Below are positions 1 to 64,000 of a stretch of 64,000 nucleotides of DNA, in pieces. The stretch comes from Candidatus Roslinia caecavium (GTDB lineage: Bacteria; Bacillota; Clostridia; Monoglobales; Monoglobaceae): positions 1-64,000 of the forward strand of contig CAJFTO010000012.1 of the NCBI GenBank assembly GCA_904419955.1, given 5' to 3'. The notes below the pieces were generated by a model. It was not told where the DNA came from. It ran no database searches and was given only the letters and a program-made list of their open reading frames with translations. Each line of letters starts with the position of its first letter. Positions within the stretch are counted from its first letter, which is position 1. The translations under genes were made by a program, and so were the position numbers.

Positions 1-2310
1 GTAGTATCCGCCGAGCAGCGACGCGAGCGTTTTGCCCCAGCGTTTGGGATCCTCTCCCAGTCTCTCAAAGTATTCCTGGAACGTGAGATAAATATCTCTG
101 TAATCGGCTCCGGCGCAGACCGCCTTTGTCACCGACTCGACGACCGCGTACGCAGCGCCCGCAAACGGATTGGCCTTGGATATCTTGGGATTATATCCAT
201 ACGCCATTACCGTAGCCGTCTCGGTCTCCTTCGCGTATTCCTCGCCGTTTACCGGCAGTTTTGCCACCATGTTCTGCTGCGGCGTAAGCTGATATTTACC
301 GCCGTAAGGCATGAACACCGAGTTTCCGCCTATAGTGCTGTCGAAACGCTCGACCAGCCCTTTCTGCGACGCTATATTAAGATCGCCCATCATATTGAGG
401 GTCTTTTCCTTGATCGAATCGCCGCTTACCTCAAACTCGAGCGCCTTGCCGCTGAAATCGTTCTCAGTAACGATAACGTCGGCGTTCTTCTCAGCGCCGT
501 TAGTATTCAAAAATTCTCTTGATATGTCGCATATAGTTTTGCCGCGCCAGTTCATGACCAGCCTTGGGCTTTCGGTGACCTCGGCCACTACGACCGCGTC
601 GAGGTTCTCCTTGTCGGCCTCGGCTATAAATTTATCCGCGTCTTTCGCGCGTACTACGACCGCCATTCTCTCCTGCGACTCGGAGATCGCGAGCTCGGTT
701 CCGTCAAGTCCCTCGTACTTCTTGGGAACTTTGTCCAGATCGATATTTAGACCGTCGGCAAGCTCGCCTATAGCGACCGAAACGCCGCCGGCGCCGAAGT
801 CGTTGCAACGTCTTATCAGCGTGGTGACTTCGTTCTTCCTGAACAGTCTCTGAAGCTTGCGCTCGACAGGGGGATTACCCTTCTGGACCTCTGCTCCGCA
901 GGTCTCGAGCGATGACGAATCGTGCGCCTTGGACGAACCCGTAGCGCCGCCGCAGCCGTCGCGTCCCGTCATGCCGCCGAGCAGAATAACCACGTCGCCC
1001 GGCTCCGGTCTTTCACGGATAACGTTTTTCTTCGGAGCCGCCGCGATAACCGCGCCTATCTCCATACGCTTAGCTATATATCCCTCGTCGTATATCTCGT
1101 TTACTACGCCGGTCGCGAGTCCTATCTGGTTTCCGTACGAGCTGTAACCCTCCGCGGCGCCTATAACGATCTTGCGTTGCGGCAGTTTTCCCGGCAGAGT
1201 GTCCTTCAGACCCTTTCTCGGGTCTCCCGCTCCGGTCACGCGCATAGCCTGGTATACGTAAGAACGCCCCGAAAGCGGGTCTCTTATCGCGCCGCCCAGA
1301 CAGGTAGCCGCGCCGCCGAACGGCTCTATCTCGGTCGGGTGGTTGTGCGTCTCGTTCTTAAACATCACCAGCCACTCCTCTACCGAACCGTCGTCCATCT
1401 TAACGTCCACGTTTATCGAGCAGGCGTTGATCTCTTCCGACTCGTCGAGCGCCTTTAAAACGCCTTTTTTCTTAAGCTCCTTAGTCGCGATCGTAGCGAC
1501 GTCCATAAGACATACGCTCTTATCGCGACCCTCGTAGACGTATTCTCTCGAATTCAGATACTCGCCGTATACCGCCTGTATAAACGCGTTCTCGATTGTC
1601 ACGTTATTCAGCTTGGTCGCGAACGTCGTATGACGGCAGTGATCCGACCAGTAGGTGTCTATCATTCTTATCTCGGTGACCGACGGGTCTCTATTCTCGG
1701 TATTCTTAAAATAATTCTGACAGAATTTAATGTCGTCCAGATCCATAGCGAGACCCATATCGGCGATCATGCCGCTCAGGCCTTCTTCGTCCAAATCGAT
1801 AAAGCCTTCGACCGTCTTGACGTCGGAGGGCTCCTCAAGATTATCATCCAAAGTATCGGGTTTTTCCATAGACGCGGCTCTCGATTCCACAGGATTTATA
1901 TAGTAGTCCTCAACCGCCTTAAGCTGTTCGTCCGTGATATCGCCGATCAAAACGATCACCTTGGCGGTCCTCACCTTAGGCTTCGCGCCGCCGGTCATTA
2001 TCTGGGTACACTGCGCCGCGCTGTCGGCTCTCTGATCGAACTGACCCGGCAGGTATTCGGATGCGAAATATTTACCCTCTTCTATTTCAAGCTCTTCTCT
2101 GTACACCTCGTCCACCTGCGGCTCGGCGTATACGCAAGGCAGAACTCTATCCAGCTCCTCGTCGGTCACGCCGTCGATATCGTACCGGTTTATCACTCTT
2201 ACCTCCTTAAGTTCCTTAAGCCCGAGGTTGTCGATAAGATCGCGGCATAGCGCTTTCGCTTCGATATCGTAGCCCTTCTTCTTCTCAACAAAAAGTCGTT
2301 TTATGCTCAT
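1..2310 (-). CDS. purL: Phosphoribosylformylglycinamidine synthase, 5' part (cut by window edge)
   Basis: Catalyses the ATP- and glutamine-dependent conversion of FGAR to FGAM in de novo purine synthesis, in the cytoplasm. The frame is open from the ATG at 2308-2310 to the window edge, giving the first 770 residues. Seen: HCRHTTF, then the PurL core HNHPTEIEPFGGAATCLGG near residue 320, then NDFGAGG. The N-terminal part before the core is long, as in the single-chain PurL of Clostridia (about 1,240 residues with a C-terminal glutamine amidotransferase). That amidotransferase domain would lie outside the window, so the single-chain form is inferred. The start is supported by an AAAGGAG at about 2319-2325. 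It is transcribed alone here, from a promoter at 2463-2491. Confidence 0.95.
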   Translation of the reverse strand, partial: MSIKRLFVEKKKGYDIEAKALCRDLIDNLGLKELKEVRVINRYDIDGVTDEELDRVLPCVYAEPQVDEVYREELEIEEGKYFASEYLPGQFDQRADSAAQCTQIMTGGAKPKVRTAKVIVLIGDITDEQLKAVEDYYINPVESRAASMEKPDTLDDNLEEPSDVKTVEGFIDLDEEGLSGMIADMGLAMDLDDIKFCQNYFKNTENRDPSVTEIRMIDTYWSDHCRHTTFATKLNNVTIENAFIQAVYGEYLNSREYVYEGRDKSVCLMDVATIATKELKKKGVLKALDESEEINACSINVDVKMDDGSVEEWLVMFKNETHNHPTEIEPFGGAATCLGGAIRDPLSGRSYVYQAMRVTGAGDPRKGLKDTLPGKLPQRKIVIGAAEGYSSYGNQIGLATGVVNEIYDEGYIAKRMEIGAVIAAAPKKNVIRERPEPGDVVILLGGMTGRDGCGGATGSSKAHDSSSLETCGAEVQKGNPPVERKLQRLFRKNEVTTLIRRCNDFGAGGVSVAIGELADGLNIDLDKVPKKYEGLDGTELAISESQERMAVVVRAKDADKFIAEADKENLDAVVVAEVTESPRLVMNWRGKTICDISREFLNTNGAEKNADVIVTENDFSGKALEFEVSGDSIKEKTLNMMGDLNIASQKGLVERFDSTIGGNSVFMPYGGKYQLTPQQNMVAKLPVNGEEYAKETETATVMAYGYNPKISKANPFAGAAYAVVESVTKAVCAGADYRDIYLTFQEYFERLGEDPKRWGKTLASLLGGYY

Positions 2311-2462
2311 ATCAATACTCCTTTTCCGATGACGCCCAATGTTTTGGATAATGATCGGTTTATATTTTATGAATAAATATATCAGATTTATATCACATAA
2401 AAATTTCATCTGTGATAGTACGCCTAAAAATTGCCGAACTTTTCCGACAATCCGACATTATT

Positions 2463-2491
2463 ATTTTAATAGTAAAATCAACATTTGTCAA
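2463..2491 (-). promoter_or_regulatory. purL promoter
   Basis: On the minus strand TTGACA (2486-2491), 17 bases, TAAAAT (2463-2468). The transcript would carry a leader of about 145 bases before purL. Just downstream, 2430-2460 holds three CCGA(A/C) motifs about 8-10 bases apart, the first of which resembles a Bacillus PurR box (CCGAAC) in an AT-rich context. Confidence 0.6.
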
Positions 2492-2596
2492 TCAAAACAA
2501 ACTTATTTAGGCAATATATTATTTAACGCCCGCGCGGTCGCACAAAACAATGAGCGCAGTCGAATAGCAGCGCGAATAAGAAAGAAAAAAACGCAT

Positions 2597-2631
2597 AAAA
2601 AACCGCCGCGGATATTTTACGTCCGCGGCGG
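2597..2631 (-). terminator. Terminator of the pflB-pflA operon
   Basis: A perfect 10-bp stem, CCGCCGCGGA (2603-2612) with TCCGCGGCGG (2622-2631), is followed on the minus strand by six T. It lies about 45 bases after the pflA stop. Confidence 0.85.
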
Positions 2632-2676
2632 CTGCTTTAAAATTCTGATCGCAAATCATTCCGCCGAAGCGCTTGC

Positions 2677-3429
2677 TTAGCGGTATTTACTCGTGCAGAG
2701 CAGTTTATTGGCGTTTTCGATCCGTTCCTTTGTCGGAGGGTCGATCCCTTTAAGCGGATAATCGAATCCAAGCTCCTCCCACTTAAAGACGCCCATCGTA
2801 TGATATGGAAGTACTTCGACTTTCTCAACGTTAGTCAAAGACTCGATAAAAGTATTGAGCTTCACTAAATCCTCGTCGAAATCGCTGTACTCAGGAACCA
2901 GCACATGGCGTATCCAGACCGGCTTTTCTATCTCGGACAGATACTTCGCCATATCCAAAATGTTTTTATTGGTAAATCCCGTAAGCTTCTTATGTTTTTC
3001 CTCGTCGATCTCCTTTATGTCCAAAAGAATCAAGTCGGTATATTTCATCAGCTCGTTAAACTTACCGAAAAACGGTTCTTCTCTTGTAAAAGGCTGTCCG
3101 GCAGTATCGATAACGGTGTGTACGCCGTGCTCCTTGGCTTTTGAAAACAGTTCTAAGAGAAAATCGATCTGGAGCAGCGGTTCCCCGCCGCTCACAGTTA
3201 TTCCGCCTTCTTCGCCCCAGTAGCCCTTGTACCTTAAAACGGTCTCGATGAGCTCGTCCGAAGTATACTCTTTGTTTATATCTCGGCTCCAGGTGTCGGG
3301 ATTATGGCAGAACTTGCAGCGAAGTCCGCAGCCCTGCATAAATATCACATATCTGACCCCCGGGCCGTCAACCGAGCCGAAACTCTCAAGAGAATGTACG
3401 TTTCCTTTAATATTTCTATCCTCGTTCAT
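2677..3429 (-). CDS. pflA: Pyruvate formate-lyase activating enzyme
   Basis: Radical SAM enzyme that abstracts a hydrogen from the C-terminal glycine of PflB to form the glycyl radical. It is strictly anaerobic and cytoplasmic. The 250 residues match the family length. The 4Fe-4S motif CGLRCKFC is at residues 34-41 and is followed by HNPDTW. The glycine-rich stretch VSGGEPLLQ follows. Its ATG overlaps the pflB stop by one base (TAATG), so the two genes are co-transcribed and probably translationally coupled. A terminator follows directly. Confidence 0.96.
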   Translation of the reverse strand: MNEDRNIKGNVHSLESFGSVDGPGVRYVIFMQGCGLRCKFCHNPDTWSRDINKEYTSDELIETVLRYKGYWGEEGGITVSGGEPLLQIDFLLELFSKAKEHGVHTVIDTAGQPFTREEPFFGKFNELMKYTDLILLDIKEIDEEKHKKLTGFTNKNILDMAKYLSEIEKPVWIRHVLVPEYSDFDEDLVKLNTFIESLTNVEKVEVLPYHTMGVFKWEELGFDYPLKGIDPPTKERIENANKLLCTSKYR

Positions 3430-5681
3430 TACATTCTTTCGTGGCAGGTTCTCGAGATAACGTCCAACTGCTGTTCCTTAGTCAAGTCGATAAACTTGAC
3501 CGCATAGCCCGAAACGCGGATCGTAAAGTTTGCGTACTCCTCTTTCTCAGGATGCTCCATAGCGTCGATCAGCTTTTCGCGGCCGAACACGTTTACGTTT
3601 AAGTGGTGAGCGCCCTTATCAAAATATCCGTCCATAACGCTGACAAGATTCTTCTTCTGCTCGTCTTCGTTATGTCCCAAAGCTCCCGGATTGATCGTCT
3701 GCGTATTCGATATGCCGTCTAACGCGTACTCGTACGGCAGCTTAGCGACAGAGTTAAGCGACGCCAAAAGTCCGTTCTGCTCCGCTCCGTAGCTCGGATT
3801 AGCTCCAGGCGAAAGCGGCTCGCCCGCTCTTCTGCCATCCGGCATATTGCCCGTAGCCTTTCCGTAGACCACGTTCGAGGTGATCGTAAGTATAGAGGTC
3901 GTCGGTTCGCTGTCGCGGTAAGTATGTCTCTTCTTTATCTTCTTAAGGAAGGTCTTAAGCAACCATACGGCTATCTCGTCCGCTCTATCGTCGTCGTTTC
4001 CATATCTCGGGAAATCGCCGGTCGTCTCAAAGTCCATTATCATGCCGTCCTCGTCGCGGATAGCTTTTACCTTAGCGTACTTGATCGCGCTGAGCGAATC
4101 TACGACATGCGAGAATCCCGCAATACCCGTCGCAAACGTACGTCTTACGTCGGTGTCTATAAGCGCCATCTCAGCCGCCTCGTAGTAGTATTTATCATGC
4201 ATGTACTGGATCAGGTTAAGCGTGTTGACATAAAGTCCCGCAAGCCAGTCCATCATTATATCATACTTATGCATAACTTCGTCGTAATCTAAGTATTCGC
4301 TTTCGATAGGACGAAGCTCGGGGCCTACCTGCTCCTTGGTCTTCATATCGCGTCCGCCGTTCATAGCGTAGAGCAAGCACTTAGCCAAGTTTGCGCGCGC
4401 TCCGAAGAACTGCATTTCCTTACCCGTCTGAGTAGCCGATACGCAGCAGCAGATCGAATAATCGTCGCCCCATACCGGACGCATTACGTCGTCGTTCTCA
4501 TACTGTACCGAACTCGTTCTGACGGAGATCGCCGCGGCGTATTCTTTAAACGCCTTGGGAAGTCTCGACGAATACAACACCGTCAAGTTCGGCTCCGGAG
4601 CCGGTCCCATATTTTCAAGCGTATGCAGGAAACGGAAATCGTTCTTTGTGACCATCGATCTTCCGTCCATACCGAGTCCCGCTACCTCCAGCGTCGCCCA
4701 TACCGGGTCGCCCGAGAACAGCTGGTTGTATGAAGGTATTCTTGCGAATTTTACCATACGGCACTTCATAACGAAGTGATCGATAAGCTCCTGCGCCTCT
4801 TTCTCGGTAAGAACTCCGTTCTTAAGATCTCTGCTGATATATATATCGAGGAAAGTTGATACTCTTCCTACGCTCATAGCCGCGCCGTTCTGGGTCTTGA
4901 TAGCCGCAAGGTAACCGAAGTAGAGCCACTGAACCGCTTCCTTCGCATTCTTTGCAGGGCCCGAGATGTCAAAGCCGTAGATCTCGGCCATCTCTTTCAT
5001 CTGCTTAAGCGCCTTGATCTGCTCCGCTATCTCTTCTCTGAGACGGATAACGTCGTCGGTCATCGTTCCGTCGCCGCAGTAATCGAAATCTTCCTGCTTC
5101 TTCTCTATAAGAAAATCTATTCCGTACAGCGCGACCCTTCTGTAATCGCCGACGATACGTCCGCGGCCGTATGTATCCGGCAGGCCGGTGATTATCTTAT
5201 TGTGACGCGCCTTCTTCATCTCAGGCGTATACGCGTCGAATACCGCCTGGTTGTGAGTCTTATGATATTTAGTGAAGATCTCATGCAGTTTTTCCGACGG
5301 CTGATATCCGTAAACCGTGCACGACTGCTCGGCCATCTTTATACCGCCGTAGGGCATAAACGCTCTCTTTAAAGGCTTGTCGGTCTGAAGTCCTACGACC
5401 TTTTCAAGATCCTTAAGTTCTTCGTTTATATATCCCGCAGGATAAGCCGTTAAGCCCGAGACCACTTTGGTCTCCATATCCAAAACTCCGCCTTTGGCGC
5501 GCTCCTCCTTCTGAAGTTTCTGCAATTCGCCCCAGAGCCGATCCGTAGCGTCCGTGGGTCCCTCCAAAAAGGATTCGTCGCCGTCGTATGGTTCATAGTT
5601 GTTCTGGATAAAGTCGCGCAGATCTACGTCTTCTTTCCATTTTCTTCCGGCGAAACCCGCCCATGCTTCTTTAAATTCCAT
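3429..5681 (-). CDS. pflB: Pyruvate formate-lyase (formate acetyltransferase)
   Basis: Converts pyruvate and CoA to acetyl-CoA and formate by a glycyl radical mechanism. About 750 residues, the usual length. Catalytic cysteines sit in [10 protein letters not shown] around residue 410, followed by [10 protein letters not shown]. The glycyl radical motif RVSGYAV lies near residue 723. The frame is open 14 codons further upstream, but the ATG at 5679-5681 (MEFKEAW) is preceded by a purine-rich AGGGGG at about 5693-5698 and matches the family N-terminus, so I chose it. It is first gene of an operon with pflA, behind a promoter at 5754-5782 and a palindrome at 5727-5740. Confidence 0.97.
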
Positions 5682-5726
5682 GACTGCATTACCCCCTATA
5701 TTGTAATGATACTTATATGACACTTG

Positions 5727-5740
5727 AGTTAGCTCTAACT
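5727..5740 (-). promoter_or_regulatory. Palindrome in the pflB leader, possible operator
   Basis: AGTTAG-CT-CTAACT, a perfect inverted repeat with 6-bp arms. It lies 14 bases below the -10 box, so it would cover the first transcribed bases. It does not match the Rex, CcpA or Fnr consensus I know. Its role as an operator is inferred from position. Confidence 0.4.
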
Positions 5741-5753
5741 AACTTCGTTTATA

Positions 5754-5782
5754 ATTATAACATACTTTTGTCAAAAGGTAAA
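5754..5782 (-). promoter_or_regulatory. pflB promoter
   Basis: Minus strand TTTACC (5777-5782), 17 bases, TATAAT (5754-5759). The start of transcription would be near 5747, leaving a leader of about 65 bases. Confidence 0.55.
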
Positions 5783-5799
5783 GTATTTTTAGTAATCTT

Positions 5800-6189
5800 T
5801 CTCATTTTTATCTGTTATGATTTTAATACAGATAAAATTCGTATGAAATTTATACAAAATCCCCAATTCATATCGCCGCCGGCCGTTCTAACCGACCCGC
5901 AAGCCCGCGCTTTGCGCTTTTAAACGCAAAATTTAAAGTCGAGCGTTTAAGTTTAGCTTATCTACATAAACGCTCAACTTATATTACCGGCGGCGCCAAA
6001 ATATTAATCCGCTTCGCTTCGGCATATACGTATATCCGGCGAGTAAAATGAAACGCTCGCCAAGCTATAGCCGCAAACGCTTTATTCGATCCGGCGCCGC
6101 AAATCGTCGTATATAGCAAAAACCAATATCGCAAGCCGCATTATACTACAAAATATGGTATACCGCCGCCTTTATCGAACAAATTCAAA
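5800..6189. other. Gene-free spacer between pflB and nifJ
   Basis: I see no gene with a ribosome binding site here. An inverted repeat GAGCGTTTA (5941-5949) / TAAACGCTC (5967-5975) has a 17-base loop but no T tract. The rest shows no structure I can interpret. Confidence 0.5.
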
Positions 6190-6212
6190 GCGGACAGGTC
6201 AAGCCTGTCCGC
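6187..6212 (-). terminator. Probable nifJ terminator
   Basis: A 9-bp stem, GCGGACAGG (6190-6198) with CCTGTCCGC (6204-6212), 5-base loop. It lies 20 bases after the nifJ stop. The following T tract on the minus strand is short (TTTGAATTTG), so efficiency is uncertain. Confidence 0.6.
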
Positions 6213-6232
6213 CCAATATTAATTAATATTAA

Positions 6233-9200
6233 TTATTCAGCATAGCTTTCGTTTGCTTTGCGAACATATGTCTTATATCTTTCCGTCAGGTCTCTTTCAG
6301 CCTTGTCGAACAATTCCTGAGCTTCGTCCGGGAACGCCTTAAGCAGCTGCAAGTATCTGTTCTCGCCCTTCATGAAGTCCTGGATACCGCCCTGAGGAGC
6401 CTTTGAATCGAGCGTGAACGGATTCGTACCCTCCGGAACGGACGGATTGAATCTCCATAAGTGCCAGTAACCGCATTCTACCGCCTTCTTCTCTTCGAGG
6501 ATGGTCGTAGCCATGCCCTTCTTGATACCATGGTTGATACACGGAGCGTAAGCTATTATGATCGACGGACCCGGATATGCCTCAGCCTCTTTGATAGCGT
6601 TAAGAGCCTGCTGCATGTTAGCGCCGAGCGCTATCTGAGCTACGTATACATAGCCGTAGGTCGTAGCTATCATACCGAGATCCTTCTTCTTAACTCTCTT
6701 GCCGGCCGCTGCGAACTTAGCTATGGCCGCCGTAGGCGTAGCCTTTGAAGCCTGTCCGCCGGTATTTGAGTAAACCTCTGTGTCAACTACCAGGATATTG
6801 ATATCCATATCCGAAGCTATAACGTGGTCGAGACCGCCGTAACCTATATCGTAAGCCCAGCCGTCGCCGCCGAATACCCACTGAGATCTCTTTACGAGGA
6901 AGTCCGTCCTGTCGGCGATCTCCTTTATAGCGGGATTGCTCATATCGGCGTCTTTAATAAGCGCTTCAATCTTAGCCGCCGCTGCTTTGGATGCGTCGGC
7001 GTTGTCCTTGCCCTCGATCCATTCCTGGAACGCTTCCTTAAGCGGAGCGTCTACAACGTCCATAACGCTGTTCATACGGCTTACCAAAGTCTCTCTTATC
7101 TTCTTGTTAGCTGCGACCATACCGAGACCAAACTCTGCGTTATCCTCGAACAACGAGTTAGCCCAAGCGGGACCGCGGCCGTTCTCATCCTTGCAGTAAG
7201 GCATCGAAGGAGCCGAACCGCCCCAGATAGACGTACAGCCCGTAGCGTTCGCTACTATCATTCTGTCGCCGAAGAGCTGAGTGATGAGCTTGATATAAGG
7301 AGTCTCTCCGCAGCCTGCGCACGCGCCCGAGAATTCGAGGTACGGCATAGCGAACTGCGAGTTCTTGATAGACTTCGTCTTGTCAACCAGATCCGCCTTA
7401 TTCGATACGCTCATAGCGTACTCCCAGTTAGGAGCTTCTGCAGGCGTAACGTCGTCGATCGGCTTCATCGTGAGCGCCTGAACCTTATCCGGGCAAACCT
7501 GAGCGCAGACTCCGCAGCCCAAGCAATCGAGCGGCGAAACCTGGATCCGGAACTTAAGTCCCTTAAGCTCCGGACCTGTAGCGTCTTTTGTTACAAACGA
7601 CTCAGGAGCGTTTGCGGCTTCCTCATCATTCAATAATATAGGACGAATAGCCGCGTGAGGACATACCGCGCTACACTGGTTACACTGGATACACTTCGTG
7701 GGATCCCACTGCGGAACCAATACGGCTACGCCTCTCTTCTCATAACGCGAAGTACCGGTCTCAAAAGTACCGTCTTCTCTTCCGGCAAACGTGCTTACCG
7801 GCAACTTGTTTCCGCGCTGAGCGTTGACCGGCTCGACGACCTTTGTGATAAATTCGGGCTTGTCCGAATTGTCTGTTTCTTCGTCTACGGCGTCTTTCCA
7901 GTAATCCGGAACGTTAACCTTATGCAGAGCCTCTATAGCGCCGTCGACGGCGTTGCAGTTCATGTTGACGATATCGTCGCCCTTTCTGCCGTAGGTCTTC
8001 TTGATAGCCGCTTTGATATATCCAACGGCTTCGTCGAACGGAATAACGTTAGCGAGCTTGAAGAACGCGCCCTGGGTTACCATGTTTATTCTTGTGGGAC
8101 CGAGGCCGACTTTGACCGCGACGTCTACCGCGTTAATCGTGTAGAAGTTGATGTCGTTCTCGGCAATATATCTCTTAACGTTCGCCGGGAGCTTCTCGTC
8201 GAGCTCTTCGTCCGACCAAACGCAGTTGAGCAGGAATGTACCGCCTTTTCTGAGGCCTTCGAGGATATCGTACTGATGTACGTACGCCGGTTTATGGCAT
8301 GCGATGTAATCAGCTTCATCCAATAAATATGTCGATTTGATCGGGCTCTTACCGAATCTGAGGTGAGACATCGTAACGCCGCCCGATTTCTTTGAGTCAT
8401 AGTCAAAGTACGCCTGAGCGTAAAGATCCGTATTGTCGCCGATGATCTTTATTGCGTCCTTATTAGCTCCGACAGTACCGTCGCTTCCGAACCCCCAGAA
8501 CTTACAACGGGTCGTGCCTTCCGAAGACGCGTTGATTCTCTCGCCCAAAGGCAGCGAAAGGTTGGTTACGTCGTCGACTATACCTATGGTAAATCCTTCT
8601 ATCGGCTTCTCAGCGTCGAGATTATCGAATACCGCAACCAGCTGAGTCGGAGTCGTATCTTTAGAACCGAGGCCGTAACGTCCGCCTATGATCATAGGAT
8701 TCATATCCGAATCTCTGAATACGTTGCAGATATCGAGATAAAGCGGCTCGCCGAGCGAACCGGGTTCCTTCGTTCTGTCAAGGACCGCGATCTTCTCAAC
8801 CGTCTTAGGCAGTACGTCGAAGAAGTATTTAGCCGAGAACGGTCTGTAGAGGTGAACCTCCAAAACGCCGGTCTTAGCGCCTCTTGCGTTGAGGTAATCT
8901 ACAGTCTCTTCAGCGGCTTCGCAAACGCTGCCCATAGCTACGATTATCTTTGTAGCGTCGGGCGCGCCGTAGTAGTTAAACGGCTTGTACTCTCTGCCCG
9001 TAAGCTCCGAGATCTTGCCCATGTATTCGTTTACGATATCCGGAACCGCGTCGTAGAACTTGTTCGCGGCCTCTCTGCCCTGGAAGTAGATATCGCCGTT
9101 TTGAGCCGTACCTCTGATAACAGGGTGCTCAGGGTTAAGAGCGTTATCCTTAAACGCTTTAAGAGCGTCCCAATCAACCAAACCTCTGAGATCGTCGTAA

Positions 9201-9760
9201 TCCATAACCTCTATCTTCTGGATCTCGTGAGAAGTTCTGAATCCGTCGAAGAAATGCAGGAACGGAACTCTCGACTTGATAGACGCGAGATGCGCCACGC
9301 TGCCCAGGTCCATAACCTCCTGGACGCTGTTGGAAGCCAGCATAGCGAAACCTGTCTGACGACAAGCCATAACGTCCTGATGGTCGCCGAAGATGTTGAG
9401 GGCGTGAGCCGCCAAAGCTCTCGCGCTTACGTGGAATACCGTCGGGAGCAGCTCTCCGGCAATCTTATACATATTCGGTATCATAAGCAAAAGACCCTGC
9501 GAAGCGGTGAACGTAGTAGTAAGCGCTCCCGCCTGAAGCGAACCGTGTACGGCGCCCGCCGCGCCTGCCTCGGATTGCATTTCTATAAGTTCTACAGTCT
9601 CGCCAAAAATATTCTTCTGGCCCTTAGCGCTCCATTCATCAACGTACTCAGCCATTGGTGAAGAAGGCGTGATCGGATAGATCGCCGCTACTTCAGTAAA
9701 CGCATACGCGCAATGCGCAGCGGCGCAGTTACCGTCCATGGTTTTAAAATGTTTTGCCAT
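6233..9760 (-). CDS. nifJ: Pyruvate:ferredoxin (flavodoxin) oxidoreductase
   Basis: Oxidatively decarboxylates pyruvate to acetyl-CoA and CO2 with ferredoxin or flavodoxin as acceptor. It uses TPP and three 4Fe-4S clusters. At 1,175 residues it is the fused single-chain form. The N-terminal pyrimidine-binding domain contains YPITPSSPMAE. Two ferredoxin motifs, CIQCNQCSAVCP (about 690) and CLGCGVCAQVCP (about 750), bind two clusters. CAGCGETPY and the TPP-binding stretch GDGWAYDIGYGG (about 970) follow. The ATG at 9758-9760 has an AGGAGGT at 9770-9776. It is monocistronic, with its own extended -10 promoter and a long leader. Despite the symbol there is no nitrogen fixation context. Confidence 0.97.
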   Translation of the reverse strand: MAKHFKTMDGNCAAAHCAYAFTEVAAIYPITPSSPMAEYVDEWSAKGQKNIFGETVELIEMQSEAGAAGAVHGSLQAGALTTTFTASQGLLLMIPNMYKIAGELLPTVFHVSARALAAHALNIFGDHQDVMACRQTGFAMLASNSVQEVMDLGSVAHLASIKSRVPFLHFFDGFRTSHEIQKIEVMDYDDLRGLVDWDALKAFKDNALNPEHPVIRGTAQNGDIYFQGREAANKFYDAVPDIVNEYMGKISELTGREYKPFNYYGAPDATKIIVAMGSVCEAAEETVDYLNARGAKTGVLEVHLYRPFSAKYFFDVLPKTVEKIAVLDRTKEPGSLGEPLYLDICNVFRDSDMNPMIIGGRYGLGSKDTTPTQLVAVFDNLDAEKPIEGFTIGIVDDVTNLSLPLGERINASSEGTTRCKFWGFGSDGTVGANKDAIKIIGDNTDLYAQAYFDYDSKKSGGVTMSHLRFGKSPIKSTYLLDEADYIACHKPAYVHQYDILEGLRKGGTFLLNCVWSDEELDEKLPANVKRYIAENDINFYTINAVDVAVKVGLGPTRINMVTQGAFFKLANVIPFDEAVGYIKAAIKKTYGRKGDDIVNMNCNAVDGAIEALHKVNVPDYWKDAVDEETDNSDKPEFITKVVEPVNAQRGNKLPVSTFAGREDGTFETGTSRYEKRGVAVLVPQWDPTKCIQCNQCSAVCPHAAIRPILLNDEEAANAPESFVTKDATGPELKGLKFRIQVSPLDCLGCGVCAQVCPDKVQALTMKPIDDVTPAEAPNWEYAMSVSNKADLVDKTKSIKNSQFAMPYLEFSGACAGCGETPYIKLITQLFGDRMIVANATGCTSIWGGSAPSMPYCKDENGRGPAWANSLFEDNAEFGLGMVAANKKIRETLVSRMNSVMDVVDAPLKEAFQEWIEGKDNADASKAAAAKIEALIKDADMSNPAIKEIADRTDFLVKRSQWVFGGDGWAYDIGYGGLDHVIASDMDINILVVDTEVYSNTGGQASKATPTAAIAKFAAAGKRVKKKDLGMIATTYGYVYVAQIALGANMQQALNAIKEAEAYPGPSIIIAYAPCINHGIKKGMATTILEEKKAVECGYWHLWRFNPSVPEGTNPFTLDSKAPQGGIQDFMKGENRYLQLLKAFPDEAQELFDKAERDLTERYKTYVRKANESYAE

Positions 9761-9824
9761 TTTAAGTTTACCTCCTGTTTTTGTGTCATATAATATCTAA
9801 AAATTAATTTTTTTCTAAACCTCG

Positions 9825-9884
9825 ATATTGCGCGCGCCGCTCCAGTTTATCTCATAAAGATTATTATAGAAGATCGCGCAATAT
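9825..9884 (-). other. Inverted repeat in the nifJ leader
   Basis: ATATTGCGCG (9825-9834) and CGCGCAATAT (9875-9884), perfect 10-bp arms with a 40-base loop. It is inside the roughly 210-base nifJ leader, about 65 bases before the start codon. It could fold in the mRNA. It has no T tract, so it is not a simple terminator. Confidence 0.45.
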
Positions 9885-9977
9885 AAATATTGGTTTACTC
9901 TGATAAAACGGCTTTTTGATACAGAAACGATAATGAATACCCCTCCCTCTCAAAAAGGTATATCATCAGACAAATTG

Positions 9978-10006
9978 ATTATAGCATAACACTCTTACAA
10001 ATTCAA
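9978..10006 (-). promoter_or_regulatory. nifJ promoter (extended -10)
   Basis: Minus strand TTGAAT (10001-10006), 17 bases ending TGC, TATAAT (9978-9983). The TGn before the -10 box strengthens the call. The predicted start near 9971 leaves about 210 leader bases before nifJ. Confidence 0.7.
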
Positions 10007-10206
10007 ATGTTTTTATACAAAAATGCAAAATAATTTGAATTTATTTTTAAATACTGTAAAAATGTCTTTTTTATTTTCCTAAACATACAGCGAGCACCTC
10101 GTTTTCCAACGTTCGTTTGTAAATTATACAAGCATTTTATCCGCTCAAGCTCTCAGTCCGCGCATACGGGGGCGCAATCATTAATTTTAAAATATTTTTA
10201 TTCCTA

Positions 10207-10235
10207 TTTACTATCGCCGATATATGTGATATAAT
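10207..10235 (+). promoter_or_regulatory. Promoter of the AI-2E permease gene
   Basis: TTTACT (10207-10212), 17 bases ending TGA, TATAAT (10230-10235): an extended -10 promoter with a start about 20 bases before the gene. Confidence 0.6.
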
Positions 10236-10262
10236 TAAGCGTCATAAAAAAGAGGTGATCGC

Positions 10263-11465
10263 TTGAAAATACACAAATATGTAAAAAGTTATATCGGCAT
10301 CCTGATAGTCGGCATAGTTCTTATAGCCGTCTACAAGACGTTCGACAGCTTCGACGTTATCTCGTCATACGTCCGGACCGTAATCTCGCTGCTTACGCCG
10401 CTGACTATAGGTTCGGTCATAGCGTATATACTCTACCTTCCGTGCAGAAAGATCGAACAACTTTTGATGAAGGCAAAACACGGATTTGTACGCGTAAAAC
10501 GCAGAGGTATAGCCGTCGCCGCGATATACGTCGTCTTTATTATACTTCTGGTCCTGCTCTTCGGGACGGTCATCCCGGCGATATACCGCAGCATAATGGA
10601 CTTTATAGAACAGTTCCCGACGATCGTTGGCAACCTGTATAACTGGCTTACCTCCTTAGAAATATATCAGATCCAAGAGGACAACATCAAAAACTTCATA
10701 CTGGAAAACGTACTGTCGATCAGCGAATTGATCACCAACTTCGACTTCAGCAACGTCGGAAGATACGCGCAGGGCGTTATAAGTTTCGGAAACGGGATCT
10801 TCCAGATATTTATCGGTATAATCATCTCCGTATACATCCTCCTCGACCGCAGCAATATACTAAACTTCATTAAACGCGCGTCAAGGCTGATCCTGAAAGA
10901 GAAACATTACACGCTGATAGCAAAATACCTTCACCGCATAAACGAATTCGTAAATAAATATATTTACTGCATGCTTATAGACGCGGTCGTGATATTTATA
11001 CTCTCGTTTATAGCGATGTCCATCATAGGGGTCAGCTACGCGCCTTTGTTCGCGCTGATCGTAGGGCTGTTTAACCTGATCCCATACTTCGGCGCGATCG
11101 TCGCGACGGTAGTTACGGGAGTTATCACCGTCTTTACCGGTTCGTTTACTCAGGGAATAATAACGGTAATAACCTTAATAGTTATCCAGCAGCTTGACGC
11201 AAACCTGATCCAGCCGCGGCTCTTCGCCGACTCGCTACAGGTCAAACCGCTGTACGTAATACTTGGAATAACGGTTGGCGGCGGGCTGTTCGGAATGGTC
11301 GGGATCTTCTTCGCGGTGCCGATAATAGCCCTGATAAGAAGTATTATCCTCGAACTTATGGAACGCAAAGAGACCCTCGTCGCTATGGACGGGATCGGCA
11401 AAAGGTCGGACGGCGCCGCCTCGGACTCCGAATCCGGCCAATCCGCCAACAACACGAAAAACTAA
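10263..11465 (+). CDS. AI-2E family transporter (permease)
   Basis: A 400-residue polytopic membrane protein of the AI-2E/PerM family. Members export small molecules or act in Na+/H+ exchange, and the substrate cannot be read from sequence. Hydrophobic segments lie at about 11-28, 40-60 and 85-105, then a soluble loop, then a cluster from about 175 to the C-terminus. The conserved block LFNLIPYFGAIVA and the following QQLDANLIQPRLFADSL are characteristic. It starts at TTG (10263-10265) with AGAGGTGATC at 10250-10259, a near-perfect complement of the 16S tail; no ATG is equally well placed. The last 20 residues are polar. comEC follows 31 bases later, so co-transcription is likely. A second family member lies at 36341-37663. 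Confidence 0.88.
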   Translation: MKIHKYVKSYIGILIVGIVLIAVYKTFDSFDVISSYVRTVISLLTPLTIGSVIAYILYLPCRKIEQLLMKAKHGFVRVKRRGIAVAAIYVVFIILLVLLFGTVIPAIYRSIMDFIEQFPTIVGNLYNWLTSLEIYQIQEDNIKNFILENVLSISELITNFDFSNVGRYAQGVISFGNGIFQIFIGIIISVYILLDRSNILNFIKRASRLILKEKHYTLIAKYLHRINEFVNKYIYCMLIDAVVIFILSFIAMSIIGVSYAPLFALIVGLFNLIPYFGAIVATVVTGVITVFTGSFTQGIITVITLIVIQQLDANLIQPRLFADSLQVKPLYVILGITVGGGLFGMVGIFFAVPIIALIRSIILELMERKETLVAMDGIGKRSDGAASDSESGQSANNTKN

Positions 11466-11496
11466 CGCTCCTCTGCGCTTCACGGAGGTAATAAAA

Positions 11497-13410
11497 ATGT
11501 CAAAGGCCCAAAATACTAAGTTTAAAATCCCGGCGTCCATCCCGGCTCAGACTTTAAACGGTATACTGAATCTGCGTATACAAGTATTTTGGGTCGTATT
11601 GTTTATGTGCGGTCTATATCTCGGTATCTATAATATCGACTCTATACTCGGCTCGTTTAATAAGGCTCTGAAATTTTCCGTATTATTTTTGATATCGATC
11701 GCGCTTCCATATATATTTACATTGCCGATAAGAAAAGAAAGTTTTAAATATTTAATCGGTATTCGTCAAAAATACCTGCTTATCGTTATATCCGCAGTTT
11801 TCTTCATCGCCGGAGCGCTGCGCCCCGCCGCTTTCAATATAAGCGTATATCAAAATACGGGGCGGCTTAACGAAAAGTCTGAGACTGTATACGGAACAGT
11901 CGTAAGCGATCCCGCTCAGTCTTCAAACAAGGAATGGACTTCGTTCAAATTCGACATATACGGAATCGGAGAAGATCCGCAAATGTCGAACAAGCCCCTT
12001 TGCAGGGCGCTCGTATACGTATACAATTCCGCGATCGGCTACCGAGGCGGCATATCAAACGGCGATTCGCTGAGGCTTACCGGCTCGTTCAGCCTGCCTG
12101 CCGAAAAATTAGAGGATTTTGAATACAGGCGGTATCTTCTCTCGGACAAGACCGTTCTGACTTCGTTTTCATACGAATACGAAAAACTTCCTTACGCGTG
12201 CGGTAAATCTTTCTACAGCTATCTGACGCGCATAGGTATCGCCGTCCGAAACGATATAGCGAGCTACGCAAGCGAAGTAATTCCCGGCGCCGCTTCCGAC
12301 GAGTCGGCGCTCGTATCCGGGATTTTGATAGGCGCCCGCGCCGACTTTTCGGACGAACTCGAGACCGCGCTCTCAGACTCGGGCATAACCCATATCGTCG
12401 CGGTATCCGGTATGCATACGTCGTATCTGATATTGTTCGTCGGCGCGATCCTATCTATGTTTAGATTAAAGAGAAATAAGATAAAGCTGCTTCTTCCGCC
12501 GATATTGATCCTGTTCGCCGCCGCCTCCGGATTCACTCCGTCCATAGTCCGCTCCGTCATAACCTCGTCTATACTGCTGCTTCTCTCATACTTCGGACGT
12601 TCTAACGATTCCCTGACCTCGCTGGCGTATTCGGCGCTGATCATTACGGCGTATAATCCTTATACTATGCTCTCCGCAAGCTTCGTCCTCTCCTACTGCT
12701 CGGTACTCGGGATAATTGTCTTCGTCGGTATGTTCGTCGATACCACAAAATCGCTGAGCGGCAGATTCAAATCGAAAGAGACCAAACGCTACCTCATATC
12801 GTTCCAAAAAGAGGCCGAAAAAGTCGAACTTATCGCTAAGGCCAACAAGATACTCGCATCCCGCTCTCAAAAACCTCTCGCGGCGTTCGACGCGGGAACG
12901 GCGCTTCTCTTCATAAAAGCGCGCGATTTTCGCCTCGCGCTCAAAACCGCTCTGCATTCGCCCAAGTATAAATTAGCGCTGTATTTTTCAGGTTTCAACC
13001 GGACGGCGGCGACCGCGCTCCTCCTTCTCCCTCTCTTCGGCTCCGCTTTCGCGGCTTACCCGGTCGCCAAAATGTTCGGCCGCTTCACGCTCCCGGCAAG
13101 TCTTTTTAACATACTCGCCGTCCCGTGCTCGACGCTGATCTTTCTCCTCGGCTGCGCGGGCTGGCTGATCGACTCCCTCCTCTCGCTGTTGACCGCTTCT
13201 CCTCCGGCGCATATCTTCGGGAGAACTATTTTCGTTTTGAGCCGCTTGATAATTCGATCCGCCGAACTTACCGCCGCCTCCCCTCTGAGCATGATCTCCA
13301 AATCGCCCTCCTCAGCCGTACTTTTTCTGACCTTTATCCCCTGCCTCTTCCTCTATATTTTTCTGACCTTTATAAAAATTTTCTTGAAAAACGCGCGAAG
13401 ATATAGATAG
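11497..13410 (+). CDS. comEC: ComEC/Rec2-family DNA uptake channel, short form
   Basis: ComEC forms the inner-membrane channel for single-stranded DNA during transformation. The protein has 637 residues. An N-terminal pair of membrane segments and a DUF4131-like soluble region (to about 230) are followed by the Competence domain, whose signature THIVAVSGMHTS is at about 297-308. A series of membrane helices runs to the C-terminus. Full-length Bacillus ComEC has about 770 residues with a C-terminal metallo-beta-lactamase domain. That domain is absent here: the protein ends in a hydrophobic helix and basic tail. The start ATG has GGAGGT 8 bases upstream. No other competence gene is in the window, so a role in transformation is inferred from family only. 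Confidence 0.88.
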   Translation: MSKAQNTKFKIPASIPAQTLNGILNLRIQVFWVVLFMCGLYLGIYNIDSILGSFNKALKFSVLFLISIALPYIFTLPIRKESFKYLIGIRQKYLLIVISAVFFIAGALRPAAFNISVYQNTGRLNEKSETVYGTVVSDPAQSSNKEWTSFKFDIYGIGEDPQMSNKPLCRALVYVYNSAIGYRGGISNGDSLRLTGSFSLPAEKLEDFEYRRYLLSDKTVLTSFSYEYEKLPYACGKSFYSYLTRIGIAVRNDIASYASEVIPGAASDESALVSGILIGARADFSDELETALSDSGITHIVAVSGMHTSYLILFVGAILSMFRLKRNKIKLLLPPILILFAAASGFTPSIVRSVITSSILLLLSYFGRSNDSLTSLAYSALIITAYNPYTMLSASFVLSYCSVLGIIVFVGMFVDTTKSLSGRFKSKETKRYLISFQKEAEKVELIAKANKILASRSQKPLAAFDAGTALLFIKARDFRLALKTALHSPKYKLALYFSGFNRTAATALLLLPLFGSAFAAYPVAKMFGRFTLPASLFNILAVPCSTLIFLLGCAGWLIDSLLSLLTASPPAHIFGRTIFVLSRLIIRSAELTAASPLSMISKSPSSAVLFLTFIPCLFLYIFLTFIKIFLKNARRYR

Positions 13411-13496
13411 TTTCACGCCAATAAATAACGTTTTTACAGCGTTTATATTTAATTCATAACCATATAAAAATTTTTTTGACTTTTTTCAAAAAACTA

Positions 13497-13524
13497 TTGA
13501 CAAATCAAAAAAAGGCGCTATAAT
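13497..13524 (+). promoter_or_regulatory. Promoter of the ctsR-mcsA-mcsB-clpC operon
   Basis: TTGACA (13497-13502), 16 bases, TATAAT (13519-13524). The CtsR operator starts 10 bases below the -10 box, covering the transcription start. Confidence 0.85.
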
Positions 13525-13533
13525 ATAGTTAAA

Positions 13534-13557
13534 AGTCAAAGAAAGTCAAAGTCAAAA
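13534..13557 (+). promoter_or_regulatory. CtsR operator
   Basis: AGTCAAA-GAA-AGTCAAA (13534-13550) is the exact tandem heptad bound by CtsR in Bacillus and relatives, spaced by 3 bases. A third partial heptad GTCAAAA follows directly (13551-13557). A single heptad in reverse, TTTGACT, sits at 13475-13481 upstream of the -35 box. This supports autorepression of the operon and heat induction. Confidence 0.92.
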
Positions 13558-13665
13558 ACCTCCGATTATTCTTTGGCGGCCTTAAATGCGGGCGAGTTTG
13601 GAAGCGTTTTAAGACCGGCGTTATAAGCGGTCGGTAAGCTCGAACGGTTCGCGAAGGGCGAAAAC

Positions 13666-13764
13666 ATGATCAGAATTGGAGACGATCGAAATGAAGAACA
13701 GCTCAAACGCGGACTATCAGACCCTGCATTTAAGGCGGCGGATAAGGAAGTGGTTAAAAAATGA
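13666..13764 (+). CDS. Possible 32-residue leader peptide ahead of ctsR
   Basis: A short frame with AAGGG 8 bases before its ATG. Its TGA overlaps the ctsR ATG as ATGA, a typical coupling arrangement. The product (MIRIGDDRNEEQ...) is charged and resembles nothing I know. A second frame, ATG 13691 with a GGAG, competes in the same stretch, and ctsR has its own AAGGAAG. It may be chance; the supporting facts are the overlap and the long leader (about 230 bases). Confidence 0.28.
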   Translation: MIRIGDDRNEEQLKRGLSDPAFKAADKEVVKK

Positions 13765-14216
13765 AACTTAGTAATATAATAGAAGATTTTATCAACCAGA
13801 TGCTCTCAGAGGCGGAGGGCGGCGAGATCGAGCTTAAGAGGAACGCGCTCGCCGACAAGTTCAGCTGCGTTCCCTCTCAGATCAACTATGTGATCTCGAC
13901 AAGGTTCTCGCCGGAGAGAGGGTATATTGTTGAGAGCAGGCGGGGCGGCGGCGGATACATCAAGATAATACGCGTTACGCCCTCGGCCGACAACGGACTG
14001 CTCGACGACATAAGATCGATAGGCGACAGCATAACGTTTAGCGCTACGAGCGCGATGATCAAAAAGCTTTACGAATACGACGTCGTAACCAAGCGCGAAG
14101 CGACAATAATAATAAACGCCTTGAGCGAGAAATCTCTCGCGGTAAAGCAGCCCGAACAGGACAGACTCAGAGCCAAGATACTCAAGAACGTCCTGATAAG
14201 CATAGCCGGTTCATAG
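13761..14216 (+). CDS. ctsR: Transcriptional repressor of class III stress genes
   Basis: CtsR represses clp and its own operon and is inactivated by heat. McsB and ClpCP dispose of it in Bacillus. 151 residues, the family length. The winged-helix DNA-binding part is residues 1-75, with SQINYVISTRFSPERGY and the glycine-rich wing RRGGGGYIKI that senses temperature. The C-terminal dimerisation domain follows (from about 80). It is first gene of a canonical operon and sits behind a perfect CtsR box. AAGGAAG precedes the ATG by 8 bases. Confidence 0.95.
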   Translation: MKLSNIIEDFINQMLSEAEGGEIELKRNALADKFSCVPSQINYVISTRFSPERGYIVESRRGGGGYIKIIRVTPSADNGLLDDIRSIGDSITFSATSAMIKKLYEYDVVTKREATIIINALSEKSLAVKQPEQDRLRAKILKNVLISIAGS

Positions 14217-14266
14217 AACCGAGGTAAGAAACGAACAACATCTTAAAGATAAAGGAGCGATGATAT

Positions 14267-14779
14267 ATGAAGTGCGAAAAATGTAAGGTTAACGAAGCCA
14301 CTACTCATATAAGAAGGGAAATAAACGGAGTTAAATCGGAATATCATCTTTGCAGCGAATGCGCTAAGGAATTCAGACATAATAATTCGTTCGCAGCGTC
14401 GCAGGATTTTGGGCTGGGAAATATATTCTCAACATTTTTCGGAAATAAGCCCGGCGCGTATTCCGAACCGGAGATACTCAAAGCTCCGGACGTATGTCCG
14501 CTCTGCGGCATGAGATACAACGAATTCGTCGAGACCGGCAAGCTTGGCTGCAGCGAATGTTACGACGCGTTCAGAGGCAGACTCATCAGGCCTTTAAAAC
14601 AGATACACGGCGCCTGCGAGCATATCGGCAAGGTTCCGGTAAGAGAAGGCGGACAGATCAAAAACGACAGAAAGATCAAAAAGCTTGAGACCGAGCTCAA
14701 CGCCGCGGTAATGAAACAGGAGTTTGAGAAAGCGGCAAAACTCAGAGACGAGATCAAGCAGCTTAAAGGGGAGGCGTAA
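14267..14779 (+). CDS. mcsA: McsA, zinc-binding activator of the arginine kinase McsB
   Basis: McsA stimulates McsB and modulates CtsR. 170 residues. Zinc-ligand pairs are visible at CEKC (3-6), CSEC (29-32), CPLC (77-80) and CSEC (95-98), and a UVR motif fills the C-terminus (about 134-168: LNAAVMKQEFEKAAKLRDEI). A strong ribosome binding site AAAGGAG precedes the ATG. The mcsB ATG begins 3 bases after its stop. Confidence 0.94.
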   Translation: MKCEKCKVNEATTHIRREINGVKSEYHLCSECAKEFRHNNSFAASQDFGLGNIFSTFFGNKPGAYSEPEILKAPDVCPLCGMRYNEFVETGKLGCSECYDAFRGRLIRPLKQIHGACEHIGKVPVREGGQIKNDRKIKKLETELNAAVMKQEFEKAAKLRDEIKQLKGEA

Positions 14780-14781
14780 TT

Positions 14782-15804
14782 ATGTGGTATAACGAATACG
14801 GCAAAGACGGAGACGTAGTACTCTCGTCAAGAATAAGACTCGCAAGAAACGTCAAGGGCGCGCCGTTTCCGTACAGGGCGAGCAAGGAGCGCCAGCGTCA
14901 AATAATCGAGACCTGCAAAAACGCGGTGATAGGCGAAGATTCGGCGTATAAAGACAGCGTAAAATATATAGACTTAAATAAGATGGAGCCTTACCAGAAG
15001 CAGGCTATAGCCGAACTTCATCTGATAAGTCCGAATATGATAGACGACAGCATAGAACGCGGGATACTGCTCAGCGACGACAACAAGATCTGTATAATGG
15101 TGAATGAAGAAGACCACATGCGGATACAGTGTATGTCGGCCGGATTCGATCTGGATTCGTGTTATAACGAAGCCGATAAGCTGGACGACATGATCGAGGA
15201 AAAGATCGACTACGCGTTCGACAAGGATTTCGGATACCTGACCTGCTGTCCGACAAACGTCGGCACGGGGCTCAGAGCGTCCGTAATGGTCCACCTCCCG
15301 GCGCTCGTCGCGAGCGGGACTTTCAGCAAGCTGGCCAACTCGCTGGCGCAGCTCGGCCTTGCGGTAAGAGGCATATACGGAGAAGGCTCCAAGGCGATCG
15401 GAAACATATTCCAGATCTCCAACCAGGTCACGCTGGGCGTAAACGAGGAGGACACGATCGAGCAGTTCAAGCAGATAATCGCCGAAGTAATCGAAAACGA
15501 GAGAGTCCTTCGCGATAAACTGCATAAGACGCAGAAGTATAATCTTGAAGACAAGCTGATGCGTTCATACGGCATACTTACGAACTCGGTTCTGATGACT
15601 TCTAACGAAGCGATGAAGCGTCTTTCGGATATAAGGTTTGCAAAAGACCTTAACATCCTCGACGATTCAATATCCTACGAGACGCTGAACGAGCTGACCT
15701 ACTCCGTGCTGCCCGCCAATATAGCCAAAAACTATAACCTTTTCGACGAGACCGAAAGGGATCTGAAGCGGGCGGAGATCATAAAGGAAAAACTTGGATC
15801 CTAA
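14782..15804 (+). CDS. mcsB: Protein arginine kinase
   Basis: Phosphorylates arginines on damaged proteins, marking them for ClpC-ClpP. It belongs to the phosphagen (ATP:guanido) kinase family. 340 residues. The nucleotide-binding SSRIRLARN lies near residues 14-22. CPTNVGTGLRASVMVHLPAL (about 155-174) is the family core with the reactive cysteine region, and RGIYGEGS follows. Gap to mcsA is 2 bases, so the genes are coupled. Confidence 0.95.
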   Translation: MWYNEYGKDGDVVLSSRIRLARNVKGAPFPYRASKERQRQIIETCKNAVIGEDSAYKDSVKYIDLNKMEPYQKQAIAELHLISPNMIDDSIERGILLSDDNKICIMVNEEDHMRIQCMSAGFDLDSCYNEADKLDDMIEEKIDYAFDKDFGYLTCCPTNVGTGLRASVMVHLPALVASGTFSKLANSLAQLGLAVRGIYGEGSKAIGNIFQISNQVTLGVNEEDTIEQFKQIIAEVIENERVLRDKLHKTQKYNLEDKLMRSYGILTNSVLMTSNEAMKRLSDIRFAKDLNILDDSISYETLNELTYSVLPANIAKNYNLFDETERDLKRAEIIKEKLGS

Positions 15805-15869
15805 ACGGATAGATATCGATATCAACGCAATCAGGCTAATTTAATTAAGCTAAGAAAGGAATGATACTT

Positions 15870-18377
15870 ATGTTTGAAAATAAATTCACCGAACGCGCTC
15901 AGACCGCGATAAACTTAGCCGCCGAGTCGGCTATGGAGCTCGGCCACAACTATGTCGGAACAGAACATCTTCTGCTCGGACTCATCAAAGAGGGCGAAGG
16001 CGTCGCGGCTAAAATACTCGAGGCGAATAATATAAACGAAAATAACGTTACGGAAAAGATCGACGAGTTGATCGGAACGGGCGAACCCACCAACATACAG
16101 CCCGCGGGCTTCACGCCGAGGACGAAGTACGTGCTCGAACACAGCTATAACGAATCGAGACGGTTCGGACACAACTATATAGGCACCGAGCACATCCTCA
16201 TCTCCATACTCAGAGAGCGGGACAGCGTCGCCGTAAGGATACTGAGCGAACTTGGCGCGTCGGCTCAGGGATTGTTCAACGATATAGTCAACACGCTGAG
16301 CAGCGGCGAGTCGGACATGGGCGGCATGGAGATGGGCGGCTACGGTTCCGCGCCGCAGAGCGGACATAAACCGGGCGCTCACGGCAAAAAGACCGACTGC
16401 CCGACCCTTATGAAATACGGCCGCGACCTGACCCAGATGGCGAAGGACGGCGCGCTCGATCCTATCATCGGCAGAGACAAGGAGATCCAGAGAGTGATCC
16501 AGATCCTCAGCCGCAGAACCAAGAACAACCCGTGTCTGACCGGCGAACCGGGCGTTGGTAAAACGGCCGTAGCCGAAGGTCTGGCGCAGCAGATAGCGTC
16601 GGGCAAGGTCCCGGAAATACTGAAGAATAAGAGAGTTATTTCTTTGGATATATCCTCGATGATAGCCGGCGCAAAGTACAGAGGCGAGTTTGAGGACAGA
16701 CTCAAGAAAGTCATGGAGGAGATCAACCGCGCGGGCAACATCATCCTCTTCATAGACGAACTTCACACCATAGTCGGCGCGGGCGCCGCGGAGGGCGCGA
16801 TCGACGCGGCAAATATCCTAAAACCGGCGCTCGCCAGAGGCGAACTGCAGGTAATAGGCGCGACTACTATCGAAGAATACAGAAAGCATATCGAAAAGGA
16901 CGCCGCGCTCGAACGTAGGTTCCAGCCGATCAACCTCGACGAGCCTACGGCCGAAGAGAGCATACAGATACTCAAGGGTATCCGCGACAAATACGAAGCT
17001 CATCACAGAGTAAAAATTACCGACGAAGCGCTTGAAGCGGCGGTAAACCTTTCCATAAGATATATCCCGGACAGATTCCTGCCGGATAAGGCGATAGACC
17101 TTATCGACGAGGCGGCGTCGAGGTTAAAACTCAAATCGATGACCGCTCCTCCGGACGTAAGGGATATCGAACAGAAGATAGAGAATATCAAGACCGAGAT
17201 GGAAAGCGCGATCACGACTCAGGACTTTGAATCGGCCGCCAAACTCAGGGACGAGGAAAAAGCTCTGAAAGAACAGCTCAATTCGACTAAGGAAAACTGG
17301 GAGAAGAACAACAGCTCGGTAGACGCGGCAGTCACACCGGACGAAATAGCCGAGATCGTAGCGTTGTGGACGGGTATCCCGGTCAAATCCCTCGCCGAGA
17401 GCGAAAGCGAGCGTCTGCTCAAACTCGAGAGCATACTGCACGAGCGCGTAGTCGGTCAGGACGAAGCTGTGTCGGCCGTAGCTAAGGCCATAAGACGCGG
17501 CAGAGTCGGACTTAAAGACCCGAAACGTCCTATCGGATCGTTCATCTTCTTAGGTCCTACCGGCGTCGGTAAGACAGAGCTTTCAAAGGCGCTGGCGGAG
17601 GCGATGTTCGGCGACGAGGACGCGATGATAAGGATCGACATGTCGGAGTACATGGAGAAGCACTCGGTATCGAGAATGGTCGGTTCGCCTCCGGGCTACG
17701 TAGGTCATGAGGAGGGCGGACAGCTCACCGAAAAAGTCCGCAGAAAGCCGTACTCGGTAATACTGTTCGACGAGATCGAAAAGGCTCACCCGGACGTATT
17801 CAACATCCTGCTCCAGATCCTGGACGACGGTATCCTGACCGACTCCCAGGGCAGACGGGTGGACTTTAGAAACACGGTCATAATCATGACCTCTAACCTC
17901 GGCGCGAGACTTATCTCGGGCGGCGGAGCCAAGACGCTTGGATTTTCGGCGCTCGACGAAGGCGACGAGGAAAAGGATTATCAAAAGATCAAGGACGACG
18001 TCATGGGCGAGCTCAAGCAGGCGTTCAGGCCCGAGTTCCTTAACAGGATCGACGAGATAATCGTATTCCACCAGCTCTCGAAAGATAATATCAAGGAGAT
18101 CGCAAAGCGTATGCTCGGAACGCTGAAATACAGACTCAGCGAAAACGGCGTCGCTGCCGAATTCACCGACGCGGCGGTCGAGAAGATCGCCGACGAGGGC
18201 TTTGATATAACCTACGGCGCAAGACCGCTAAGACGCGCGATCCAGTCGCAGATCGAGGATCTTGTAGCCGAGAAGATGCTGGAGGGCGACGTCAAAGACG
18301 GAGCCTCGATAACCGTAGACTGCGAAGACGGCAAGTTCGTCGTAAAGACCGCGGTCGCGGCGGCGGAGAGCGAATAA
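15870..18377 (+). CDS. clpC: ATP-dependent Clp protease ATP-binding subunit ClpC
   Basis: Hsp100 unfoldase that feeds proteins, including arginine-phosphorylated ones, to ClpP. 835 residues. It has an N-domain with two repeats ([15 protein letters not shown] and [15 protein letters not shown]), AAA1 with Walker A GEPGVGKT (about 224), and a middle domain with UVR motif (about 440-470) that binds McsB. AAA2 follows with Walker A GPTGVGKT (about 563) and then ClpB-D2-small. The frame also opens at ATG 15861, but AAGGA lies right against that codon, whereas the ATG at 15870 has proper spacing and gives [10 protein letters not shown], the usual N-terminus. Last gene of the ctsR operon. Confidence 0.96.
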
Positions 18378-18408
18378 TACCCGCCCGCTGAAAACTAACT
18401 AAAATAAT

Positions 18409-18437
18409 ACGCCGCGAGCTCGTGCGAGCCGCGGCGT
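18409..18437. terminator. Hairpin between clpC and the LRR gene
   Basis: ACGCCGCG (18409-18416) pairs with CGCGGCGT (18430-18437), continued by GCTCG/CGAGC with one bulged A: 13 pairs, 2-base loop. On the minus strand it is followed by a T-rich stretch (ATTATTTTAG), on the plus strand by little T. It probably ends the minus-strand LRR transcript and may also end clpC. Confidence 0.6.
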
Positions 18438-18474
18438 TCGTCATGCTTTGATGTAATTGGGAAGAAATTTTATT

Positions 18475-20115
18475 TTACGACTCGGCAAAGGCAAGCGGGC
18501 GCATCGACCCCAGCTCGTCCCAGGCGAAGAGCTTATACGAATCCCAACCGCTTTCGTTTAGGAAGAACTCTATCTTCCGCATCTCGCCCGAAGCGACGGT
18601 CACGGTTACGTCATCGTAGGTAATAAGCGCGCCGCGCTCGTCGTAGACCGCGCAGATCGCGTCGAACGTCTTAGCCGCGCCGGACGCGTTTTGAAAGTCG
18701 GCCGATATTTTGCGGGCTGTTTTATCCTCGACCGCGCCGCCGATCTTGACGTCCGCGTCGTCGTTTGCGAAGTGGATATTGGCGGAGAGGAGCGGTTCGT
18801 TGTATGAGTCAATGGCGATTTGGTTCCACTGCGATTCCGTACCGGCGTAGTATACGTCGGTTAGGTTTATACAACCCGAAAACGCACCCTCTCCAATATT
18901 GGCCACGCTGTCAGGTATTGTTATGCTTGTTAGACTTGCACACCTAAAAAACGCGCTATCCCCTATACTCGTCACGCTATCCGGTATTATTACGTTTGAT
19001 AGGTTAGAACAATATTGAAAAGCGCCTGATTCAATGCTTGTGACGCTGTTCGGTATTGTTACGCTTGTTAAACTAATACAACCAGTGAATGAGCTGTCTC
19101 CAATGCTTGTCACACTGTTTGGTATCGTTACGCTTGTTAAGTTGCTGCAATTGTAGAACGTTGCTTCTTCAATTATTGTAATTCCATTCGGTATTGTTAT
19201 ACTTGCTAAACTGCTGCAACATTCAAACGCATTATATCCAATATATGTCACACTGTTTGGTATCGTTACGCTTATCAAGTTTCTACAGAGCGAAAACGCA
19301 CTGTCTCCTATGCTTTTTACCCCGATTGGTATAGTATAACTCGGTGATATTACATCCTTTGGATATGCAATTAACCCTGTCGCATCTTTGTTGAATAACA
19401 CTCCGTCAATTGAAGAGTAATTTTCATTATTGGAATCAACATTTATATTAAGCTTACCACATTCTGAAAACGCTCCGCTCCAAATATTAGTTACACTATC
19501 AGGTATTTCTATGCTTGGCAGACTGATACAGTACGTGAATGCGCCCTCTCCTATACTTATCAAGCTATTCGGTATCGTTATGCTTGTTAAGTTATCGCAA
19601 TATGCGAACGCGAGATTTCCTATACTTGTTACGCTGTCCGGTATTATTACGCTTGTTAAACTCCTACATTTCAAAAACGACATAAGTCCAATCTCTGTCA
19701 CACCGTTAGGTATAGATATATTCGCTAAATTACTGCAACTTTGAAACGCTCTCTCTCCAATACTCGTCACGCTGTTCGGTATAGTCACGGTTACTAAGCT
19801 ATCACAAAATGAAAACGCGCTATCCCCTATTCTTGTAACACCGTCAGGTATAGTTACGCTTGTTATGCTACAAAATGAAAACGCGCTATCTCCTATACTC
19901 GTCACGCTTCTCCCGTCAATCTCAGCGGGTATCGTAACCTCGGTCGCCGATCTATCGCAGTCGGTTATAGTTATCGTATTATCATCATTTATCTCATAAG
20001 TCAAAACCCCGTACGTTTCGGCAAGCTCCGCCGCTTCTTCTTCCGCCTGCGCGGGCGCCGCCGTCAACGTCAGAACCGTCGCAAGGACTAAAAATATGCT
20101 TATCAGTCTTTTCAT
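18475..20115 (-). CDS. Secreted BspA-type leucine-rich repeat protein
   Basis: 546 residues. A signal peptide (residues 1-24, ending AQA) is followed by about 13 LRR_5 repeats of 23 residues with the pattern LTSVTIPNSVTSIGxxAFxxC, spanning roughly 60-430. One island breaks the pattern (NVDSNNENYSSIDGVLFNKD). The array ends with the usual YYAGTESQWNQI. A C-terminal beta-rich domain ends in KLFAWDELGSMRPL, a module I know only as recurrent on clostridial surface proteins. There is no LPXTG or SLH anchor. BspA-type proteins mediate adhesion or matrix binding; the ligand here is unknown. The repeat region is more AT-rich than its neighbours. It is divergent from an XRE regulator, and its promoter spacer contains a TGAAA palindrome. 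GGAGGG precedes the ATG. Confidence 0.85.
   Translation of the reverse strand: MKRLISIFLVLATVLTLTAAPAQAEEEAAELAETYGVLTYEINDDNTITITDCDRSATEVTIPAEIDGRSVTSIGDSAFSFCSITSVTIPDGVTRIGDSAFSFCDSLVTVTIPNSVTSIGERAFQSCSNLANISIPNGVTEIGLMSFLKCRSLTSVIIPDSVTSIGNLAFAYCDNLTSITIPNSLISIGEGAFTYCISLPSIEIPDSVTNIWSGAFSECGKLNINVDSNNENYSSIDGVLFNKDATGLIAYPKDVISPSYTIPIGVKSIGDSAFSLCRNLISVTIPNSVTYIGYNAFECCSSLASITIPNGITIIEEATFYNCSNLTSVTIPNSVTSIGDSSFTGCISLTSVTIPNSVTSIESGAFQYCSNLSNVIIPDSVTSIGDSAFFRCASLTSITIPDSVANIGEGAFSGCINLTDVYYAGTESQWNQIAIDSYNEPLLSANIHFANDDADVKIGGAVEDKTARKISADFQNASGAAKTFDAICAVYDERGALITYDDVTVTVASGEMRKIEFFLNESGWDSYKLFAWDELGSMRPLAFAES
18890..19910 (-). repeat. DNA-level tandem repeat encoding the LRR array
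   Basis: Units of 69 bases (23 codons) recur with strong nucleotide similarity, for example the shared stretch encoding SVTSIG. Similar units favour copy-number change by slippage or recombination, so array length may vary among strains. That last point is inference. Confidence 0.7.
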
Positions 20116-20159
20116 AATAAAGTTCCCTCCGTTTAATGATATATATTTTTATTGTTTTT

Positions 20160-20254
20160 GAAATATTATTTCTTTTATGTAATTATACTGAAATATATTT
20201 TCAAAGTCAAGGGTTGCTTGAAGTTTTATTTCAATTTTATTATCAGAATGAAAT
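20160..20254. promoter_or_regulatory. Divergent promoter region with repeated TGAAAT sites
   Basis: Minus promoter for the LRR gene: TTGACT (20205-20210), 17 bases, TATAAT (20182-20187). Four half-or-full palindromes share (T)GAAAT. GAAATA-T-TATTTC (20160-20172) is at the LRR transcription start. TGAAA-N5-TTTCA (20189-20203) lies inside the LRR -35/-10 spacer. ATTTCA (20228-20233) and TGAAAT (20249-20254) form an inverted pair 15 bases apart, the second inside the XRE promoter spacer. The layout suggests that the adjacent XRE protein controls both promoters. Confidence 0.6.
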
Positions 20255-20267
20255 AATGCCATATAAT
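20240..20267 (+). promoter_or_regulatory. Promoter of the XRE regulator gene
   Basis: TTATCA (20240-20245), 16 bases, TATAAT (20262-20267). The -35 box is weak (4 of 6). A TGAAAT half-site lies in the spacer. Confidence 0.5.
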
Positions 20268-20300
20268 AAAGCTAATACTACAAGGATGTGAAACTGACCT

Positions 20301-20612
20301 ATGACTTTTGGAGAAAGACTGAGATATTTACGCGAGGAAAGAGAACTGAGACAGCAGGACGTCGCTGAACATATACACGTCTCTTTGCGTATGTTGAGCT
20401 ACTACGAATCCGACAAGCATTTCCCGCGCGACGCCGATATGATAATTTCGCTCGCGAAGTTCTTCGACGTGTCGCTGGACTATCTCTTCGGGCTGACCGA
20501 GGTCAGGCGGAGCGATATCGTCGCGGCGATAAACAGCGACTTCTCATCTCTCGACAAGGATAAACAGCAGGACGCCATCGATTACATCAAATACCTAAAG
20601 ACCAAAAAATAG
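20301..20612 (+). CDS. XRE-family transcriptional regulator
   Basis: 103 residues. An N-terminal HTH of the XRE/Cro type spans about 5-60 (LRYLREERELRQQDVAEHIHVSLRMLSYYE then FDVSLDYLFG). A short C-terminal helix (DKDKQQDAIDYIKYLKTKK) probably dimerises, as in SinR/ImmR-type regulators. AAGGATGTGA lies 9-12 bases before the ATG. It is divergent from the LRR surface protein gene. The shared 185-base region carries repeated TGAAAT motifs over both promoters, so autoregulation and control of the surface protein are likely but inferred. Confidence 0.85.
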   Translation: MTFGERLRYLREERELRQQDVAEHIHVSLRMLSYYESDKHFPRDADMIISLAKFFDVSLDYLFGLTEVRRSDIVAAINSDFSSLDKDKQQDAIDYIKYLKTKK

Positions 20613-20622
20613 GCGTAAAAAA

Positions 20623-20665
20623 GCCCGGCGCGCGGGGTATTTCCGCTTGCGCCAAGCCGTTTATT
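20623..20665. terminator. Bidirectional terminator between XRE and lectin/SLH genes
   Basis: GGCGC-GCGG (20627-20635) pairs with CCGC..GCGCC (20643-20653). On the minus strand the stem extends to GCTTGGCGC/GCGCCGGGC and is followed by TTTTTT. On the plus strand the 3' side is T-rich further on (GTTTTTATATTTTT). Confidence 0.7.
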
Positions 20666-20747
20666 GCGTTTTTATATTTTTAATTCTCGCGTTATGTAAT
20701 TATACGTAAATTTAAAGTTCAATACAAAATAGCGTTCTTAGATACGA

Positions 20748-22169
20748 TCACTGCAAATTCTCAAAGCTCCTCAGCGACATGGCTATAGCCTGTTCGCGGG
20801 TCGCGTTCGCGTAACCCTCCGCCTCTTCCGCCGGAGTGGAATTCTTGGGCGCGAATTTATTACCGCCGACCCCGCTCAAGACCCCGTACTTGACCATGAA
20901 GTAAACGCTCGGCTTCGCGTAATCCGATATCAGCTCGTCGTCCGCGAACTTCTGAACGCCCGAATAGTTTATCGTATAATTCTCGTCCGTCTCAAGAGTC
21001 CAATCCGGCCACTCGCTCTTTTTATACACCCTGCAGAGCATCGCCGCGAGCTGTTCCCTCTGCAAAAGCTCGTCCGGCGCGTACTCGGTATCGCTGACGC
21101 CGTTGACCGCGCCTATATTATACGCCTTGAGGATATAGTTCCTGTTTTCGTTATCCATTATATCGGTAAAACCGCACTCGGACGACATCACCGCTCTGCC
21201 GCCGGTCATCGCCTCGAACAGCTTGACCGATACGGCCGCGAATTCGCCGCGGGTTATGGGCTGAGTCATGTCCTTGCCCACCAAAACGTCCGGGATAAGA
21301 TCGTATTCCGCGGCCTCCTGAAGCTCGGGCGTAGACCACTCCGCCGCCTCCGTCCAGGTCTCCCATTCGCAGATATACGGTCTACGGGCGTCGCGATTGT
21401 CGTCCCACTCGTACCGTTCTATATAATAGCTCCCCCGCTCCGAGCCTCGGTCTCCGTTTACTATGACCGCGTAATTCTGAGACCCGCCGAGATTATCCGG
21501 CTGGGGATAGCCCCAGTTGGAATATTCGACCGGCTCGCCCGTAACCCAGGTCGAGAACTCGTCGAGGTCTCCGGAGAGTCCTATCCAAACGTCGTCCGAC
21601 TCTCCCAGGACCGAGTCCGCCAAAAGTTTTTCTATAAACCTTTGTTCCCCCGCCGAGTTTATCGCGACAAGATGACCGCCCATCTCCTCGCATTTCTCCT
21701 TCGCCTGCTCCCAGGTCAGGCCGTTCGTTATCACTTCGTATTTATGATTCTCATAGACGCTGTCCGCGACCTGCTGATAGCTCTCGTTGTTTTTATATAA
21801 CTCAAACTGCCAGTCGTTTCCGTCTACCGTACCCGTAAAGCGTCCGTTCTCGACCGTTCCCGTAAGATCGACCGTCAAATATCCCGGCGCTTCCTCTATC
21901 CACTCTCCGGCGGTCACGGTAACGACTCCGCCGCTTTCGCTTACGCTTACCTCGTACGAGCCGCTTTTAGCGTTCGATCTGCCGGGCATATTATAGAACT
22001 CAAACGCCCCGGTATTGTCCTCGTTTATCGTAAGCGTCAGCCCGGTCTGCCCCTGAGCCGCATAGTACCAGCCTTCCCACGAACCCGCGAGCTCGGACTC
22101 GGCCGCCGCCGCGGATATCGATACTATCGTCAGCGCCGCAAGCATAAATGCAGTCAAAAATTTTTTCAT
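20748..22169 (-). CDS. Secreted C-type lectin-like protein with SLH anchor
   Basis: 473 residues. A signal peptide (1-23, AAAA-ES) is followed by a beta-rich domain (about 25-125) resembling lipocalin-like or extracellular sandwich modules. A C-type lectin-like domain (about 138-270) follows: YEVITNGLTWEQAKEKCEEMGGHLVAI ... WIGL ... EYSNWGYPQPDN ... YICEW. The C-terminus (about 290-470) has three SLH-type repeats, with TRGEFAAVSVKLF, YAPDELLQREQLAAMLCRVY and KFAPKNSTPAEEAE/TREQAIAM. SLH repeats bind pyruvylated cell-wall polymer, so the protein should be displayed on the surface with the lectin fold outward. Ligand unknown. It lies 34 bases after the malic enzyme gene, in the same direction, with GGGAGGT before the ATG. 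Confidence 0.83.
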   Translation of the reverse strand: MKKFLTAFMLAALTIVSISAAAAESELAGSWEGWYYAAQGQTGLTLTINEDNTGAFEFYNMPGRSNAKSGSYEVSVSESGGVVTVTAGEWIEEAPGYLTVDLTGTVENGRFTGTVDGNDWQFELYKNNESYQQVADSVYENHKYEVITNGLTWEQAKEKCEEMGGHLVAINSAGEQRFIEKLLADSVLGESDDVWIGLSGDLDEFSTWVTGEPVEYSNWGYPQPDNLGGSQNYAVIVNGDRGSERGSYYIERYEWDDNRDARRPYICEWETWTEAAEWSTPELQEAAEYDLIPDVLVGKDMTQPITRGEFAAVSVKLFEAMTGGRAVMSSECGFTDIMDNENRNYILKAYNIGAVNGVSDTEYAPDELLQREQLAAMLCRVYKKSEWPDWTLETDENYTINYSGVQKFADDELISDYAKPSVYFMVKYGVLSGVGGNKFAPKNSTPAEEAEGYANATREQAIAMSLRSFENLQ

Positions 22170-22203
22170 AACAAAGATACCTCCCTATATTTATATTAAA
22201 ACG

Positions 22204-23361
22204 TTATCCCCTTTTCCACGCCTCTGCGACCGCTTTGGCGACCGCGGGGCTCACCCTCTCGTCGAACGCCTTGGGGATTATATTCTCCTCGCTCAGCTCG
22301 TCGTCGCTTATCAGATCGGCTAAGGCTTTGCAGGCCGCGACCTTCATCTCCTCGGTTATGCTCCCCGCCATCGCGTCGAGCGCGCCGCGGAATATCCCCG
22401 GGAAAGCCAGCACGTTGTTTATCTGGTTCGGGAAGTCCGAACGCCCCGTGCCGACGACCCGCGCCCCCGCCGCTTTGGCGAGTTCGGGCATGATCTCGGG
22501 AACCGGGTTGGCCATTGCGAAGACGATAGCGTCCGCGTTCATGCTCTCGACCATCTCCTGAGAGACCACGTTGGGCGCCGAAACGCCGATAAATACGTCC
22601 GCCCCTCTCATCACGTCCTCGAGCCTGCCGGTCGCCTTTCTGCGGTTGGTGACCCTGGACATCTTGATCTGTTCGCTGTTGAGTCCCTGCATACCCTCGC
22701 AGATAACCCCGACTCTATCGACCAGCGTCACGTCCTCCGCGCCGATATTCATCAGCATTTTGCAGATCGCTATCCCCGCGCTGCCCGCTCCGTTTATCAC
22801 TATCTTAACGCTCTTTATATCCTTGCCGACCACCCTCAGCGCGTTGAGTATCCCCGCCGATACGACTATGGCCGTTCCGTGCTGATCGTCGTGGAACACA
22901 GGTATGTCCAGCTCGTCCTGGAGCCGCTTTTCTATCTCAAAACAGCGCGGCGCGGATATATCCTCTAAATTGATCCCGCCGAATGTGGGCGCGATGTTCT
23001 TGACCGTGTTTACTATCTCGTCCACGTCGTTCGTATCGAGGCAGATCGGGAACGCGTCTATCCCCGCGAAATTCTTAAACAGCACGCACTTGCCTTCCAT
23101 GACCGGCATTCCCGCTTCGGGGCCGATATTTCCGAGTCCGAGCACCGCGCTGCCGTCGGTCACGACCGCGACCAGATTCCCCTTGCGCGTGTAGTCGTAG
23201 ACCTTGCGTATATCCTTGGCTATCTCGCGGCAGGGCTCGGCCACGCCCGGCGTGTACGCCGTAGACAGCTCGTCCTTGTTGCTCGTCGCCGCGCGCGCGC
23301 TCACCTCTATCTTGCCTCTCAGCTTCTTATGCAGCTCTATCGCCATCTTGTTGTAATCCAT
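22204..23361 (-). CDS. NAD(P)-dependent malic enzyme (oxaloacetate-decarboxylating)
   Basis: Converts malate to pyruvate and CO2 with NAD(P)+, or the reverse. 385 residues, the short bacterial form without the phosphotransacetylase-like domain. The N-terminal domain has STAYTPGVAEPC with the catalytic tyrosine (near 36) and GPEAGMPVMEGKCVLFK with the catalytic lysine (near 92). The dinucleotide-binding domain has INGAGSAGIAI (about 190). Metal ligands are in HDDQHGTA. Cofactor preference cannot be read reliably. coaX ends 25 bases upstream, so they form an operon. Confidence 0.94.
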   Translation of the reverse strand: MDYNKMAIELHKKLRGKIEVSARAATSNKDELSTAYTPGVAEPCREIAKDIRKVYDYTRKGNLVAVVTDGSAVLGLGNIGPEAGMPVMEGKCVLFKNFAGIDAFPICLDTNDVDEIVNTVKNIAPTFGGINLEDISAPRCFEIEKRLQDELDIPVFHDDQHGTAIVVSAGILNALRVVGKDIKSVKIVINGAGSAGIAICKMLMNIGAEDVTLVDRVGVICEGMQGLNSEQIKMSRVTNRRKATGRLEDVMRGADVFIGVSAPNVVSQEMVESMNADAIVFAMANPVPEIMPELAKAAGARVVGTGRSDFPNQINNVLAFPGIFRGALDAMAGSITEEMKVAACKALADLISDDELSEENIIPKAFDERVSPAVAKAVAEAWKRG

Positions 23362-23386
23362 ATCTCTGTCTCCTTATCATTCTCGG

Positions 23387-24157
23387 TTATTCCGATTTAT
23401 TTTTATCGTAAAGCAACTTAAGCCCGTCGAGGGTGAGCATTCTGTCGACTATCTCTATCTCCTCGCTCTCGGGCGCGATCATCTTAGCCAGGCCGCCGGT
23501 CGCCACGACCTTGGCCTCCTCGCCTATCTCTTTCTTAAGGCGGCGGACTATGCCGTCGACCTGACCCGCCTGACCGAATATCGCCCCGCTTTGCATAGAC
23601 GCGACGGTGTTTTTGCCGAGTACGCCCGCGGGTCGGATTATCTCGACCTTTGGCAGTTTTGAAGCCCGCTCGAACAGCGCGTCCATCGATATCTTGATCC
23701 CGGCCGTTATCACGCCTCCCGCATAGTTCCCGTCCCGGTCTATCGCGCAGAACGTCGTGGCCGTTCCGAAGTCTACTATTATGACCGGCGCGCCGTATCT
23801 ATTAAGCGCCGCGACCGCGTTGACTATCCTGTCCGCGCCCAGCTCCTTCGGGTTGTCCATCTTGATATTCATCCCGGTCTTTATCCCGGGTCCGACTATG
23901 ATCGGCTCGCACTCTAAATACCTTCTCACCGCGTTATTAAGCGAGTGCATGACCGGCGGCACGACCGAAGCTATGATAACGTCGTCAATCTCGGACGGCG
24001 CCACGCCCTCGTGATGCAGAAACTGGAGTATGAGCATACCCAGCTCGTCCGAAGCCTTGCTCTTGTCGGTCGCCATCCTCCAGCTTCTTATGCGCTCCGT
24101 CTCGCCGTATAAGGCGACCACTATATTTGTGTTTCCTACGTCAATCGCTAAAATCAT
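23387..24157 (-). CDS. coaX: Type III pantothenate kinase
   Basis: Phosphorylates pantothenate in the first step of coenzyme A synthesis; feedback-insensitive and often K+-dependent. 256 residues. ASKHA-type motifs: DVGNTNIVVALY (5-16), GADRIVNAVAA (about 107) and DFGTATTFCAID (about 129). GGVITAGI follows. A ribosome binding site GGGGGAGAT precedes the ATG. Its upstream gap is filled by a palindromic repeat (copy A) that also supplies the stop codon of the preceding phosphoesterase gene. Confidence 0.95.
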   Translation of the reverse strand: MILAIDVGNTNIVVALYGETERIRSWRMATDKSKASDELGMLILQFLHHEGVAPSEIDDVIIASVVPPVMHSLNNAVRRYLECEPIIVGPGIKTGMNIKMDNPKELGADRIVNAVAALNRYGAPVIIVDFGTATTFCAIDRDGNYAGGVITAGIKISMDALFERASKLPKVEIIRPAGVLGKNTVASMQSGAIFGQAGQVDGIVRRLKKEIGEEAKVVATGGLAKMIAPESEEIEIVDRMLTLDGLKLLYDKNKSE

Positions 24158-24174
24158 TTATATATCTCCCCCTT

Positions 24175-24358
24175 CGTAGCGATTAGAGATTAGCGAATAG
24201 CGATTAGGCGGTAAAATCCGCCGCTGTAACGCCCGACGCCTTTGCTTGCAAAAATGGAATACTCTGTTTTCCCAAACGGCTACAGTTGCCGTTTTCAACG
24301 TTACAGAAACGTATTAGGCTTCCTATTCGCTATTTGCTAATCGCTAATCTCTACGTTG
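24175..24358. repeat. Palindromic repeat copy A (full length)
   Basis: 184 bp. Left end CGTAGCGATTAGAGATTAG, right end CTAATCGCTAATCTCTACGTTG, so the termini are inverted repeats. Core GGAATACTCTGTTTTCC near the middle. CTGTAACG on one arm and CGTTACAG on the other. It fills the coaX-phosphoesterase gap, and its right end supplies the phosphoesterase stop codon (24344-24346). Confidence 0.85.
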
Positions 24359-24820
24359 CTTGATCTCCGCGTCGATATTACCGTTATCGTCTATCTTCAA
24401 GACGCCGTAAGTCCTGTAGGAGCTCCCGGGATTGAACATAAGTATCCCGTCCTCGGTCTGAAGATGCGGGATATGCGTATGTCCGAATATGCAGATATCC
24501 GCGCCGACGTCCCGCGCCTTGCTTCTCAGGTTATACAGCGTGGATTTGACCCCGTATTTATGGCCGTGAGTCAAAAATATCTTCTTGCCGCCGAACGTAA
24601 AGAGCCGCTGAAAAGGAACGTCGGTTATCCTCCAGTCGTTGTTGCCGAGCACGTATTCGCATTTGATATCGGGAAAGGAGAATAATATACTGTCCACGTC
24701 CGCCTGGATATCCCCGGCGTGGACGATCAGATCGATATTTCCGAGTTCCCTCTCGCGCAGGATTATATCCATTATCCCCGAAAAACCGCCGTGAGAGTCG
24801 CTTAAAACTATAGCCTTCAT
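24344..24820 (-). CDS. YfcE/MJ0936-type metallophosphoesterase
   Basis: 158 residues, a small calcineurin-like phosphodiesterase of the YfcE/MJ0936 family that acts on phosphodiester or phosphomonoester substrates with two metals. Metal-ligand motifs are complete: SDSHG (7-11), HAGD (34-37), GNND (about 58-61), THGH (about 83) and GHTH (about 113). The physiological substrate is not known. The last residues (QRRD and the TAG stop) are encoded by the end of repeat copy A, so the native C-terminus may have been replaced by the insertion. Transcription probably continues into coaX. Confidence 0.9.
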   Translation of the reverse strand: MKAIVLSDSHGGFSGIMDIILRERELGNIDLIVHAGDIQADVDSILFSFPDIKCEYVLGNNDWRITDVPFQRLFTFGGKKIFLTHGHKYGVKSTLYNLRSKARDVGADICIFGHTHIPHLQTEDGILMFNPGSSYRTYGVLKIDDNGNIDAEIKQRRD

Positions 24821-24936
24821 ACGCCGCCGCTCCTACTTTCATTTTCTCATTCGTCAAAACGCCGCGATCGAACATTATATTGCGCGCGGCGAATCTCCAT
24901 TATAGACATAAGTATAACATACGCGGACTGAGAAAT

Positions 24937-25095
24937 CAACATATAGATTAGGGATTAGGCAGTCCAAAACGTTTCTGTAAATAAAAAAACGGCTTCCGCA
25001 GCCGTTTATGAAAACATAGTATCATTTCCGCAAATATAGCCTTCAAGCGCTAAATTGACCCGTTTCACCCATATTCGCCATTCGCTAATCGCTTA
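24937..25095. repeat. Palindromic repeat copy B (diverged)
   Basis: About 160 bp. The left end starts CAAC and has ATATAGATTAGGGATTAGG, the right end TTCGCTAATCGCTTAG. The core is decayed (AACATAGTATCATTTCC). It fills the gap below the phosphoesterase promoter region and provides the stop of the GT8 gene (25085-25087). Confidence 0.7.
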
Positions 25096-25879
25096 GCTCC
25101 TTATAAAAATAGTCGAGCGCGCCGTGGTAATCCTTGTTCCAAGGCTTATTTCTGCCGCAGTAGTGGATTATTACCGTGTTTTCTTCTATCCATTCGAGAT
25201 CGATCGGGTCGTCTCCTGGTATGGTATTCCTCAGCGCCAGTATCCTGTCGCTGAGATTATATTTCATCTCGTCTACTATTATCGTTTTGTCGCCGTAAAG
25301 CGCGGTTATTATATCCTGATCGGGAAGAAAAAATATCCTCTCCTTCTTGGATATATACTCCAATACGTCCTCCTCCGACTGCTCTGCTCTAAGCTTTTCA
25401 AGGTTCATCATCATGACGCCGGTATTTATATACGGACGGTTCTCCAAGACGCCCAGCCTCAAGCTATTTAACTGGTTGAGCAAGTCTTTCGTATGACTGC
25501 ACGCAATATAATAATTCCCGTTAAATTCCATATTATATAATTCGTCCAGCGGGTTTATAACCACTGTGTCCGGATCGAGATACAAGACTCTGTCCATCGT
25601 ATCCGGCAGAAATTTGGCCGCAAAAATACGGTAGTAGATAGTCTTCGGATACCTCATGCTGTCCGGGAACTTATCGAACAGCGACGGCTCTACGTATACA
25701 TAATGGAGCCGCGCGCCGGCGCCGACGGCCGCGTTTAATCCTTCGATATCGGCGTCGGTAAAATCCGAATGAAGTATATATACGTCGTAGCCGTCCGGCG
25801 CCCTAAAACGCGTAAACGATCTTATACACGTCTTTAGTATATCTAAATAATTTCTGTCAAGAGTAAACATAACATTCAT
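25085..25879 (-). CDS. Glycosyltransferase family 8 protein
   Basis: 264 residues. A retaining sugar-nucleotide-dependent glycosyltransferase with a GT-A fold, likely acting on cell-surface glycans. The metal-binding DxD is in YLDPDTVV (101-104 for LDPD). PYINTGVMMMNLEKL (about 155), LPDQDIITALYGD (about 190) and the C-terminal HYCGRNKPW are standard GT8 blocks. Donor and acceptor cannot be deduced. It follows ftsH by 71 bases in the same direction. Its last residues (ELSD) and stop codon lie in repeat copy B. Confidence 0.9.
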   Translation of the reverse strand: MNVMFTLDRNYLDILKTCIRSFTRFRAPDGYDVYILHSDFTDADIEGLNAAVGAGARLHYVYVEPSLFDKFPDSMRYPKTIYYRIFAAKFLPDTMDRVLYLDPDTVVINPLDELYNMEFNGNYYIACSHTKDLLNQLNSLRLGVLENRPYINTGVMMMNLEKLRAEQSEEDVLEYISKKERIFFLPDQDIITALYGDKTIIVDEMKYNLSDRILALRNTIPGDDPIDLEWIEENTVIIHYCGRNKPWNKDYHGALDYFYKELSD

Positions 25880-25950
25880 AAATACGTTCCTCTCCGCGCT
25901 TATTTCAAACCGCGCGTCTTAATCTCTTTATCGTTTGCCGCGGCGCCCGC

Positions 25951-27759
25951 TTATTCGCCCAGTATCTTCATAAACTCTTCGCCGGTTATGGTCTCGTGCT
26001 CATATAAGTATTTCGACAGCTCGTGAAGTTTATCGATATTCTCCTCCAATATTTTCGAAGCCTTCTTATACTCCTTCTCAACCAGATCGATGACCATTCT
26101 GTCGATCTCGGTCTGTGTCTCCGCGGAGCAGGTCAGCGTCGAATCGCCGCCCAAATATGTGTTTCCGCCGGTCTCCATAGCCACCATGCCGAAACTGCTC
26201 ATACCGAACTTGGTTATCATCTGCCGAGCCAGCTTGGTCGCCTGCTCTATGTCGTTCGACGCTCCGGTAGTTATCTCATGGAATATGAGCTCCTCTGCCG
26301 CTCTGCCGCCGGTAAGCGTCGCTATCTTATTCTCGAGCTCGGTCTTGTTCATCAGGAAATGTTCGTTCTCCTCGACCTGCATAGTATAGCCGAGCGCGCC
26401 CGAAGTCCTCGGGATTATCGTTATCTTATGCACGGGCGCCGAATCGGTTTGCTTAGCCGCGACCAGCGCGTGACCCGTCTCGTGATACGCGACGATCAGT
26501 TTCTCCTTGGTCGAAAGCATACGGTTCTTCTTCTGATATCCAGCGATTACCACCTCTACGCTCTCCTCGAGGTCGCTCTGCGTCGCGAACTTTCTGCCGT
26601 CTCTTACGGCTCTGAGCGCCGCCTCGTTTACGATATTTGCAAGCTCTGCGCCCGACGCGCCCGACGCGGCTCTCGCTATCGCTCCAAAATCGACGTTATC
26701 CGCTATTTTTATCTTCTTGGCGTGAACCTTGAGTATCTCCTCGCGCCCCTTAAGATCCGGCAGCTCTACCGGTATCCTGCGGTCGAATCTGCCCGGGCGC
26801 AAAAGCGCGGGATCTAAGGATTCGGGTCGGTTGGTCGCCGCGAGTATGACTACGCCTTTAGATCCCTCGAAACCGTCCATCTCGGTGAGCAATTGGTTGA
26901 GCGTCTGTTCTCGTTCGTCGTTTGTACTCAAACTCGCGTCGCGCTTCTTGCCTATCGCGTCGATCTCGTCTATAAACACTATACAAGGCGCCTTTTCGTT
27001 CGCCTGTTTAAACAGGTCTCTCACCTTAGCCGCGCCGTTTCCTACGAACATCTCGACGAATTCGGAACCGGATATTGAGAAAAACGGTACGTTCGCCTCG
27101 CCCGCGACGGCCTTGGCAAGCAAAGTCTTACCCGTTCCCGGAGGTCCGACGAGCAGCGCTCCCTTGGGCAGCGTCGCGCCGATCTCTCTGTATTTTTCGG
27201 GGTTATGCAAAAAATCTACTATCTCTCTGAGCAGATCCTTCGCCTCGTCCTCCCCGGCCACGTCCGAGAACTTTATCCCCGACGTGGATTTTACGTATAC
27301 CTTGGCGTTGCTCTTGCCCATACCAAACATCATCGACGATCCTCCGCCCATCTTATCGCGGAGTTTTTTGTTCATAAAGTAGCCTAAGACTGCGAATAAA
27401 ACGACCGGCAGCAGGAAGGTCAACAACAGATACAATATCGGATTCATTTGCTTTACTATCTCCGTCTTAAACTCCGCGCCCGAATCATACAGTCGATCGA
27501 CGAGCTCAGGGTCGGATATAGGACCGGTCTTATATATCTTTGTATTATCCTTATTCGTGAACGTTATCTGCGTACTGGTTATTTCCACAGAACCGATCTC
27601 CTTGTCCTCCGTCATCTGCATAAACGTACTGTAGTCCACCTCTTCGACCTGCGATTCCAAGATCGACGGCATAAAAAACATATTAAGCGCGATCAATACC
27701 GCTATGACTGCAAGATAGCCCAATAAAATAGATCGCTGAGGTCGTTTTTCCTTTTTCAT
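25951..27759 (-). CDS. ftsH: ATP-dependent zinc metalloprotease FtsH
   Basis: Membrane-anchored AAA+ protease that degrades membrane and regulatory proteins. 602 residues. Two transmembrane segments (about 11-31 and 107-128) flank an extracytoplasmic loop. The AAA domain has Walker A GPPGTGKT (about 206), Walker [13 protein letters not shown] and the SRH region [21 protein letters not shown]. The protease domain has zinc motif HETGH (about 426). Length and order are normal. It is divergent from a TetR regulator, and palindromic operators lie at its transcription start. Confidence 0.96.
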
Positions 27760-27803
27760 CAGTCTCTTCTCCTTAAATCTTTATGTATTTTTAAAATTTA
27801 ATA

Positions 27804-27900
27804 ATGTTACACTTGTAACATCCGTAATTATATATTATAATAAAAGTAAGTAAATATCAATAGCATATAAAGAAATGTTACAAATTATTCAAATTTGTAA
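27804..27900. promoter_or_regulatory. ftsH/tetR divergent control region with palindromic operators
   Basis: Perfect palindrome ATGTTACA-CT-TGTAACAT (27804-27821). A second, looser site starts with the same ATGTTACA (27875-27882), and its inner part forms TTACAAAT (27878-27885) / ATTTGTAA (27893-27900). On the minus strand a -10 (TATAAT/TAATAT, 27834-27842) with TTGATA upstream would start ftsH transcription over the first palindrome. The divergent TetR protein is the natural candidate ligand. Confidence 0.65.
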
Positions 27901-27942
27901 ATAACGTGCAAAAGAATCGCGTTTACGGGAGGCGTTTTTGAT

Positions 27943-28584
27943 TTGAGCGGTAAAAATCTCAGCGCGGACAAAGCGTTTAATAAAACAAAAATGAATGCGC
28001 GGGCGAGCGAAATCGAAAAAGGACGTATGAAACAACCGTCCGGCATAAAGCGCACGGAACGCGGCGAACCTATCGAAAGGCGTGTTACCGAAGCCCTTCT
28101 ATCTTTGATGGAGAAAAACGATTACGACAAAATAACCGTGACCGATATAACAAGAGAAGCCGGGATATCGCGAATGACGTATTACAGAAATTACAATTCA
28201 AAGGACGATATCCTGATAAAATACTTTGAAGATGAATGGAGCGGATTTTTAGAATCGGCAAAGTCTGCGTCCGCTAAGAACGCTAAGACCTTTTTTACGC
28301 TTTTGTTTACGCTGTTCGGCGAAAACAAAGGTCTGATCTCGAATATGATAAACGCTGAACGCTTCGACCTGCTGTTCAATGTATTTGAAGGGTATAATAA
28401 GCTAATGATAACCGCGCTCGCCGAAAACAGCCGTCGCGAAACCGGCGATAAATACGGGATAATCTACAAAGTCGGAGGAATACTCTACATAATCAAGACC
28501 TGGATCGACGACGCCTGGGCGGAAAGCCCGGAAGAGATGGCGGAGATCGCGCTTCGGCTATTGGACGAAGAGTTCGGTCGTTAA
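27943..28584 (+). CDS. TetR/AcrR-family transcriptional regulator
   Basis: 213 residues. A basic, probably flexible N-terminal extension of about 40 residues precedes the TetR DNA-binding domain (about 45-95) with VTDITREAGISRMTYYRNYNSK as helix-turn-helix. The C-terminal region resembles TetR_C_33-like domains with no recognisable ligand. The start is TTG (27943-27945) with GGGAGG about 11 bases upstream; an internal ATG (residue 17 or 29) could also serve. It is divergent from ftsH and faces palindromic operators. Confidence 0.85.
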   Translation: MSGKNLSADKAFNKTKMNARASEIEKGRMKQPSGIKRTERGEPIERRVTEALLSLMEKNDYDKITVTDITREAGISRMTYYRNYNSKDDILIKYFEDEWSGFLESAKSASAKNAKTFFTLLFTLFGENKGLISNMINAERFDLLFNVFEGYNKLMITALAENSRRETGDKYGIIYKVGGILYIIKTWIDDAWAESPEEMAEIALRLLDEEFGR

Positions 28585-29081
28585 AACTACAGTTTTGATA
28601 GAAGCTCTATGCGTCTTAGAGCCGTTCGACATTATTTTACCCGTTATAACGCGGATAGTAAAAGCTTATCTCGCGCTAAATCGCTTAAATAAAAGTCCGC
28701 TTGAGTCGTTAAAAAGTATTTGTATCGCTGCGCCGGAAAAATTTTTGGTTAAATTTCCACATATTTTGTCTATTTTATTTACAAATTTTTTTGACATAGT
28801 AATACAAAATTAATAAACCGTTAACATTTCAACAATTATTTTCTGCTAAAATGTAATGGTTAATATTGGGGCGGTATATGCTCGTGCGGACGGACGGCGT
28901 TTTAGCGCGCGCCGAATCCAAAGGCCGGATATAAAGTTAGAGATCGAATTTGTATATATTTCCTATGTAATAAGGAATAATAGATAAATAACATATACTG
29001 CTTTACAGGAGTGGAATTTTAGGTTATGATATGGAATCATAGCGTTTTAATAATAAAAACCGCAAGTAAGGAGGGTAAGCC
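28585..29081. other. Gene-free spacer before the MacA-like gene
   Basis: 497 AT-rich bases. A 6-bp palindrome AAAACT-AC-AGTTTT directly after tetR may be a weak terminator. TTGACA at about 28792 lacks a good -10 box. TGCTAAAAT near 28846-28854 is an extended -10 candidate. TATGAT/ATCATA (about 29026-29042) is a short inverted repeat. I find no convincing gene. Confidence 0.4.
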
Positions 29082-31592
29082 ATGAGCTTTTTCGGCAGAA
29101 AGAAAAAGGATAAGTTTTCAGATGAAAACAACACGAGTTTTACTGCTGACCCCGATTATTTGGACAAGGCCTATGGAAGCATGGGCGACGGAGTATTAGA
29201 CGAGGATGAAAACTCCGATAATTTTGCGGACGAATACGCGTTTTCAAACTCTCGGGACTACGAGCCCGGCGAGGGTTACGAACCTAATGAAGGTCGCGAA
29301 CCCGGCGAGAGCGACGAACGTCTAAATTCGGATAACGATCCTATGAGCGGCGAGACGGACGGAAGCTTCGATCCACTCGAAGAAACTGAGCCGTTTTCAG
29401 CGGGCGGAGCTTACGAACACGAGGATAGTTCGGCTTACGACGGCTACTCTAACGCGGGATCCGCCGCCGACATGGAATACGAAGTCGACTCCGACGCGTA
29501 CGGACGAGGGTACGAGATCGACGCGGCCGACAAATTTGGAGATATTGAGCCGGGCGCTGACGAGACCGGCTATTTTGGCGATTTTGAATACGCCGCTAAC
29601 GACAATGCACATTATAATGCAAAAACGAGCTCTCAGGACTCGGACGAGTACGCCGAATACGCTTCTGCGAACAACGCGGACGGCGGCGAAACAGGAGGCG
29701 TGTATGATTCCGGCGACACCGAGGATATGGACTCCGAGAACATAAACCGCAGACTTGAGAGAATACGCGAGAGCGAAGCCGACAGCCTGCTCGACGGATA
29801 TCAAACCGAATTTAACGAAAGCGACGGCGCGGAAGACGATCGTCCGGACGGCGGCTTATCGGAAGACGTTTGGAGCGACGGTTCAGGCGGCGTATACGAC
29901 GAATACGATACGGACGGTGCTGAAGCGGAAGACGATACAAACGACGACATATACGCGGCGTACGCTCCTAAAAGCGTTAAAGTCGACCGCGTAGAAACCT
30001 CGTATTATGATTTAGACAGCTTTGGAAAGGAAGAAAAACCTCCGAAGAAGTCAAGGTTTAAGAATTTCTTCAAGAAGTATAAAAAGTGGATGATAGGCGC
30101 GGGCGCGGCGGTATTGGTAGTCGCGATCGTCGTGTGCAGCGTCTCGTATATATCCTATAGAGCAGATCCGCTGAGAGGATACACCCAGATAACCGTAACT
30201 AACGGAAATGTGATAAAGACGATGTCCTGCACAGGTTCGGTGGAGCCGTTTGCAAGATATGAGATAAAATCCACCGTCTCGGGTTCTATTACGGAATCGC
30301 CGCTTAACGCCGGCGACACAGTCAGAGCCGGGGAACTTGTGTATAAAGTGGACGACACAAACGCTCAGCTTGCGGTCCAGCAAGCGGAAAACGCGGTAGA
30401 ACGGGCCCAAGCGGCGACTCAGTCGGCGTCTTCAAGCTCGTCGGATTCAGTCAGGATATACGCCAACGCGACCGGTACAATAAGTAATTTGAATATCCAG
30501 TCCGGAAGCAGACTAAGCGGCGGACAAATAGCGACGATCACGCAGGCGGACGGCAACGAGGTCGCGCTCACTCCTAATATAACCGGAACGGTATCGTCGG
30601 TGAGCGTGCGCGAAGGCTCTAGGGTCACGAGCGGTCAGCTTATCGCGACCGTGACGACCGATTCGACCGGTCCGTCGAGAGAAGAGCTGGAGCTTGACGA
30701 GCAGGGCGCTCAAATCGCGCTCGAGGCCGCCCAGCAGGAGCTTGCAAAATACAGGATAGCGTCGCCGGTAGACGGAACCATTCTTGTGAAGAACGCCAAA
30801 GTAGGCGACGTCGCCTCGGCCGACAGCGGAGAACCGATGATGGTGATCGCGGACATGAGCAGAATGAAATTCAGCGTCGAGATAGACGAAATGGATATTT
30901 GGGAGATAGAACAGGGACAGCTTGTGGTCATAACCGCGGCGGCTCTGCCGGGACAGACGTTTATGGGCGAGATAACCAACGTCGGCGGTGAAGGCAACGT
31001 AAAAGGGAACGGTATAACCACATACAACGTCGAGATCACTATAAACGATCCCGGTAAGCTGAGATCCGGCATGAATATCGACGCGAGGATCGTGCTCGAT
31101 TCAGCCAGCAACGCGCTCACCCTGCCCGATAACGCTTTATACGAGGCGGACGGAACAAACGCCCTCGTTATCGCGAGAATAGCGGGCGGAGCGGACGAAG
31201 AACGCGTAGTGGACGGCTCCGAATATCCGGGCATATTCGTTCCCGACGGATATCAGTTGGTACAGATCGAATACGGAGTTTCGGACGGTGTAAACGTAGA
31301 GATAGTATCCGGGCTTCGCGCGGGCGACGAAGTGTTATATATCAAAGACGAAAACTCGCCCGAGAGCGCAAGCGGCGGCTTTAACGCAAACAGCGTCAGT
31401 CTGCCTACGCCGACGGCTGGCTCGAACAGCTCCTCAGACGACGATAGGCTAAGCGGCGCGGATCCGGATATTATAATTCGAAGCGACGACGAGAGCGGCT
31501 CGGCTTTAGACGCTCTTCCTGATACGAGCGGCTCCGGCGCCGACGGCTTTGGTCTGCATTCGACCGACAGATACGCGACTATGGAGCAATAA
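29082..31592 (+). CDS. MacA/HlyD-type adaptor protein with long acidic cytoplasmic extension
   Basis: 836 residues. Residues 1 to about 330 are low-complexity and strongly acidic (rich in D, E, G, Y, S). A basic stretch KKSRFKNFFKKYKKW and one transmembrane helix (about 335-358) follow. The extracytoplasmic part is a membrane fusion protein. It has a first lipoyl/barrel-sandwich half (SGSITESPLNAGDTVRAGELV), an inserted pair of lipoyl-like hairpins (ATGTISNLNIQSGSRLSGG and ITGTVSSVSVREGSRVTSG), a coiled coil, and the second half (SPVDGTILVKNAKVGDVAS). A beta-barrel and membrane-proximal domain follow, then a Ser/Asp-rich tail. It is first of three genes with an ATPase-like protein and a MacB-like permease. 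AAGGAGGG precedes the ATG. The usual family length is 350-450 residues, so the cytoplasmic extension is exceptional. Confidence 0.87.
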   Translation: MSFFGRKKKDKFSDENNTSFTADPDYLDKAYGSMGDGVLDEDENSDNFADEYAFSNSRDYEPGEGYEPNEGREPGESDERLNSDNDPMSGETDGSFDPLEETEPFSAGGAYEHEDSSAYDGYSNAGSAADMEYEVDSDAYGRGYEIDAADKFGDIEPGADETGYFGDFEYAANDNAHYNAKTSSQDSDEYAEYASANNADGGETGGVYDSGDTEDMDSENINRRLERIRESEADSLLDGYQTEFNESDGAEDDRPDGGLSEDVWSDGSGGVYDEYDTDGAEAEDDTNDDIYAAYAPKSVKVDRVETSYYDLDSFGKEEKPPKKSRFKNFFKKYKKWMIGAGAAVLVVAIVVCSVSYISYRADPLRGYTQITVTNGNVIKTMSCTGSVEPFARYEIKSTVSGSITESPLNAGDTVRAGELVYKVDDTNAQLAVQQAENAVERAQAATQSASSSSSDSVRIYANATGTISNLNIQSGSRLSGGQIATITQADGNEVALTPNITGTVSSVSVREGSRVTSGQLIATVTTDSTGPSREELELDEQGAQIALEAAQQELAKYRIASPVDGTILVKNAKVGDVASADSGEPMMVIADMSRMKFSVEIDEMDIWEIEQGQLVVITAAALPGQTFMGEITNVGGEGNVKGNGITTYNVEITINDPGKLRSGMNIDARIVLDSASNALTLPDNALYEADGTNALVIARIAGGADEERVVDGSEYPGIFVPDGYQLVQIEYGVSDGVNVEIVSGLRAGDEVLYIKDENSPESASGGFNANSVSLPTPTAGSNSSSDDDRLSGADPDIIIRSDDESGSALDALPDTSGSGADGFGLHSTDRYATMEQ

Positions 31593-31699
31593 GACGTTCG
31601 GCGCGCCACGGATCGATTTACGCCGACCGGACAATAGACCCGGCGCGCATACTGAGCGGCGGATATCGCTTATTATTGAACCGTTTAGGAGAAATCAGC

Positions 31700-32401
31700 A
31701 TGAAAATTTCGCTTGACAGCATCACAAAATACGCCGACTTGGATAAAAAGAAGGACGCGCGGCTCAGGAACGTCTCATTCGAGGCGGAACAGGGCGAATT
31801 TGTCTCGATACATGTAAAGACGTCGAAAGAAAAACGGGCGCTAAACGAGCTTTTTGAGCTGGATATGTTCGGCGCGGAGGGCAAAGTAACTCTCGACGGT
31901 CGCGATATAGGCAAACTAAAGCCGCGAAGGCTCTCAAAGCTCAGAAGGGAAAACGTCGGCTACGTTTATTCGGAGCCTAATCTTATACAACATATGAGCG
32001 TATATAAAAACGCGACGCTTCCTCTTAAATATCGCCATGATATAAGCGACGATTATCCCGCGCTGTACAAGTACGCGATGACTCAGTGCGGATTTTCGGA
32101 GAAAGCGGCGGACGAACTAAAAAACAAACCGGCAAAGGAACTTGACTTTATCGCGGCTTTTAAGACGGCGCTTGCAAGAGCCGTTATAAACGATCCGGAC
32201 ATACTTGTCGCAGAAGAGCCGACGGACGAACTAAGCGGAACGGAAGCCGGAGAGGTTCTCGGCTTGCTGACTAAACAGAACGTGCTCGGCCGCACTCTGA
32301 TTCTTATAACCTCGGATTGGTATACGGCTAACTGGGCGGACAGGATAATCAAGATACGCGACGGCGCGATCGAAGAAGAAATAATAACAAATCTGGTTTA
32401 A
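31700..32401 (+). CDS. Degenerate LolD/MacB-type ABC ATPase-like protein
   Basis: 233 residues, aligning end to end with LolD/MacB ATPases (LRNVSFEAEQGEFVSI, VTLDGRDIGKL, ENVGYVYSEPNLIQHMSVYKNATLPL, RAVINDPDILVAEEPTDELSG, ADRIIKIRDGAI). Every catalytic motif is altered. The Walker A position reads HVKTSKEKRAL (38-48), with no GxxGxGKS/T. The Q-loop glutamine is replaced (YSEPNL). LSGGQ is missing (KELDFIAAFKTALARA). Walker B has Glu for Asp (ILVAEEP), and the H-loop His is Ser (LITSDW). The frame is intact and has AGGAG before the ATG at 31700, so it is not decaying at random. It is probably a non-hydrolysing scaffold subunit. It lies between adaptor and permease genes. Confidence 0.82.
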   Translation: MKISLDSITKYADLDKKKDARLRNVSFEAEQGEFVSIHVKTSKEKRALNELFELDMFGAEGKVTLDGRDIGKLKPRRLSKLRRENVGYVYSEPNLIQHMSVYKNATLPLKYRHDISDDYPALYKYAMTQCGFSEKAADELKNKPAKELDFIAAFKTALARAVINDPDILVAEEPTDELSGTEAGEVLGLLTKQNVLGRTLILITSDWYTANWADRIIKIRDGAIEEEIITNLV

Positions 32402-32559
32402 AACAATATTATATTTGCAGGAAGAGCTTCCGCGTCTCTCTGCGCGGCGGGATAAAAGTTTGATCCGACCTAACGCCTCGCCTGAGGATAAGATCGGCTC
32501 TATCTTCTGCTCGGCAAGCGAGCCGGACGGCTCTTTCTTAAATTGTAAAAGGAGCTAAC

Positions 32560-33705
32560 ATGAATCGTTTAGGCAGGGTATTTAAAAGAATTGGAGCGAG
32601 CTCGGCCGCGGTCGCTTTTTCTCAGGCGCTCGGTTCTGTGTTCGGATATTTTAAATATAATAAGGCGAGATGTCTGATAAGCCTTGTCGGATCGATCTTG
32701 GCTTTTGCGGCGACCTGCTCGGCGCTCTCGTTTTATTTCAGCCGAGCGGAAGGCATCGTCTACGATACGGCTATAACGGATAAGAACGTAATTTTGCTCC
32801 AGACCGAAAACGTCAAATTATCTGATATCGAGGAACTTGCTTCAAAGCGCGGTTCGCATATTGAGCGTATCCTGCCTTACGAGCGCCGCGACGTCGAAAT
32901 ACGCTACGACAGGACGGACGCCGCCGCTACTCTGGTCGCGACGGATTCGGATTTCTTTGAGAGAAGCTCTCTAGAGCTTGAATCGGGGCGTTTTTTTAAC
33001 GCAAACGAGGCCGCGTCCGGAACAAAATCGGCCGCGATAGGCGAGACGCTGAAAAACGAGCTGTTCGGAGACAGGGACGCCGTGGGAAACGAGATCAAGA
33101 TTAATAATCAGGTGTTTAAGATAACCGGCGTGGTTTCGTCCAAGTCGTCACGCGGCGGCGAAGCTATCAATAGATATATATTCGTTCCTTACACATCCGT
33201 AAGACTTATAACCGACTCGGCATATACGACCGATTACGCGGTCTTCGCGGATTCACCGCGCAGCGCTGGCGACGCAAGAGCCGAGATGGGGAACGCTCTG
33301 TCAAAACTTGGCGTCGGCGAGAATTACTCTTTTAAGACGGCGAGCGATTACACAAACGGCGCGGTAGATATCAATATAGCGCTTGCCGTCTCGGCGATTA
33401 TATTACTTATGTATATCTTAGGCTGCGCCGGACTAATATATCTAATGAAAACCAGAGTATACGTCGGCGCTGCGGAGATCCGGCTGAGACGTTTGATAGG
33501 CGCGCTGAATTCGGAGATCAAAATGCAGATAGTATTCGAGACCGCCATATGGTCGATCGTCGCCTGTCTGATAGGCGCGATAGCCGGCACAATAATAGCG
33601 GCGGTATTCTTCCTAATAAGCCCGGCCGCAATACTTATATCGGCTCTGATCGCGCTGGTCTTGGGCTTGCTGTCCGGCGCCGCGGTACGGATCCCCAAAA
33701 GATAG
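32560..33705 (+). CDS. MacB/FtsX-like ABC permease
   Basis: 381 residues. A first transmembrane helix at about 38-60 is followed by a large extracytoplasmic MacB periplasmic-core-like domain (about 65-265: ERILPYERRDVEIRY, GRFFNANEAASGTKSAAIGETLKNELFG, ITGVVSSKS). Three helices near the C-terminus (about 272-300, 325-350, 353-375) form the FtsX domain. Such permeases act by mechanotransmission with an ATPase and, in tripartite systems, an adaptor. Both partners precede it, but the ATPase-like partner looks inactive. AAAGGAG precedes the ATG. A terminator follows at 33820. Confidence 0.85.
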   Translation: MNRLGRVFKRIGASSAAVAFSQALGSVFGYFKYNKARCLISLVGSILAFAATCSALSFYFSRAEGIVYDTAITDKNVILLQTENVKLSDIEELASKRGSHIERILPYERRDVEIRYDRTDAAATLVATDSDFFERSSLELESGRFFNANEAASGTKSAAIGETLKNELFGDRDAVGNEIKINNQVFKITGVVSSKSSRGGEAINRYIFVPYTSVRLITDSAYTTDYAVFADSPRSAGDARAEMGNALSKLGVGENYSFKTASDYTNGAVDINIALAVSAIILLMYILGCAGLIYLMKTRVYVGAAEIRLRRLIGALNSEIKMQIVFETAIWSIVACLIGAIAGTIIAAVFFLISPAAILISALIALVLGLLSGAAVRIPKR

Positions 33706-33819
33706 CGTTTTAGTCCGTATATATTCATAAGATCCCGCATCGGCTTAACATACGCATTTAACGGACAAAGACTTGTTTTAGGATCAAGTTTTGAGCGCAT
33801 AATTAAATATAACATCTGT

Positions 33820-33856
33820 CCCGCCTCGAGTCGCGCAAGGCGGGTCTTGTATTTCT
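33820..33856 (+). terminator. Terminator of the MacA/MacB-like operon
   Basis: CCCGCCT (33820-33826) pairs with AGGCGGG (33838-33844), 11-base loop, followed by TCTTGTATTTCTT. Confidence 0.65.
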
Positions 33857-33889
33857 TAAGCCGCATGTTCTGCTATCGACGGCGGGCGC

Positions 33890-33943
33890 TTATCCACAAA
33901 TTGTCCAAGATTGTCAATGGGTTTAGAGTCGGCTTGTGGATAA
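33890..33943. promoter_or_regulatory. Inverted pair of consensus DnaA boxes
   Basis: TTATCCACA (33890-33898) and its reverse TGTGGATAA (33935-33943), both exact matches to the DnaA box, 36 bases apart in a gene-free stretch. There is no dnaA, dnaN or AT-rich unwinding region nearby, so this is not oriC. A DnaA titration or regulatory site is possible; a hairpin of unrelated function is the alternative. Confidence 0.5.
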
Positions 33944-34045
33944 CGCGCCTGGTACCGGCTTAAATTAGAGCGGATATGTCTATATCCAAACCAGGCCGCG
34001 GACACGAACGCAGACGGCGCATGTTTGCGCTATGCTTTATAAATC

Positions 34046-34072
34046 AAAAACCGTCCGCAAAATGCAGACGGT
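34046..34072 (-). terminator. Terminator of the small two-gene operon
   Basis: On the minus strand ACCGTCTGC pairs with GCGGACGGT (34050-34072) with a 5-base loop and one T-G pair, followed by TTTTTG. It lies 72 bases after the small gene at 34144-34248. Confidence 0.75.
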
Positions 34073-34143
34073 CAATCGATGTTGTGATATTCGCACTCTC
34101 TACAAACCCTGCTTTCTTCCTCAAAGCTATTTATGCATGGCGC

Positions 34144-34248
34144 TTAATTTTGAGGAATATTACCTTCCGTCGCTTCGCAAATTAAATAACAATCGTATTC
34201 TTCAATTTCAGTATTGGTCAACGGACACAGAACCATATTTCCACTCAT
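34144..34248 (-). CDS. Small acidic protein of 34 residues, unknown function
   Basis: MSGNMVLCPLTNTEIEEYDC, then YLICEATEGNIPQN. It has a perfect TAGGAGG 7-8 bases before the ATG (34246-34248). It is 57 bases downstream of the 86-residue gene at 34306-34566 in the same direction, and a terminator follows. The pattern CPLTxxxIxxxDCYxIC recalls very small proteins I have seen next to DUF3791/DUF3990 genes in Clostridia; that resemblance is from memory and unverified. The two cysteines with a third one in LICEA could bind metal. Function unknown. Confidence 0.65.
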   Translation of the reverse strand: MSGNMVLCPLTNTEIEEYDCYLICEATEGNIPQN

Positions 34249-34305
34249 ATCTTTACGCCTCCTATATTTTTATTTTATATTATTTTATTTTTAGTCGATG
34301 CCTGT

Positions 34306-34566
34306 CTATTTAGTTTGTTCTTTAGTCTGGTAATATATCTCGTCGTAAAGAAGCTGCAATTTACAACCCAACTCAGATAAATTGTCCTGATTTACCATGC
34401 CGTGACCAATTATAGCGTCGTCAGCCGAGCTCATAAATTCGCTTATGTCCGAATCCGATATCTCTACCGTATAATTTTCATCGTCGCAAACAACGTCGCT
34501 GTAAAATTGCTCCAATGCATATTCTTTTACTAATTTATACTCGCTTGCGTTAAATTTATATATCAT
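34306..34566 (-). CDS. Uncharacterised 86-residue acidic protein
   Basis: MIYKFNASEYKLVKEYALEQ and onward, net acidic, no membrane segment, no signal peptide, and no motif I recognise. The composition suggests an alpha-helical, small cytoplasmic protein. AAGGAGGG stands 7 bases before the ATG, a very good initiation site, so it is likely expressed. It is first gene of a two-gene operon with the 34-residue gene downstream. A toxin, immunity or accessory role is possible from size and arrangement, but nothing in the sequence proves it. Confidence 0.7.
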   Translation of the reverse strand: MIYKFNASEYKLVKEYALEQFYSDVVCDDENYTVEISDSDISEFMSSADDAIIGHGMVNQDNLSELGCKLQLLYDEIYYQTKEQTK

Positions 34567-34659
34567 AAATATACCCTCCTTTCTCCAGCGGCTTCAGCGG
34601 CTCCGTCCCGCGTCTCCCGCCGTTCTCGTTCCCGGATCAGATACGTCTGTCGAGCGTAA

Positions 34660-34704
34660 AACAAAGCGCCGCTTGCATACCGCGAAAAACGAATGCAAAC
34701 GGCG
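34660..34704 (-). terminator. Terminator of the TM2 protein gene
   Basis: CGCCG-c-TTGCAT (34667-34678) pairs with ATGCAA-a-CGGCG (34693-34704), one mismatch, followed on the minus strand by CTTTGTTTTA. Confidence 0.65.
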
Positions 34705-34746
34705 TAAAAACGACTGCGTTATTGCAATTGCGAATCAAACGTTTAG

Positions 34747-35235
34747 TTAATCCTGAAGCGGATTTCCGTCCGCGTCGACGTTGATCTGATTGCAAAGGAT
34801 GAGTATACCCTCGATAAAGCCCCACAAAGCGGCGATACCGCAGGTCAAAACCGTTAAAACTATCTGGATAACGCCCTTGGTCGTAAACCCCAAATAGAAG
34901 TTATGTATCCCAAGACCGCCGATCAATATACCCAAAAGTCCGGCTACCAGCCTGGATCTGGGCGGCTTTACGGCCGTCCTATAATTCGCATAGCTTTGGT
35001 ATTGTCCGTAAGCAGTCTCGCCGCGCGCCGCATTCTGAGTCTGACCGAAATCATAGCCGCATCTCGGGCAGATAACGATCTTATCGGACAACTCGGCCGC
35101 GCATTTCGGACACGTTTTAGTCGAAGGAGTCTGTCCCGCGCTCTCGGCAGCCGGATTTTTATGTCCGCATTGAGAGCAGAATTCATATCCGGGATGCAGC
35201 TTGGCGCCGCAGTTTACACAAAATCTATCGCTCAT
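34747..35235 (-). CDS. Zinc-ribbon and TM2 domain membrane protein
   Basis: 162 residues. Two zinc ribbons: CVNCGAKL..CSQCGH (6-24) and CPKCAAEL..CPRCGYDF (about 42-63). A Tyr/Gln-rich linker follows, then a TM2 domain (about 93-150: two helices around LGILIGGLGIHNFYLGFTTKGVIQ). TM2 proteins are small, widespread membrane proteins of unclear function. The zinc ribbons would face the cytoplasm. AAGGAGG precedes the ATG. It is transcribed alone between two terminators. Confidence 0.88.
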   Translation of the reverse strand: MSDRFCVNCGAKLHPGYEFCSQCGHKNPAAESAGQTPSTKTCPKCAAELSDKIVICPRCGYDFGQTQNAARGETAYGQYQSYANYRTAVKPPRSRLVAGLLGILIGGLGIHNFYLGFTTKGVIQIVLTVLTCGIAALWGFIEGILILCNQINVDADGNPLQD

Positions 35236-35341
35236 TTCTGATTCCTCCTTATATATTAAAAGCGTTTTTATTTAAATATTTGACAATTTTATCTTCGGTC
35301 GTATTCTGCGCTGCCCGATCTTTCTCCGCCGCTTAAAACTA

Positions 35342-35386
35342 AGCCGAAAGCTTAAATTAAAATCCGCGGCTTAAAAACTTTCGGCT
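35342..35386 (-). terminator. Terminator overlapping the DUF2752 stop codon
   Basis: AGCCGAAAG (35342-35350) pairs perfectly with CTTTCGGCT (35378-35386), followed on the minus strand by TTAGTTTTAAG. Confidence 0.65.
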
Positions 35387-35813
35387 AAAGACCGAGCAGA
35401 TTCCTTATAACCGTCCACAATACGACGAACACGGCGAGCAAATAGAGCGCTCTATCGGCATGCTTAAAGCTTTTCTCAAAGAATATAGCTATAAAAAAGC
35501 AGACCATAGCTCCCGCCGCGATAAGACATATGAGCGGCCATAGTATATTGTATCCGAAAGCCTCCGGGAAATTGCCGCCGAGCGCCGCAAATACCGCGCG
35601 GGTTGCGCCGCAGAACGCGCATTTTATACCCGTCGCCGAATATAGCGGACAGACGTGGATCGTTATCCCGCGTTCGCTAAGTATATACGCAGCGGATATA
35701 AATACCGCCGTAAGCGCCGCGGCGGCCAAAAACGCGGCTACCGCAAACTTCTTGCTCGCAGCGCAGCTTCGGCCGTTTGTTTGTTTATTACCTTTGTAAT
35801 TTAATTTTAACAT
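35385..35813 (-). CDS. DUF2752 family membrane protein
   Basis: About 142 residues. The DUF2752 signature is clear: CPLYSATGIKCAFCGATRAVFAALGGNFPEA, with paired cysteines CPLY and CxxCG after the first membrane helix, then two more helices. DUF2752 proteins are small membrane proteins of unknown function, often seen near TM2 proteins, as here. The frame is open further to a TTG at 35834. I chose the ATG at 35811-35813 (MLKLNYKG), though neither start has a strong ribosome binding site. Confidence 0.8.
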   Translation of the reverse strand: MLKLNYKGNKQTNGRSCAASKKFAVAAFLAAAALTAVFISAAYILSERGITIHVCPLYSATGIKCAFCGATRAVFAALGGNFPEAFGYNILWPLICLIAAGAMVCFFIAIFFEKSFKHADRALYLLAVFVVLWTVIRNLLGL

Positions 35814-36340
35814 CTCGTCACAGCTTTCCCACAATAACAGGCTTGCGATCCGCGGAAACGTGCGTTCTTTATCTTCTTCGATACACGCTATCTAAGCATC
35901 CGCGGCTAAAATAAATTATAGCACAGCGCGAACGGCATTGCAATATTTATAAATTAAGTTTAATAATTGTTAACAATATCTAAAATTTTAAGTAGCTTGT
36001 TGAATTTTTGGCAAAAATATTGTATAGTAAAACATACCCGGCGGCTAAACATTTTATTGATATTATTTGGACATTTATGTTATTATACTCTTGAATTGCA
36101 GCCGGTAAAAATGTATAATAAAATTATAATTTTGTTTGTATACTCGCGCGTATATGAGCTAACGGAAGATACGCAACAGCGTCTTTTAAGACTCAACGCA
36201 TAGCGCCGATCGATTTTATTATATTTTTGCAAACTTGTGGCTCTTATCCAAAAAGAGAGCTCGGGCTTTCGCTGAATTATTATACGCGCGGTATGACGGT
36301 TGAATCCGAATATACGCGGACAAAATAAAGGAATGGTTTG
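35814..36340. other. AT-rich spacer with promoter for the second AI-2E gene
   Basis: TTGAAT (36000-36005), 17 bases, TATAGT (36023-36028) is a good plus-strand promoter, leaving a leader of about 300 bases. An open frame through 35967-36203 has no ribosome binding site and unusual composition, so I do not call it. Nothing else recognised. Confidence 0.5.
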
Positions 36341-37663
36341 ATGCTAAAAGAAAACGACCGCAATGAACAAGAGACGGCCGCGCAGGATAAAAAAGACGCG
36401 CCCAAAACGGAAGAAAACGAAAACAAAGCGAGCGGCGGCGTTCCGCAGAAGCATAACAAGTGGAGCATTTACGTTATGCTCGACAAGCTGGAAAAGTTCG
36501 TTAATCTTGAAAAATTACAGATAGAACAGAGCGACGCCGATCAAACCGAGGACGGCGCGGAAAGCTATACGGCGGAAACGTCGGACGTCAACAAGACGGA
36601 GCGCAGGCGCAAGTTTATCATAAGCGTCGTATACTACGCAATAATAGCCGCGCTCGCGTATTTGACCATGCGCTACATCATAAGATGGGTCATGCCGTTT
36701 TTGATCAGCTTCGCGATAGCCCTGGCGTTTAAACCGCTGATCAATTTTCTGCACAGGAAGATCGGCATGAACAAACGTCTCAGCGGCGTGCTGCTGGTCG
36801 TCGTATCATACGTCGTTATTGGGGTCTTACTCTGGCTCGGCGGCTACAGAATATTTGTGTGGCTCCGAAATATTTTAACCGATATGCCGGAGTACTACAG
36901 CGCCGTCATTTACCCTATTTTTGAAAATACGAACAATTGGGTCTTAGACTTGGTGAACAGACTTGCGCCGCAATTTACGGGCGAGATAAGCGATATGCTC
37001 GGCGCGGCGGCCAATTCGCTGAGAGATTATATCGTAAGTTTGTCGGCCGACGCTCTGACTGCGCTTGCGGGCACGTCAAGAAGGATCCCTCTATACCTGC
37101 TTTCGTTCATCTTTACAATACTCGGCTCACTGTTCGTGACTATGGATTACGTGTCCATAACGAATTTTATAAAACGGCAGATGGGCGAAAAGACGCTAAA
37201 TATCGTGATGGGTATAAAGTCGTACCTCGGAAAAACTATTGCGAGTTACGCCAAAGCCTATTTGATATTAATGCTGATAACGTTTATAGAGATCTCGGTC
37301 GGCATGCTGGCGCTTAAAGTTGACAATCCGTTTGGGATAGCGGCGATAATAGCTATAGCCGACGCGCTTCCCGTACTCGGAACCGGAACCATCTTGCTTC
37401 CTTGGGCCGTTATCTCGCTGATACAGCAGCAGTATTTCTTTGCCGGAGGACTTGTTCTGCTATATCTGATAGTTACTGTAGTGAGACAGTTCATAGAGCC
37501 CAAGATCGTCGGCGACCAGCTCGGACTCCCGCCGATCGTCACGCTGATCAGCATATACCTCGGCTTTGTGTGGTTTGGACTCGACGGCGCGATAATCTTT
37601 CCGATATCGATGAATATAATCGTCTCGCTGCATAAAGCCGGAAAAATACACATATGGAAATAA
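36341..37663 (+). CDS. AI-2E family transporter, YtvI-like
   Basis: 440 residues. A charged, cytoplasmic N-terminal region of about 90 residues is followed by 7-8 membrane helices from about 93. Family blocks: RWVMPFLISFAIALAFKPLINFL near the start and GDQLGLPPIVTLISIYLGFVWFGLDGAI near the end, the latter typical of sporulation protein YtvI and relatives. The function is unknown beyond putative small-molecule permease, and a sporulation role is a guess. I chose ATG 36341 (AAAGGAA 7 bases upstream) over the TTG one codon earlier. The following gap holds a short palindromic repeat. Confidence 0.85.
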   Translation: MLKENDRNEQETAAQDKKDAPKTEENENKASGGVPQKHNKWSIYVMLDKLEKFVNLEKLQIEQSDADQTEDGAESYTAETSDVNKTERRRKFIISVVYYAIIAALAYLTMRYIIRWVMPFLISFAIALAFKPLINFLHRKIGMNKRLSGVLLVVVSYVVIGVLLWLGGYRIFVWLRNILTDMPEYYSAVIYPIFENTNNWVLDLVNRLAPQFTGEISDMLGAAANSLRDYIVSLSADALTALAGTSRRIPLYLLSFIFTILGSLFVTMDYVSITNFIKRQMGEKTLNIVMGIKSYLGKTIASYAKAYLILMLITFIEISVGMLALKVDNPFGIAAIIAIADALPVLGTGTILLPWAVISLIQQQYFFAGGLVLLYLIVTVVRQFIEPKIVGDQLGLPPIVTLISIYLGFVWFGLDGAIIFPISMNIIVSLHKAGKIHIWK

Positions 37664-37668
37664 ACATA

Positions 37669-37737
37669 GGAGTTTAATCGGGATTAGAAAGAGGGTATGT
37701 TCTCCGTCTAATCCCTAACACCTAATACCTACGTTAG
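37669..37737. repeat. Palindromic repeat copy C (short, centre deleted)
   Basis: About 65 bp. GGGATTAGA (37680-37688) pairs with TCTAATCCC (37707-37715), and the end reads CCTAATACCTACGTTAGGAG. Only the ends of the element remain. AGGAG at its edge is the ribosome binding site of the HAD gene. Confidence 0.7.
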
Positions 37738-37749
37738 GAGACAAATATA

Positions 37750-38412
37750 ATGAAACTTAAAGACAGAGAAATAAAGGCGCTTTTATTCGATATGGACGGC
37801 ACTATGTTCGACACCGAAAATCTTTCGGTAATCGCGTGGCAAGAAGTGTCGAAGAGTCTCGGCTTAGAGATCGATCCCGGATTTATAGTAAGCTGTATGG
37901 GACTTACTTCAAGGCTGATAAAGGAAAAATATATCAAAGACTACGGGAATATCGTTCCGTACGAGGTATTCAGAGAACGCGAACTCAAATTTATGCAGGA
38001 CTGGGTCGATAAAAACGGAGTTCCAATAAAGGCGGGACTTGCAGAGACGCTGGAATTTGCCCGTAAAAACGGCTTAAAATGCGGCGTGGCCACCTCGTCC
38101 ATGAATCAAAGAGCCATGTACAGCATCGAGAGATCGGGGCTGATCCAATATTTCGACGTTATAATAACAGGAGATATGTGCGAAAAAAGCAAGCCCGAGC
38201 CGGACATATACCTGCTCGCGTCGAACAGGATCGGAGTAGATATAAAGGAATGCGCGGTGTTCGAGGACTCGCACAACGGTATAATCTCCGCAAGCCGCTC
38301 GGGCGCATACGCGATCCTGATCCCGGACGTCGTACCGGTAGACGACGAGATGAAAGAAGCGGCGGATATGACGCTTAGCAGACTGGACGATATAATCCCA
38401 TTCCTCAGCTAA
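37750..38412 (+). CDS. HAD-superfamily phosphatase, beta-phosphoglucomutase-like
   Basis: 220 residues. HAD motif I FDMDGTMFDTE (13-23) with nucleophile Asp14 and Asp16, cap domain of four helices (20-85), motif II VATSS (about 112), motif III lysine in KSKPEPDIY (about 146), and motif IV VFEDSHNGI (about 170). This is subfamily IA with a helical cap, like sugar-phosphate phosphatases and beta-phosphoglucomutase. The substrate is not predictable. Its AGGAG lies at the end of repeat copy C, 12 bases before the ATG. Confidence 0.9.
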   Translation: MKLKDREIKALLFDMDGTMFDTENLSVIAWQEVSKSLGLEIDPGFIVSCMGLTSRLIKEKYIKDYGNIVPYEVFRERELKFMQDWVDKNGVPIKAGLAETLEFARKNGLKCGVATSSMNQRAMYSIERSGLIQYFDVIITGDMCEKSKPEPDIYLLASNRIGVDIKECAVFEDSHNGIISASRSGAYAILIPDVVPVDDEMKEAADMTLSRLDDIIPFLS

Positions 38413-38890
38413 CAGCCGGACGCAAATTGATACATATCTACGGCTAAACCGATCAGCCGATACGTTTTAACGCTGAGGCCGGGATCGCCACCGTGGTTTG
38501 CGGCAAAGCGCGGGGCAAGGATTTTAAATATATCGCTTTGCGGCCGCAAAAATTTTTGACATAACCTAAAACGGTCGCTTGCAGTTCCAAAGCCGCATGC
38601 GGCCGTTATCGTTATAATCAATCCATTTTTTGAGCGCGCAGCGGCTTAAACGTTCCGCGCAATACGCGCACAAACTTAACAGGAGGCGGTCTTCAAGTCG
38701 CTTTTGATCTTATCGGCGAGCCGCTCGCGCAAATTTGAATCGGAAAATGTAAAACCTAACCTAAAACAGCGCCGACGCGTCTTGATAAAGACTATCGCCG
38801 TTCTCAAATAGACGATCGCGTTTTCTCCGTTTCTCTTATTCTGTTGTCTCGATTAAAAATAATTCCATAAAATATGCGCCATGATCGCTC
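38413..38890. other. Gene-free spacer between HAD and CE12 genes
   Basis: About 480 bases between convergent genes. I find no frame with a ribosome binding site, no tRNA and no recognisable RNA gene. A short palindrome GCCGCATGCGGC occurs near 38592. It could be a remnant or hold an RNA I cannot identify. Confidence 0.4.
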
Positions 38891-38900
38891 AAAATAAACG

Positions 38901-38938
38901 AATACCGCGCCTAAATCATAAGCGCGGTATTATTTTTA
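38901..38938. terminator. Bidirectional terminator between HAD and esterase genes
   Basis: AATACCGCGC (38901-38910) pairs perfectly with GCGCGGTATT (38922-38931), 11-base loop. It is followed by ATTTTTAG on the plus strand and by CGTTTATTTTG on the minus strand. Confidence 0.75.
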
Positions 38939-38993
38939 GCCTATTGACTATACGTTCGTTTATCGATTCAAATTTAAAGCTCTTCTTATCCCA

Positions 38994-41549
38994 CTATTCC
39001 ACCGAGGTCGCGTCCGCGTACGACGGGAGATCGTCCTCGCTGTAGCTGAAGCCGCTGAATTTCTCGGTCAGCGGATGGTTGAGCCTCTCCAGTTCCTCGC
39101 AAGCCCACTGAGATACCATCAGCGCGCCGAAGTAATTGAGGTGGGTGTTGTCGGTGGGCGCGCTCGTATAATACTGAGAATTTGCAAAATCTCCAAACGG
39201 AACGTTGACAAATCTCGAATCTTTCGGCTTCACATGATTGAATATGTCGTTGGCTCTTTCAGGATCGGTGGTATATCCGTCGCCACTATCGTTTGGAACA
39301 ACGACGACTTTATTTATCCAGCCGTTCGTTTTAGCATACATATCAAGAACCGGAATACCAAGTTCCTCTCCAAGCTCGCGGGCGGCTTTTACGTATTGCT
39401 CAAGACCTGAATCTGACAACTGTCTTCTGCTTATAGACGTCGCAAGTATCGGATACGCTCCGTTATCAAACGCAACGTTTATATATTGCATCAATGAATT
39501 TTTATACGATGAAGGGTCTCCAATATCGCCGTTAGGATCGGTATATCTTGATGCGTCGTCCGACTTTGAGTCGTTATGGCCAAACTGAATGATCAAATAA
39601 TCGCCTTCGGATATATTGTTGACTATGTCGCGATAGTTGGACTCGCTGCGAAAACTTAGCGAACTTCTGCCGCTCAGCGCCTTATCGTTTACCGTCGCTC
39701 CGGAGAAGAATTGTCCAAATACCTGAGCCCAGCCTGTCTGCGGGAACCTGTTATTTTTCGAATTGCCGGTATGCGCGTATACCGAGGCGGTCGAATCTCC
39801 GGCTACATATATAGTAGGGTTGTCCTTAACGGTCTCGGTCAGAGTATACGGCTCGCTGAGCATCGGCGCGATGCTGTCGGCGCCGTCTATTAAAAATATC
39901 TTAACCTCGGAACCGGAGTTTATTCTAAGTCCCGCATCGTGGATCGCCAACACTCCATCCGAGCCGGCGGAAATATCCGCGACGCTTATCAATTTCGCGT
40001 CGAGTATCGACCTCACGCCGTCTCCGTCGGTCTCATATGACGCGAGGACCAACAGTTCGTCGCCCGTCTTTTCGGGTATATCCTCGGTTAATCTGATAGT
40101 GTCCAGCGTTCCGTTGTCTATCTTGGTAAACGACGGAGTTCCGTCTTCGCTCTTATACGAATAATTTATTATATCCAAGTATTTTCTTGCCGGAACGGTA
40201 ACCGTAAACTCCTTGTTTGTCGAAGCCGAGCCTCTGCTTATCGTAGCCGTCAGAACAACGACCGCATCCGTATCGCCCTCGGGTATCGTCACCTTACCGT
40301 CCGTAGAAATAACATTCTCATTGCTGCTCGTCCAGCTAATAGCCGTGCCTCTGACGCCTTCGAGCGGCAGCGTCAAATCGTTTCTGACCGAACTTGTGTT
40401 ACCGAGCGTCAAATTATCTTTGGCGATCTCGACCGCTTCCTCGTCAGTGGAGCTGTCTCTGGGTACAGTCAACGTAAAGCTTTTTTGCAGGAATATATTT
40501 GAATAATCCTGGTATGAGAATATGGCCGTAAGCGTTACTACTCTGTCCTCCGACGTGGGATTTATCACCCCGCTTCCGCTTATAATATTCTCATCGGACG
40601 AAGTCCATCTTACGTCGGCGTAGCCTATCGACGTGTTTCTGCCGTCCCACAGCTCGAGATTCGAAGTTATCGAATCCATATCCGTGTTCTCGCCTCTTAT
40701 CTCGTCGAATGAAATGTTCGCGATCTCATCCTCTATCGACTTGGATACAAAATCAATATTTACTATCACGTCCTTATCGGGCATTTCAAACTCGACCATG
40801 GTCCAGTCGTCGCTGTTTTCAATCGCGATAGTATCGTCGTCCAGCTCGACGTTACCTATAAGAGAATCGCCGTTCGGCTTAATATTAAGCGTCACGGTAT
40901 CGCCGGGTACGGCCTCGGCAGTCTGCATCTCCTCGAACATGATCGCGAATATAGCCATTCGCGTGCCGTTTCCGTAAATATAGTAAGACTCTCCGGCCGT
41001 GACGGCAAACGAGACCATTACGTCCATGCTTGCGCCCGAGTTGTTGGTCTCGTTGACCAGATAATTATTTACGTCTTCTACATTTACCGCTCTCGCTATT
41101 TTACTGTTGCCAAGCTTTGACACATACGAAAGAAGTCCTGTTTTCTTAACGTCTATCTTCAAGATAGAACCGGTAGCGACTCCATCCGTAAATTTCGGAT
41201 TATTAGACCCAGCGATCGAACCGGTATAGTCCGTTCCGTCTACCGTCGCCTTATTTCCGCTATTATATGTCATAGCTTCGACCGGCGATATAACTATATC
41301 TCCGCCTAAAACTTCGACCTCTTCTCCCTGCGCTATATTTTTGCTCGGCGTCCACACGCCGATCTCCTCGAGCGCCGCAGCGTCGGTCTGAGCGGAATTT
41401 ACGGCGACCGACCCCATCGAGCTGTCGTATTTCAATATGACCTGACGCGGCTCCCCTTCGGCGAATACCGGCAGACAGAGCGCAGTCAGACCGAGACAGA
41501 ACGCGAGCGCCGCGCACATCATCCTGTATAACGCTAAATGCTTTCTCAT
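38994..41549 (-). CDS. Secreted CE12-like rhamnogalacturonan acetylesterase, multidomain
   Basis: 851 residues. A signal peptide (about 1-30, VFA) is followed by a beta-sandwich region of unknown type. Two bacterial Ig-like modules show the repeated core WTSS(D/N)ENxIS (near 320 and 405). A linker domain and a C-terminal SGNH hydrolase (about 575-830) follow. SGNH blocks: block I VAGDSTAS (about 582), a block II region with ALSGRSS, block III FGHNDS and C-terminal HLNYFGA (about 800) with catalytic His. The combination GDST..GHND..RRxL fits CE12 rhamnogalacturonan acetylesterases, which deacetylate pectin. It starts at ATG 41547-41549 with GGGGG 7 bases upstream; a GTG lies just before it. 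No dockerin or SLH, so it is probably secreted. Promoter at 41603-41631. Confidence 0.85.
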   Translation of the reverse strand: MRKHLALYRMMCAALAFCLGLTALCLPVFAEGEPRQVILKYDSSMGSVAVNSAQTDAAALEEIGVWTPSKNIAQGEEVEVLGGDIVISPVEAMTYNSGNKATVDGTDYTGSIAGSNNPKFTDGVATGSILKIDVKKTGLLSYVSKLGNSKIARAVNVEDVNNYLVNETNNSGASMDVMVSFAVTAGESYYIYGNGTRMAIFAIMFEEMQTAEAVPGDTVTLNIKPNGDSLIGNVELDDDTIAIENSDDWTMVEFEMPDKDVIVNIDFVSKSIEDEIANISFDEIRGENTDMDSITSNLELWDGRNTSIGYADVRWTSSDENIISGSGVINPTSEDRVVTLTAIFSYQDYSNIFLQKSFTLTVPRDSSTDEEAVEIAKDNLTLGNTSSVRNDLTLPLEGVRGTAISWTSSNENVISTDGKVTIPEGDTDAVVVLTATISRGSASTNKEFTVTVPARKYLDIINYSYKSEDGTPSFTKIDNGTLDTIRLTEDIPEKTGDELLVLASYETDGDGVRSILDAKLISVADISAGSDGVLAIHDAGLRINSGSEVKIFLIDGADSIAPMLSEPYTLTETVKDNPTIYVAGDSTASVYAHTGNSKNNRFPQTGWAQVFGQFFSGATVNDKALSGRSSLSFRSESNYRDIVNNISEGDYLIIQFGHNDSKSDDASRYTDPNGDIGDPSSYKNSLMQYINVAFDNGAYPILATSISRRQLSDSGLEQYVKAARELGEELGIPVLDMYAKTNGWINKVVVVPNDSGDGYTTDPERANDIFNHVKPKDSRFVNVPFGDFANSQYYTSAPTDNTHLNYFGALMVSQWACEELERLNHPLTEKFSGFSYSEDDLPSYADATSVE

Positions 41550-41602
41550 CACTTTTCCCCCTTATGTAGAAACTTAATAAATTGATATTTATAGTAAAAT
41601 AT

Positions 41603-41631
41603 ATTATAGTATACTTTTCACAAAATGTAAA
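41603..41631 (-). promoter_or_regulatory. Promoter of the CE12-like esterase gene
   Basis: Minus strand TTTACA (41626-41631), 17 bases, TATAAT (41603-41608). Confidence 0.7.
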
Positions 41632-41791
41632 TAGCCGGAATAGAGGATTATATAATGCCAATTAACAATATATCTGTACTTTAAATGAATTATACATAAT
41701 TTATAATCATCTGTAATATAAATTTAATTTTATCTTCGACCTTGATAAGCAATGTCGGAAAAAAGAGAAAATTAAATATTTTGTAATATTC

Positions 41792-41820
41792 TTGTTATTG
41801 TATTTCACGTATGTTAAAAT
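41792..41820 (+). promoter_or_regulatory. Promoter of the NCS2 permease gene
   Basis: TTGTTA (41792-41797), 17 bases, TAAAAT (41815-41820). The leader is about 90 bases and shows no purine riboswitch core. Confidence 0.6.
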
Positions 41821-41915
41821 AGAATTAAAGTAAAGTTTTATATTACCGCGCGAGCCGTTTTATTTATCAAAAAAGTCGACCGCGCGATCGAAATGAAAAA
41901 GGAAGGCGAAGAGTT

Positions 41916-43271
41916 ATGGGAAATATTTTTAAACTCAAACAAAACAATACCACAATAGGAAGAGAAATCATCGGCGGAGCGACGACATTCTTCGCGATGG
42001 CGTATATCATCGTGGTCAATCCGACGCTGCTAAGCGAATCGGGCATGGAATGGGGCGCAGTATTTTTAGCGACGATCATAGCTTCTATTATCGGAACGCT
42101 GATCATGGGTCTTGTCGCTAACGTTCCTTACGCGTTGGCGCCCGGCATGGGACTTAACGCGTTTTTCGTATACACAGTCTGTTTTACGCTCGGATTTACC
42201 TGGCAGCAGGCGCTGTCCATGGTTTTTATCTGCGGACTTTTAAACATACTTATCACGGTCACAAAGCTCCGTAAATATATCATAAGATCGATCCCGCTCA
42301 GTCTTCAAAACGCGATCGGCGGCGGTATAGGAATATTCGTGGCGTACATCGGCCTGCTAAACGTCGGTATACTCGATTTCAGTTCCGGAGTCCCGGCGCT
42401 CGCGGCCTTGAATCAACCGTCTTTCATACTCTTTATAATAGGGCTTATCCTAACGGTCGTTCTGCTGCTATGTAACGTGAAAGGCGCCATCCTGATCGGT
42501 ATAATTGCAACCGCTCTGCTCGGTATCCCGATGGGGGTCACCACCGCGACCGAAAGCGTCAGCTTTACCGAAGCGTGCAGACAACTGCCGACAACCTTCT
42601 GCGCGGTTTTTACCCGCGACGGACTGGGATCGCTGTTCTCAGACCCCGCAAAGATCCCGTTGGTGTTGATCACGATATTTTCATTTAGTCTCTCCGACAC
42701 GTTCGAGACGATCGGCACGTTTATAGGAACGGGACGTAGAACTGGTATTTTCAGCGAAGAGGACGAGAAGGCCATGGAAAACAATTCCGGATTCAGTTCA
42801 AAAATGGACAAGGCGCTTTTCTCGGACTCGGTGGCGACCTCTATCGGAGCGATCTTCGGAACGTCCAACACCACCACCTACGTCGAGAGCGCGGCGGGCA
42901 TCGCGGTTGGCGGACGCACAGGGCTTACCAGCGTCGTCGTAGCTCTCTGCTTCGCGGCCAGCGCGTTTCTCTCGACCTTTGTTAGCGCGATCCCGGCCGC
43001 GGCTACGGCCCCGTCGCTCGTGGTTGTCGGAATAATGATGATGTCGGCCTTTAAAGAGATCAAGTGGGACGACCTCTCCGAAGCGATACCCGCGTTCTTC
43101 GCCGGCGTGTTTATGGCGCTGTGCTACAGCATCGCTTACGGTATAGCGACCGGATTCATCTTCTATTGTATTACAAAGATCTGTCAAAAGAAGATAAAAG
43201 ATATCAATCCTATAATCTGGGTCGCAACGGCGTTATTTATCTTGAATTTCGTGCTGATGGCGATAATTTAG
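41916..43271 (+). CDS. NCS2-family purine permease (AzgA/PbuG type)
   Basis: 451 residues, 12-14 membrane helices. Takes up adenine, guanine or hypoxanthine by cation symport. Family blocks: GGATTFFAMAYIIVVNP (about 21-37), the NCS2 signature region ALAPGMGLNAFFVYTV (about 72), QNAIGGGIGIFVAYIGL (about 130), LSDTFETIGTFIGTG (about 258), and GTSNTTTYVESAAGIAVGGRTG (about 314), in which the conserved TTYVES binds substrate. Exact purine not predictable. AAGGAAG precedes the ATG. A strong terminator follows. Confidence 0.94.
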   Translation: MGNIFKLKQNNTTIGREIIGGATTFFAMAYIIVVNPTLLSESGMEWGAVFLATIIASIIGTLIMGLVANVPYALAPGMGLNAFFVYTVCFTLGFTWQQALSMVFICGLLNILITVTKLRKYIIRSIPLSLQNAIGGGIGIFVAYIGLLNVGILDFSSGVPALAALNQPSFILFIIGLILTVVLLLCNVKGAILIGIIATALLGIPMGVTTATESVSFTEACRQLPTTFCAVFTRDGLGSLFSDPAKIPLVLITIFSFSLSDTFETIGTFIGTGRRTGIFSEEDEKAMENNSGFSSKMDKALFSDSVATSIGAIFGTSNTTTYVESAAGIAVGGRTGLTSVVVALCFAASAFLSTFVSAIPAAATAPSLVVVGIMMMSAFKEIKWDDLSEAIPAFFAGVFMALCYSIAYGIATGFIFYCITKICQKKIKDINPIIWVATALFILNFVLMAII

Positions 43272-43304
43272 ACTTTGGCAATCTCGAGTTTACGTATGTT
43301 GACA

Positions 43305-43339
43305 AGCCCCGCAGCGTTGCATGTTCGCGGGGCTTTTTC
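43305..43339 (+). terminator. Terminator of the NCS2 permease gene
   Basis: AGCCCCGC (43305-43312) pairs with GCGGGGCT (43327-43334), followed by TTTTTCT. Confidence 0.88.
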
Positions 43340-43443
43340 TCTAAACGCGTATGTCCGCGTCGTACTAAACAAGTCGAATCGCCGCTATCCGGGACTTGTA
43401 AAAATATAATTTAATAAAAAACGAAAAAATTTCAAAAAAGGTA

Positions 43444-43472
43444 TTGACAAATATATAAAAATCCTGTATAAT
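43444..43472 (+). promoter_or_regulatory. tRNA-Lys promoter, full consensus
   Basis: TTGACA (43444-43449), 17 bases, TATAAT (43467-43472), followed by a small hairpin TGTCGC..GCGACA in the leader. Confidence 0.88.
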
Positions 43473-43523
43473 ACATTTTGTTGTCGCTGAGATGCGACAG
43501 TGTTTAACTCAAATTTAATATAT

Positions 43524-43600
43524 GCATCTTTAGCTCAGCTGGCTAGAGCACCTGACTCTTAATCAGGGTGTCCGGGGTTCGAATCCCCGAAGATGTACCA
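43524..43600 (+). tRNA. tRNA-Lys (anticodon CTT)
   Basis: The cloverleaf is complete. Acceptor GCATCTT pairs with AAGATGT, D arm AGCTCAGCTGGCTAGAGCA, anticodon stem CCTGA/TCAGG with loop CTCTTAA, T arm CCGGGGTTCGAATCCCCG, and encoded CCA at 43598-43600. Anticodon CTT reads AAG. It stands alone, with its own promoter and terminator. Confidence 0.97.
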
Positions 43601-43607
43601 GGCTTAG

Positions 43608-43637
43608 CCCCGTGAAAACGTTAGTTCACGGGGTTTT
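43608..43637 (+). terminator. Terminator of tRNA-Lys
   Basis: CCCCGTGAA (43608-43616) pairs with TTCACGGGG (43625-43633), followed by TTTTCGTTTTG. Confidence 0.88.
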
Positions 43638-43899
43638 CGTTTTGTTTGGAATTTGCGCGTTTAAGCGTTTTGACTATACTTTGACTATCGTGTAACTTAT
43701 TTTTATCTTTTACGGGCGCGCACGCTTCTCGCTTAGGCCGCGCAGTCTTGATAATTGTTCGTCATGTTTATAATATCCAATATTTGTTAACCATTCTCAT
43801 CTCCGTCCTCTTTCCTTTCCGCAAACCTATCGGTCTCGCCGTCTAAACGCCCAAATTCTCCTTATTTGCAATTCTCTGCTCCAATTTCTGTTGTTATGC
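43638..43899. other. Gene-free spacer after tRNA-Lys
   Basis: About 260 bases with no convincing gene on either strand. TTTGACTATC-like words repeat twice near 43665-43688. I looked for integrase remnants or a duplicated tRNA 3' end as sign of an inserted element and found none. Confidence 0.4.
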
Positions 43900-43928
43900 T
43901 TGACAATCGACAAAAAAGGTGATAAGAT
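43900..43928 (+). promoter_or_regulatory. carA promoter
   Basis: TTGACA (43900-43905), 17 bases, TAAGAT (43923-43928). The leader to carA is about 320 bases. Confidence 0.7.
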
Positions 43929-43974
43929 ATTTAAAATGTATGGGCGAATATATTTAAGAGAGGAGAAAATTTAA

Positions 43975-44118
43975 ATGACGAGACGCGTTTTAGCTATAAT
44001 GATCGATATGGATTCACTATTTATCGAGGCCTTTTCATTTAAATTATCGTCTTTTATATATTCCCATTTCTTAAGGGATAATAATTTCAAAAAAAGCTGT
44101 TGCTTAAGGGCGTTGTAA
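43975..44118 (+). CDS. Possible 47-residue leader ORF upstream of carA
   Basis: It starts with a good AGGAG 9 bases before the ATG, soon after the carA promoter. The product (MTRRVLAIMIDMDSLFIEAF and onward) is rich in Phe, Ser and Leu and resembles nothing I know. It is followed by a GC-rich hairpin AGCCGTC (44179-44185) / GGCGGCT (44212-44218) with TTTCT, just upstream of the carA ribosome binding site. A leader peptide with attenuator is one reading; a decayed gene is another. Confidence 0.35.
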   Translation: MTRRVLAIMIDMDSLFIEAFSFKLSSFIYSHFLRDNNFKKSCCLRAL

Positions 44119-44178
44119 ACATTTTGTTTTCAATAGTCCTTTTATTTTGCGCGGACGCGGTCTATCCCGCTCCCAAGG

Positions 44179-44223
44179 AGCCGTCGGCCGTCTCGCGCTT
44201 ATCCTTAAGGCGGCGGCTTTCTA
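44179..44223 (+). promoter_or_regulatory. Possible attenuator hairpin in the carA leader
   Basis: AGCCGTC (44179-44185) pairs with GGCGGCT (44212-44218) with one G-U pair, followed by TTTCT. It lies about 25 bases before the carA ribosome binding site. No PyrR-binding loop seen, so pyrimidine control is not shown. Confidence 0.35.
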
Positions 44224-44255
44224 TCAAAATATATATAAGTAAAGGAGTTGGGCGT

Positions 44256-45329
44256 ATGCAGATCGGTAAGGAAGCTGAATTGATTTTGGAGAACGGCGCC
44301 AGGTTTGTGGGCAAGACGTTCGGACACGTGCACGACGCGACGGGAGAAGTTGTGTTTACGACTAATATGACGGGGTATCAGGAGACGCTGACGGATCCGT
44401 CGTTCTGCGGTCAGATAGTCGTTATGACCTATCCGCTGATCGGGAACTACGGCGTAAACTTTGAGGATATGGAGTCGGACAAGCCCGCGCTTACGGCTTT
44501 TATCGTCAGGGAGAGATGCGATTACCCGAGCAATTTCAGGACCGAGATGGATCTGGACGGATTTTTAAGACAGAATAAGATAATGGGGCTCGAGGGCATA
44601 GACACCCGCGCTCTCACAAAGATAATAAGAAACCACGGCTGCATGCGCGGTACGATAACCACCAAGGTCGGAAAGCTAAGCGACGACGACGTCAAAAGAC
44701 GCTTGGACGCGCTGGATAACTCGGACGTTATAAGCCGGGTGAGTACGAAGCGCGCGTACAGGATCGAAGGAAAGGGGCAGAGGATAGCCTTTATCGATAT
44801 GGGCGCCAAGGCCGGGATAATCCGCGACTTTAAAAAGCGCGGCTGCGAGATATTCGTATTCCCGTACAACGTCGGCGCGGATGCGATAGAAGCGGTGGAG
44901 CCGGACATGATATTCATCTCAAACGGCCCCGGCGATCCGAGAGACGTGCCCGGCACGGTAGAGACGGTCAAAAAGCTGGTGGGTAAATACAAGATCTGCG
45001 GCATCTGCATGGGACACCAGATAATAGGTCTCGCGCTCGGCTGCTCGATAGAAAAGCTCAAGTTCGGCCACCACGGCGGAAACCACCCGGTCAAGAACCT
45101 CGAGACCGGCAAGGTCTATATAACCTCGCAAAACCATAACTACATCGTATCAAAGCTGCCGGAAGGCGTGAGCGAATGGTACAGAAACGTGAACGACGGC
45201 ACCTGCGAGGGGATAAAGCACGACAGTCTGCCGATATGCAGCGTGCAGTTCCACCCCGAGGCCTCGCCCGGCCCGCTCGATACGGGAGACATATTCGATA
45301 TGTTTTTGAACATAGGCGTTAGGGATTAG
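44256..45329 (+). CDS. carA: Carbamoyl-phosphate synthase small subunit
   Basis: Glutamine amidotransferase that supplies ammonia to CarB for carbamoyl phosphate, used in arginine and pyrimidine synthesis. 357 residues. The N-terminal CPSase domain has LENGARFVGKTFG and TGYQETLTDPSFCGQIV. The class I GATase domain has the nucleophile in CGICMGHQIIGLALG (Cys near 250) and the His/Glu in FHPEAS near the end. I chose the ATG at 44256 (AAAGGAG upstream, family-like start) over an upstream extension of 52 residues that reads into noncoding sequence. The last residues (GVRD) and stop codon are repeat copy D sequence, so the original C-terminus was probably replaced. Confidence 0.95.
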   Translation: MQIGKEAELILENGARFVGKTFGHVHDATGEVVFTTNMTGYQETLTDPSFCGQIVVMTYPLIGNYGVNFEDMESDKPALTAFIVRERCDYPSNFRTEMDLDGFLRQNKIMGLEGIDTRALTKIIRNHGCMRGTITTKVGKLSDDDVKRRLDALDNSDVISRVSTKRAYRIEGKGQRIAFIDMGAKAGIIRDFKKRGCEIFVFPYNVGADAIEAVEPDMIFISNGPGDPRDVPGTVETVKKLVGKYKICGICMGHQIIGLALGCSIEKLKFGHHGGNHPVKNLETGKVYITSQNHNYIVSKLPEGVSEWYRNVNDGTCEGIKHDSLPICSVQFHPEASPGPLDTGDIFDMFLNIGVRD

Positions 45330-45493
45330 GAATTAGGAATTAGGGGGTAAAATTTGCCGCTGTAACGCCGAACGGAAACGTTGGAGGAATTGGAATACTT
45401 TGTAGTTCTTTTGCGGCTGCAGAGGTTGTACAAAAGGTATAGATACGATTTGCGTTCCTAATGCCTAATTACTAATTCCTAACTCCTACGTTG
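45316..45493. repeat. Palindromic repeat copy D (first of a tandem array)
   Basis: The left end GTTAGGGATTAGGAATTAGG overlaps the carA stop. The arm is GGTAAAATTTGCCGCTG, the core GGAATACTTTGTAGTTC, and the right end CCTAATTCCTAACTCCTACGTTG closes at 45493. The next unit begins at once. Confidence 0.85.
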
Positions 45494-45640
45494 GGTAAAA
45501 TTTGCCGCTGTAACGCCTGACGCAACAGTAAGCGGAAATGGAATACTATGTTTTCCTATGCGGCTACAGAGATTGTATAAACGGTATAGAAACGATTTGC
45601 GTTCCTACTCCCTAACCCCTACTCCCTAACTCCTACGTTG
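45494..45640. repeat. Palindromic repeat copy E (tandem)
   Basis: 147 bases from GGTAAAATTTGCCGCTG to CTCCTACGTTG, with core GGAATACTATGTTTTCC. It lacks the left heptad block, so it shares the previous copy's right end. Confidence 0.85.
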
Positions 45641-45758
45641 GGTAAAACGGGCGGCTTTAACGCCGAACGGAACAGTAAGCGAATGGGAATACTTTGTATT
45701 CATAAAACGGTTCAGAAGCCGTATAAACGGTATAGAAACGATTTGCGTTCTTAATCGA
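45641..45758. repeat. Palindromic repeat copy F (tandem, 3' truncated)
   Basis: It begins GGTAAAACGGGCGGCTT, 147 bases after the equivalent point in copy E, with core GGAATACTTTGTATTC. The tail CGGTATAGAAACGATTTGCG is identical to copy E. The right heptad block is missing. Confidence 0.8.
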
Positions 45759-45841
45759 TATGTTTGTTGGAGTTAGAAAGCGGAAGCAGGAATTAGGACG
45801 CCTGCTTGATAATAAAATATTTAATATACGGAGAAATAATT

Positions 45842-48800
45842 ATGCCAAGAAATACTGATATAAAAAAGGTCCTGGTAATAGGTTCGGGACCGATAGTTAT
45901 AGGACAGGCCGCGGAGTTTGATTATTCCGGCACTCAGGCTTGTCAGGCCTTGCGCGAGGACGGCGTAGAGGTCGTGCTGGTAAACAGCAACCCGGCGACT
46001 ATAATGACCGATAAGGATATGGCCGACGACACGTATATCGAGCCGCTTACGGTCGAATATTTGGAAAAGGTAATAGAAAAGGAGCGTCCTGACAGCATAA
46101 TCGCGGGCATGGGCGGCCAGACGGGACTCAATCTCGCCTGCGAGCTGTACGACAACGGAACGCTCGACAAATACGGAATAAAGGTAATAGGCACGTCTAT
46201 CGAGTCGATAAAAGAGGGCGAGGACAGAGACAGCTTTAAGCGGCTCATGGAGCGCACAAACCAGCCGATGATACAGGGCGAGATAGTCAACACGGTAGAG
46301 GACGCGATAAGCTTCGCCGAAAAGATAGGCTACCCGGTAATAGTGCGCCCCGCGTACACGCTCGGCGGAACGGGCGGCGGCATAGCCGAGAACAAGAGCG
46401 AGCTCATCGAGATAGCGACTCAGGGTATCCACCTATCGAGGGTCGGTCAGGTACTTATCGAAAAATGTATCCGCGGCTGGAAGGAGATAGAGTTCGAGGT
46501 GATCCGCGACGGCGCGGGCAACTGCATCACGGTCTGCTCGATGGAGAACGTCGATCCGGTCGGAGTTCATACCGGAGACAGTATAGTCGTAGCTCCGGCT
46601 CAGACGCTGGCCGATAAGGAATACCAGATGCTGCGCAAGGCGGCGATAGATATAATCAACTCGATAGAGATAAAGGGCGGCTGCAACGTTCAGTTCGCGC
46701 TCGACCCGAACAGCTTCGAGTACGCGGTAATAGAAATAAATCCGAGGGTGAGCCGTTCTTCGGCGCTCGCTTCCAAGGCGACCGGCTACCCGATCGCAAA
46801 GATAGCGGCCAAGATAGCGCTCGGCTACAACCTCGACGAGATACTCAACGCGGTCACGGGCAAGACCTACGCCTGCTTCGAGCCGGCGCTCGACTACTGC
46901 GTTATAAAGATACCGAAGTGGCCGTTCGATAAGTTCTTCGGCGCAAAACGCCAGCTCGGCACCAAGATGATGGCGACCGGCGAGGTCATGGCGATAGGCT
47001 CGAGTTTCGAGGCGGCGCTCCTTAAAGGCGTGCGTTCGCTCGAGATAAAACAGTACACCTTAGAGCGGGAGAACTCCAAGAGCCACAGCCTCGAGGACCT
47101 TAAGCGTAGAGTTATCGTCCCGGACGACGAGAGGCTCTTCGACCTCGCGGAGCTGATACGCCGCGATTATATGATGGAGAAGATCTGCGAGCTCACCGGA
47201 ATGGATCCGTGGTTCGTCAAGAAGATAAAGAATATAGTTGAAAAGGAAGAAGAGCTTAAGGAATACGACCTTGACACGCTGACCCCGGAGGTCTTAAGGG
47301 AGTATAAGAAAATGGGCTTTTCGGATAAGGGTATCGCTCAGTTCGTCGGCTGCGGCGGAAACGAGATATACGAACTTCGCAAGAAGTGGAATATCCTGCC
47401 GGTCTATAAGATGGTAGACACCTGCGCGGGCGAGTTCGAGGCGGTGTCGCCGTATTACTACTCGACCTACGACGAGGAGAACGAGGCGGAGCCGTCGGAT
47501 AAGAAGAAAGTCCTGGTCATCGGCTCGGGTCCGATACGCATAGGTCAGGGCATAGAGTTCGACTACTGCAGCGTCCACAGCATAAAAGCGCTCGAGAAGA
47601 TGGGTATCGAGACCATAATAGTCAACAACAACCCCGAAACGGTCAGCACCGACTTCGACACCTCGGACAAGCTCTACTTCGAGCCGCTCACCGAGGAGGA
47701 CGTGCTGAGCATAATCGAGCTTGAGAAGCCGGACGGAGTTATCCTCCAGTTCGGCGGCCAGACCGCTATAAAGCTGGCCAACTTCTTAGACGAGATGAAA
47801 GTTCCGATATACGGCACCGCGCCGAAGCAGATCGACGAGGCGGAGGACAGAGAGAAGTTCGACGCGATACTTGAAGAGCTGAATATCAAGAGACCTAAGG
47901 GCAGAGGCGTATGGACGCTCGAAGACGGTATCCGCGAGGCCGAGGAGCTTGGCTATCCTCTGCTTGTAAGGCCGTCCTACGTGCTCGGCGGACAGGGCAT
48001 GGAGATAACGCACAACGAGGAAGAACTGACTCTGTATCTCGAGGACGCGTTCAAGAACGACAACAAGAATCCCGTCTTGATAGACAGGTATTTGGGCGGC
48101 AAGGAGCTCGAGGTCGACGCTATATGCGACGGTACGGACGTGTTCATACCGGGTATAATGGAACACTTGGAACGCGCCGGGATACACTCGGGCGACAGTA
48201 TCTCGATATACCCGCCGAAACACGTGTCGGACGAGATAAAACAGAAGATAATGGATGTTACGCATAGGATCGCGGTCGCGCTCAAGGTCATAGGAATGAT
48301 AAACATCCAGTTTATCGAATTTGAAGGCGAGCTGTATATAATCGAGGTAAATCCGCGCTCCAGCCGTACGGTCCCGTATATCACGAAGGTAACCGGCGTG
48401 CCGGTAATAGAGCTCGCGACCCGTATAATGCTGGGCGAGACGCTCAAGGATATGGGCTATTCGACCGGGATCAATCCCGAAGCTGAGATGACCGCGGTCA
48501 AGGTCCCGGTGTTCTCGACCGAGAAACTGCCGATGGTAGAGGTGAGCCTCGGCCCCGAAATGCGTTCTACCGGCGAAGTGCTGGGCGTCGGCCGCGACTT
48601 CTACGAGGCTATGTACAAGGGCTTCGTCGCGGCGGGCACCGCCATCCCGAAAAGCGGTAGCAGTATTCTCGCCACGGTCAGGGAGCGGGATAAGGAGAAC
48701 TTCCTGCCGATCGCCAAAAAGTTCGCGAACATGGGCGTAAGTTTCATAGCGACGTCGGGAACCGCCGAATTCCTCGAAAGCCACGGCATAAGCGTTAAGA

Positions 48801-49054
48801 TCGCTAAAAAGATAGGCGAGGGCGTGCCTAACGTACTCGACGTGATCAGAAGCGGCGTTTGCGACCTGATAATCGATATCCCGCAAAAGGGCAACGACAA
48901 GGGCAGCGACGGATTTAAGATAAGACGCTGCGCGGCCGAAAGTTCGATAACCCTTATGACCTCGCTCGACACGGTCGAGGCGGTAGCCGAGATAATGGAA
49001 AAGAACTATACTCCGGACGACGTGGACGTTATCGCGGTCAAGGAGATAAAATAA
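45842..49054 (+). CDS. carB: Carbamoyl-phosphate synthase large subunit
   Basis: Makes carbamoyl phosphate from bicarbonate, ammonia and two ATP. 1,070 residues, the usual length. Two homologous halves each start with an ATP-grasp unit: [23 protein letters not shown] (12-34) and [23 protein letters not shown] (about 555). The oligomerisation domain lies between them. The C-terminal MGS-like allosteric domain contains [16 protein letters not shown] (about 975). The ATG at 45842 has GGAG about 9 bases upstream. The 512-base gap from carA is filled by three tandem repeat units, unusual for a gene pair that is normally tightly linked. Confidence 0.97.
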
Positions 49055-49135
49055 AACGTAACGCGCGGGAATACGTCTTTCGCGCGCGAAAACAGCGATT
49101 TGATCCAAAAGATCGGATCGATTATGAATAATACG

Positions 49136-49163
49136 AGAGCGGCGTTTGCGTCGCTCTTTTTTT
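49136..49163 (+). terminator. carB terminator
   Basis: AGAGCGGCG (49136-49144) pairs with CGTCGCTCT (49149-49157), 4-base loop and one G-T pair, followed by seven T. The remaining 280 bases to leuB show no gene. Confidence 0.9.
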
Positions 49164-49443
49164 GCGTTTAACGCGCCTATAGCTTTTATCCGCAAACAAT
49201 TCTTTTAACTATTTTGGAGATATATAATAGATTCGTTTTATAATTCGCAAGATTAAAGATATAAAAAGCAAAACAAAAATATCGCCGTCCGGGCGTATCG
49301 ATATATAAAAGCAATAATAAAACGAACCGCTTCAGCGCCAAACGAAAACCCTGCTAAAGAGATCGATTTACCCTTTCTTCATAAGTTCCGTCAAGCCGCT
49401 CCCGCGGTTCGTCTTTAATATCTATTTTATCTTTATCCGTTAA

Positions 49444-50526
49444 CTATTTTTTCAGGTACTCGACGACCTTGTCGCCCATCTCTTTGGTTCCGAGGAGTAT
49501 TCCGCCCTCGTCCATGATGTCGCCGGTTCTGAAGCCGTCGTTTAATACCCGGGTTACCGCGTCCTCTATAGCCTTTGCCTCGTCCAATAGATTGAAGCTG
49601 TCTCTGAGCATCATCGCGCAGGAGATTATCGTCGCGATCGGGTTCGCCTTATTCTGTCCCGCGATGTCGGGCGCGCTGCCGTGGATCGGCTCGTACATGC
49701 CCCGCGTTCCCTCGCCGAGCGACGAAGACGGCAACATTCCTATCGAACCCGTCGTCATGCTCGCCTCGTCCGAGAGAATATCGCCGAACATGTTCTCGGT
49801 CACGATTACGTCGAACTGAGACGGATTCCTCACGATCTGCATCGCGCAGTTATCGACCAGCATATCCTCGAACTCGACGTCCGGATACTCCTCGGCGAGC
49901 TTATGCATCGTCTCGCGCCAGAGTCTCGAGGTCTCTATGACGTTCGCCTTGTCTACGCTGGTGACCTTTTTGCGGTCTCTCTTTCTCGCCAGTTCGAACG
50001 CCACGCGTCCGATCCTCTCTATCTCCTTTACCGAATATTTCAGCTCGTCGTAAGCTTCCTCGCCCATGTCCTCGGTCTGTCTTCTGCCTCTGTCGCCAAA
50101 ATACAGCCCGCCTATCAGCTCCCTGACTATGACCAGGTCGAGACCTTCCTTCGCTATCTCAGGCTTCAGCGGGCAAGCGTCCGCAAGCGCCGGATACAGC
50201 TTCGCCGGTCTGATATTTGCGAACAGGCCGAGCCCGGAGCGCAGACCGAGCAGCGCGCGTTCAGGGCGCATATCGCCCGGCAGGGTATCCCACTTGGGAC
50301 CTCCGACCGCGCCGAGCAGCACCGAATCCGAATTCAGCGCAATCTCGAGCGATTCCTTGGGCAGCGGTTCGCCGGTCGCGTCTATCGCGCAGCCGCCCGC
50401 TAAAATATCGGTATAGGTAAAGGTGTGGCCGTAAAGCTCGCCTATCTTATTTAATACCTTCTCCGCCTCTTCCACTATCTCGGGTCCGATCCCGTCCCCT
50501 TTTACAACCGCTAATTTTATATCCAT
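49444..50526 (-). CDS. leuB: 3-isopropylmalate dehydrogenase
   Basis: NAD-dependent oxidative decarboxylation of 3-isopropylmalate in leucine synthesis; in the citramalate route it also acts on 3-methylmalate to give 2-oxobutyrate. 360 residues. LLGAVGGPKWDTLPGDMRPE (about 71-90), VRELIGGLYFGDRGR (about 132), the Lys/Asp region VDKANV, and the family signature NMFGDILSDEASMTTGSIGMLPS (about 238). GSAPDIAGQNKANPIA binds NAD. Three bases separate it from the leuD stop. Last gene of the ilvD-cimA-leuCDB run. Confidence 0.96.
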   Translation of the reverse strand: MDIKLAVVKGDGIGPEIVEEAEKVLNKIGELYGHTFTYTDILAGGCAIDATGEPLPKESLEIALNSDSVLLGAVGGPKWDTLPGDMRPERALLGLRSGLGLFANIRPAKLYPALADACPLKPEIAKEGLDLVIVRELIGGLYFGDRGRRQTEDMGEEAYDELKYSVKEIERIGRVAFELARKRDRKKVTSVDKANVIETSRLWRETMHKLAEEYPDVEFEDMLVDNCAMQIVRNPSQFDVIVTENMFGDILSDEASMTTGSIGMLPSSSLGEGTRGMYEPIHGSAPDIAGQNKANPIATIISCAMMLRDSFNLLDEAKAIEDAVTRVLNDGFRTGDIMDEGGILLGTKEMGDKVVEYLKK

Positions 50527-50529
50527 CTC

Positions 50530-51015
50530 TTATTTCTCCTTTATCGAATTGAGCAGACCGTTTTTGTTGATTATATCCTTGATGAAATCCGGGAACGGCT
50601 CGGCCTGGTAGCTCTCGTTCTTGGTTATATTCGTGATCACGCCGGTGTCAAAATCGACTTCAACCGTGTCGCCGTCTTCTATCCTCTCCGACGCCTCGCG
50701 GCACTCCATTATCGGCAGACCGATATTGATCGCGTTCCTATAGAATATCCTCGCGAAGGTCGCCGCGATGACGCAGTCTATACCCGAAGCCTTGATTGCT
50801 ATCGGCGCGTGCTCGCGCGAGGAGCCGCAGCCGAAGTTGTTGTGCGCGACTATTATGTCGCCCTTTTTAACGTTGTTTACGAAATCCTTATCTATATCCT
50901 CCATGCAATGCGCCGCAAGCTCTGCGGGAACAGAGGAGTTTAAGTATCTTGCCGGGATTATTACGTCGGTATCGACGTTATCCATATATTTATGAACTCT
51001 GCCTTTTGCTTTCAT
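50530..51015 (-). CDS. leuD: 3-isopropylmalate dehydratase small subunit
   Basis: Swivel domain subunit of isopropylmalate isomerase; with LeuC it isomerises 2- to 3-isopropylmalate and, in the citramalate route, citramalate to methylmalate. 161 residues, the short archaeal/clostridial-type length. [14 protein letters not shown] (about 14-27) and [19 protein letters not shown] (about 60-78) are the conserved blocks. It lies 20 bases after leuC and 3 before leuB. Confidence 0.95.
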
Positions 51016-51035
51016 CTGTCGTATTCCTCCTTATC

Positions 51036-52298
51036 TTAGTCCAAATCCTCGGGCGAGCATATCCGGCCTTTTACCGCCGAAGCCGCCGCTATCACCGGAC
51101 TTGAGAGGTATACCTCCGATTCGGGGTGTCCCATACGTCCGACAAAGTTTCTGTTCGAGGTCGAGATCGCTCTCTCGCCCGCCGCAAGTATTCCCATATG
51201 TCCGCCGAGACATGGTCCGCAGGTCGGGGTGGATATGACGCAGCCCGCGTCTAAGAATATCGAGAACAAGCCCATCTCCATAGCCTGGCGGTATATCTTC
51301 TGCGTGGCCGGGATTATCAGCGCTCTGACGTTCTTCGCCACATGACGGCCCTTGAATACCTCGGCCGCCTTTACAAGATCCTCGAGTCTGCCGTTGGTGC
51401 AGGAGCCGATCACGCACTGGTCGATCTTCACCTCTCCGACCTCGTCGATCGTTCTGGTGTTCTCCGGCAGATGCGGGAACGCCACGGTCGGCTTGAGCTC
51501 GCTTAAATCTATATCTATGACCTGTTCGTACTCCGCGTCCTCGTCGGGGGAGTATACCGTAAACTCGCGGTCGACCTTATCCTTGAGGTAGTCTAAGGTT
51601 ATCTCGTCCACCTCGAATATGCCGTTCTTGCCGCCCGCCTCGATCGCCATATTGGCCATAGAGAGACGGTCGTCTATAGATAAGTATTTGAGGCCGTCGC
51701 CGCCGAATTCCATCGACTTATACAGCGCGCCGTCCACGCCTATCATGCCTATTATATGCAGGATCACGTCCTTGCCCGATACCCACTTGGCGGGCTTTCC
51801 GGTCAGGTTAAAGCGGATAGCCGGCGGGACCTTGAACCACGCCTCGCCCGTAGCCATGCCGGCCGCCATATCGGTCGAGCCGACGCCGGTCGAGAACGCG
51901 CCCAGCGCCCCGTAGGTGCAGGTGTGAGAGTCGGCGCCTATGACCGCCTCGCCCGGAGCGACAAGCCCCTTCTCGGGCAAAAGCGCGTGCTCCACGCCCA
52001 TCTCGCCCACGTCGTAGAAGTTTGTAACGTCCTTATCGTTTGCGAACTCGCGGCACATCTTACAGTGCTCCGCCGACTTTATATCCTTATTCGGCGTGAA
52101 GTGGTCGAGCACTATAGACACCTTGTCTTTGTCGAAAACCTTATCGAAACCCGCGGCCTTAAATTCCTTTATCGCGACCGGAGTCGTAACGTCGTTGCCG
52201 AGAACCATATCGAGCTTAGCGCGTATAAGCTGTCCGGCTTTAACGCTGTCCAAACCCGCGTGCGCGGCAAGTATCTTTTGAGTCATTGTCATGCCCAT
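51036..52298 (-). CDS. leuC: 3-isopropylmalate dehydratase large subunit
   Basis: Aconitase-family subunit carrying the 4Fe-4S cluster. 420 residues, the HacA/LeuC2-like length typical of Clostridia and archaea. [22 protein letters not shown] (signature split near residues 120-142), then cluster ligands in IGSCTNGR (about 300) and PTCGPCLGG (about 360). Several ATGs lie close together. I chose 52296-52298, which has GGAGG at 52308-52312, 9 bases upstream. That site touches the end of repeat copy G (AACGTAG). The shorter type can often serve both leucine and citramalate routes. Confidence 0.95.
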
Positions 52299-52312
52299 TG
52301 TCAAATTCCTCC

Positions 52313-52525
52313 AAACGTAGGGATTAGAGATTAGGAATTAGGGATTAGGCGGTAAAATGGCTTGCTTTGAAGACCAAGCCGCTTTGTTCGCCGAATAGGA
52401 ATACTCTGTTTGCATATTACGACCGCGCGAACCGAAGATGAAAACAAAGTATTTTATTTAGCTTAGCAAGCGGCGCCGTCAAAACGAACCGATACAGTCC
52501 TACCCTCTATTTTCTAATCACTATC
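52313..52525. repeat. Palindromic repeat copy G
   Basis: Left end AACGTAGGGATTAGAGATTAG, arm GGCGGTAAAAT, core GGAATACTCTGTTTGC, right side TACCCTCTATTTTCTAATCACTAT. The right half is diverged. It abuts the leuC ribosome binding site. Confidence 0.78.
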
Positions 52526-52579
52526 CTTTGATTATCTTTTAACTATGCCAATAATTATACAATATTAAATATCTGATGT

Positions 52580-52764
52580 CAACGTAGAGATTAGCGATTG
52601 GCGATTAGCGATTAGGGGGTGAAAACGCTTCTTTAACGTGAAAAACGGCTTCTGTAGCATGATAGGAAAACGGAGTATTCCTTTTCCGCAAAAGCTCGCG
52701 TCAGGCGTTAAATTAACCCATTTTACCCCCTATTCGCTATTCTCTAATCGCTATTCGCTACGTT
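52580..52764. repeat. Palindromic repeat copy H (full length)
   Basis: 185 bp, CAACGTAGAGATTAGCG at left, TTCGCTACGTT at right, core on the opposite strand (GGAAAACGGAGTATTCC). It contains the cimA stop codon at 52751-52753. Confidence 0.85.
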
Positions 52765-54349
52765 CGCTTATCAATAGTTTATATTCGGCCGCCTCGACGA
52801 GCGCTTTCCAGGACGCCTCTATAACGTCGGTGGACACGCCCACGGTCGACCACGATCTCAATCCGTCCGAGCTGTCGATCAATACCCTGACCTTTGACGC
52901 GGTGGCCTTTCTGTCCTCTAATACTCTAACCTTATAGTCGATGAGCTGCATATTCTTAAGCTGCGGATAGAATACCGCGAGCGCCTTTCTGAGCGCGGTA
53001 TCGAGCGCGTGCACGGGTCCGTCGCCCTCGGCCGCCGTGATCTCGGTCTGATCGCCGACCGACACCTTTATGAGCGCCGAAGCCGCGTACTTCTGAACCG
53101 CCGGCTCGTCGGTTATCGCCTTGAAGTAATCGAGTTTAAAGTATTCTTTTCTCGTCCCGAGTATCTCTCTGACAAGCAGTTCAAAACTGGCGTCCGCCGC
53201 CTCGAACGAATAGCCGTCGTATTCGAGCTGCTTTACCGCGTCGCATATCGCCTGCGTCTGCTCCGAATCTTTGGTCAGTTCGGGCGCGATCTTGTTGATC
53301 TTTTTGAGAACCGTACTCCGTCCCGCGACCTCGCTCATCAAGAACCGTCTTTCGTTGCCGACGCTGTCCGGCGGGATATGCTCGAACGACTTTGGCAGTT
53401 TATTCACCCCGTCGATATGCATCCCAGCCTTATGCGAAAACGCGGAACGTCCGACGTACGGCATGCCCTTATACAGCGGGTCGTTGGCTATCTCGGCTAT
53501 AAGCCGCGCCGTACGGGTCAACTTGAGTATGTTATCTTTAGGGATACAGTCGTATCCGAGCTTCAGCTGCAAACCCGGAATTATCGTCGATAGATTCGCG
53601 TTGCCGCATCTTTCGCCGTAGCCGAGGTACGTGCCCTGGACTTGGCTACAGCCGGCCTTTACCGCCATGATCGAATTAGCCGCCGCGCAGCCGCTGTCGT
53701 TGTGGCAGTGTATGCCGAGCGGAACGTCTACCTCCTTAGCGGCCGCCTTGACGATCTCGTAGACCTCGTCCGGAAACGCGCCGCCGTTCGTCTCGCAAAG
53801 CGCTAAGCAGTCGGCTCCGCCCTCGCGTGCGGCGCGCAGGCTCATGAGCGCGTAGTCGGGATTGTTCTTATATCCGTCGAAGAAATGCTCCGCGTCGAAT
53901 ACGACTTCCTTGCCCATGTCCTTAAAAAAGCTCACCGTGTCCCGTATCATGTTGAGGTTCTCCTCGAGGGTCGCGCCGAGTATCTTTTCGACGTGCAGAT
54001 CCCAGCTCTTTCCGAATATCGCGACCGCGTCCGTTCCCGCGCTGAGCAGCGACCTGCAATTGGAATCGTTGCGGGCGAGAATATTCCGCCGCCGCGTCGA
54101 ACCGAACGCGACTATCTTAGCGTGTTTCAGCTCAAGCCCCTTGACCTCTTCGAAAAACTCGAGATCCTTAGGATTAGAGCCGGGATTCCCGGCCTCGATA
54201 TATCCGACCCCCAATTCGTCGAGAGCCTTTACGATATTTATCTTATCGGACACAGAAAAATTTATCCCCTCCCCCTGGACTCCGTCCCGAAGAGTGGAAT
54301 CAAATATCTGTATTTTTTTTGAAGCGTTGTTGTTATTATTATTCATCAT
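52751..54349 (-). CDS. cimA: (R)-citramalate synthase
   Basis: Condenses pyruvate and acetyl-CoA to citramalate, giving 2-oxobutyrate for isoleucine without threonine. 532 residues. The HMGL-like TIM barrel has FDSTLRDGVQGEGINFSVSD (about 15-34), IEAGNPGSNPKD where the family has E-G-WPGSNPKD, and the metal-binding HCHND (about 208). The LeuA allosteric domain occupies 395-525. CimA is told from LeuA by QGEG and GSNPKD. The ATG pair at 54344-54349 has only a weak ribosome binding site, within repeat copy I's end. The final residues SERSE and stop are repeat copy H sequence. The neighbours leuCDB supply the next steps. Confidence 0.92.
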   Translation of the reverse strand: MMNNNNNNASKKIQIFDSTLRDGVQGEGINFSVSDKINIVKALDELGVGYIEAGNPGSNPKDLEFFEEVKGLELKHAKIVAFGSTRRRNILARNDSNCRSLLSAGTDAVAIFGKSWDLHVEKILGATLEENLNMIRDTVSFFKDMGKEVVFDAEHFFDGYKNNPDYALMSLRAAREGGADCLALCETNGGAFPDEVYEIVKAAAKEVDVPLGIHCHNDSGCAAANSIMAVKAGCSQVQGTYLGYGERCGNANLSTIIPGLQLKLGYDCIPKDNILKLTRTARLIAEIANDPLYKGMPYVGRSAFSHKAGMHIDGVNKLPKSFEHIPPDSVGNERRFLMSEVAGRSTVLKKINKIAPELTKDSEQTQAICDAVKQLEYDGYSFEAADASFELLVREILGTRKEYFKLDYFKAITDEPAVQKYAASALIKVSVGDQTEITAAEGDGPVHALDTALRKALAVFYPQLKNMQLIDYKVRVLEDRKATASKVRVLIDSSDGLRSWSTVGVSTDVIEASWKALVEAAEYKLLISERSE

Positions 54350-54357
54350 AATTTACC

Positions 54358-54542
54358 CAACGTAGGAATTAGGATAATAGGAATTAGGGAGTAGGGGGCG
54401 AATTTCGCCCCTGTAACGCCGAACGCTTACGTCTGCGGAAAAGGAATACTCTATTTTCCTATAATGTTACAGCGCCCGTATCCACGCTACAGCAGCGTTC
54501 TGGGCTCCTAATTCCTAATTTCTAATCCCTAACTCCTACGTT
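54358..54542. repeat. Palindromic repeat copy I (full length)
   Basis: 185 bp from CAACGTAGGAATTAGG to CTAACTCCTACGTT, arm GGGCGAATTTCGCCCCTG, core GGAATACTCTATTTTCC. Head to tail with copy J. Confidence 0.85.
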
Positions 54543-54728
54543 AACGTAGGAATTAGGGGGGAGGCGTTAGGGCGTAGGAACCCAACAGTCTTTCGCAACC
54601 GTTTATACGGCTTCCGTAACGTTATAGGAAAGTACCGTATTCCAACTTCCGCAGACGCAGCCGTCAGACGTTACAGCCGCCCATTCTACCCCCCTAATTC
54701 CCAATTCCTAATCCCTAACTCCTACGTT
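54543..54728. repeat. Palindromic repeat copy J (full length)
   Basis: 186 bp from AACGTAGGAATTAGG to CTAACTCCTACGTT, core on the opposite strand (GGAAAGTACCGTATTCC). It supplies the ilvD stop codon (54708-54710). Confidence 0.85.
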
Positions 54729-56393
54729 CACCTTTAAAACCGCTCCGGTGGACGCGGACGTTACCAAAGCCGCGTATTTGGCGAGGACACCGCCCTGGAT
54801 CTTCGGCGGTTTGGGAGTGAAGTTCTTCTTCCTCTCCTCCATCTCCTCGTCCGAGACCTTGACTTCTATCGTACCCTCGGGGATATTGATCGATATTATA
54901 TCTCCGTCCTTGATAAACGCGATAGGTCCGCCCTCCGCCGCTTCGGGCGAAACGTGACCGATAGCCGCGCCTCTGGTCGCTCCGGAGAAACGTCCGTCGG
55001 TTATAAGCGCGACGTCCGAATCAAGTCCCATTCCCGCTATAGCCGAGGTCGGGGAGAGCATCTCTCTCATTCCGGGTCCGCCTTTCGGTCCCTCGTAACG
55101 GATAACTACTACGTCGCCCTTCTTGATCTTGCCGCCGAGTATCGCCTTGATACTCTCGTCCTCGCTGTCGAATACTACCGCCGGGCCTTCGTGTACGAGC
55201 ATCTCCGGCTTTACCGCGCTCCTCTTTACAACGCAGCTGTCGGGCGCGATATTCCCTTTGAGTATCGCTATGCCGCCGGTCTCGCTGTACGGATTGTCTA
55301 TCGGGCGTATTATATTCGTATCCTTGTTAACGGCGCCCTCTATATTCTCTCCGACCGTCTTGCCGGTAACTGTCAGACAGCTCAGGTCGAGCAGACCCTT
55401 TTTCGCTATCTCGCTCTCGACCGCCGGGATACCGCCCGCCTCGTAGAGATCCACGATAAACGTATGTCCCGCGGGCGCGAGCTTGGTCAGGTTCGGCGTT
55501 CTCGCGCTTACCTCGTTCGCTATTTCCAGGTTGAGCGTAACTCCTGCCTCGTGAGCTATAGCCGGAAGATGGAGCATACTGTTGGTGCTGCAACCGAGCG
55601 CCATATCCATCGTCATAGCGTTTATAAACGCCGCCTCGGTCATGATATCGCGGGGCTTTATATCCTTTTCGACCAGGGTCATTATCTGCATACCCGCTTT
55701 TTTGGCGAGCTGAACTCTCGCGCCGTATACCGCGGGGATCGTGCCGTTGCCGGGCAGGCCCATGCCTATGACCTCGGTCAGGCAGTTCATACTGTTTGCG
55801 GTGAACATACCCGAGCATGAGCCGCAGGTAGGACACGCGACGTTCTCTTCCTCTACTACTTCGGCCTCCGACATATTGCCCGCGGCCTCGGCGCCTACAT
55901 ATTCGAACATATCGGTGAGGCTGAGACGCTTGTCGCTGCATCTGCTGTTGCCGGGGAGCATAGGTCCGCCGCTTATGACTATAGCGGGGATATTGAGTCT
56001 CGCCGCCGCCATGAGCATACCGGGAACGACCTTGTCGCAGTTGGGTATCAGCACAAGCCCGTCGAACTGGTGCGCCTTAGCGAGAGTCTCGATAGAGTCC
56101 GCGATTATCTCGCGGGATACCAGCGAATAATGCATACCCTCGTGACCCATCGAGATACCGTCGCAGACCGCTATAGCCGGGACCTCTATCGGGGTTCCGC
56201 CGGCCATCCTTACGCCTTCCTTCGCCGCCTTGGCGATCGTGTCTAAGTGAACGTGTCCCGGAACGATCTCGCTCTGGGAATTGACTACGCCTATGAGCGG
56301 TCTGTCGATCTCCTCGTCGGTAAAGCCCATAGCCTTAAATAACGAACGATGCGGCGCCTTACCGACGCCTTTTTTTACTTTATCTGAAATCAT
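54708..56393 (-). CDS. ilvD: Dihydroxy-acid dehydratase
   Basis: Fe-S enzyme that dehydrates dihydroxy-isovalerate and dihydroxy-methylvalerate to the oxoacids of valine and isoleucine. 561 residues. Signature [20 protein letters not shown] (about 117), cluster region [19 protein letters not shown] (about 187), and the C-terminal signature [20 protein letters not shown]. Cluster cysteines are present. I chose the ATG at 56391-56393, with GAGGG at about 56401-56405; a TTG lies five codons upstream. The C-terminus NVGVRD plus stop is repeat copy J sequence, the same GVRD that ends carA. Confidence 0.95.
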
Positions 56394-56512
56394 ATTTTTA
56401 GCCCTCAACTCTCTATATATTATTGATCGATCCGTATCCCATTTCCGCGATCCGAACGGCCGCGGCTAAACGGATCTATTCCGCCGCTATTCTCAATTTC
56501 TGCGATACTACG

Positions 56513-56540
56513 TTAAAAGGGCGGGGCAATCTGCCCGCCC
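56513..56540 (-). terminator. ilvC terminator
   Basis: GGGCGGG (56519-56525) pairs with CCCGCCC (56534-56540), followed on the minus strand by TTTT. It lies about 110 bases after the ilvC stop. Confidence 0.75.
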
Positions 56541-56650
56541 CTCAAATATCCAATATTAAAGGTGTGACGATATATTTAAGCTCTAAGACGCGGCCGGCGG
56601 ACGTTTGGTATCCGTCGAACTCGCGTCCGATCTCGCTTTGCAAAAGCTGA

Positions 56651-57690
<1,040 letters not shown>

Positions 57691-57715
57691 ATATATTTAT
57701 TAAATGTTCTCATCT

Positions 57716-57744
57716 ATTTTATAATTCTATACGGTTTTTGTCAA
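57716..57744 (-). promoter_or_regulatory. ilvC promoter
   Basis: Minus strand TTGACA (57739-57744), 17 bases, TAAAAT (57716-57721). Confidence 0.75.
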
Positions 57745-57815
57745 TATTTTTTATCTGATTTTATGATAAGTTATAGTTTTCACATCATTTTCGCTCTCTT
57801 TATTATACAACTTAT

Positions 57816-57945
57816 CAACGTAAAAATTAGCGATTAGCGAACGGCGAATATCGAGGTAAGATTCAGCGCTTTGACGCCGAACGCGAGCGTCGGCGGAACG
57901 GGGAATGCTTTGCGTTTCTTTGCGGCTTAATAAATCGTTTAAACG
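57816..57945. repeat. Palindromic repeat copy K1 (partial)
   Basis: Left end CAACGTAAAAATTAGCG, arm TTTGACGCCGAACGCGAGC, core GGAATGCTTTGCGTTTC. The right half is lost. Confidence 0.65.
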
Positions 57946-58025
57946 GCTATATATCCGGAATGGAATATGATGTTTTATGAGATCGTCGATATTCTTAATA
58001 ATTGTTTCGTAAAATGTTTCGTATA

Positions 58026-58062
58026 AAAAATATAACCGCCCTCGAATCAAAAGGCGGTTATA
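58026..58062 (-). terminator. Terminator of the ilvB-ilvN operon
   Basis: TATAACCGCC (58031-58040) pairs perfectly with GGCGGTTATA (58053-58062), followed on the minus strand by TTTTTTATAC. It lies about 165 bases after the ilvN stop, beyond repeat copy K2. Confidence 0.82.
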
Positions 58063-58076
58063 TAAGCGTTAGTATT

Positions 58077-58232
58077 TTAGACGTTATGATTAGGAACATA
58101 TTCGGGCCTTTAGCTGTAAAACGGCGACATAGGCATATATAAATACAACGTATTCCTATTCCGCATAAACTCGCGTCAGACGTTAAAACAAATCGTTTGA
58201 CCCCTATTCGCTAATCCCTAATCGCTACGTTG
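58077..58232. repeat. Palindromic repeat copy K2 (right half intact)
   Basis: Decayed left part (GATTAGGAAC), core remnant ACGTATTCC, arm CGTCAGACGTTAAAAC, right end CTAATCCCTAATCGCTACGTTG ending at 58232. It supplies the ilvN stop codon (58225-58227). Confidence 0.72.
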
Positions 58233-58731
58233 TTGCGCTGCCTCTCTTGAGTCCCGTAAGTCCGGTTCTCACAAGGCCTTGTATCTCGAAATCCTCCATC
58301 AGATCGATAAACGCGTCGATCTTGCTCGGGCCGCCGGTCAACTCTACCGTCATCAGCGTTTTGGAGTAGTCCACCACGTTGGCTCTGAATATATCGCAGA
58401 TCTCTATGACCTTGGTCGTGTCCTTCGCGTTGATCTTGACCAGCACGTGCTCTCTCAGCACCGCGCTGTCCGGCTCGAGCTCGCAGAGATGTTTTACGTC
58501 TACGAGCTTGGAGAGCTGGTTCTTTATCTGGCGGAACGTGTTGTCGTCCGCGTGGGTTACTATCGTCATTCTCGATATCTCAGGGTTCTCGGTCACGCCT
58601 ACCGAAAGACTGTCTATGTTATACATACGTCTTGAAAACAGTCCCGATACCCGGCTGAGCACGCCGGCGTGGTTCTCGACGTATATGGAAAGCACGTGCA
58701 TATCCTTTTTGTTCTCGTCATAACCGTTCAT
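58225..58731 (-). CDS. ilvN: Acetolactate synthase small subunit
   Basis: Regulatory subunit that activates IlvB and confers valine feedback inhibition. 168 residues, the typical length. The N-terminal ACT domain has VENHAGVLSRVSGLFSRR (about 17-34), the valine-binding region, followed by GVTENPEISRMTIV. The C-terminal ALS_ss_C domain starts around 90. The last codons (SATT and stop) run into repeat copy K2, though most of the protein is intact. Co-transcribed with ilvB, 53 bases upstream. Confidence 0.93.
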   Translation of the reverse strand: MNGYDENKKDMHVLSIYVENHAGVLSRVSGLFSRRMYNIDSLSVGVTENPEISRMTIVTHADDNTFRQIKNQLSKLVDVKHLCELEPDSAVLREHVLVKINAKDTTKVIEICDIFRANVVDYSKTLMTVELTGGPSKIDAFIDLMEDFEIQGLVRTGLTGLKRGSATT

Positions 58732-58784
58732 ATGCTATAACCTCCGTTCTAAATTATTGTTATCTATCTTTGGATCCATACGCG

Positions 58785-60464
58785 TCAGTCCAAGCTGATC
58801 TCCAGGATCGGCTCCTCTATCGACTCGCCGCCCGGCACCATCGGCAGGACGTTGTTGTCCGGGTTTACTACGCAGTTGATCAGCGCGGGTTTGGTCTTAT
58901 CCGCAAGCGCCGCCTGGATCGCCGCCTCGAACTCCTCGGCGTTAGTCACCGTGAACGCGTTCGCGCCCAGACCCTTCGCGACCATGTCGTAGTCGGTCTT
59001 CTTATCGAGGGTCGTGTTTGAGAAACGCTTCCCGTAAAAGAGTCTCTGCCACTGTCTTACCATGCCCAAAACGTTGTTGTTAATCAAAATATCTATTACC
59101 TGCAGCTCCTCCTTCGCGGCGGTCGCAAGCTCCTGCATATTCATATGGAAACAGCCGTCGCCGGTCACGTTTATTACGGTCTTGTCGGGGTTCGCCACCT
59201 TGGCGCCTATCGCCGCGCCGAGTCCGAAGCCCATCGTTCCGAGTCCGCCCGAGCTGATGAAGTGTCTCGGCTTGTTTATCTTGAAGTACTGCGCGGTCCA
59301 CATCTGGTGCTGGCCTACGTCGGTAACGATTATCGCGTCGTCGCCGACTATCCGGTTGAGTCTCTCGACCACGTACTGCGGGTTAAACTCGTCGCTTCCC
59401 GGATGGCATACCGGATATTCTTCTTTCCACTTATAGATCTGTTCCATCCAGTCCTTGTGCTCAAGCTTGGAGAGTCTCTTATTCAGCTCGTCCAAGACCG
59501 CTTTAGCGTCGCCTATGAGATGAGCGTCGGTCATGATGTTCTTATCTATCTCCGCGACGTCCGCGTCGATATGTACGACCTTGGCGTTCTTCGCGAACGA
59601 ATCCGGCGCGCAGGTCACTCTCTCGGAGAATCTCGCGCCTATGGCAATCAAAAGGTCGCAGTTCTTTATCGCGAGCGAGGTGATCTTTGTTCCGTGCATG
59701 CCTATCATCCCAGTGAAATTGGGATCGCTCTCGGGGAACGCGCCTATGCCCATCAGCGAGGTCGTTATCGGCGCGTCTACCAGCTCTCTGAACTTGATAA
59801 GCTGCTCCGACGCCCCCGCGGCTATTACGCCGCCGCCCGCGTATATGAACGGACGCTCCGCCGCGTTTATCATCTCTATTACTTTGTCGAAATCCTCGAC
59901 CTCGGATTGCATCTTATAGTTATCGATCTTCTTAGGTATCTGTTTGGTATACTCCGCGGTGTTGGCGGTCGCGTCCTTGGTTATATCTATGAGGACCGGT
60001 CCCGGACGTCCGGACGCCGCTATCTCAAACGCCCTTCTTATGGTCGGGGCGATATCTTCCGCCTTCTTTACCAGGAAGCTGTGCTTGGTTATCGGCATAG
60101 TTACGCCTACTATATCCACCTCTTGGAATGAATCCTTACCCAAAGAATTGGTCGCGACGTTACAGGTTATCGCCACTATCGGGATAGAGTCCATATACGC
60201 TGTAGCGATGCCGGTTATGAGGTTGGTCGCGCCGGGTCCCGATGTAGCAAAACAAACGCCGACCTTGCCGGTACTCCTCGCGTAACCGTCGGCCGCGTGC
60301 GCCGCGCCCTGTTCGTGTGAAGTGAGTATATGCCTGATTTTATCCGAATATTTATAGATCGAGTCGTAGATATTGAGTATAGTTCCGCCGGGATAGCCGA
60401 ACACTGTGTCCACGCCTTGCTCCAATAAACATTCGAGTACAATATCAGCGCCGCTTTTGTTCAT
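58785..60464 (-). CDS. ilvB: Acetolactate synthase large subunit
   Basis: TPP-dependent enzyme making acetolactate or acetohydroxybutyrate, first common step of valine and isoleucine synthesis. 559 residues. The catalytic Glu is in SHEQGAAHAADGYAR (about 49). The FAD/central domain follows (about 190-330). The TPP motif GDGCFHMNMQEL..ILINNN is near 430-460. AAAAGGAG precedes the ATG. It is transcribed from a full-consensus promoter with a leader of about 110 bases; no T-box or leader-peptide attenuator seen. Confidence 0.96.
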   Translation of the reverse strand: MNKSGADIVLECLLEQGVDTVFGYPGGTILNIYDSIYKYSDKIRHILTSHEQGAAHAADGYARSTGKVGVCFATSGPGATNLITGIATAYMDSIPIVAITCNVATNSLGKDSFQEVDIVGVTMPITKHSFLVKKAEDIAPTIRRAFEIAASGRPGPVLIDITKDATANTAEYTKQIPKKIDNYKMQSEVEDFDKVIEMINAAERPFIYAGGGVIAAGASEQLIKFRELVDAPITTSLMGIGAFPESDPNFTGMIGMHGTKITSLAIKNCDLLIAIGARFSERVTCAPDSFAKNAKVVHIDADVAEIDKNIMTDAHLIGDAKAVLDELNKRLSKLEHKDWMEQIYKWKEEYPVCHPGSDEFNPQYVVERLNRIVGDDAIIVTDVGQHQMWTAQYFKINKPRHFISSGGLGTMGFGLGAAIGAKVANPDKTVINVTGDGCFHMNMQELATAAKEELQVIDILINNNVLGMVRQWQRLFYGKRFSNTTLDKKTDYDMVAKGLGANAFTVTNAEEFEAAIQAALADKTKPALINCVVNPDNNVLPMVPGGESIEEPILEISLD

Positions 60465-60579
60465 TTTAATACATCTCCTTTTCTAAACTTCTACTATATT
60501 AAGCGTTAAATTTAACCAAAAAGCCGTTATTTTGCTTGAGTAAGGTTAAACTTCTCCTTGCCCAAATAGCTATTTATAA

Positions 60580-60608
60580 ATTATACTCCAAATATCAAAC
60601 CGTGTCAA
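60580..60608 (-). promoter_or_regulatory. ilvB promoter, full consensus
   Basis: Minus strand TTGACA (60603-60608), 17 bases, TATAAT (60580-60585). Confidence 0.85.
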
Positions 60609-60803
60609 TATTCAAAAGAAACAAAGAAAAAAGTCCTAAAATATGAATTTATAGAGAAATATGGGCTTTCATCCCGGATAAGACTCTCCGGTACGCCGCG
60701 AAACGCGTCGGGTCGGCGGCAAGACTCAAAACGCCGCCGGCGCATGTTCAAAAACTTGCGTTTTAAGTATGTATAGTGTAATATAAGCATATATAAGTTC
60801 GTA

Positions 60804-60834
60804 TCCGCCGCGCCCGACAATACAAGGCGGCGGA
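60804..60834 (+). other. Leader hairpin before the DUF5131 gene
   Basis: TCCGCCGC (60804-60811) pairs with GCGGCGGA (60827-60834), about 22 bases before the ATG. There is no T tract. The remaining 60609-60803 stretch shows no clear gene or consensus promoter. Confidence 0.4.
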
Positions 60835-60856
60835 GATATAGACCGGAGGATAAGCT

Positions 60857-61738
60857 ATGCACGATATATGGAACCCGTGGCACGGCTGCGTAAAATGCAG
60901 CGAAGGCTGCCAAAACTGCTACATGTACTTTTTAGACCGCGCCCACGGCAAGGACGGAGGCGATATATACCAAGCCAAGACCGGTTTTAACTATCCTCTT
61001 CAGAGGCGCAGGGGCGGCGGCTACAAGATAAAGAGCGGAGAGACGATCCGGGTGTGCATGACCTCGGATTTCTTTTTAGAGGAAGCCGATAAATGGCGGG
61101 AGGACGCGTGGGATATTATCAAAACGAGGAGCGACGTCGTATTCTTCCTGCTGACCAAACGGCCAGAGCTCGTCCGCGACCGGCTGCCTTACGACTGGGG
61201 AGACGGCTGGGAAAACGTATTCTTCAACGTGACCTGCGAGAACCAGAGCCGCGCCGACGAGCGTATCCCGCTCCTGCTGAGCCTGCCGTTTAAGCACAAG
61301 GGGATCATGTGCGCGCCGTTTATCGGGGAAATAAATATTGAGAAATATCTGAGCTCGGGCGAGATCGAGCAGGTGGTCTGCGGCGGCGAAAATTACGACG
61401 GAGCGCGCCCATGCCGCTTCGAATGGGTAGAATCGCTGCGCGGCCAATGCGAGCGGCATAATATAAATTTCTGTTTTATAGAGACCGGAACGAATTTCAT
61501 CAAGGACGGGAAGAGGTATTTTATCCCGAACAAGCGGGTCCAGAGCGAAATGGCGTTCAAATCAAAAACGAGCTTCGCCGGCAGACCGATAGAGTTTAAG
61601 CTAAAGGACGGCTTCGGTCTGGATATCCCGAAAGAGCTGTTGTACGTTCCGCGGTTCGGGCAAAACTGCGAGACCTGCGGCTCCCGCCCGATCTGCAACG
61701 GCTGCAGCGACTGCGGGCGATGCCAACGTAGGAATTAG
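60857..61738 (+). CDS. DUF5131 (phage Gp37/Gp68-type) protein
   Basis: 293 residues. Members start WNPWxGCxxxSxGCxNCY, exactly as here (residues 5-22: CVKCSEGCQNCY), a cysteine-rich N-terminus thought to bind an Fe-S cluster. Later blocks VCMTSDFFLEEAD, VFFLLTKRPE, VTCENQ and APFIGEI also fit. The biochemical role is unknown. The family is common in phages and mobile islands and also on chromosomes. An extra C-terminal tail has seven cysteines (CETCGSRPICNGCSDCGRC). GGAGG precedes the ATG. The final residues QRRN and stop codon are repeat copy L sequence. No other phage gene is nearby. Confidence 0.85.
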   Translation: MHDIWNPWHGCVKCSEGCQNCYMYFLDRAHGKDGGDIYQAKTGFNYPLQRRRGGGYKIKSGETIRVCMTSDFFLEEADKWREDAWDIIKTRSDVVFFLLTKRPELVRDRLPYDWGDGWENVFFNVTCENQSRADERIPLLLSLPFKHKGIMCAPFIGEINIEKYLSSGEIEQVVCGGENYDGARPCRFEWVESLRGQCERHNINFCFIETGTNFIKDGKRYFIPNKRVQSEMAFKSKTSFAGRPIEFKLKDGFGLDIPKELLYVPRFGQNCETCGSRPICNGCSDCGRCQRRN

Positions 61739-61896
61739 GGATTAGAGAATAGAGCGTTGAAACGAGCGGCTGTAACGCCTGACGGATAATTATGCGGAAA
61801 TGGGATACTTTGTTTTTCTCTGCGGTTTAGAGGCCGTAAAAACGGCAATAAGAGCCTTTTGGGTTTCCTAATACCTAATTACTAACGTCTACGCTG
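61724..61896. repeat. Palindromic repeat copy L
   Basis: 173 bp from CAACGTAGGAATTAGGG to TAACGTCTACGCTG, arm GAGCGGCTGTAACGCC, core GGGATACTTTGTTTTTC. It supplies the stop of the DUF5131 gene. Confidence 0.82.
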
Positions 61897-61911
61897 TAAA
61901 GGAATTGTAAA

Positions 61912-61940
61912 TTGACGGATTACGTCGAATGAGATATAAT
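61912..61940 (+). promoter_or_regulatory. Promoter of the toxin-like mRNA
   Basis: TTGACG (61912-61917), 17 bases, TATAAT (61935-61940), 16 bases downstream of repeat copy L. Predicted start near 61947. Confidence 0.8.
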
Positions 61941-61966
61941 TATCGTTAGCAGAAATTGGAACTTAG

Positions 61967-62000
61967 CGGTTATCCTCTCTACTTCTATAAAGAAGGGAGG
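61967..62000 (+). promoter_or_regulatory. Leader structure sequestering a Shine-Dalgarno sequence
   Basis: CTTCT (61982-61986) pairs with AGAAG (61991-61995), and CCTC (61974-61977) pairs with GAGG (61997-62000), so GGAGG is folded away. CGGTTATCCTC (61967-61977) is also perfectly complementary to GAGGATAACCG at 62167-62177 beyond the terminator. Confidence 0.55.
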
Positions 62001-62047
62001 TGTTATCCCATTCAAGACTTATGTCGAAGAAAGGGGTGATATTTGCT

Positions 62048-62119
62048 GTGAAGTATATACTTAGAGTACTTGTACTCATTGTTATATTTCTCATAGTTTT
62101 TTCTATGAAAGCAATATAG
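62048..62119 (+). CDS. Small hydrophobic peptide, type I toxin-like
   Basis: 23 residues from GTG (62048-62050): MKYILRVLVLIVIFLIVFSM plus KAI, one transmembrane helix with a basic N-terminus. AAGGGGTGAT (62031-62040), close to a full complement of the 16S tail, lies 7 bases before the GTG. The frame continues upstream to ATG 62021 (32 residues, adding MSKKGVIFA), which has no site at proper spacing. A strong promoter precedes it, the stop codon lies in the terminator stem, and a convergent promoter on the other strand could make antisense RNA. Size, hydrophobicity and layout match membrane toxins of type I systems. No named family recognised; toxicity is inferred. Confidence 0.62.
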   Translation: MKYILRVLVLIVIFLIVFSMKAI

Positions 62120-62166
62120 CCGCCGGCAAAACCCAAAAGCGGCGGCTATATTCGTAGTCGTTTTTT
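62113..62166 (+). terminator. Terminator of the toxin-like mRNA
   Basis: AATATAGCCGCCG and CGGCGGCTATATT form a perfect 13-bp stem (62113-62125 and 62140-62152) with a 14-base loop. Six T follow at 62161-62166. The TAG stop codon lies in the 5' arm. The stem is symmetrical and could form in an antisense RNA too. Confidence 0.8.
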
Positions 62167-62193
62167 GAGGATAACCGAAACAGTTCCCTTTCT
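62113..62193 (-). ncRNA. Putative antisense RNA to the toxin-like mRNA
   Basis: The promoter below would start a minus-strand RNA near 62193. It reads through the complement of the mRNA 3' end, including the terminator stem. No protein gene follows on this strand before the ilvB region, so the promoter's product is most likely noncoding. The 3' end is uncertain; the coordinates give the minimum overlap. It would carry the sequence CGGTTATCCTC, also found in the mRNA leader. Confidence 0.5.
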
Positions 62194-62199
62194 GCTTTT

Positions 62200-62228
62200 A
62201 TTATACATCAAAATCTCCCCGCAGTCAA
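62200..62228 (-). promoter_or_regulatory. Convergent promoter for the putative antisense RNA
   Basis: Minus strand TTGACT (62223-62228), 17 bases, TATAAT (62200-62205). Confidence 0.75.
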
Positions 62229-62229
62229 G

Positions 62230-62348
62230 CAAAATAATCGGCGTAAATTGGACGCTCTGTTTTTCCCAAACGCTTCAGCCGCCGCTAACACGTTACAGCA
62301 GCCCATTTTACCCCCTATTCGCTATTCTCTGCATTCGCTATTTTCTAA
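62230..62348. repeat. Palindromic repeat copy M (right half)
   Basis: Core remnant GGACGCTCTGTTTTTCCC, arm CGTTACAGCAGCCCATTTTA, right end CCCCCTATTCGCTATTCTC. The left half is absent, replaced by the antisense promoter. Confidence 0.7.
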
Positions 62349-62368
62349 CCAATAAACGGGAAGTTGTT

Positions 62369-62809
62369 TTATTCGCCTTCTAAGATACTTAATATTTGAG
62401 TTTTAGGCTCAAATTCCTCGTCCGTTTTTCTTAATTCGTCTAAACTCCACCATTTAAGGTTATAAAAAGTATCCTTTTCAATTTTCTCCATATTTTCCAA
62501 CGAGAAATCAGTAGTCTTCGGTATGCGAACCAAGTAATATTCTTCGTGACTTATAAACTTTCCCTTTTTGCCGTCGAACGGAATATCCAACGATAGTATG
62601 CTCTCGCCATTTACGTCTACGTTTAACCCCAGTTCCTCGAACAATTCTCTCTTTAACGCCTGACGAAAATCCTCGCCTTCCTCTACTCCGCCTCCGGGCG
62701 TAACCCACAGAATTTTCAATACTCTCGTAAAACGAAATTCAAACTTCTGTAAAAGGATTTCATTGTTTTCATTAAGAATAAACGCTCGGGCGCTATTACG
62801 AACGCGCAT
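62369..62809 (-). CDS. Nudix hydrolase
   Basis: 146 residues. The Nudix box is perfect: G40-x5-E46-x7-R54-E-L-F-E-E-L-G-L62, so it should hydrolyse a nucleoside diphosphate derivative with Mg. The N-terminus (VRNSARAFILNENNEILLQK) and the C-terminal WWSLDELRKTDEEF are family-like. The substrate cannot be told. GGAGG at about 62817-62823 precedes the ATG. It is AT-rich relative to neighbours and transcribed alone. Confidence 0.9.
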   Translation of the reverse strand: MRVRNSARAFILNENNEILLQKFEFRFTRVLKILWVTPGGGVEEGEDFRQALKRELFEELGLNVDVNGESILSLDIPFDGKKGKFISHEEYYLVRIPKTTDFSLENMEKIEKDTFYNLKWWSLDELRKTDEEFEPKTQILSILEGE

Positions 62810-62921
62810 ATAGCAATACCTCCTTCAAACAATGTTGCTATAACAAGATTATACCGCAAAAACAGCTAAAAATCAACGCATAAAGTTAGAAGATCGCGGC
62901 GCCGGCGTTTGCTTCTTCAAA

Positions 62922-62963
62922 TAAAAAAGAACGGGAGAGGGAGCGTTATTCTTCCCATCCCGT
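62922..62963 (-). terminator. fba terminator
   Basis: A 13-position stem with two mismatches (62931-62943 and 62951-62963, 7-base loop), followed on the minus strand by TTCTTTTTTAT. It lies 65 bases after the fba stop. Confidence 0.75.
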
Positions 62964-63028
62964 CCTACGCGGCGTTTGCAGGCCGAAAAGACCCGCGGCG
63001 CCATATCTTTTCTATATTATTTTATCTA

Positions 63029-63880
63029 TTACGCCTTACCGTTCGAGCCGAAGAGTCTTATCTTCTCGATTACCTTAGCTTTAACGTTCTCTCTCGCGGG
63101 GCCTATATACTTACGCAGATCGAACAATTCGGGATCGGCCGCGAATATCTCTCTCACCTTATCAGTATAAGCGCATCTTAATTCTGTATCGATATTGATC
63201 TTGTTTATGCCGAGAGACACGGCTTTCTTGATGCTTTCGTCGCTTACGCCCGACGCGCCGTGGAGAACTATCGGCATGTTCAGGTCCTTCTTGATCGTGT
63301 CGAGTCTGTCGAAGTCGAGCTTCGGAACGCCCTTATACTTGCCGTGAGCCGTGCCTATCGCTATAGCGAGATAGTCCACGCCGGTCTCGGCTACGAATCT
63401 CTTAGCCTCTTCGGGATCAGTGTACATCGCGTCCTTCTCGTCGACCTTAATGTTGTCCTCTATGCCGCCGAGTCTGCCAAGCTCCGCCTCTACCGATACG
63501 CCTACGTCGTGAGCCGACTCTACTACCTTAGCCGTGAGCGCTATGTTATCCTCAAGGCTCAGGTGCGATCCGTCTATCATGACCGAGCTCCAGCCGTTTC
63601 TTAAACAGTTCATGACCGTCTTATAGCTGCCGCCGTGGTCGAGGTGGAAAGCTACCGGCACGCTTACGCTGTTTGCGGCATACGTAACCATCGCCGAGAG
63701 ATACTCGTAGCCTGCGTACGAGAGCGCGCCCTCGGTCGTCTGCACGAACACCGGGGATTTCTCCTCCTCAGCGGCCGTAACTACCGCCTGGAGCATCTCC
63801 ATATTTACCACATTGAACGCGCCTACGGCATAGCCGTTCTTATTCGCGTCGTCTAAGATCTGTTTACCTGTTACTAACAT
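63029..63880 (-). CDS. fba: Class II fructose-bisphosphate aldolase
   Basis: Zinc-dependent cleavage of fructose-1,6-bisphosphate in glycolysis. 283 residues. Zinc and active-site blocks: FHLDHGGSY (about 77), SVMIDGSHLSLEDN (about 98), EAELGRLGG (about 131), AIGTAHGKYKG (about 173), VLHGASG (about 205) and NKINIDTELR (about 224). This length and the ELGRLGG stretch fit the GatY/KbaY-like class II group, so a tagatose-bisphosphate role cannot be excluded. AAGGAGG precedes the ATG at 63878-63880. Its promoter region reaches toward the window end but shows no clear consensus. Confidence 0.93.
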   Translation of the reverse strand: MLVTGKQILDDANKNGYAVGAFNVVNMEMLQAVVTAAEEEKSPVFVQTTEGALSYAGYEYLSAMVTYAANSVSVPVAFHLDHGGSYKTVMNCLRNGWSSVMIDGSHLSLEDNIALTAKVVESAHDVGVSVEAELGRLGGIEDNIKVDEKDAMYTDPEEAKRFVAETGVDYLAIAIGTAHGKYKGVPKLDFDRLDTIKKDLNMPIVLHGASGVSDESIKKAVSLGINKINIDTELRCAYTDKVREIFAADPELFDLRKYIGPARENVKAKVIEKIRLFGSNGKA

Positions 63881-64000
63881 TTTTCTTTTCCTCCTTAGGG
63901 TATTAGAGTTATATATTAAATTTTATTATTCTCAATTTTCAATAATATTACCCATAATATTCGCTTTGGCTCGTCTATACCGCAGATTCATATTTATATC

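Follow-up and report, generated by a model that had tools for sequence, protein, structure and literature searches.

The window, i.e., the 64,000-nucleotide stretch of Candidatus Roslinia caecavium DNA analyzed here, holds three consecutive genes of one strand, encoding an adaptor, an ABC-type NBD and a permease, the adaptor beginning with an N-terminal extension that is considered further below:

29082..31592, + strand: MacA/HlyD-type membrane-fusion (adaptor) protein (MFP), 836 aa, matched by RND_mfp TIGR01730, HlyD_D23 and HlyD_3
29082..30089, + strand: acidic extension at the N-terminus of the adaptor, cytoplasmic, ~336 aa with 28% D/E, preceding the single TM helix, as seen by clade comparison
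31700..32401, + strand: putative pseudo-ATPase (ABC NBD with degenerate catalytic motifs), 233 aa, assigned by alignment, decay tests, AF2 and Foldseek
32560..33705, + strand: MacB/FtsX-type permease, 381 aa, with four predicted TM helices and a MacB periplasmic core domain, assigned by profiles and a TM scan

This adaptor-NBD-permease order is that of MacAB/YknXYZ-type operons and recurs in 17 intact trios, and, judging by gene content, the window system derives from that kind. The adaptor scores 139.8 bits with RND_mfp TIGR01730, which is above the cut-off, and also matches HlyD_D23 and HlyD_3; it is the conserved core of the system. The permease yields 87.5 bits with MacB_PCD and 27.7 bits with FtsX. 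The ABC reading frame starts with an ATG, has no internal stops and is preceded, 8 nt upstream, by an AGGAG motif, i.e., by the good ribosome-binding site that the first-pass annotation had credited it with. Some 500 bp upstream of the adaptor, a TetR-type regulator gene (27943-28584) is found on the same strand and could control the operon; no counterpart of it was matched near the loci of the related genus g7. The 158-bp gap between the ABC and permease genes (32402-32559) shows several short inverted repeats by eye, unlike most trios, in which these two genes overlap or nearly touch.

Both profile and PDB matches (MJ0796 at 7e-25; Spr0694, 5xu1, at 4e-23) place the ABC protein over its full length among the MacB/LolD/FtsE-branch NBDs, with 38.9 bits for PF00005 against a cut-off of 25 and an identity of 26-29% to the NBDs of the trios, while the equivalog cut-offs for MacB (PRK10535), LolD (TIGR02211; 87 vs 308) and FtsE (TIGR02673; 95 vs 265) are all missed by far. 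Alignment with the 17 intact trio NBDs, which served as the motif reference, locates the following replacements:

31814..31840, + strand: degenerate Walker A, GPSGSGKST to VKTSKEKRA
31970..31972, + strand: Q-loop, FIFQ to YVYS, with Gln replaced by Ser91
32141..32155, + strand: degenerate signature, LSGGQ to LDFIA
32204..32218, + strand: degenerate Walker B, ILADE to LVAEE, with Asp replaced by Glu and the catalytic Glu kept
32312..32314, + strand: H-loop, LITHD to LITSD, with His replaced by Ser205

The D-loop has likewise changed from ALDS to ELSG, and the A-loop Tyr is missing as well, so that 15 of the 19 catalytic-motif positions are replaced and just four (K45, L148, E173 and L178) are kept; the set of motifs that marks a working ATPase, from Walker A, Q-loop and LSGGQ to the Asp-Glu of Walker B, D-loop and H-loop, is not there. 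The first-pass annotation had described an ABC-like subunit whose motifs were lost and whose frame was intact, and both the alignment and the stop-free 233-aa frame bear this out; its list of losses stands too, refined in two points, as the Lys of Walker A and the catalytic Glu both align and have been kept. These losses are no chance artefact, since most other NBDs of the same genome outscore this one by far in the same search, and since its per-codon coding score (0.247) equals those of its neighbours (0.263 and 0.224).

Whether such a gene is a decaying one was addressed with neutral simulations, in which the intact paralogue of the very same genome was evolved to the identity of the window NBD in 400 runs; as no indels were simulated, the test is conservative. 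The simulated sequences accumulated 7.9 stops on average and none of the 400 was stop-free (the window NBD has 0), while the window NBD keeps 52 of 62 hydrophobic core positions (neutral mean 39, maximum 48) and 35 of 74 invariant non-catalytic residues (neutral mean 22, maximum 31). The combination of zero stops and at least 15 catalytic losses never arose in 1500 neutral runs at each of seven divergences, whereas the retention of catalytic versus other invariant residues (4/19 vs 35/74), taken by itself, differs to a degree that is no more than suggestive (Fisher test, p=0.07). The AF2 model of the protein, built from a 20-sequence alignment, is a complete NBD (pLDDT 92, pTM 0.88) with its core beta-sheet and P-loop helix in place, the top Foldseek match of which is the SpMacB NBD (5xu1, TM 0.86-0.90), TM values against the MacB, SpMacB and MJ0796 NBDs generally being 0.8-0.9; by itself, this model is weak evidence, as it depends on the active homologues with which the protein was aligned.

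Simple decay of the ABC gene is rejected by these simulations, with the caveat that the constraint may precede the catalytic loss. Nevertheless, simple pseudogenization, i.e., a dying gene that is open by chance and bound to be deleted just as in the sister genus g7, deserves to be weighed, as the gene has already been lost from that genus, its branch in the ABC tree is very long (10 changes per site, which is too long for placement among the trios), its 158-bp spacing from the permease gene is looser than in most trios and the minor coupling helix of the permease has gone. Against this, no neutral run stayed stop-free at this divergence or combined an open frame with 15 of 19 catalytic losses, the hydrophobic core and the non-catalytic invariant residues are over-retained, the coding score is undiminished, and the major coupling helix of the permease and the groove of the NBD are both kept, so that we regard this explanation as unlikely. 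As neutral decay gives about eight stops and a worse-kept core, the window gene is, as far as its sequence allows one to judge, a folded pseudo-ATPase and not a decaying gene, even if part of the constraint could pre-date the catalytic loss; put differently, it has by all appearances been constrained for its fold while free of constraint for catalysis.

A folded pseudo-enzyme might, of course, still make some cryptic use of nucleotides, with the pseudo-NBD binding or slowly hydrolyzing ATP via a non-canonical pocket (Lys45, Glu173) and the machine being ATP-regulated. Among the catalytic positions, the Lys of Walker A and the catalytic Glu of Walker B have indeed been retained, and the modelled fold keeps the core beta-sheet and the P-loop helix, but the P-loop glycines and Ser/Thr, the Q-loop Gln, the signature, the switch His and the A-loop aromatic residue are all gone, and orthologous complexes do without an NBD altogether, which makes such use of ATP highly improbable in our view.

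Those orthologous complexes were found through the adaptor, orthologues of which occur in three further genera of the family, namely in 12 species of g7 (59-62% identity), four of g8 (39-43%) and five of g6 (37-40%). In the MFP tree, the window, g7, g6 and g8 adaptors form a clade (100/100) that splits into window plus g7 (100/99) and g6 plus g8 (100/100) and whose sisters are the intact trios found in g2, g5 and g9; in the permease tree, a 99/97 branch separates the window and g7 sequences from the others. Each of the 12 g7 species has the permease gene ~20-110 bp downstream of the MFP gene, with no ABC gene at the locus; the nine g6/g8 species all have a solitary adaptor gene there (two of these contigs end close downstream), and a search of these genomes for a relocated permease revealed none, the sole strong match per genome, where there was any, being the permease of a trio. 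Synteny between the window and g7 flanks was absent within the stretches compared, and the orthology of the loci is instead argued from the MFP and permease trees and from PFOR/pflB genes that lie loosely nearby in g8 and g6. Pairwise (Nei-Gojobori) dN/dS values for close pairs within g7 amount to 0.04-0.14 for the MFP core and 0.14-0.24 for the permease; the ATPase-free MFP-permease pair of g7 is under purifying selection.

Most genomes of the clade also hold an intact paralogous trio, as does the window's own genome (G000:C7, locus L060 at 47000-58000, with the trio at 3394-7701 of that locus); the NBD reading frame of this trio has an open stretch of ~110 residues before the NBD, which may reflect a start codon called wrongly or else a genuine extension.

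No orthologue of the window NBD was found in a scan of the genomes of 84,980 species, which detects close relatives only and gave remote matches of at most 32% identity, and the matches among 38 genomes of the family reach at most 35% identity and are intact trio NBDs where checked; the genus of the window is represented by one genome. Nor was a relocated ABC gene seen in the single-contig g7 genome G021, in which the homologues of the window NBD (P0001) down to E=1 are ordinary NBDs or lie in loci with reading frames that have an intact Walker A. Relatives with intact motifs at the same locus, which the first-pass annotation had named, along with relaxed selection in the window, as the observation that would point to pseudogenization, were looked for as well, and what the relatives offer there is a locus without any ABC gene. 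As the adaptor-NBD-permease order is common to all intact systems, the dead NBD of the window is most simply explained as an ancestral gene that was retained here and lost from g7.

What became of the contact between the NBD and the permease can be followed on both partners. MacB-type permeases carry, between TM2 and TM3, a major coupling helix that fits into a groove of the NBD, with further contacts made by a minor helix at the C-terminus (PMC5985334, PMC5768738). The major helix is still found, in diverged form, in the window permease:

33469..33519, + strand: major coupling helix, retained as AAEIRLRRLIGALNSEI in the stretch from TM2 to TM3, the docking element for the NBD, by comparison with the trio consensus

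All 17 trio permeases keep the VTERTREIGIRKxxGA coupling helix (17-21 of 22 positions), and the window permease retains 8 of the 22 (GAAEIRLRRLIGA) against 0-2 in the ABC-less g7 permeases, even though overall identity to the trios is alike (89/391 for the window permease, 88/391 for the best g7 one); AF2 of one g7 permease shows a loop alone at about 300-314, where the coupling helix belongs. As for the minor helix, the window permease has a deletion in its place, and none can be recognized in g7. The window helix GAAEIRLRRLIGA is also close to the FtsX peptide ISREIQIMRLVGA, which has been shown to bind FtsE (PMC7468199). On the side of the NBD, the groove residues listed for Spr0694 (PMC5768738), when mapped by hand onto the window protein, are kept or conservatively replaced in five cases (F90 to Y88, F92 to Y90, L109 to L107, Y113 to Y111 and R84 to R82) and lost in one (I112 to K110); both partners still have their residue of the Arg325-Tyr113 pair, and both have lost that of the Arg332-Glu77 salt bridge. 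As the coupling helix is kept in the window and the groove residues mostly so, the dead NBD probably still docks on the window permease, the correlation between coupling helix and NBD being one of one lineage versus one lineage.

A retained coupling helix could, conversely, serve an intact NBD from elsewhere, e.g., that of the trio in G000:C7, which would energize the window permease with the pseudo-NBD as its partner or a bystander. The presence of an intact paralogous trio in the same genome would make this feasible; however, a pseudo-NBD without Walker A and signature would break both composite sites of a heterodimer, the minor coupling helix of the window permease is deleted, and, with the major coupling helix gone, the usual docking of an NBD is impossible in g7. 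The recruitment of an ATPase encoded elsewhere, which had been offered previously as one of two outcomes, is therefore not favoured, the G021 homologues being ordinary NBDs, and we find it hardly probable at all.

The adaptor, in turn, has gained something. An acidic extension (64-415 aa, 18-33% D/E) opens all 22 MFPs of the window/g7/g6/g8 clade, the start codons of some solo MFPs (e.g., those at L112, L134 and L136) perhaps having been called too far upstream; the same N-terminal part spans 9-50 aa with at most 8% D/E in the MFPs of the 17 intact trios and is basic there. Within g7, the acidic tail shows dN/dS values of 0.14-0.30. The tails of the window genus (g1) and g7 open with the motif FF-K ... 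YL--AY-S-GD, and those of most g6/g8 solo adaptors with EDFVLF/L. At L136 (G020:C63, 7267-9867, - strand), an 867-aa solo adaptor frame ending at the edge of its contig has an N-terminus (MIKYNPYQLVTEITIDGQPL...) that looks different from those of the remaining solo adaptors; it is possibly a fusion or a mis-called start.

Taken as a whole, we consider it likely that the locus represents a MacAB/YknXYZ paralogue that has been stripped of its ATPase stepwise to become an ATP-independent, MFP-centred envelope complex of presumed function, with the window depicting the pseudo-ATPase stage. The starting point would be a machine of the MacAB/YknXYZ/Spr0693-0695 type (Type VII ABC), the NBD of which turned into a pseudo-ATPase; this pseudo-NBD would fold, dock via the coupling helix of the permease, and cap and stabilize the permease dimer, with no ATP cycle driving the complex. 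The series would thus lead from an active NBD to a dead but docked one and on to the loss of both the NBD and the coupling helix, and, in the g6/g8 branch, the permease would have gone as well. What is left may be a static or sensory envelope assembly of which the adaptor is the essential part, the newly acquired acidic tail of the latter giving a cytoplasmic contact in place of the ATPase. That ATP-driven transport was lost in favour of a static or signalling complex had been proposed from the window sequence beforehand, and the MFP-permease pairs of 12 g7 species, which lack both the ABC gene and the coupling helix and are under purifying selection, lend it support. A more specific picture, of an ATP-free trans-envelope device in which the pseudo-ATPase was later discarded, the acidic and probably disordered tail acts as the cytoplasmic input in place of the ATPase and a mechanotransmission pump has become an adaptor-centred scaffold or sensor, is put forward tentatively, as it may well turn out otherwise.

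Comparison with known systems underlines how the window differs from each of them. ADOP (TIGR03434), the acidobacterial duplicated orphan permease, whose name we take to denote permeases without an adjoining ATPase, is likewise of FtsX/MacB type and is matched weakly by the window permease (64 bits vs a cut-off of 622), but is a duplicated permease of ~800 aa, whereas the window permease consists of one 381-aa unit and shares its operon with an adaptor. In degenerate-site ABC transporters, one canonical composite site persists. ABCB11 and ABCG5/G8 belong here, in that catalytic residues of an NBD are lost and the protein is kept, one of their two composite sites staying canonical (PMC7544095), whereas the only NBD of the window operon has lost both Walker A and signature. 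MacA-MacB, the Gram-negative tripartite efflux system (Type VII ABC), shares the adaptor, the FtsX-type permease with its MacB periplasmic core domain and a homologous NBD; in MacB, however, an active ATPase is fused to the permease, while the window NBD is separate, catalytically dead and absent from orthologous loci. The Gram-positive MacAB-like systems Spr0693-Spr0694-Spr0695 (Streptococcus pneumoniae) and YknXYZ (Bacillus) share the gene order and the separate NBD and permease, and they include the top structural match of the NBD model (Spr0694, 5xu1) and the same coupling-helix and groove positions (PMC5768738). Spr0694 is, however, an active ATPase, the activity of which is drastically reduced by E170Q (PMC5768738), whereas the window NBD has lost its catalytic motifs and the window adaptor has a 336-aa acidic tail. 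FtsEX, a Type VII ABC used for mechanical signalling rather than transport, has an FtsX peptide resembling the window coupling helix, but FtsE has all the motifs of an active ATPase, unlike the window NBD (PMC7468199). As a competent NBD is wanting, with the motifs lost in the window and the gene absent from the g7, g6 and g8 loci, the window system should not be classed among the MacAB efflux pumps.

In the open-access literature searched, outside of which most subscription journals lie, no MacAB-like pair of adaptor and permease that lacks an ATPase was found to be described. Type VII ABC machines (MacB, LolCDE and FtsEX) are understood to be ATP-driven levers working outside the membrane. 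Within one bacterial family, the motor of such a lever seems to have been switched off and then removed together with the coupling helix, while the adaptor and the permease have stayed under purifying selection, which suggests a selectable function for the extracytoplasmic half in its own right. The family would thereby test, by natural means, which elements of the lever are there solely to serve ATP hydrolysis, and the dead NBD that is kept with its coupling helix would set the structural role of NBDs apart from their catalytic one.
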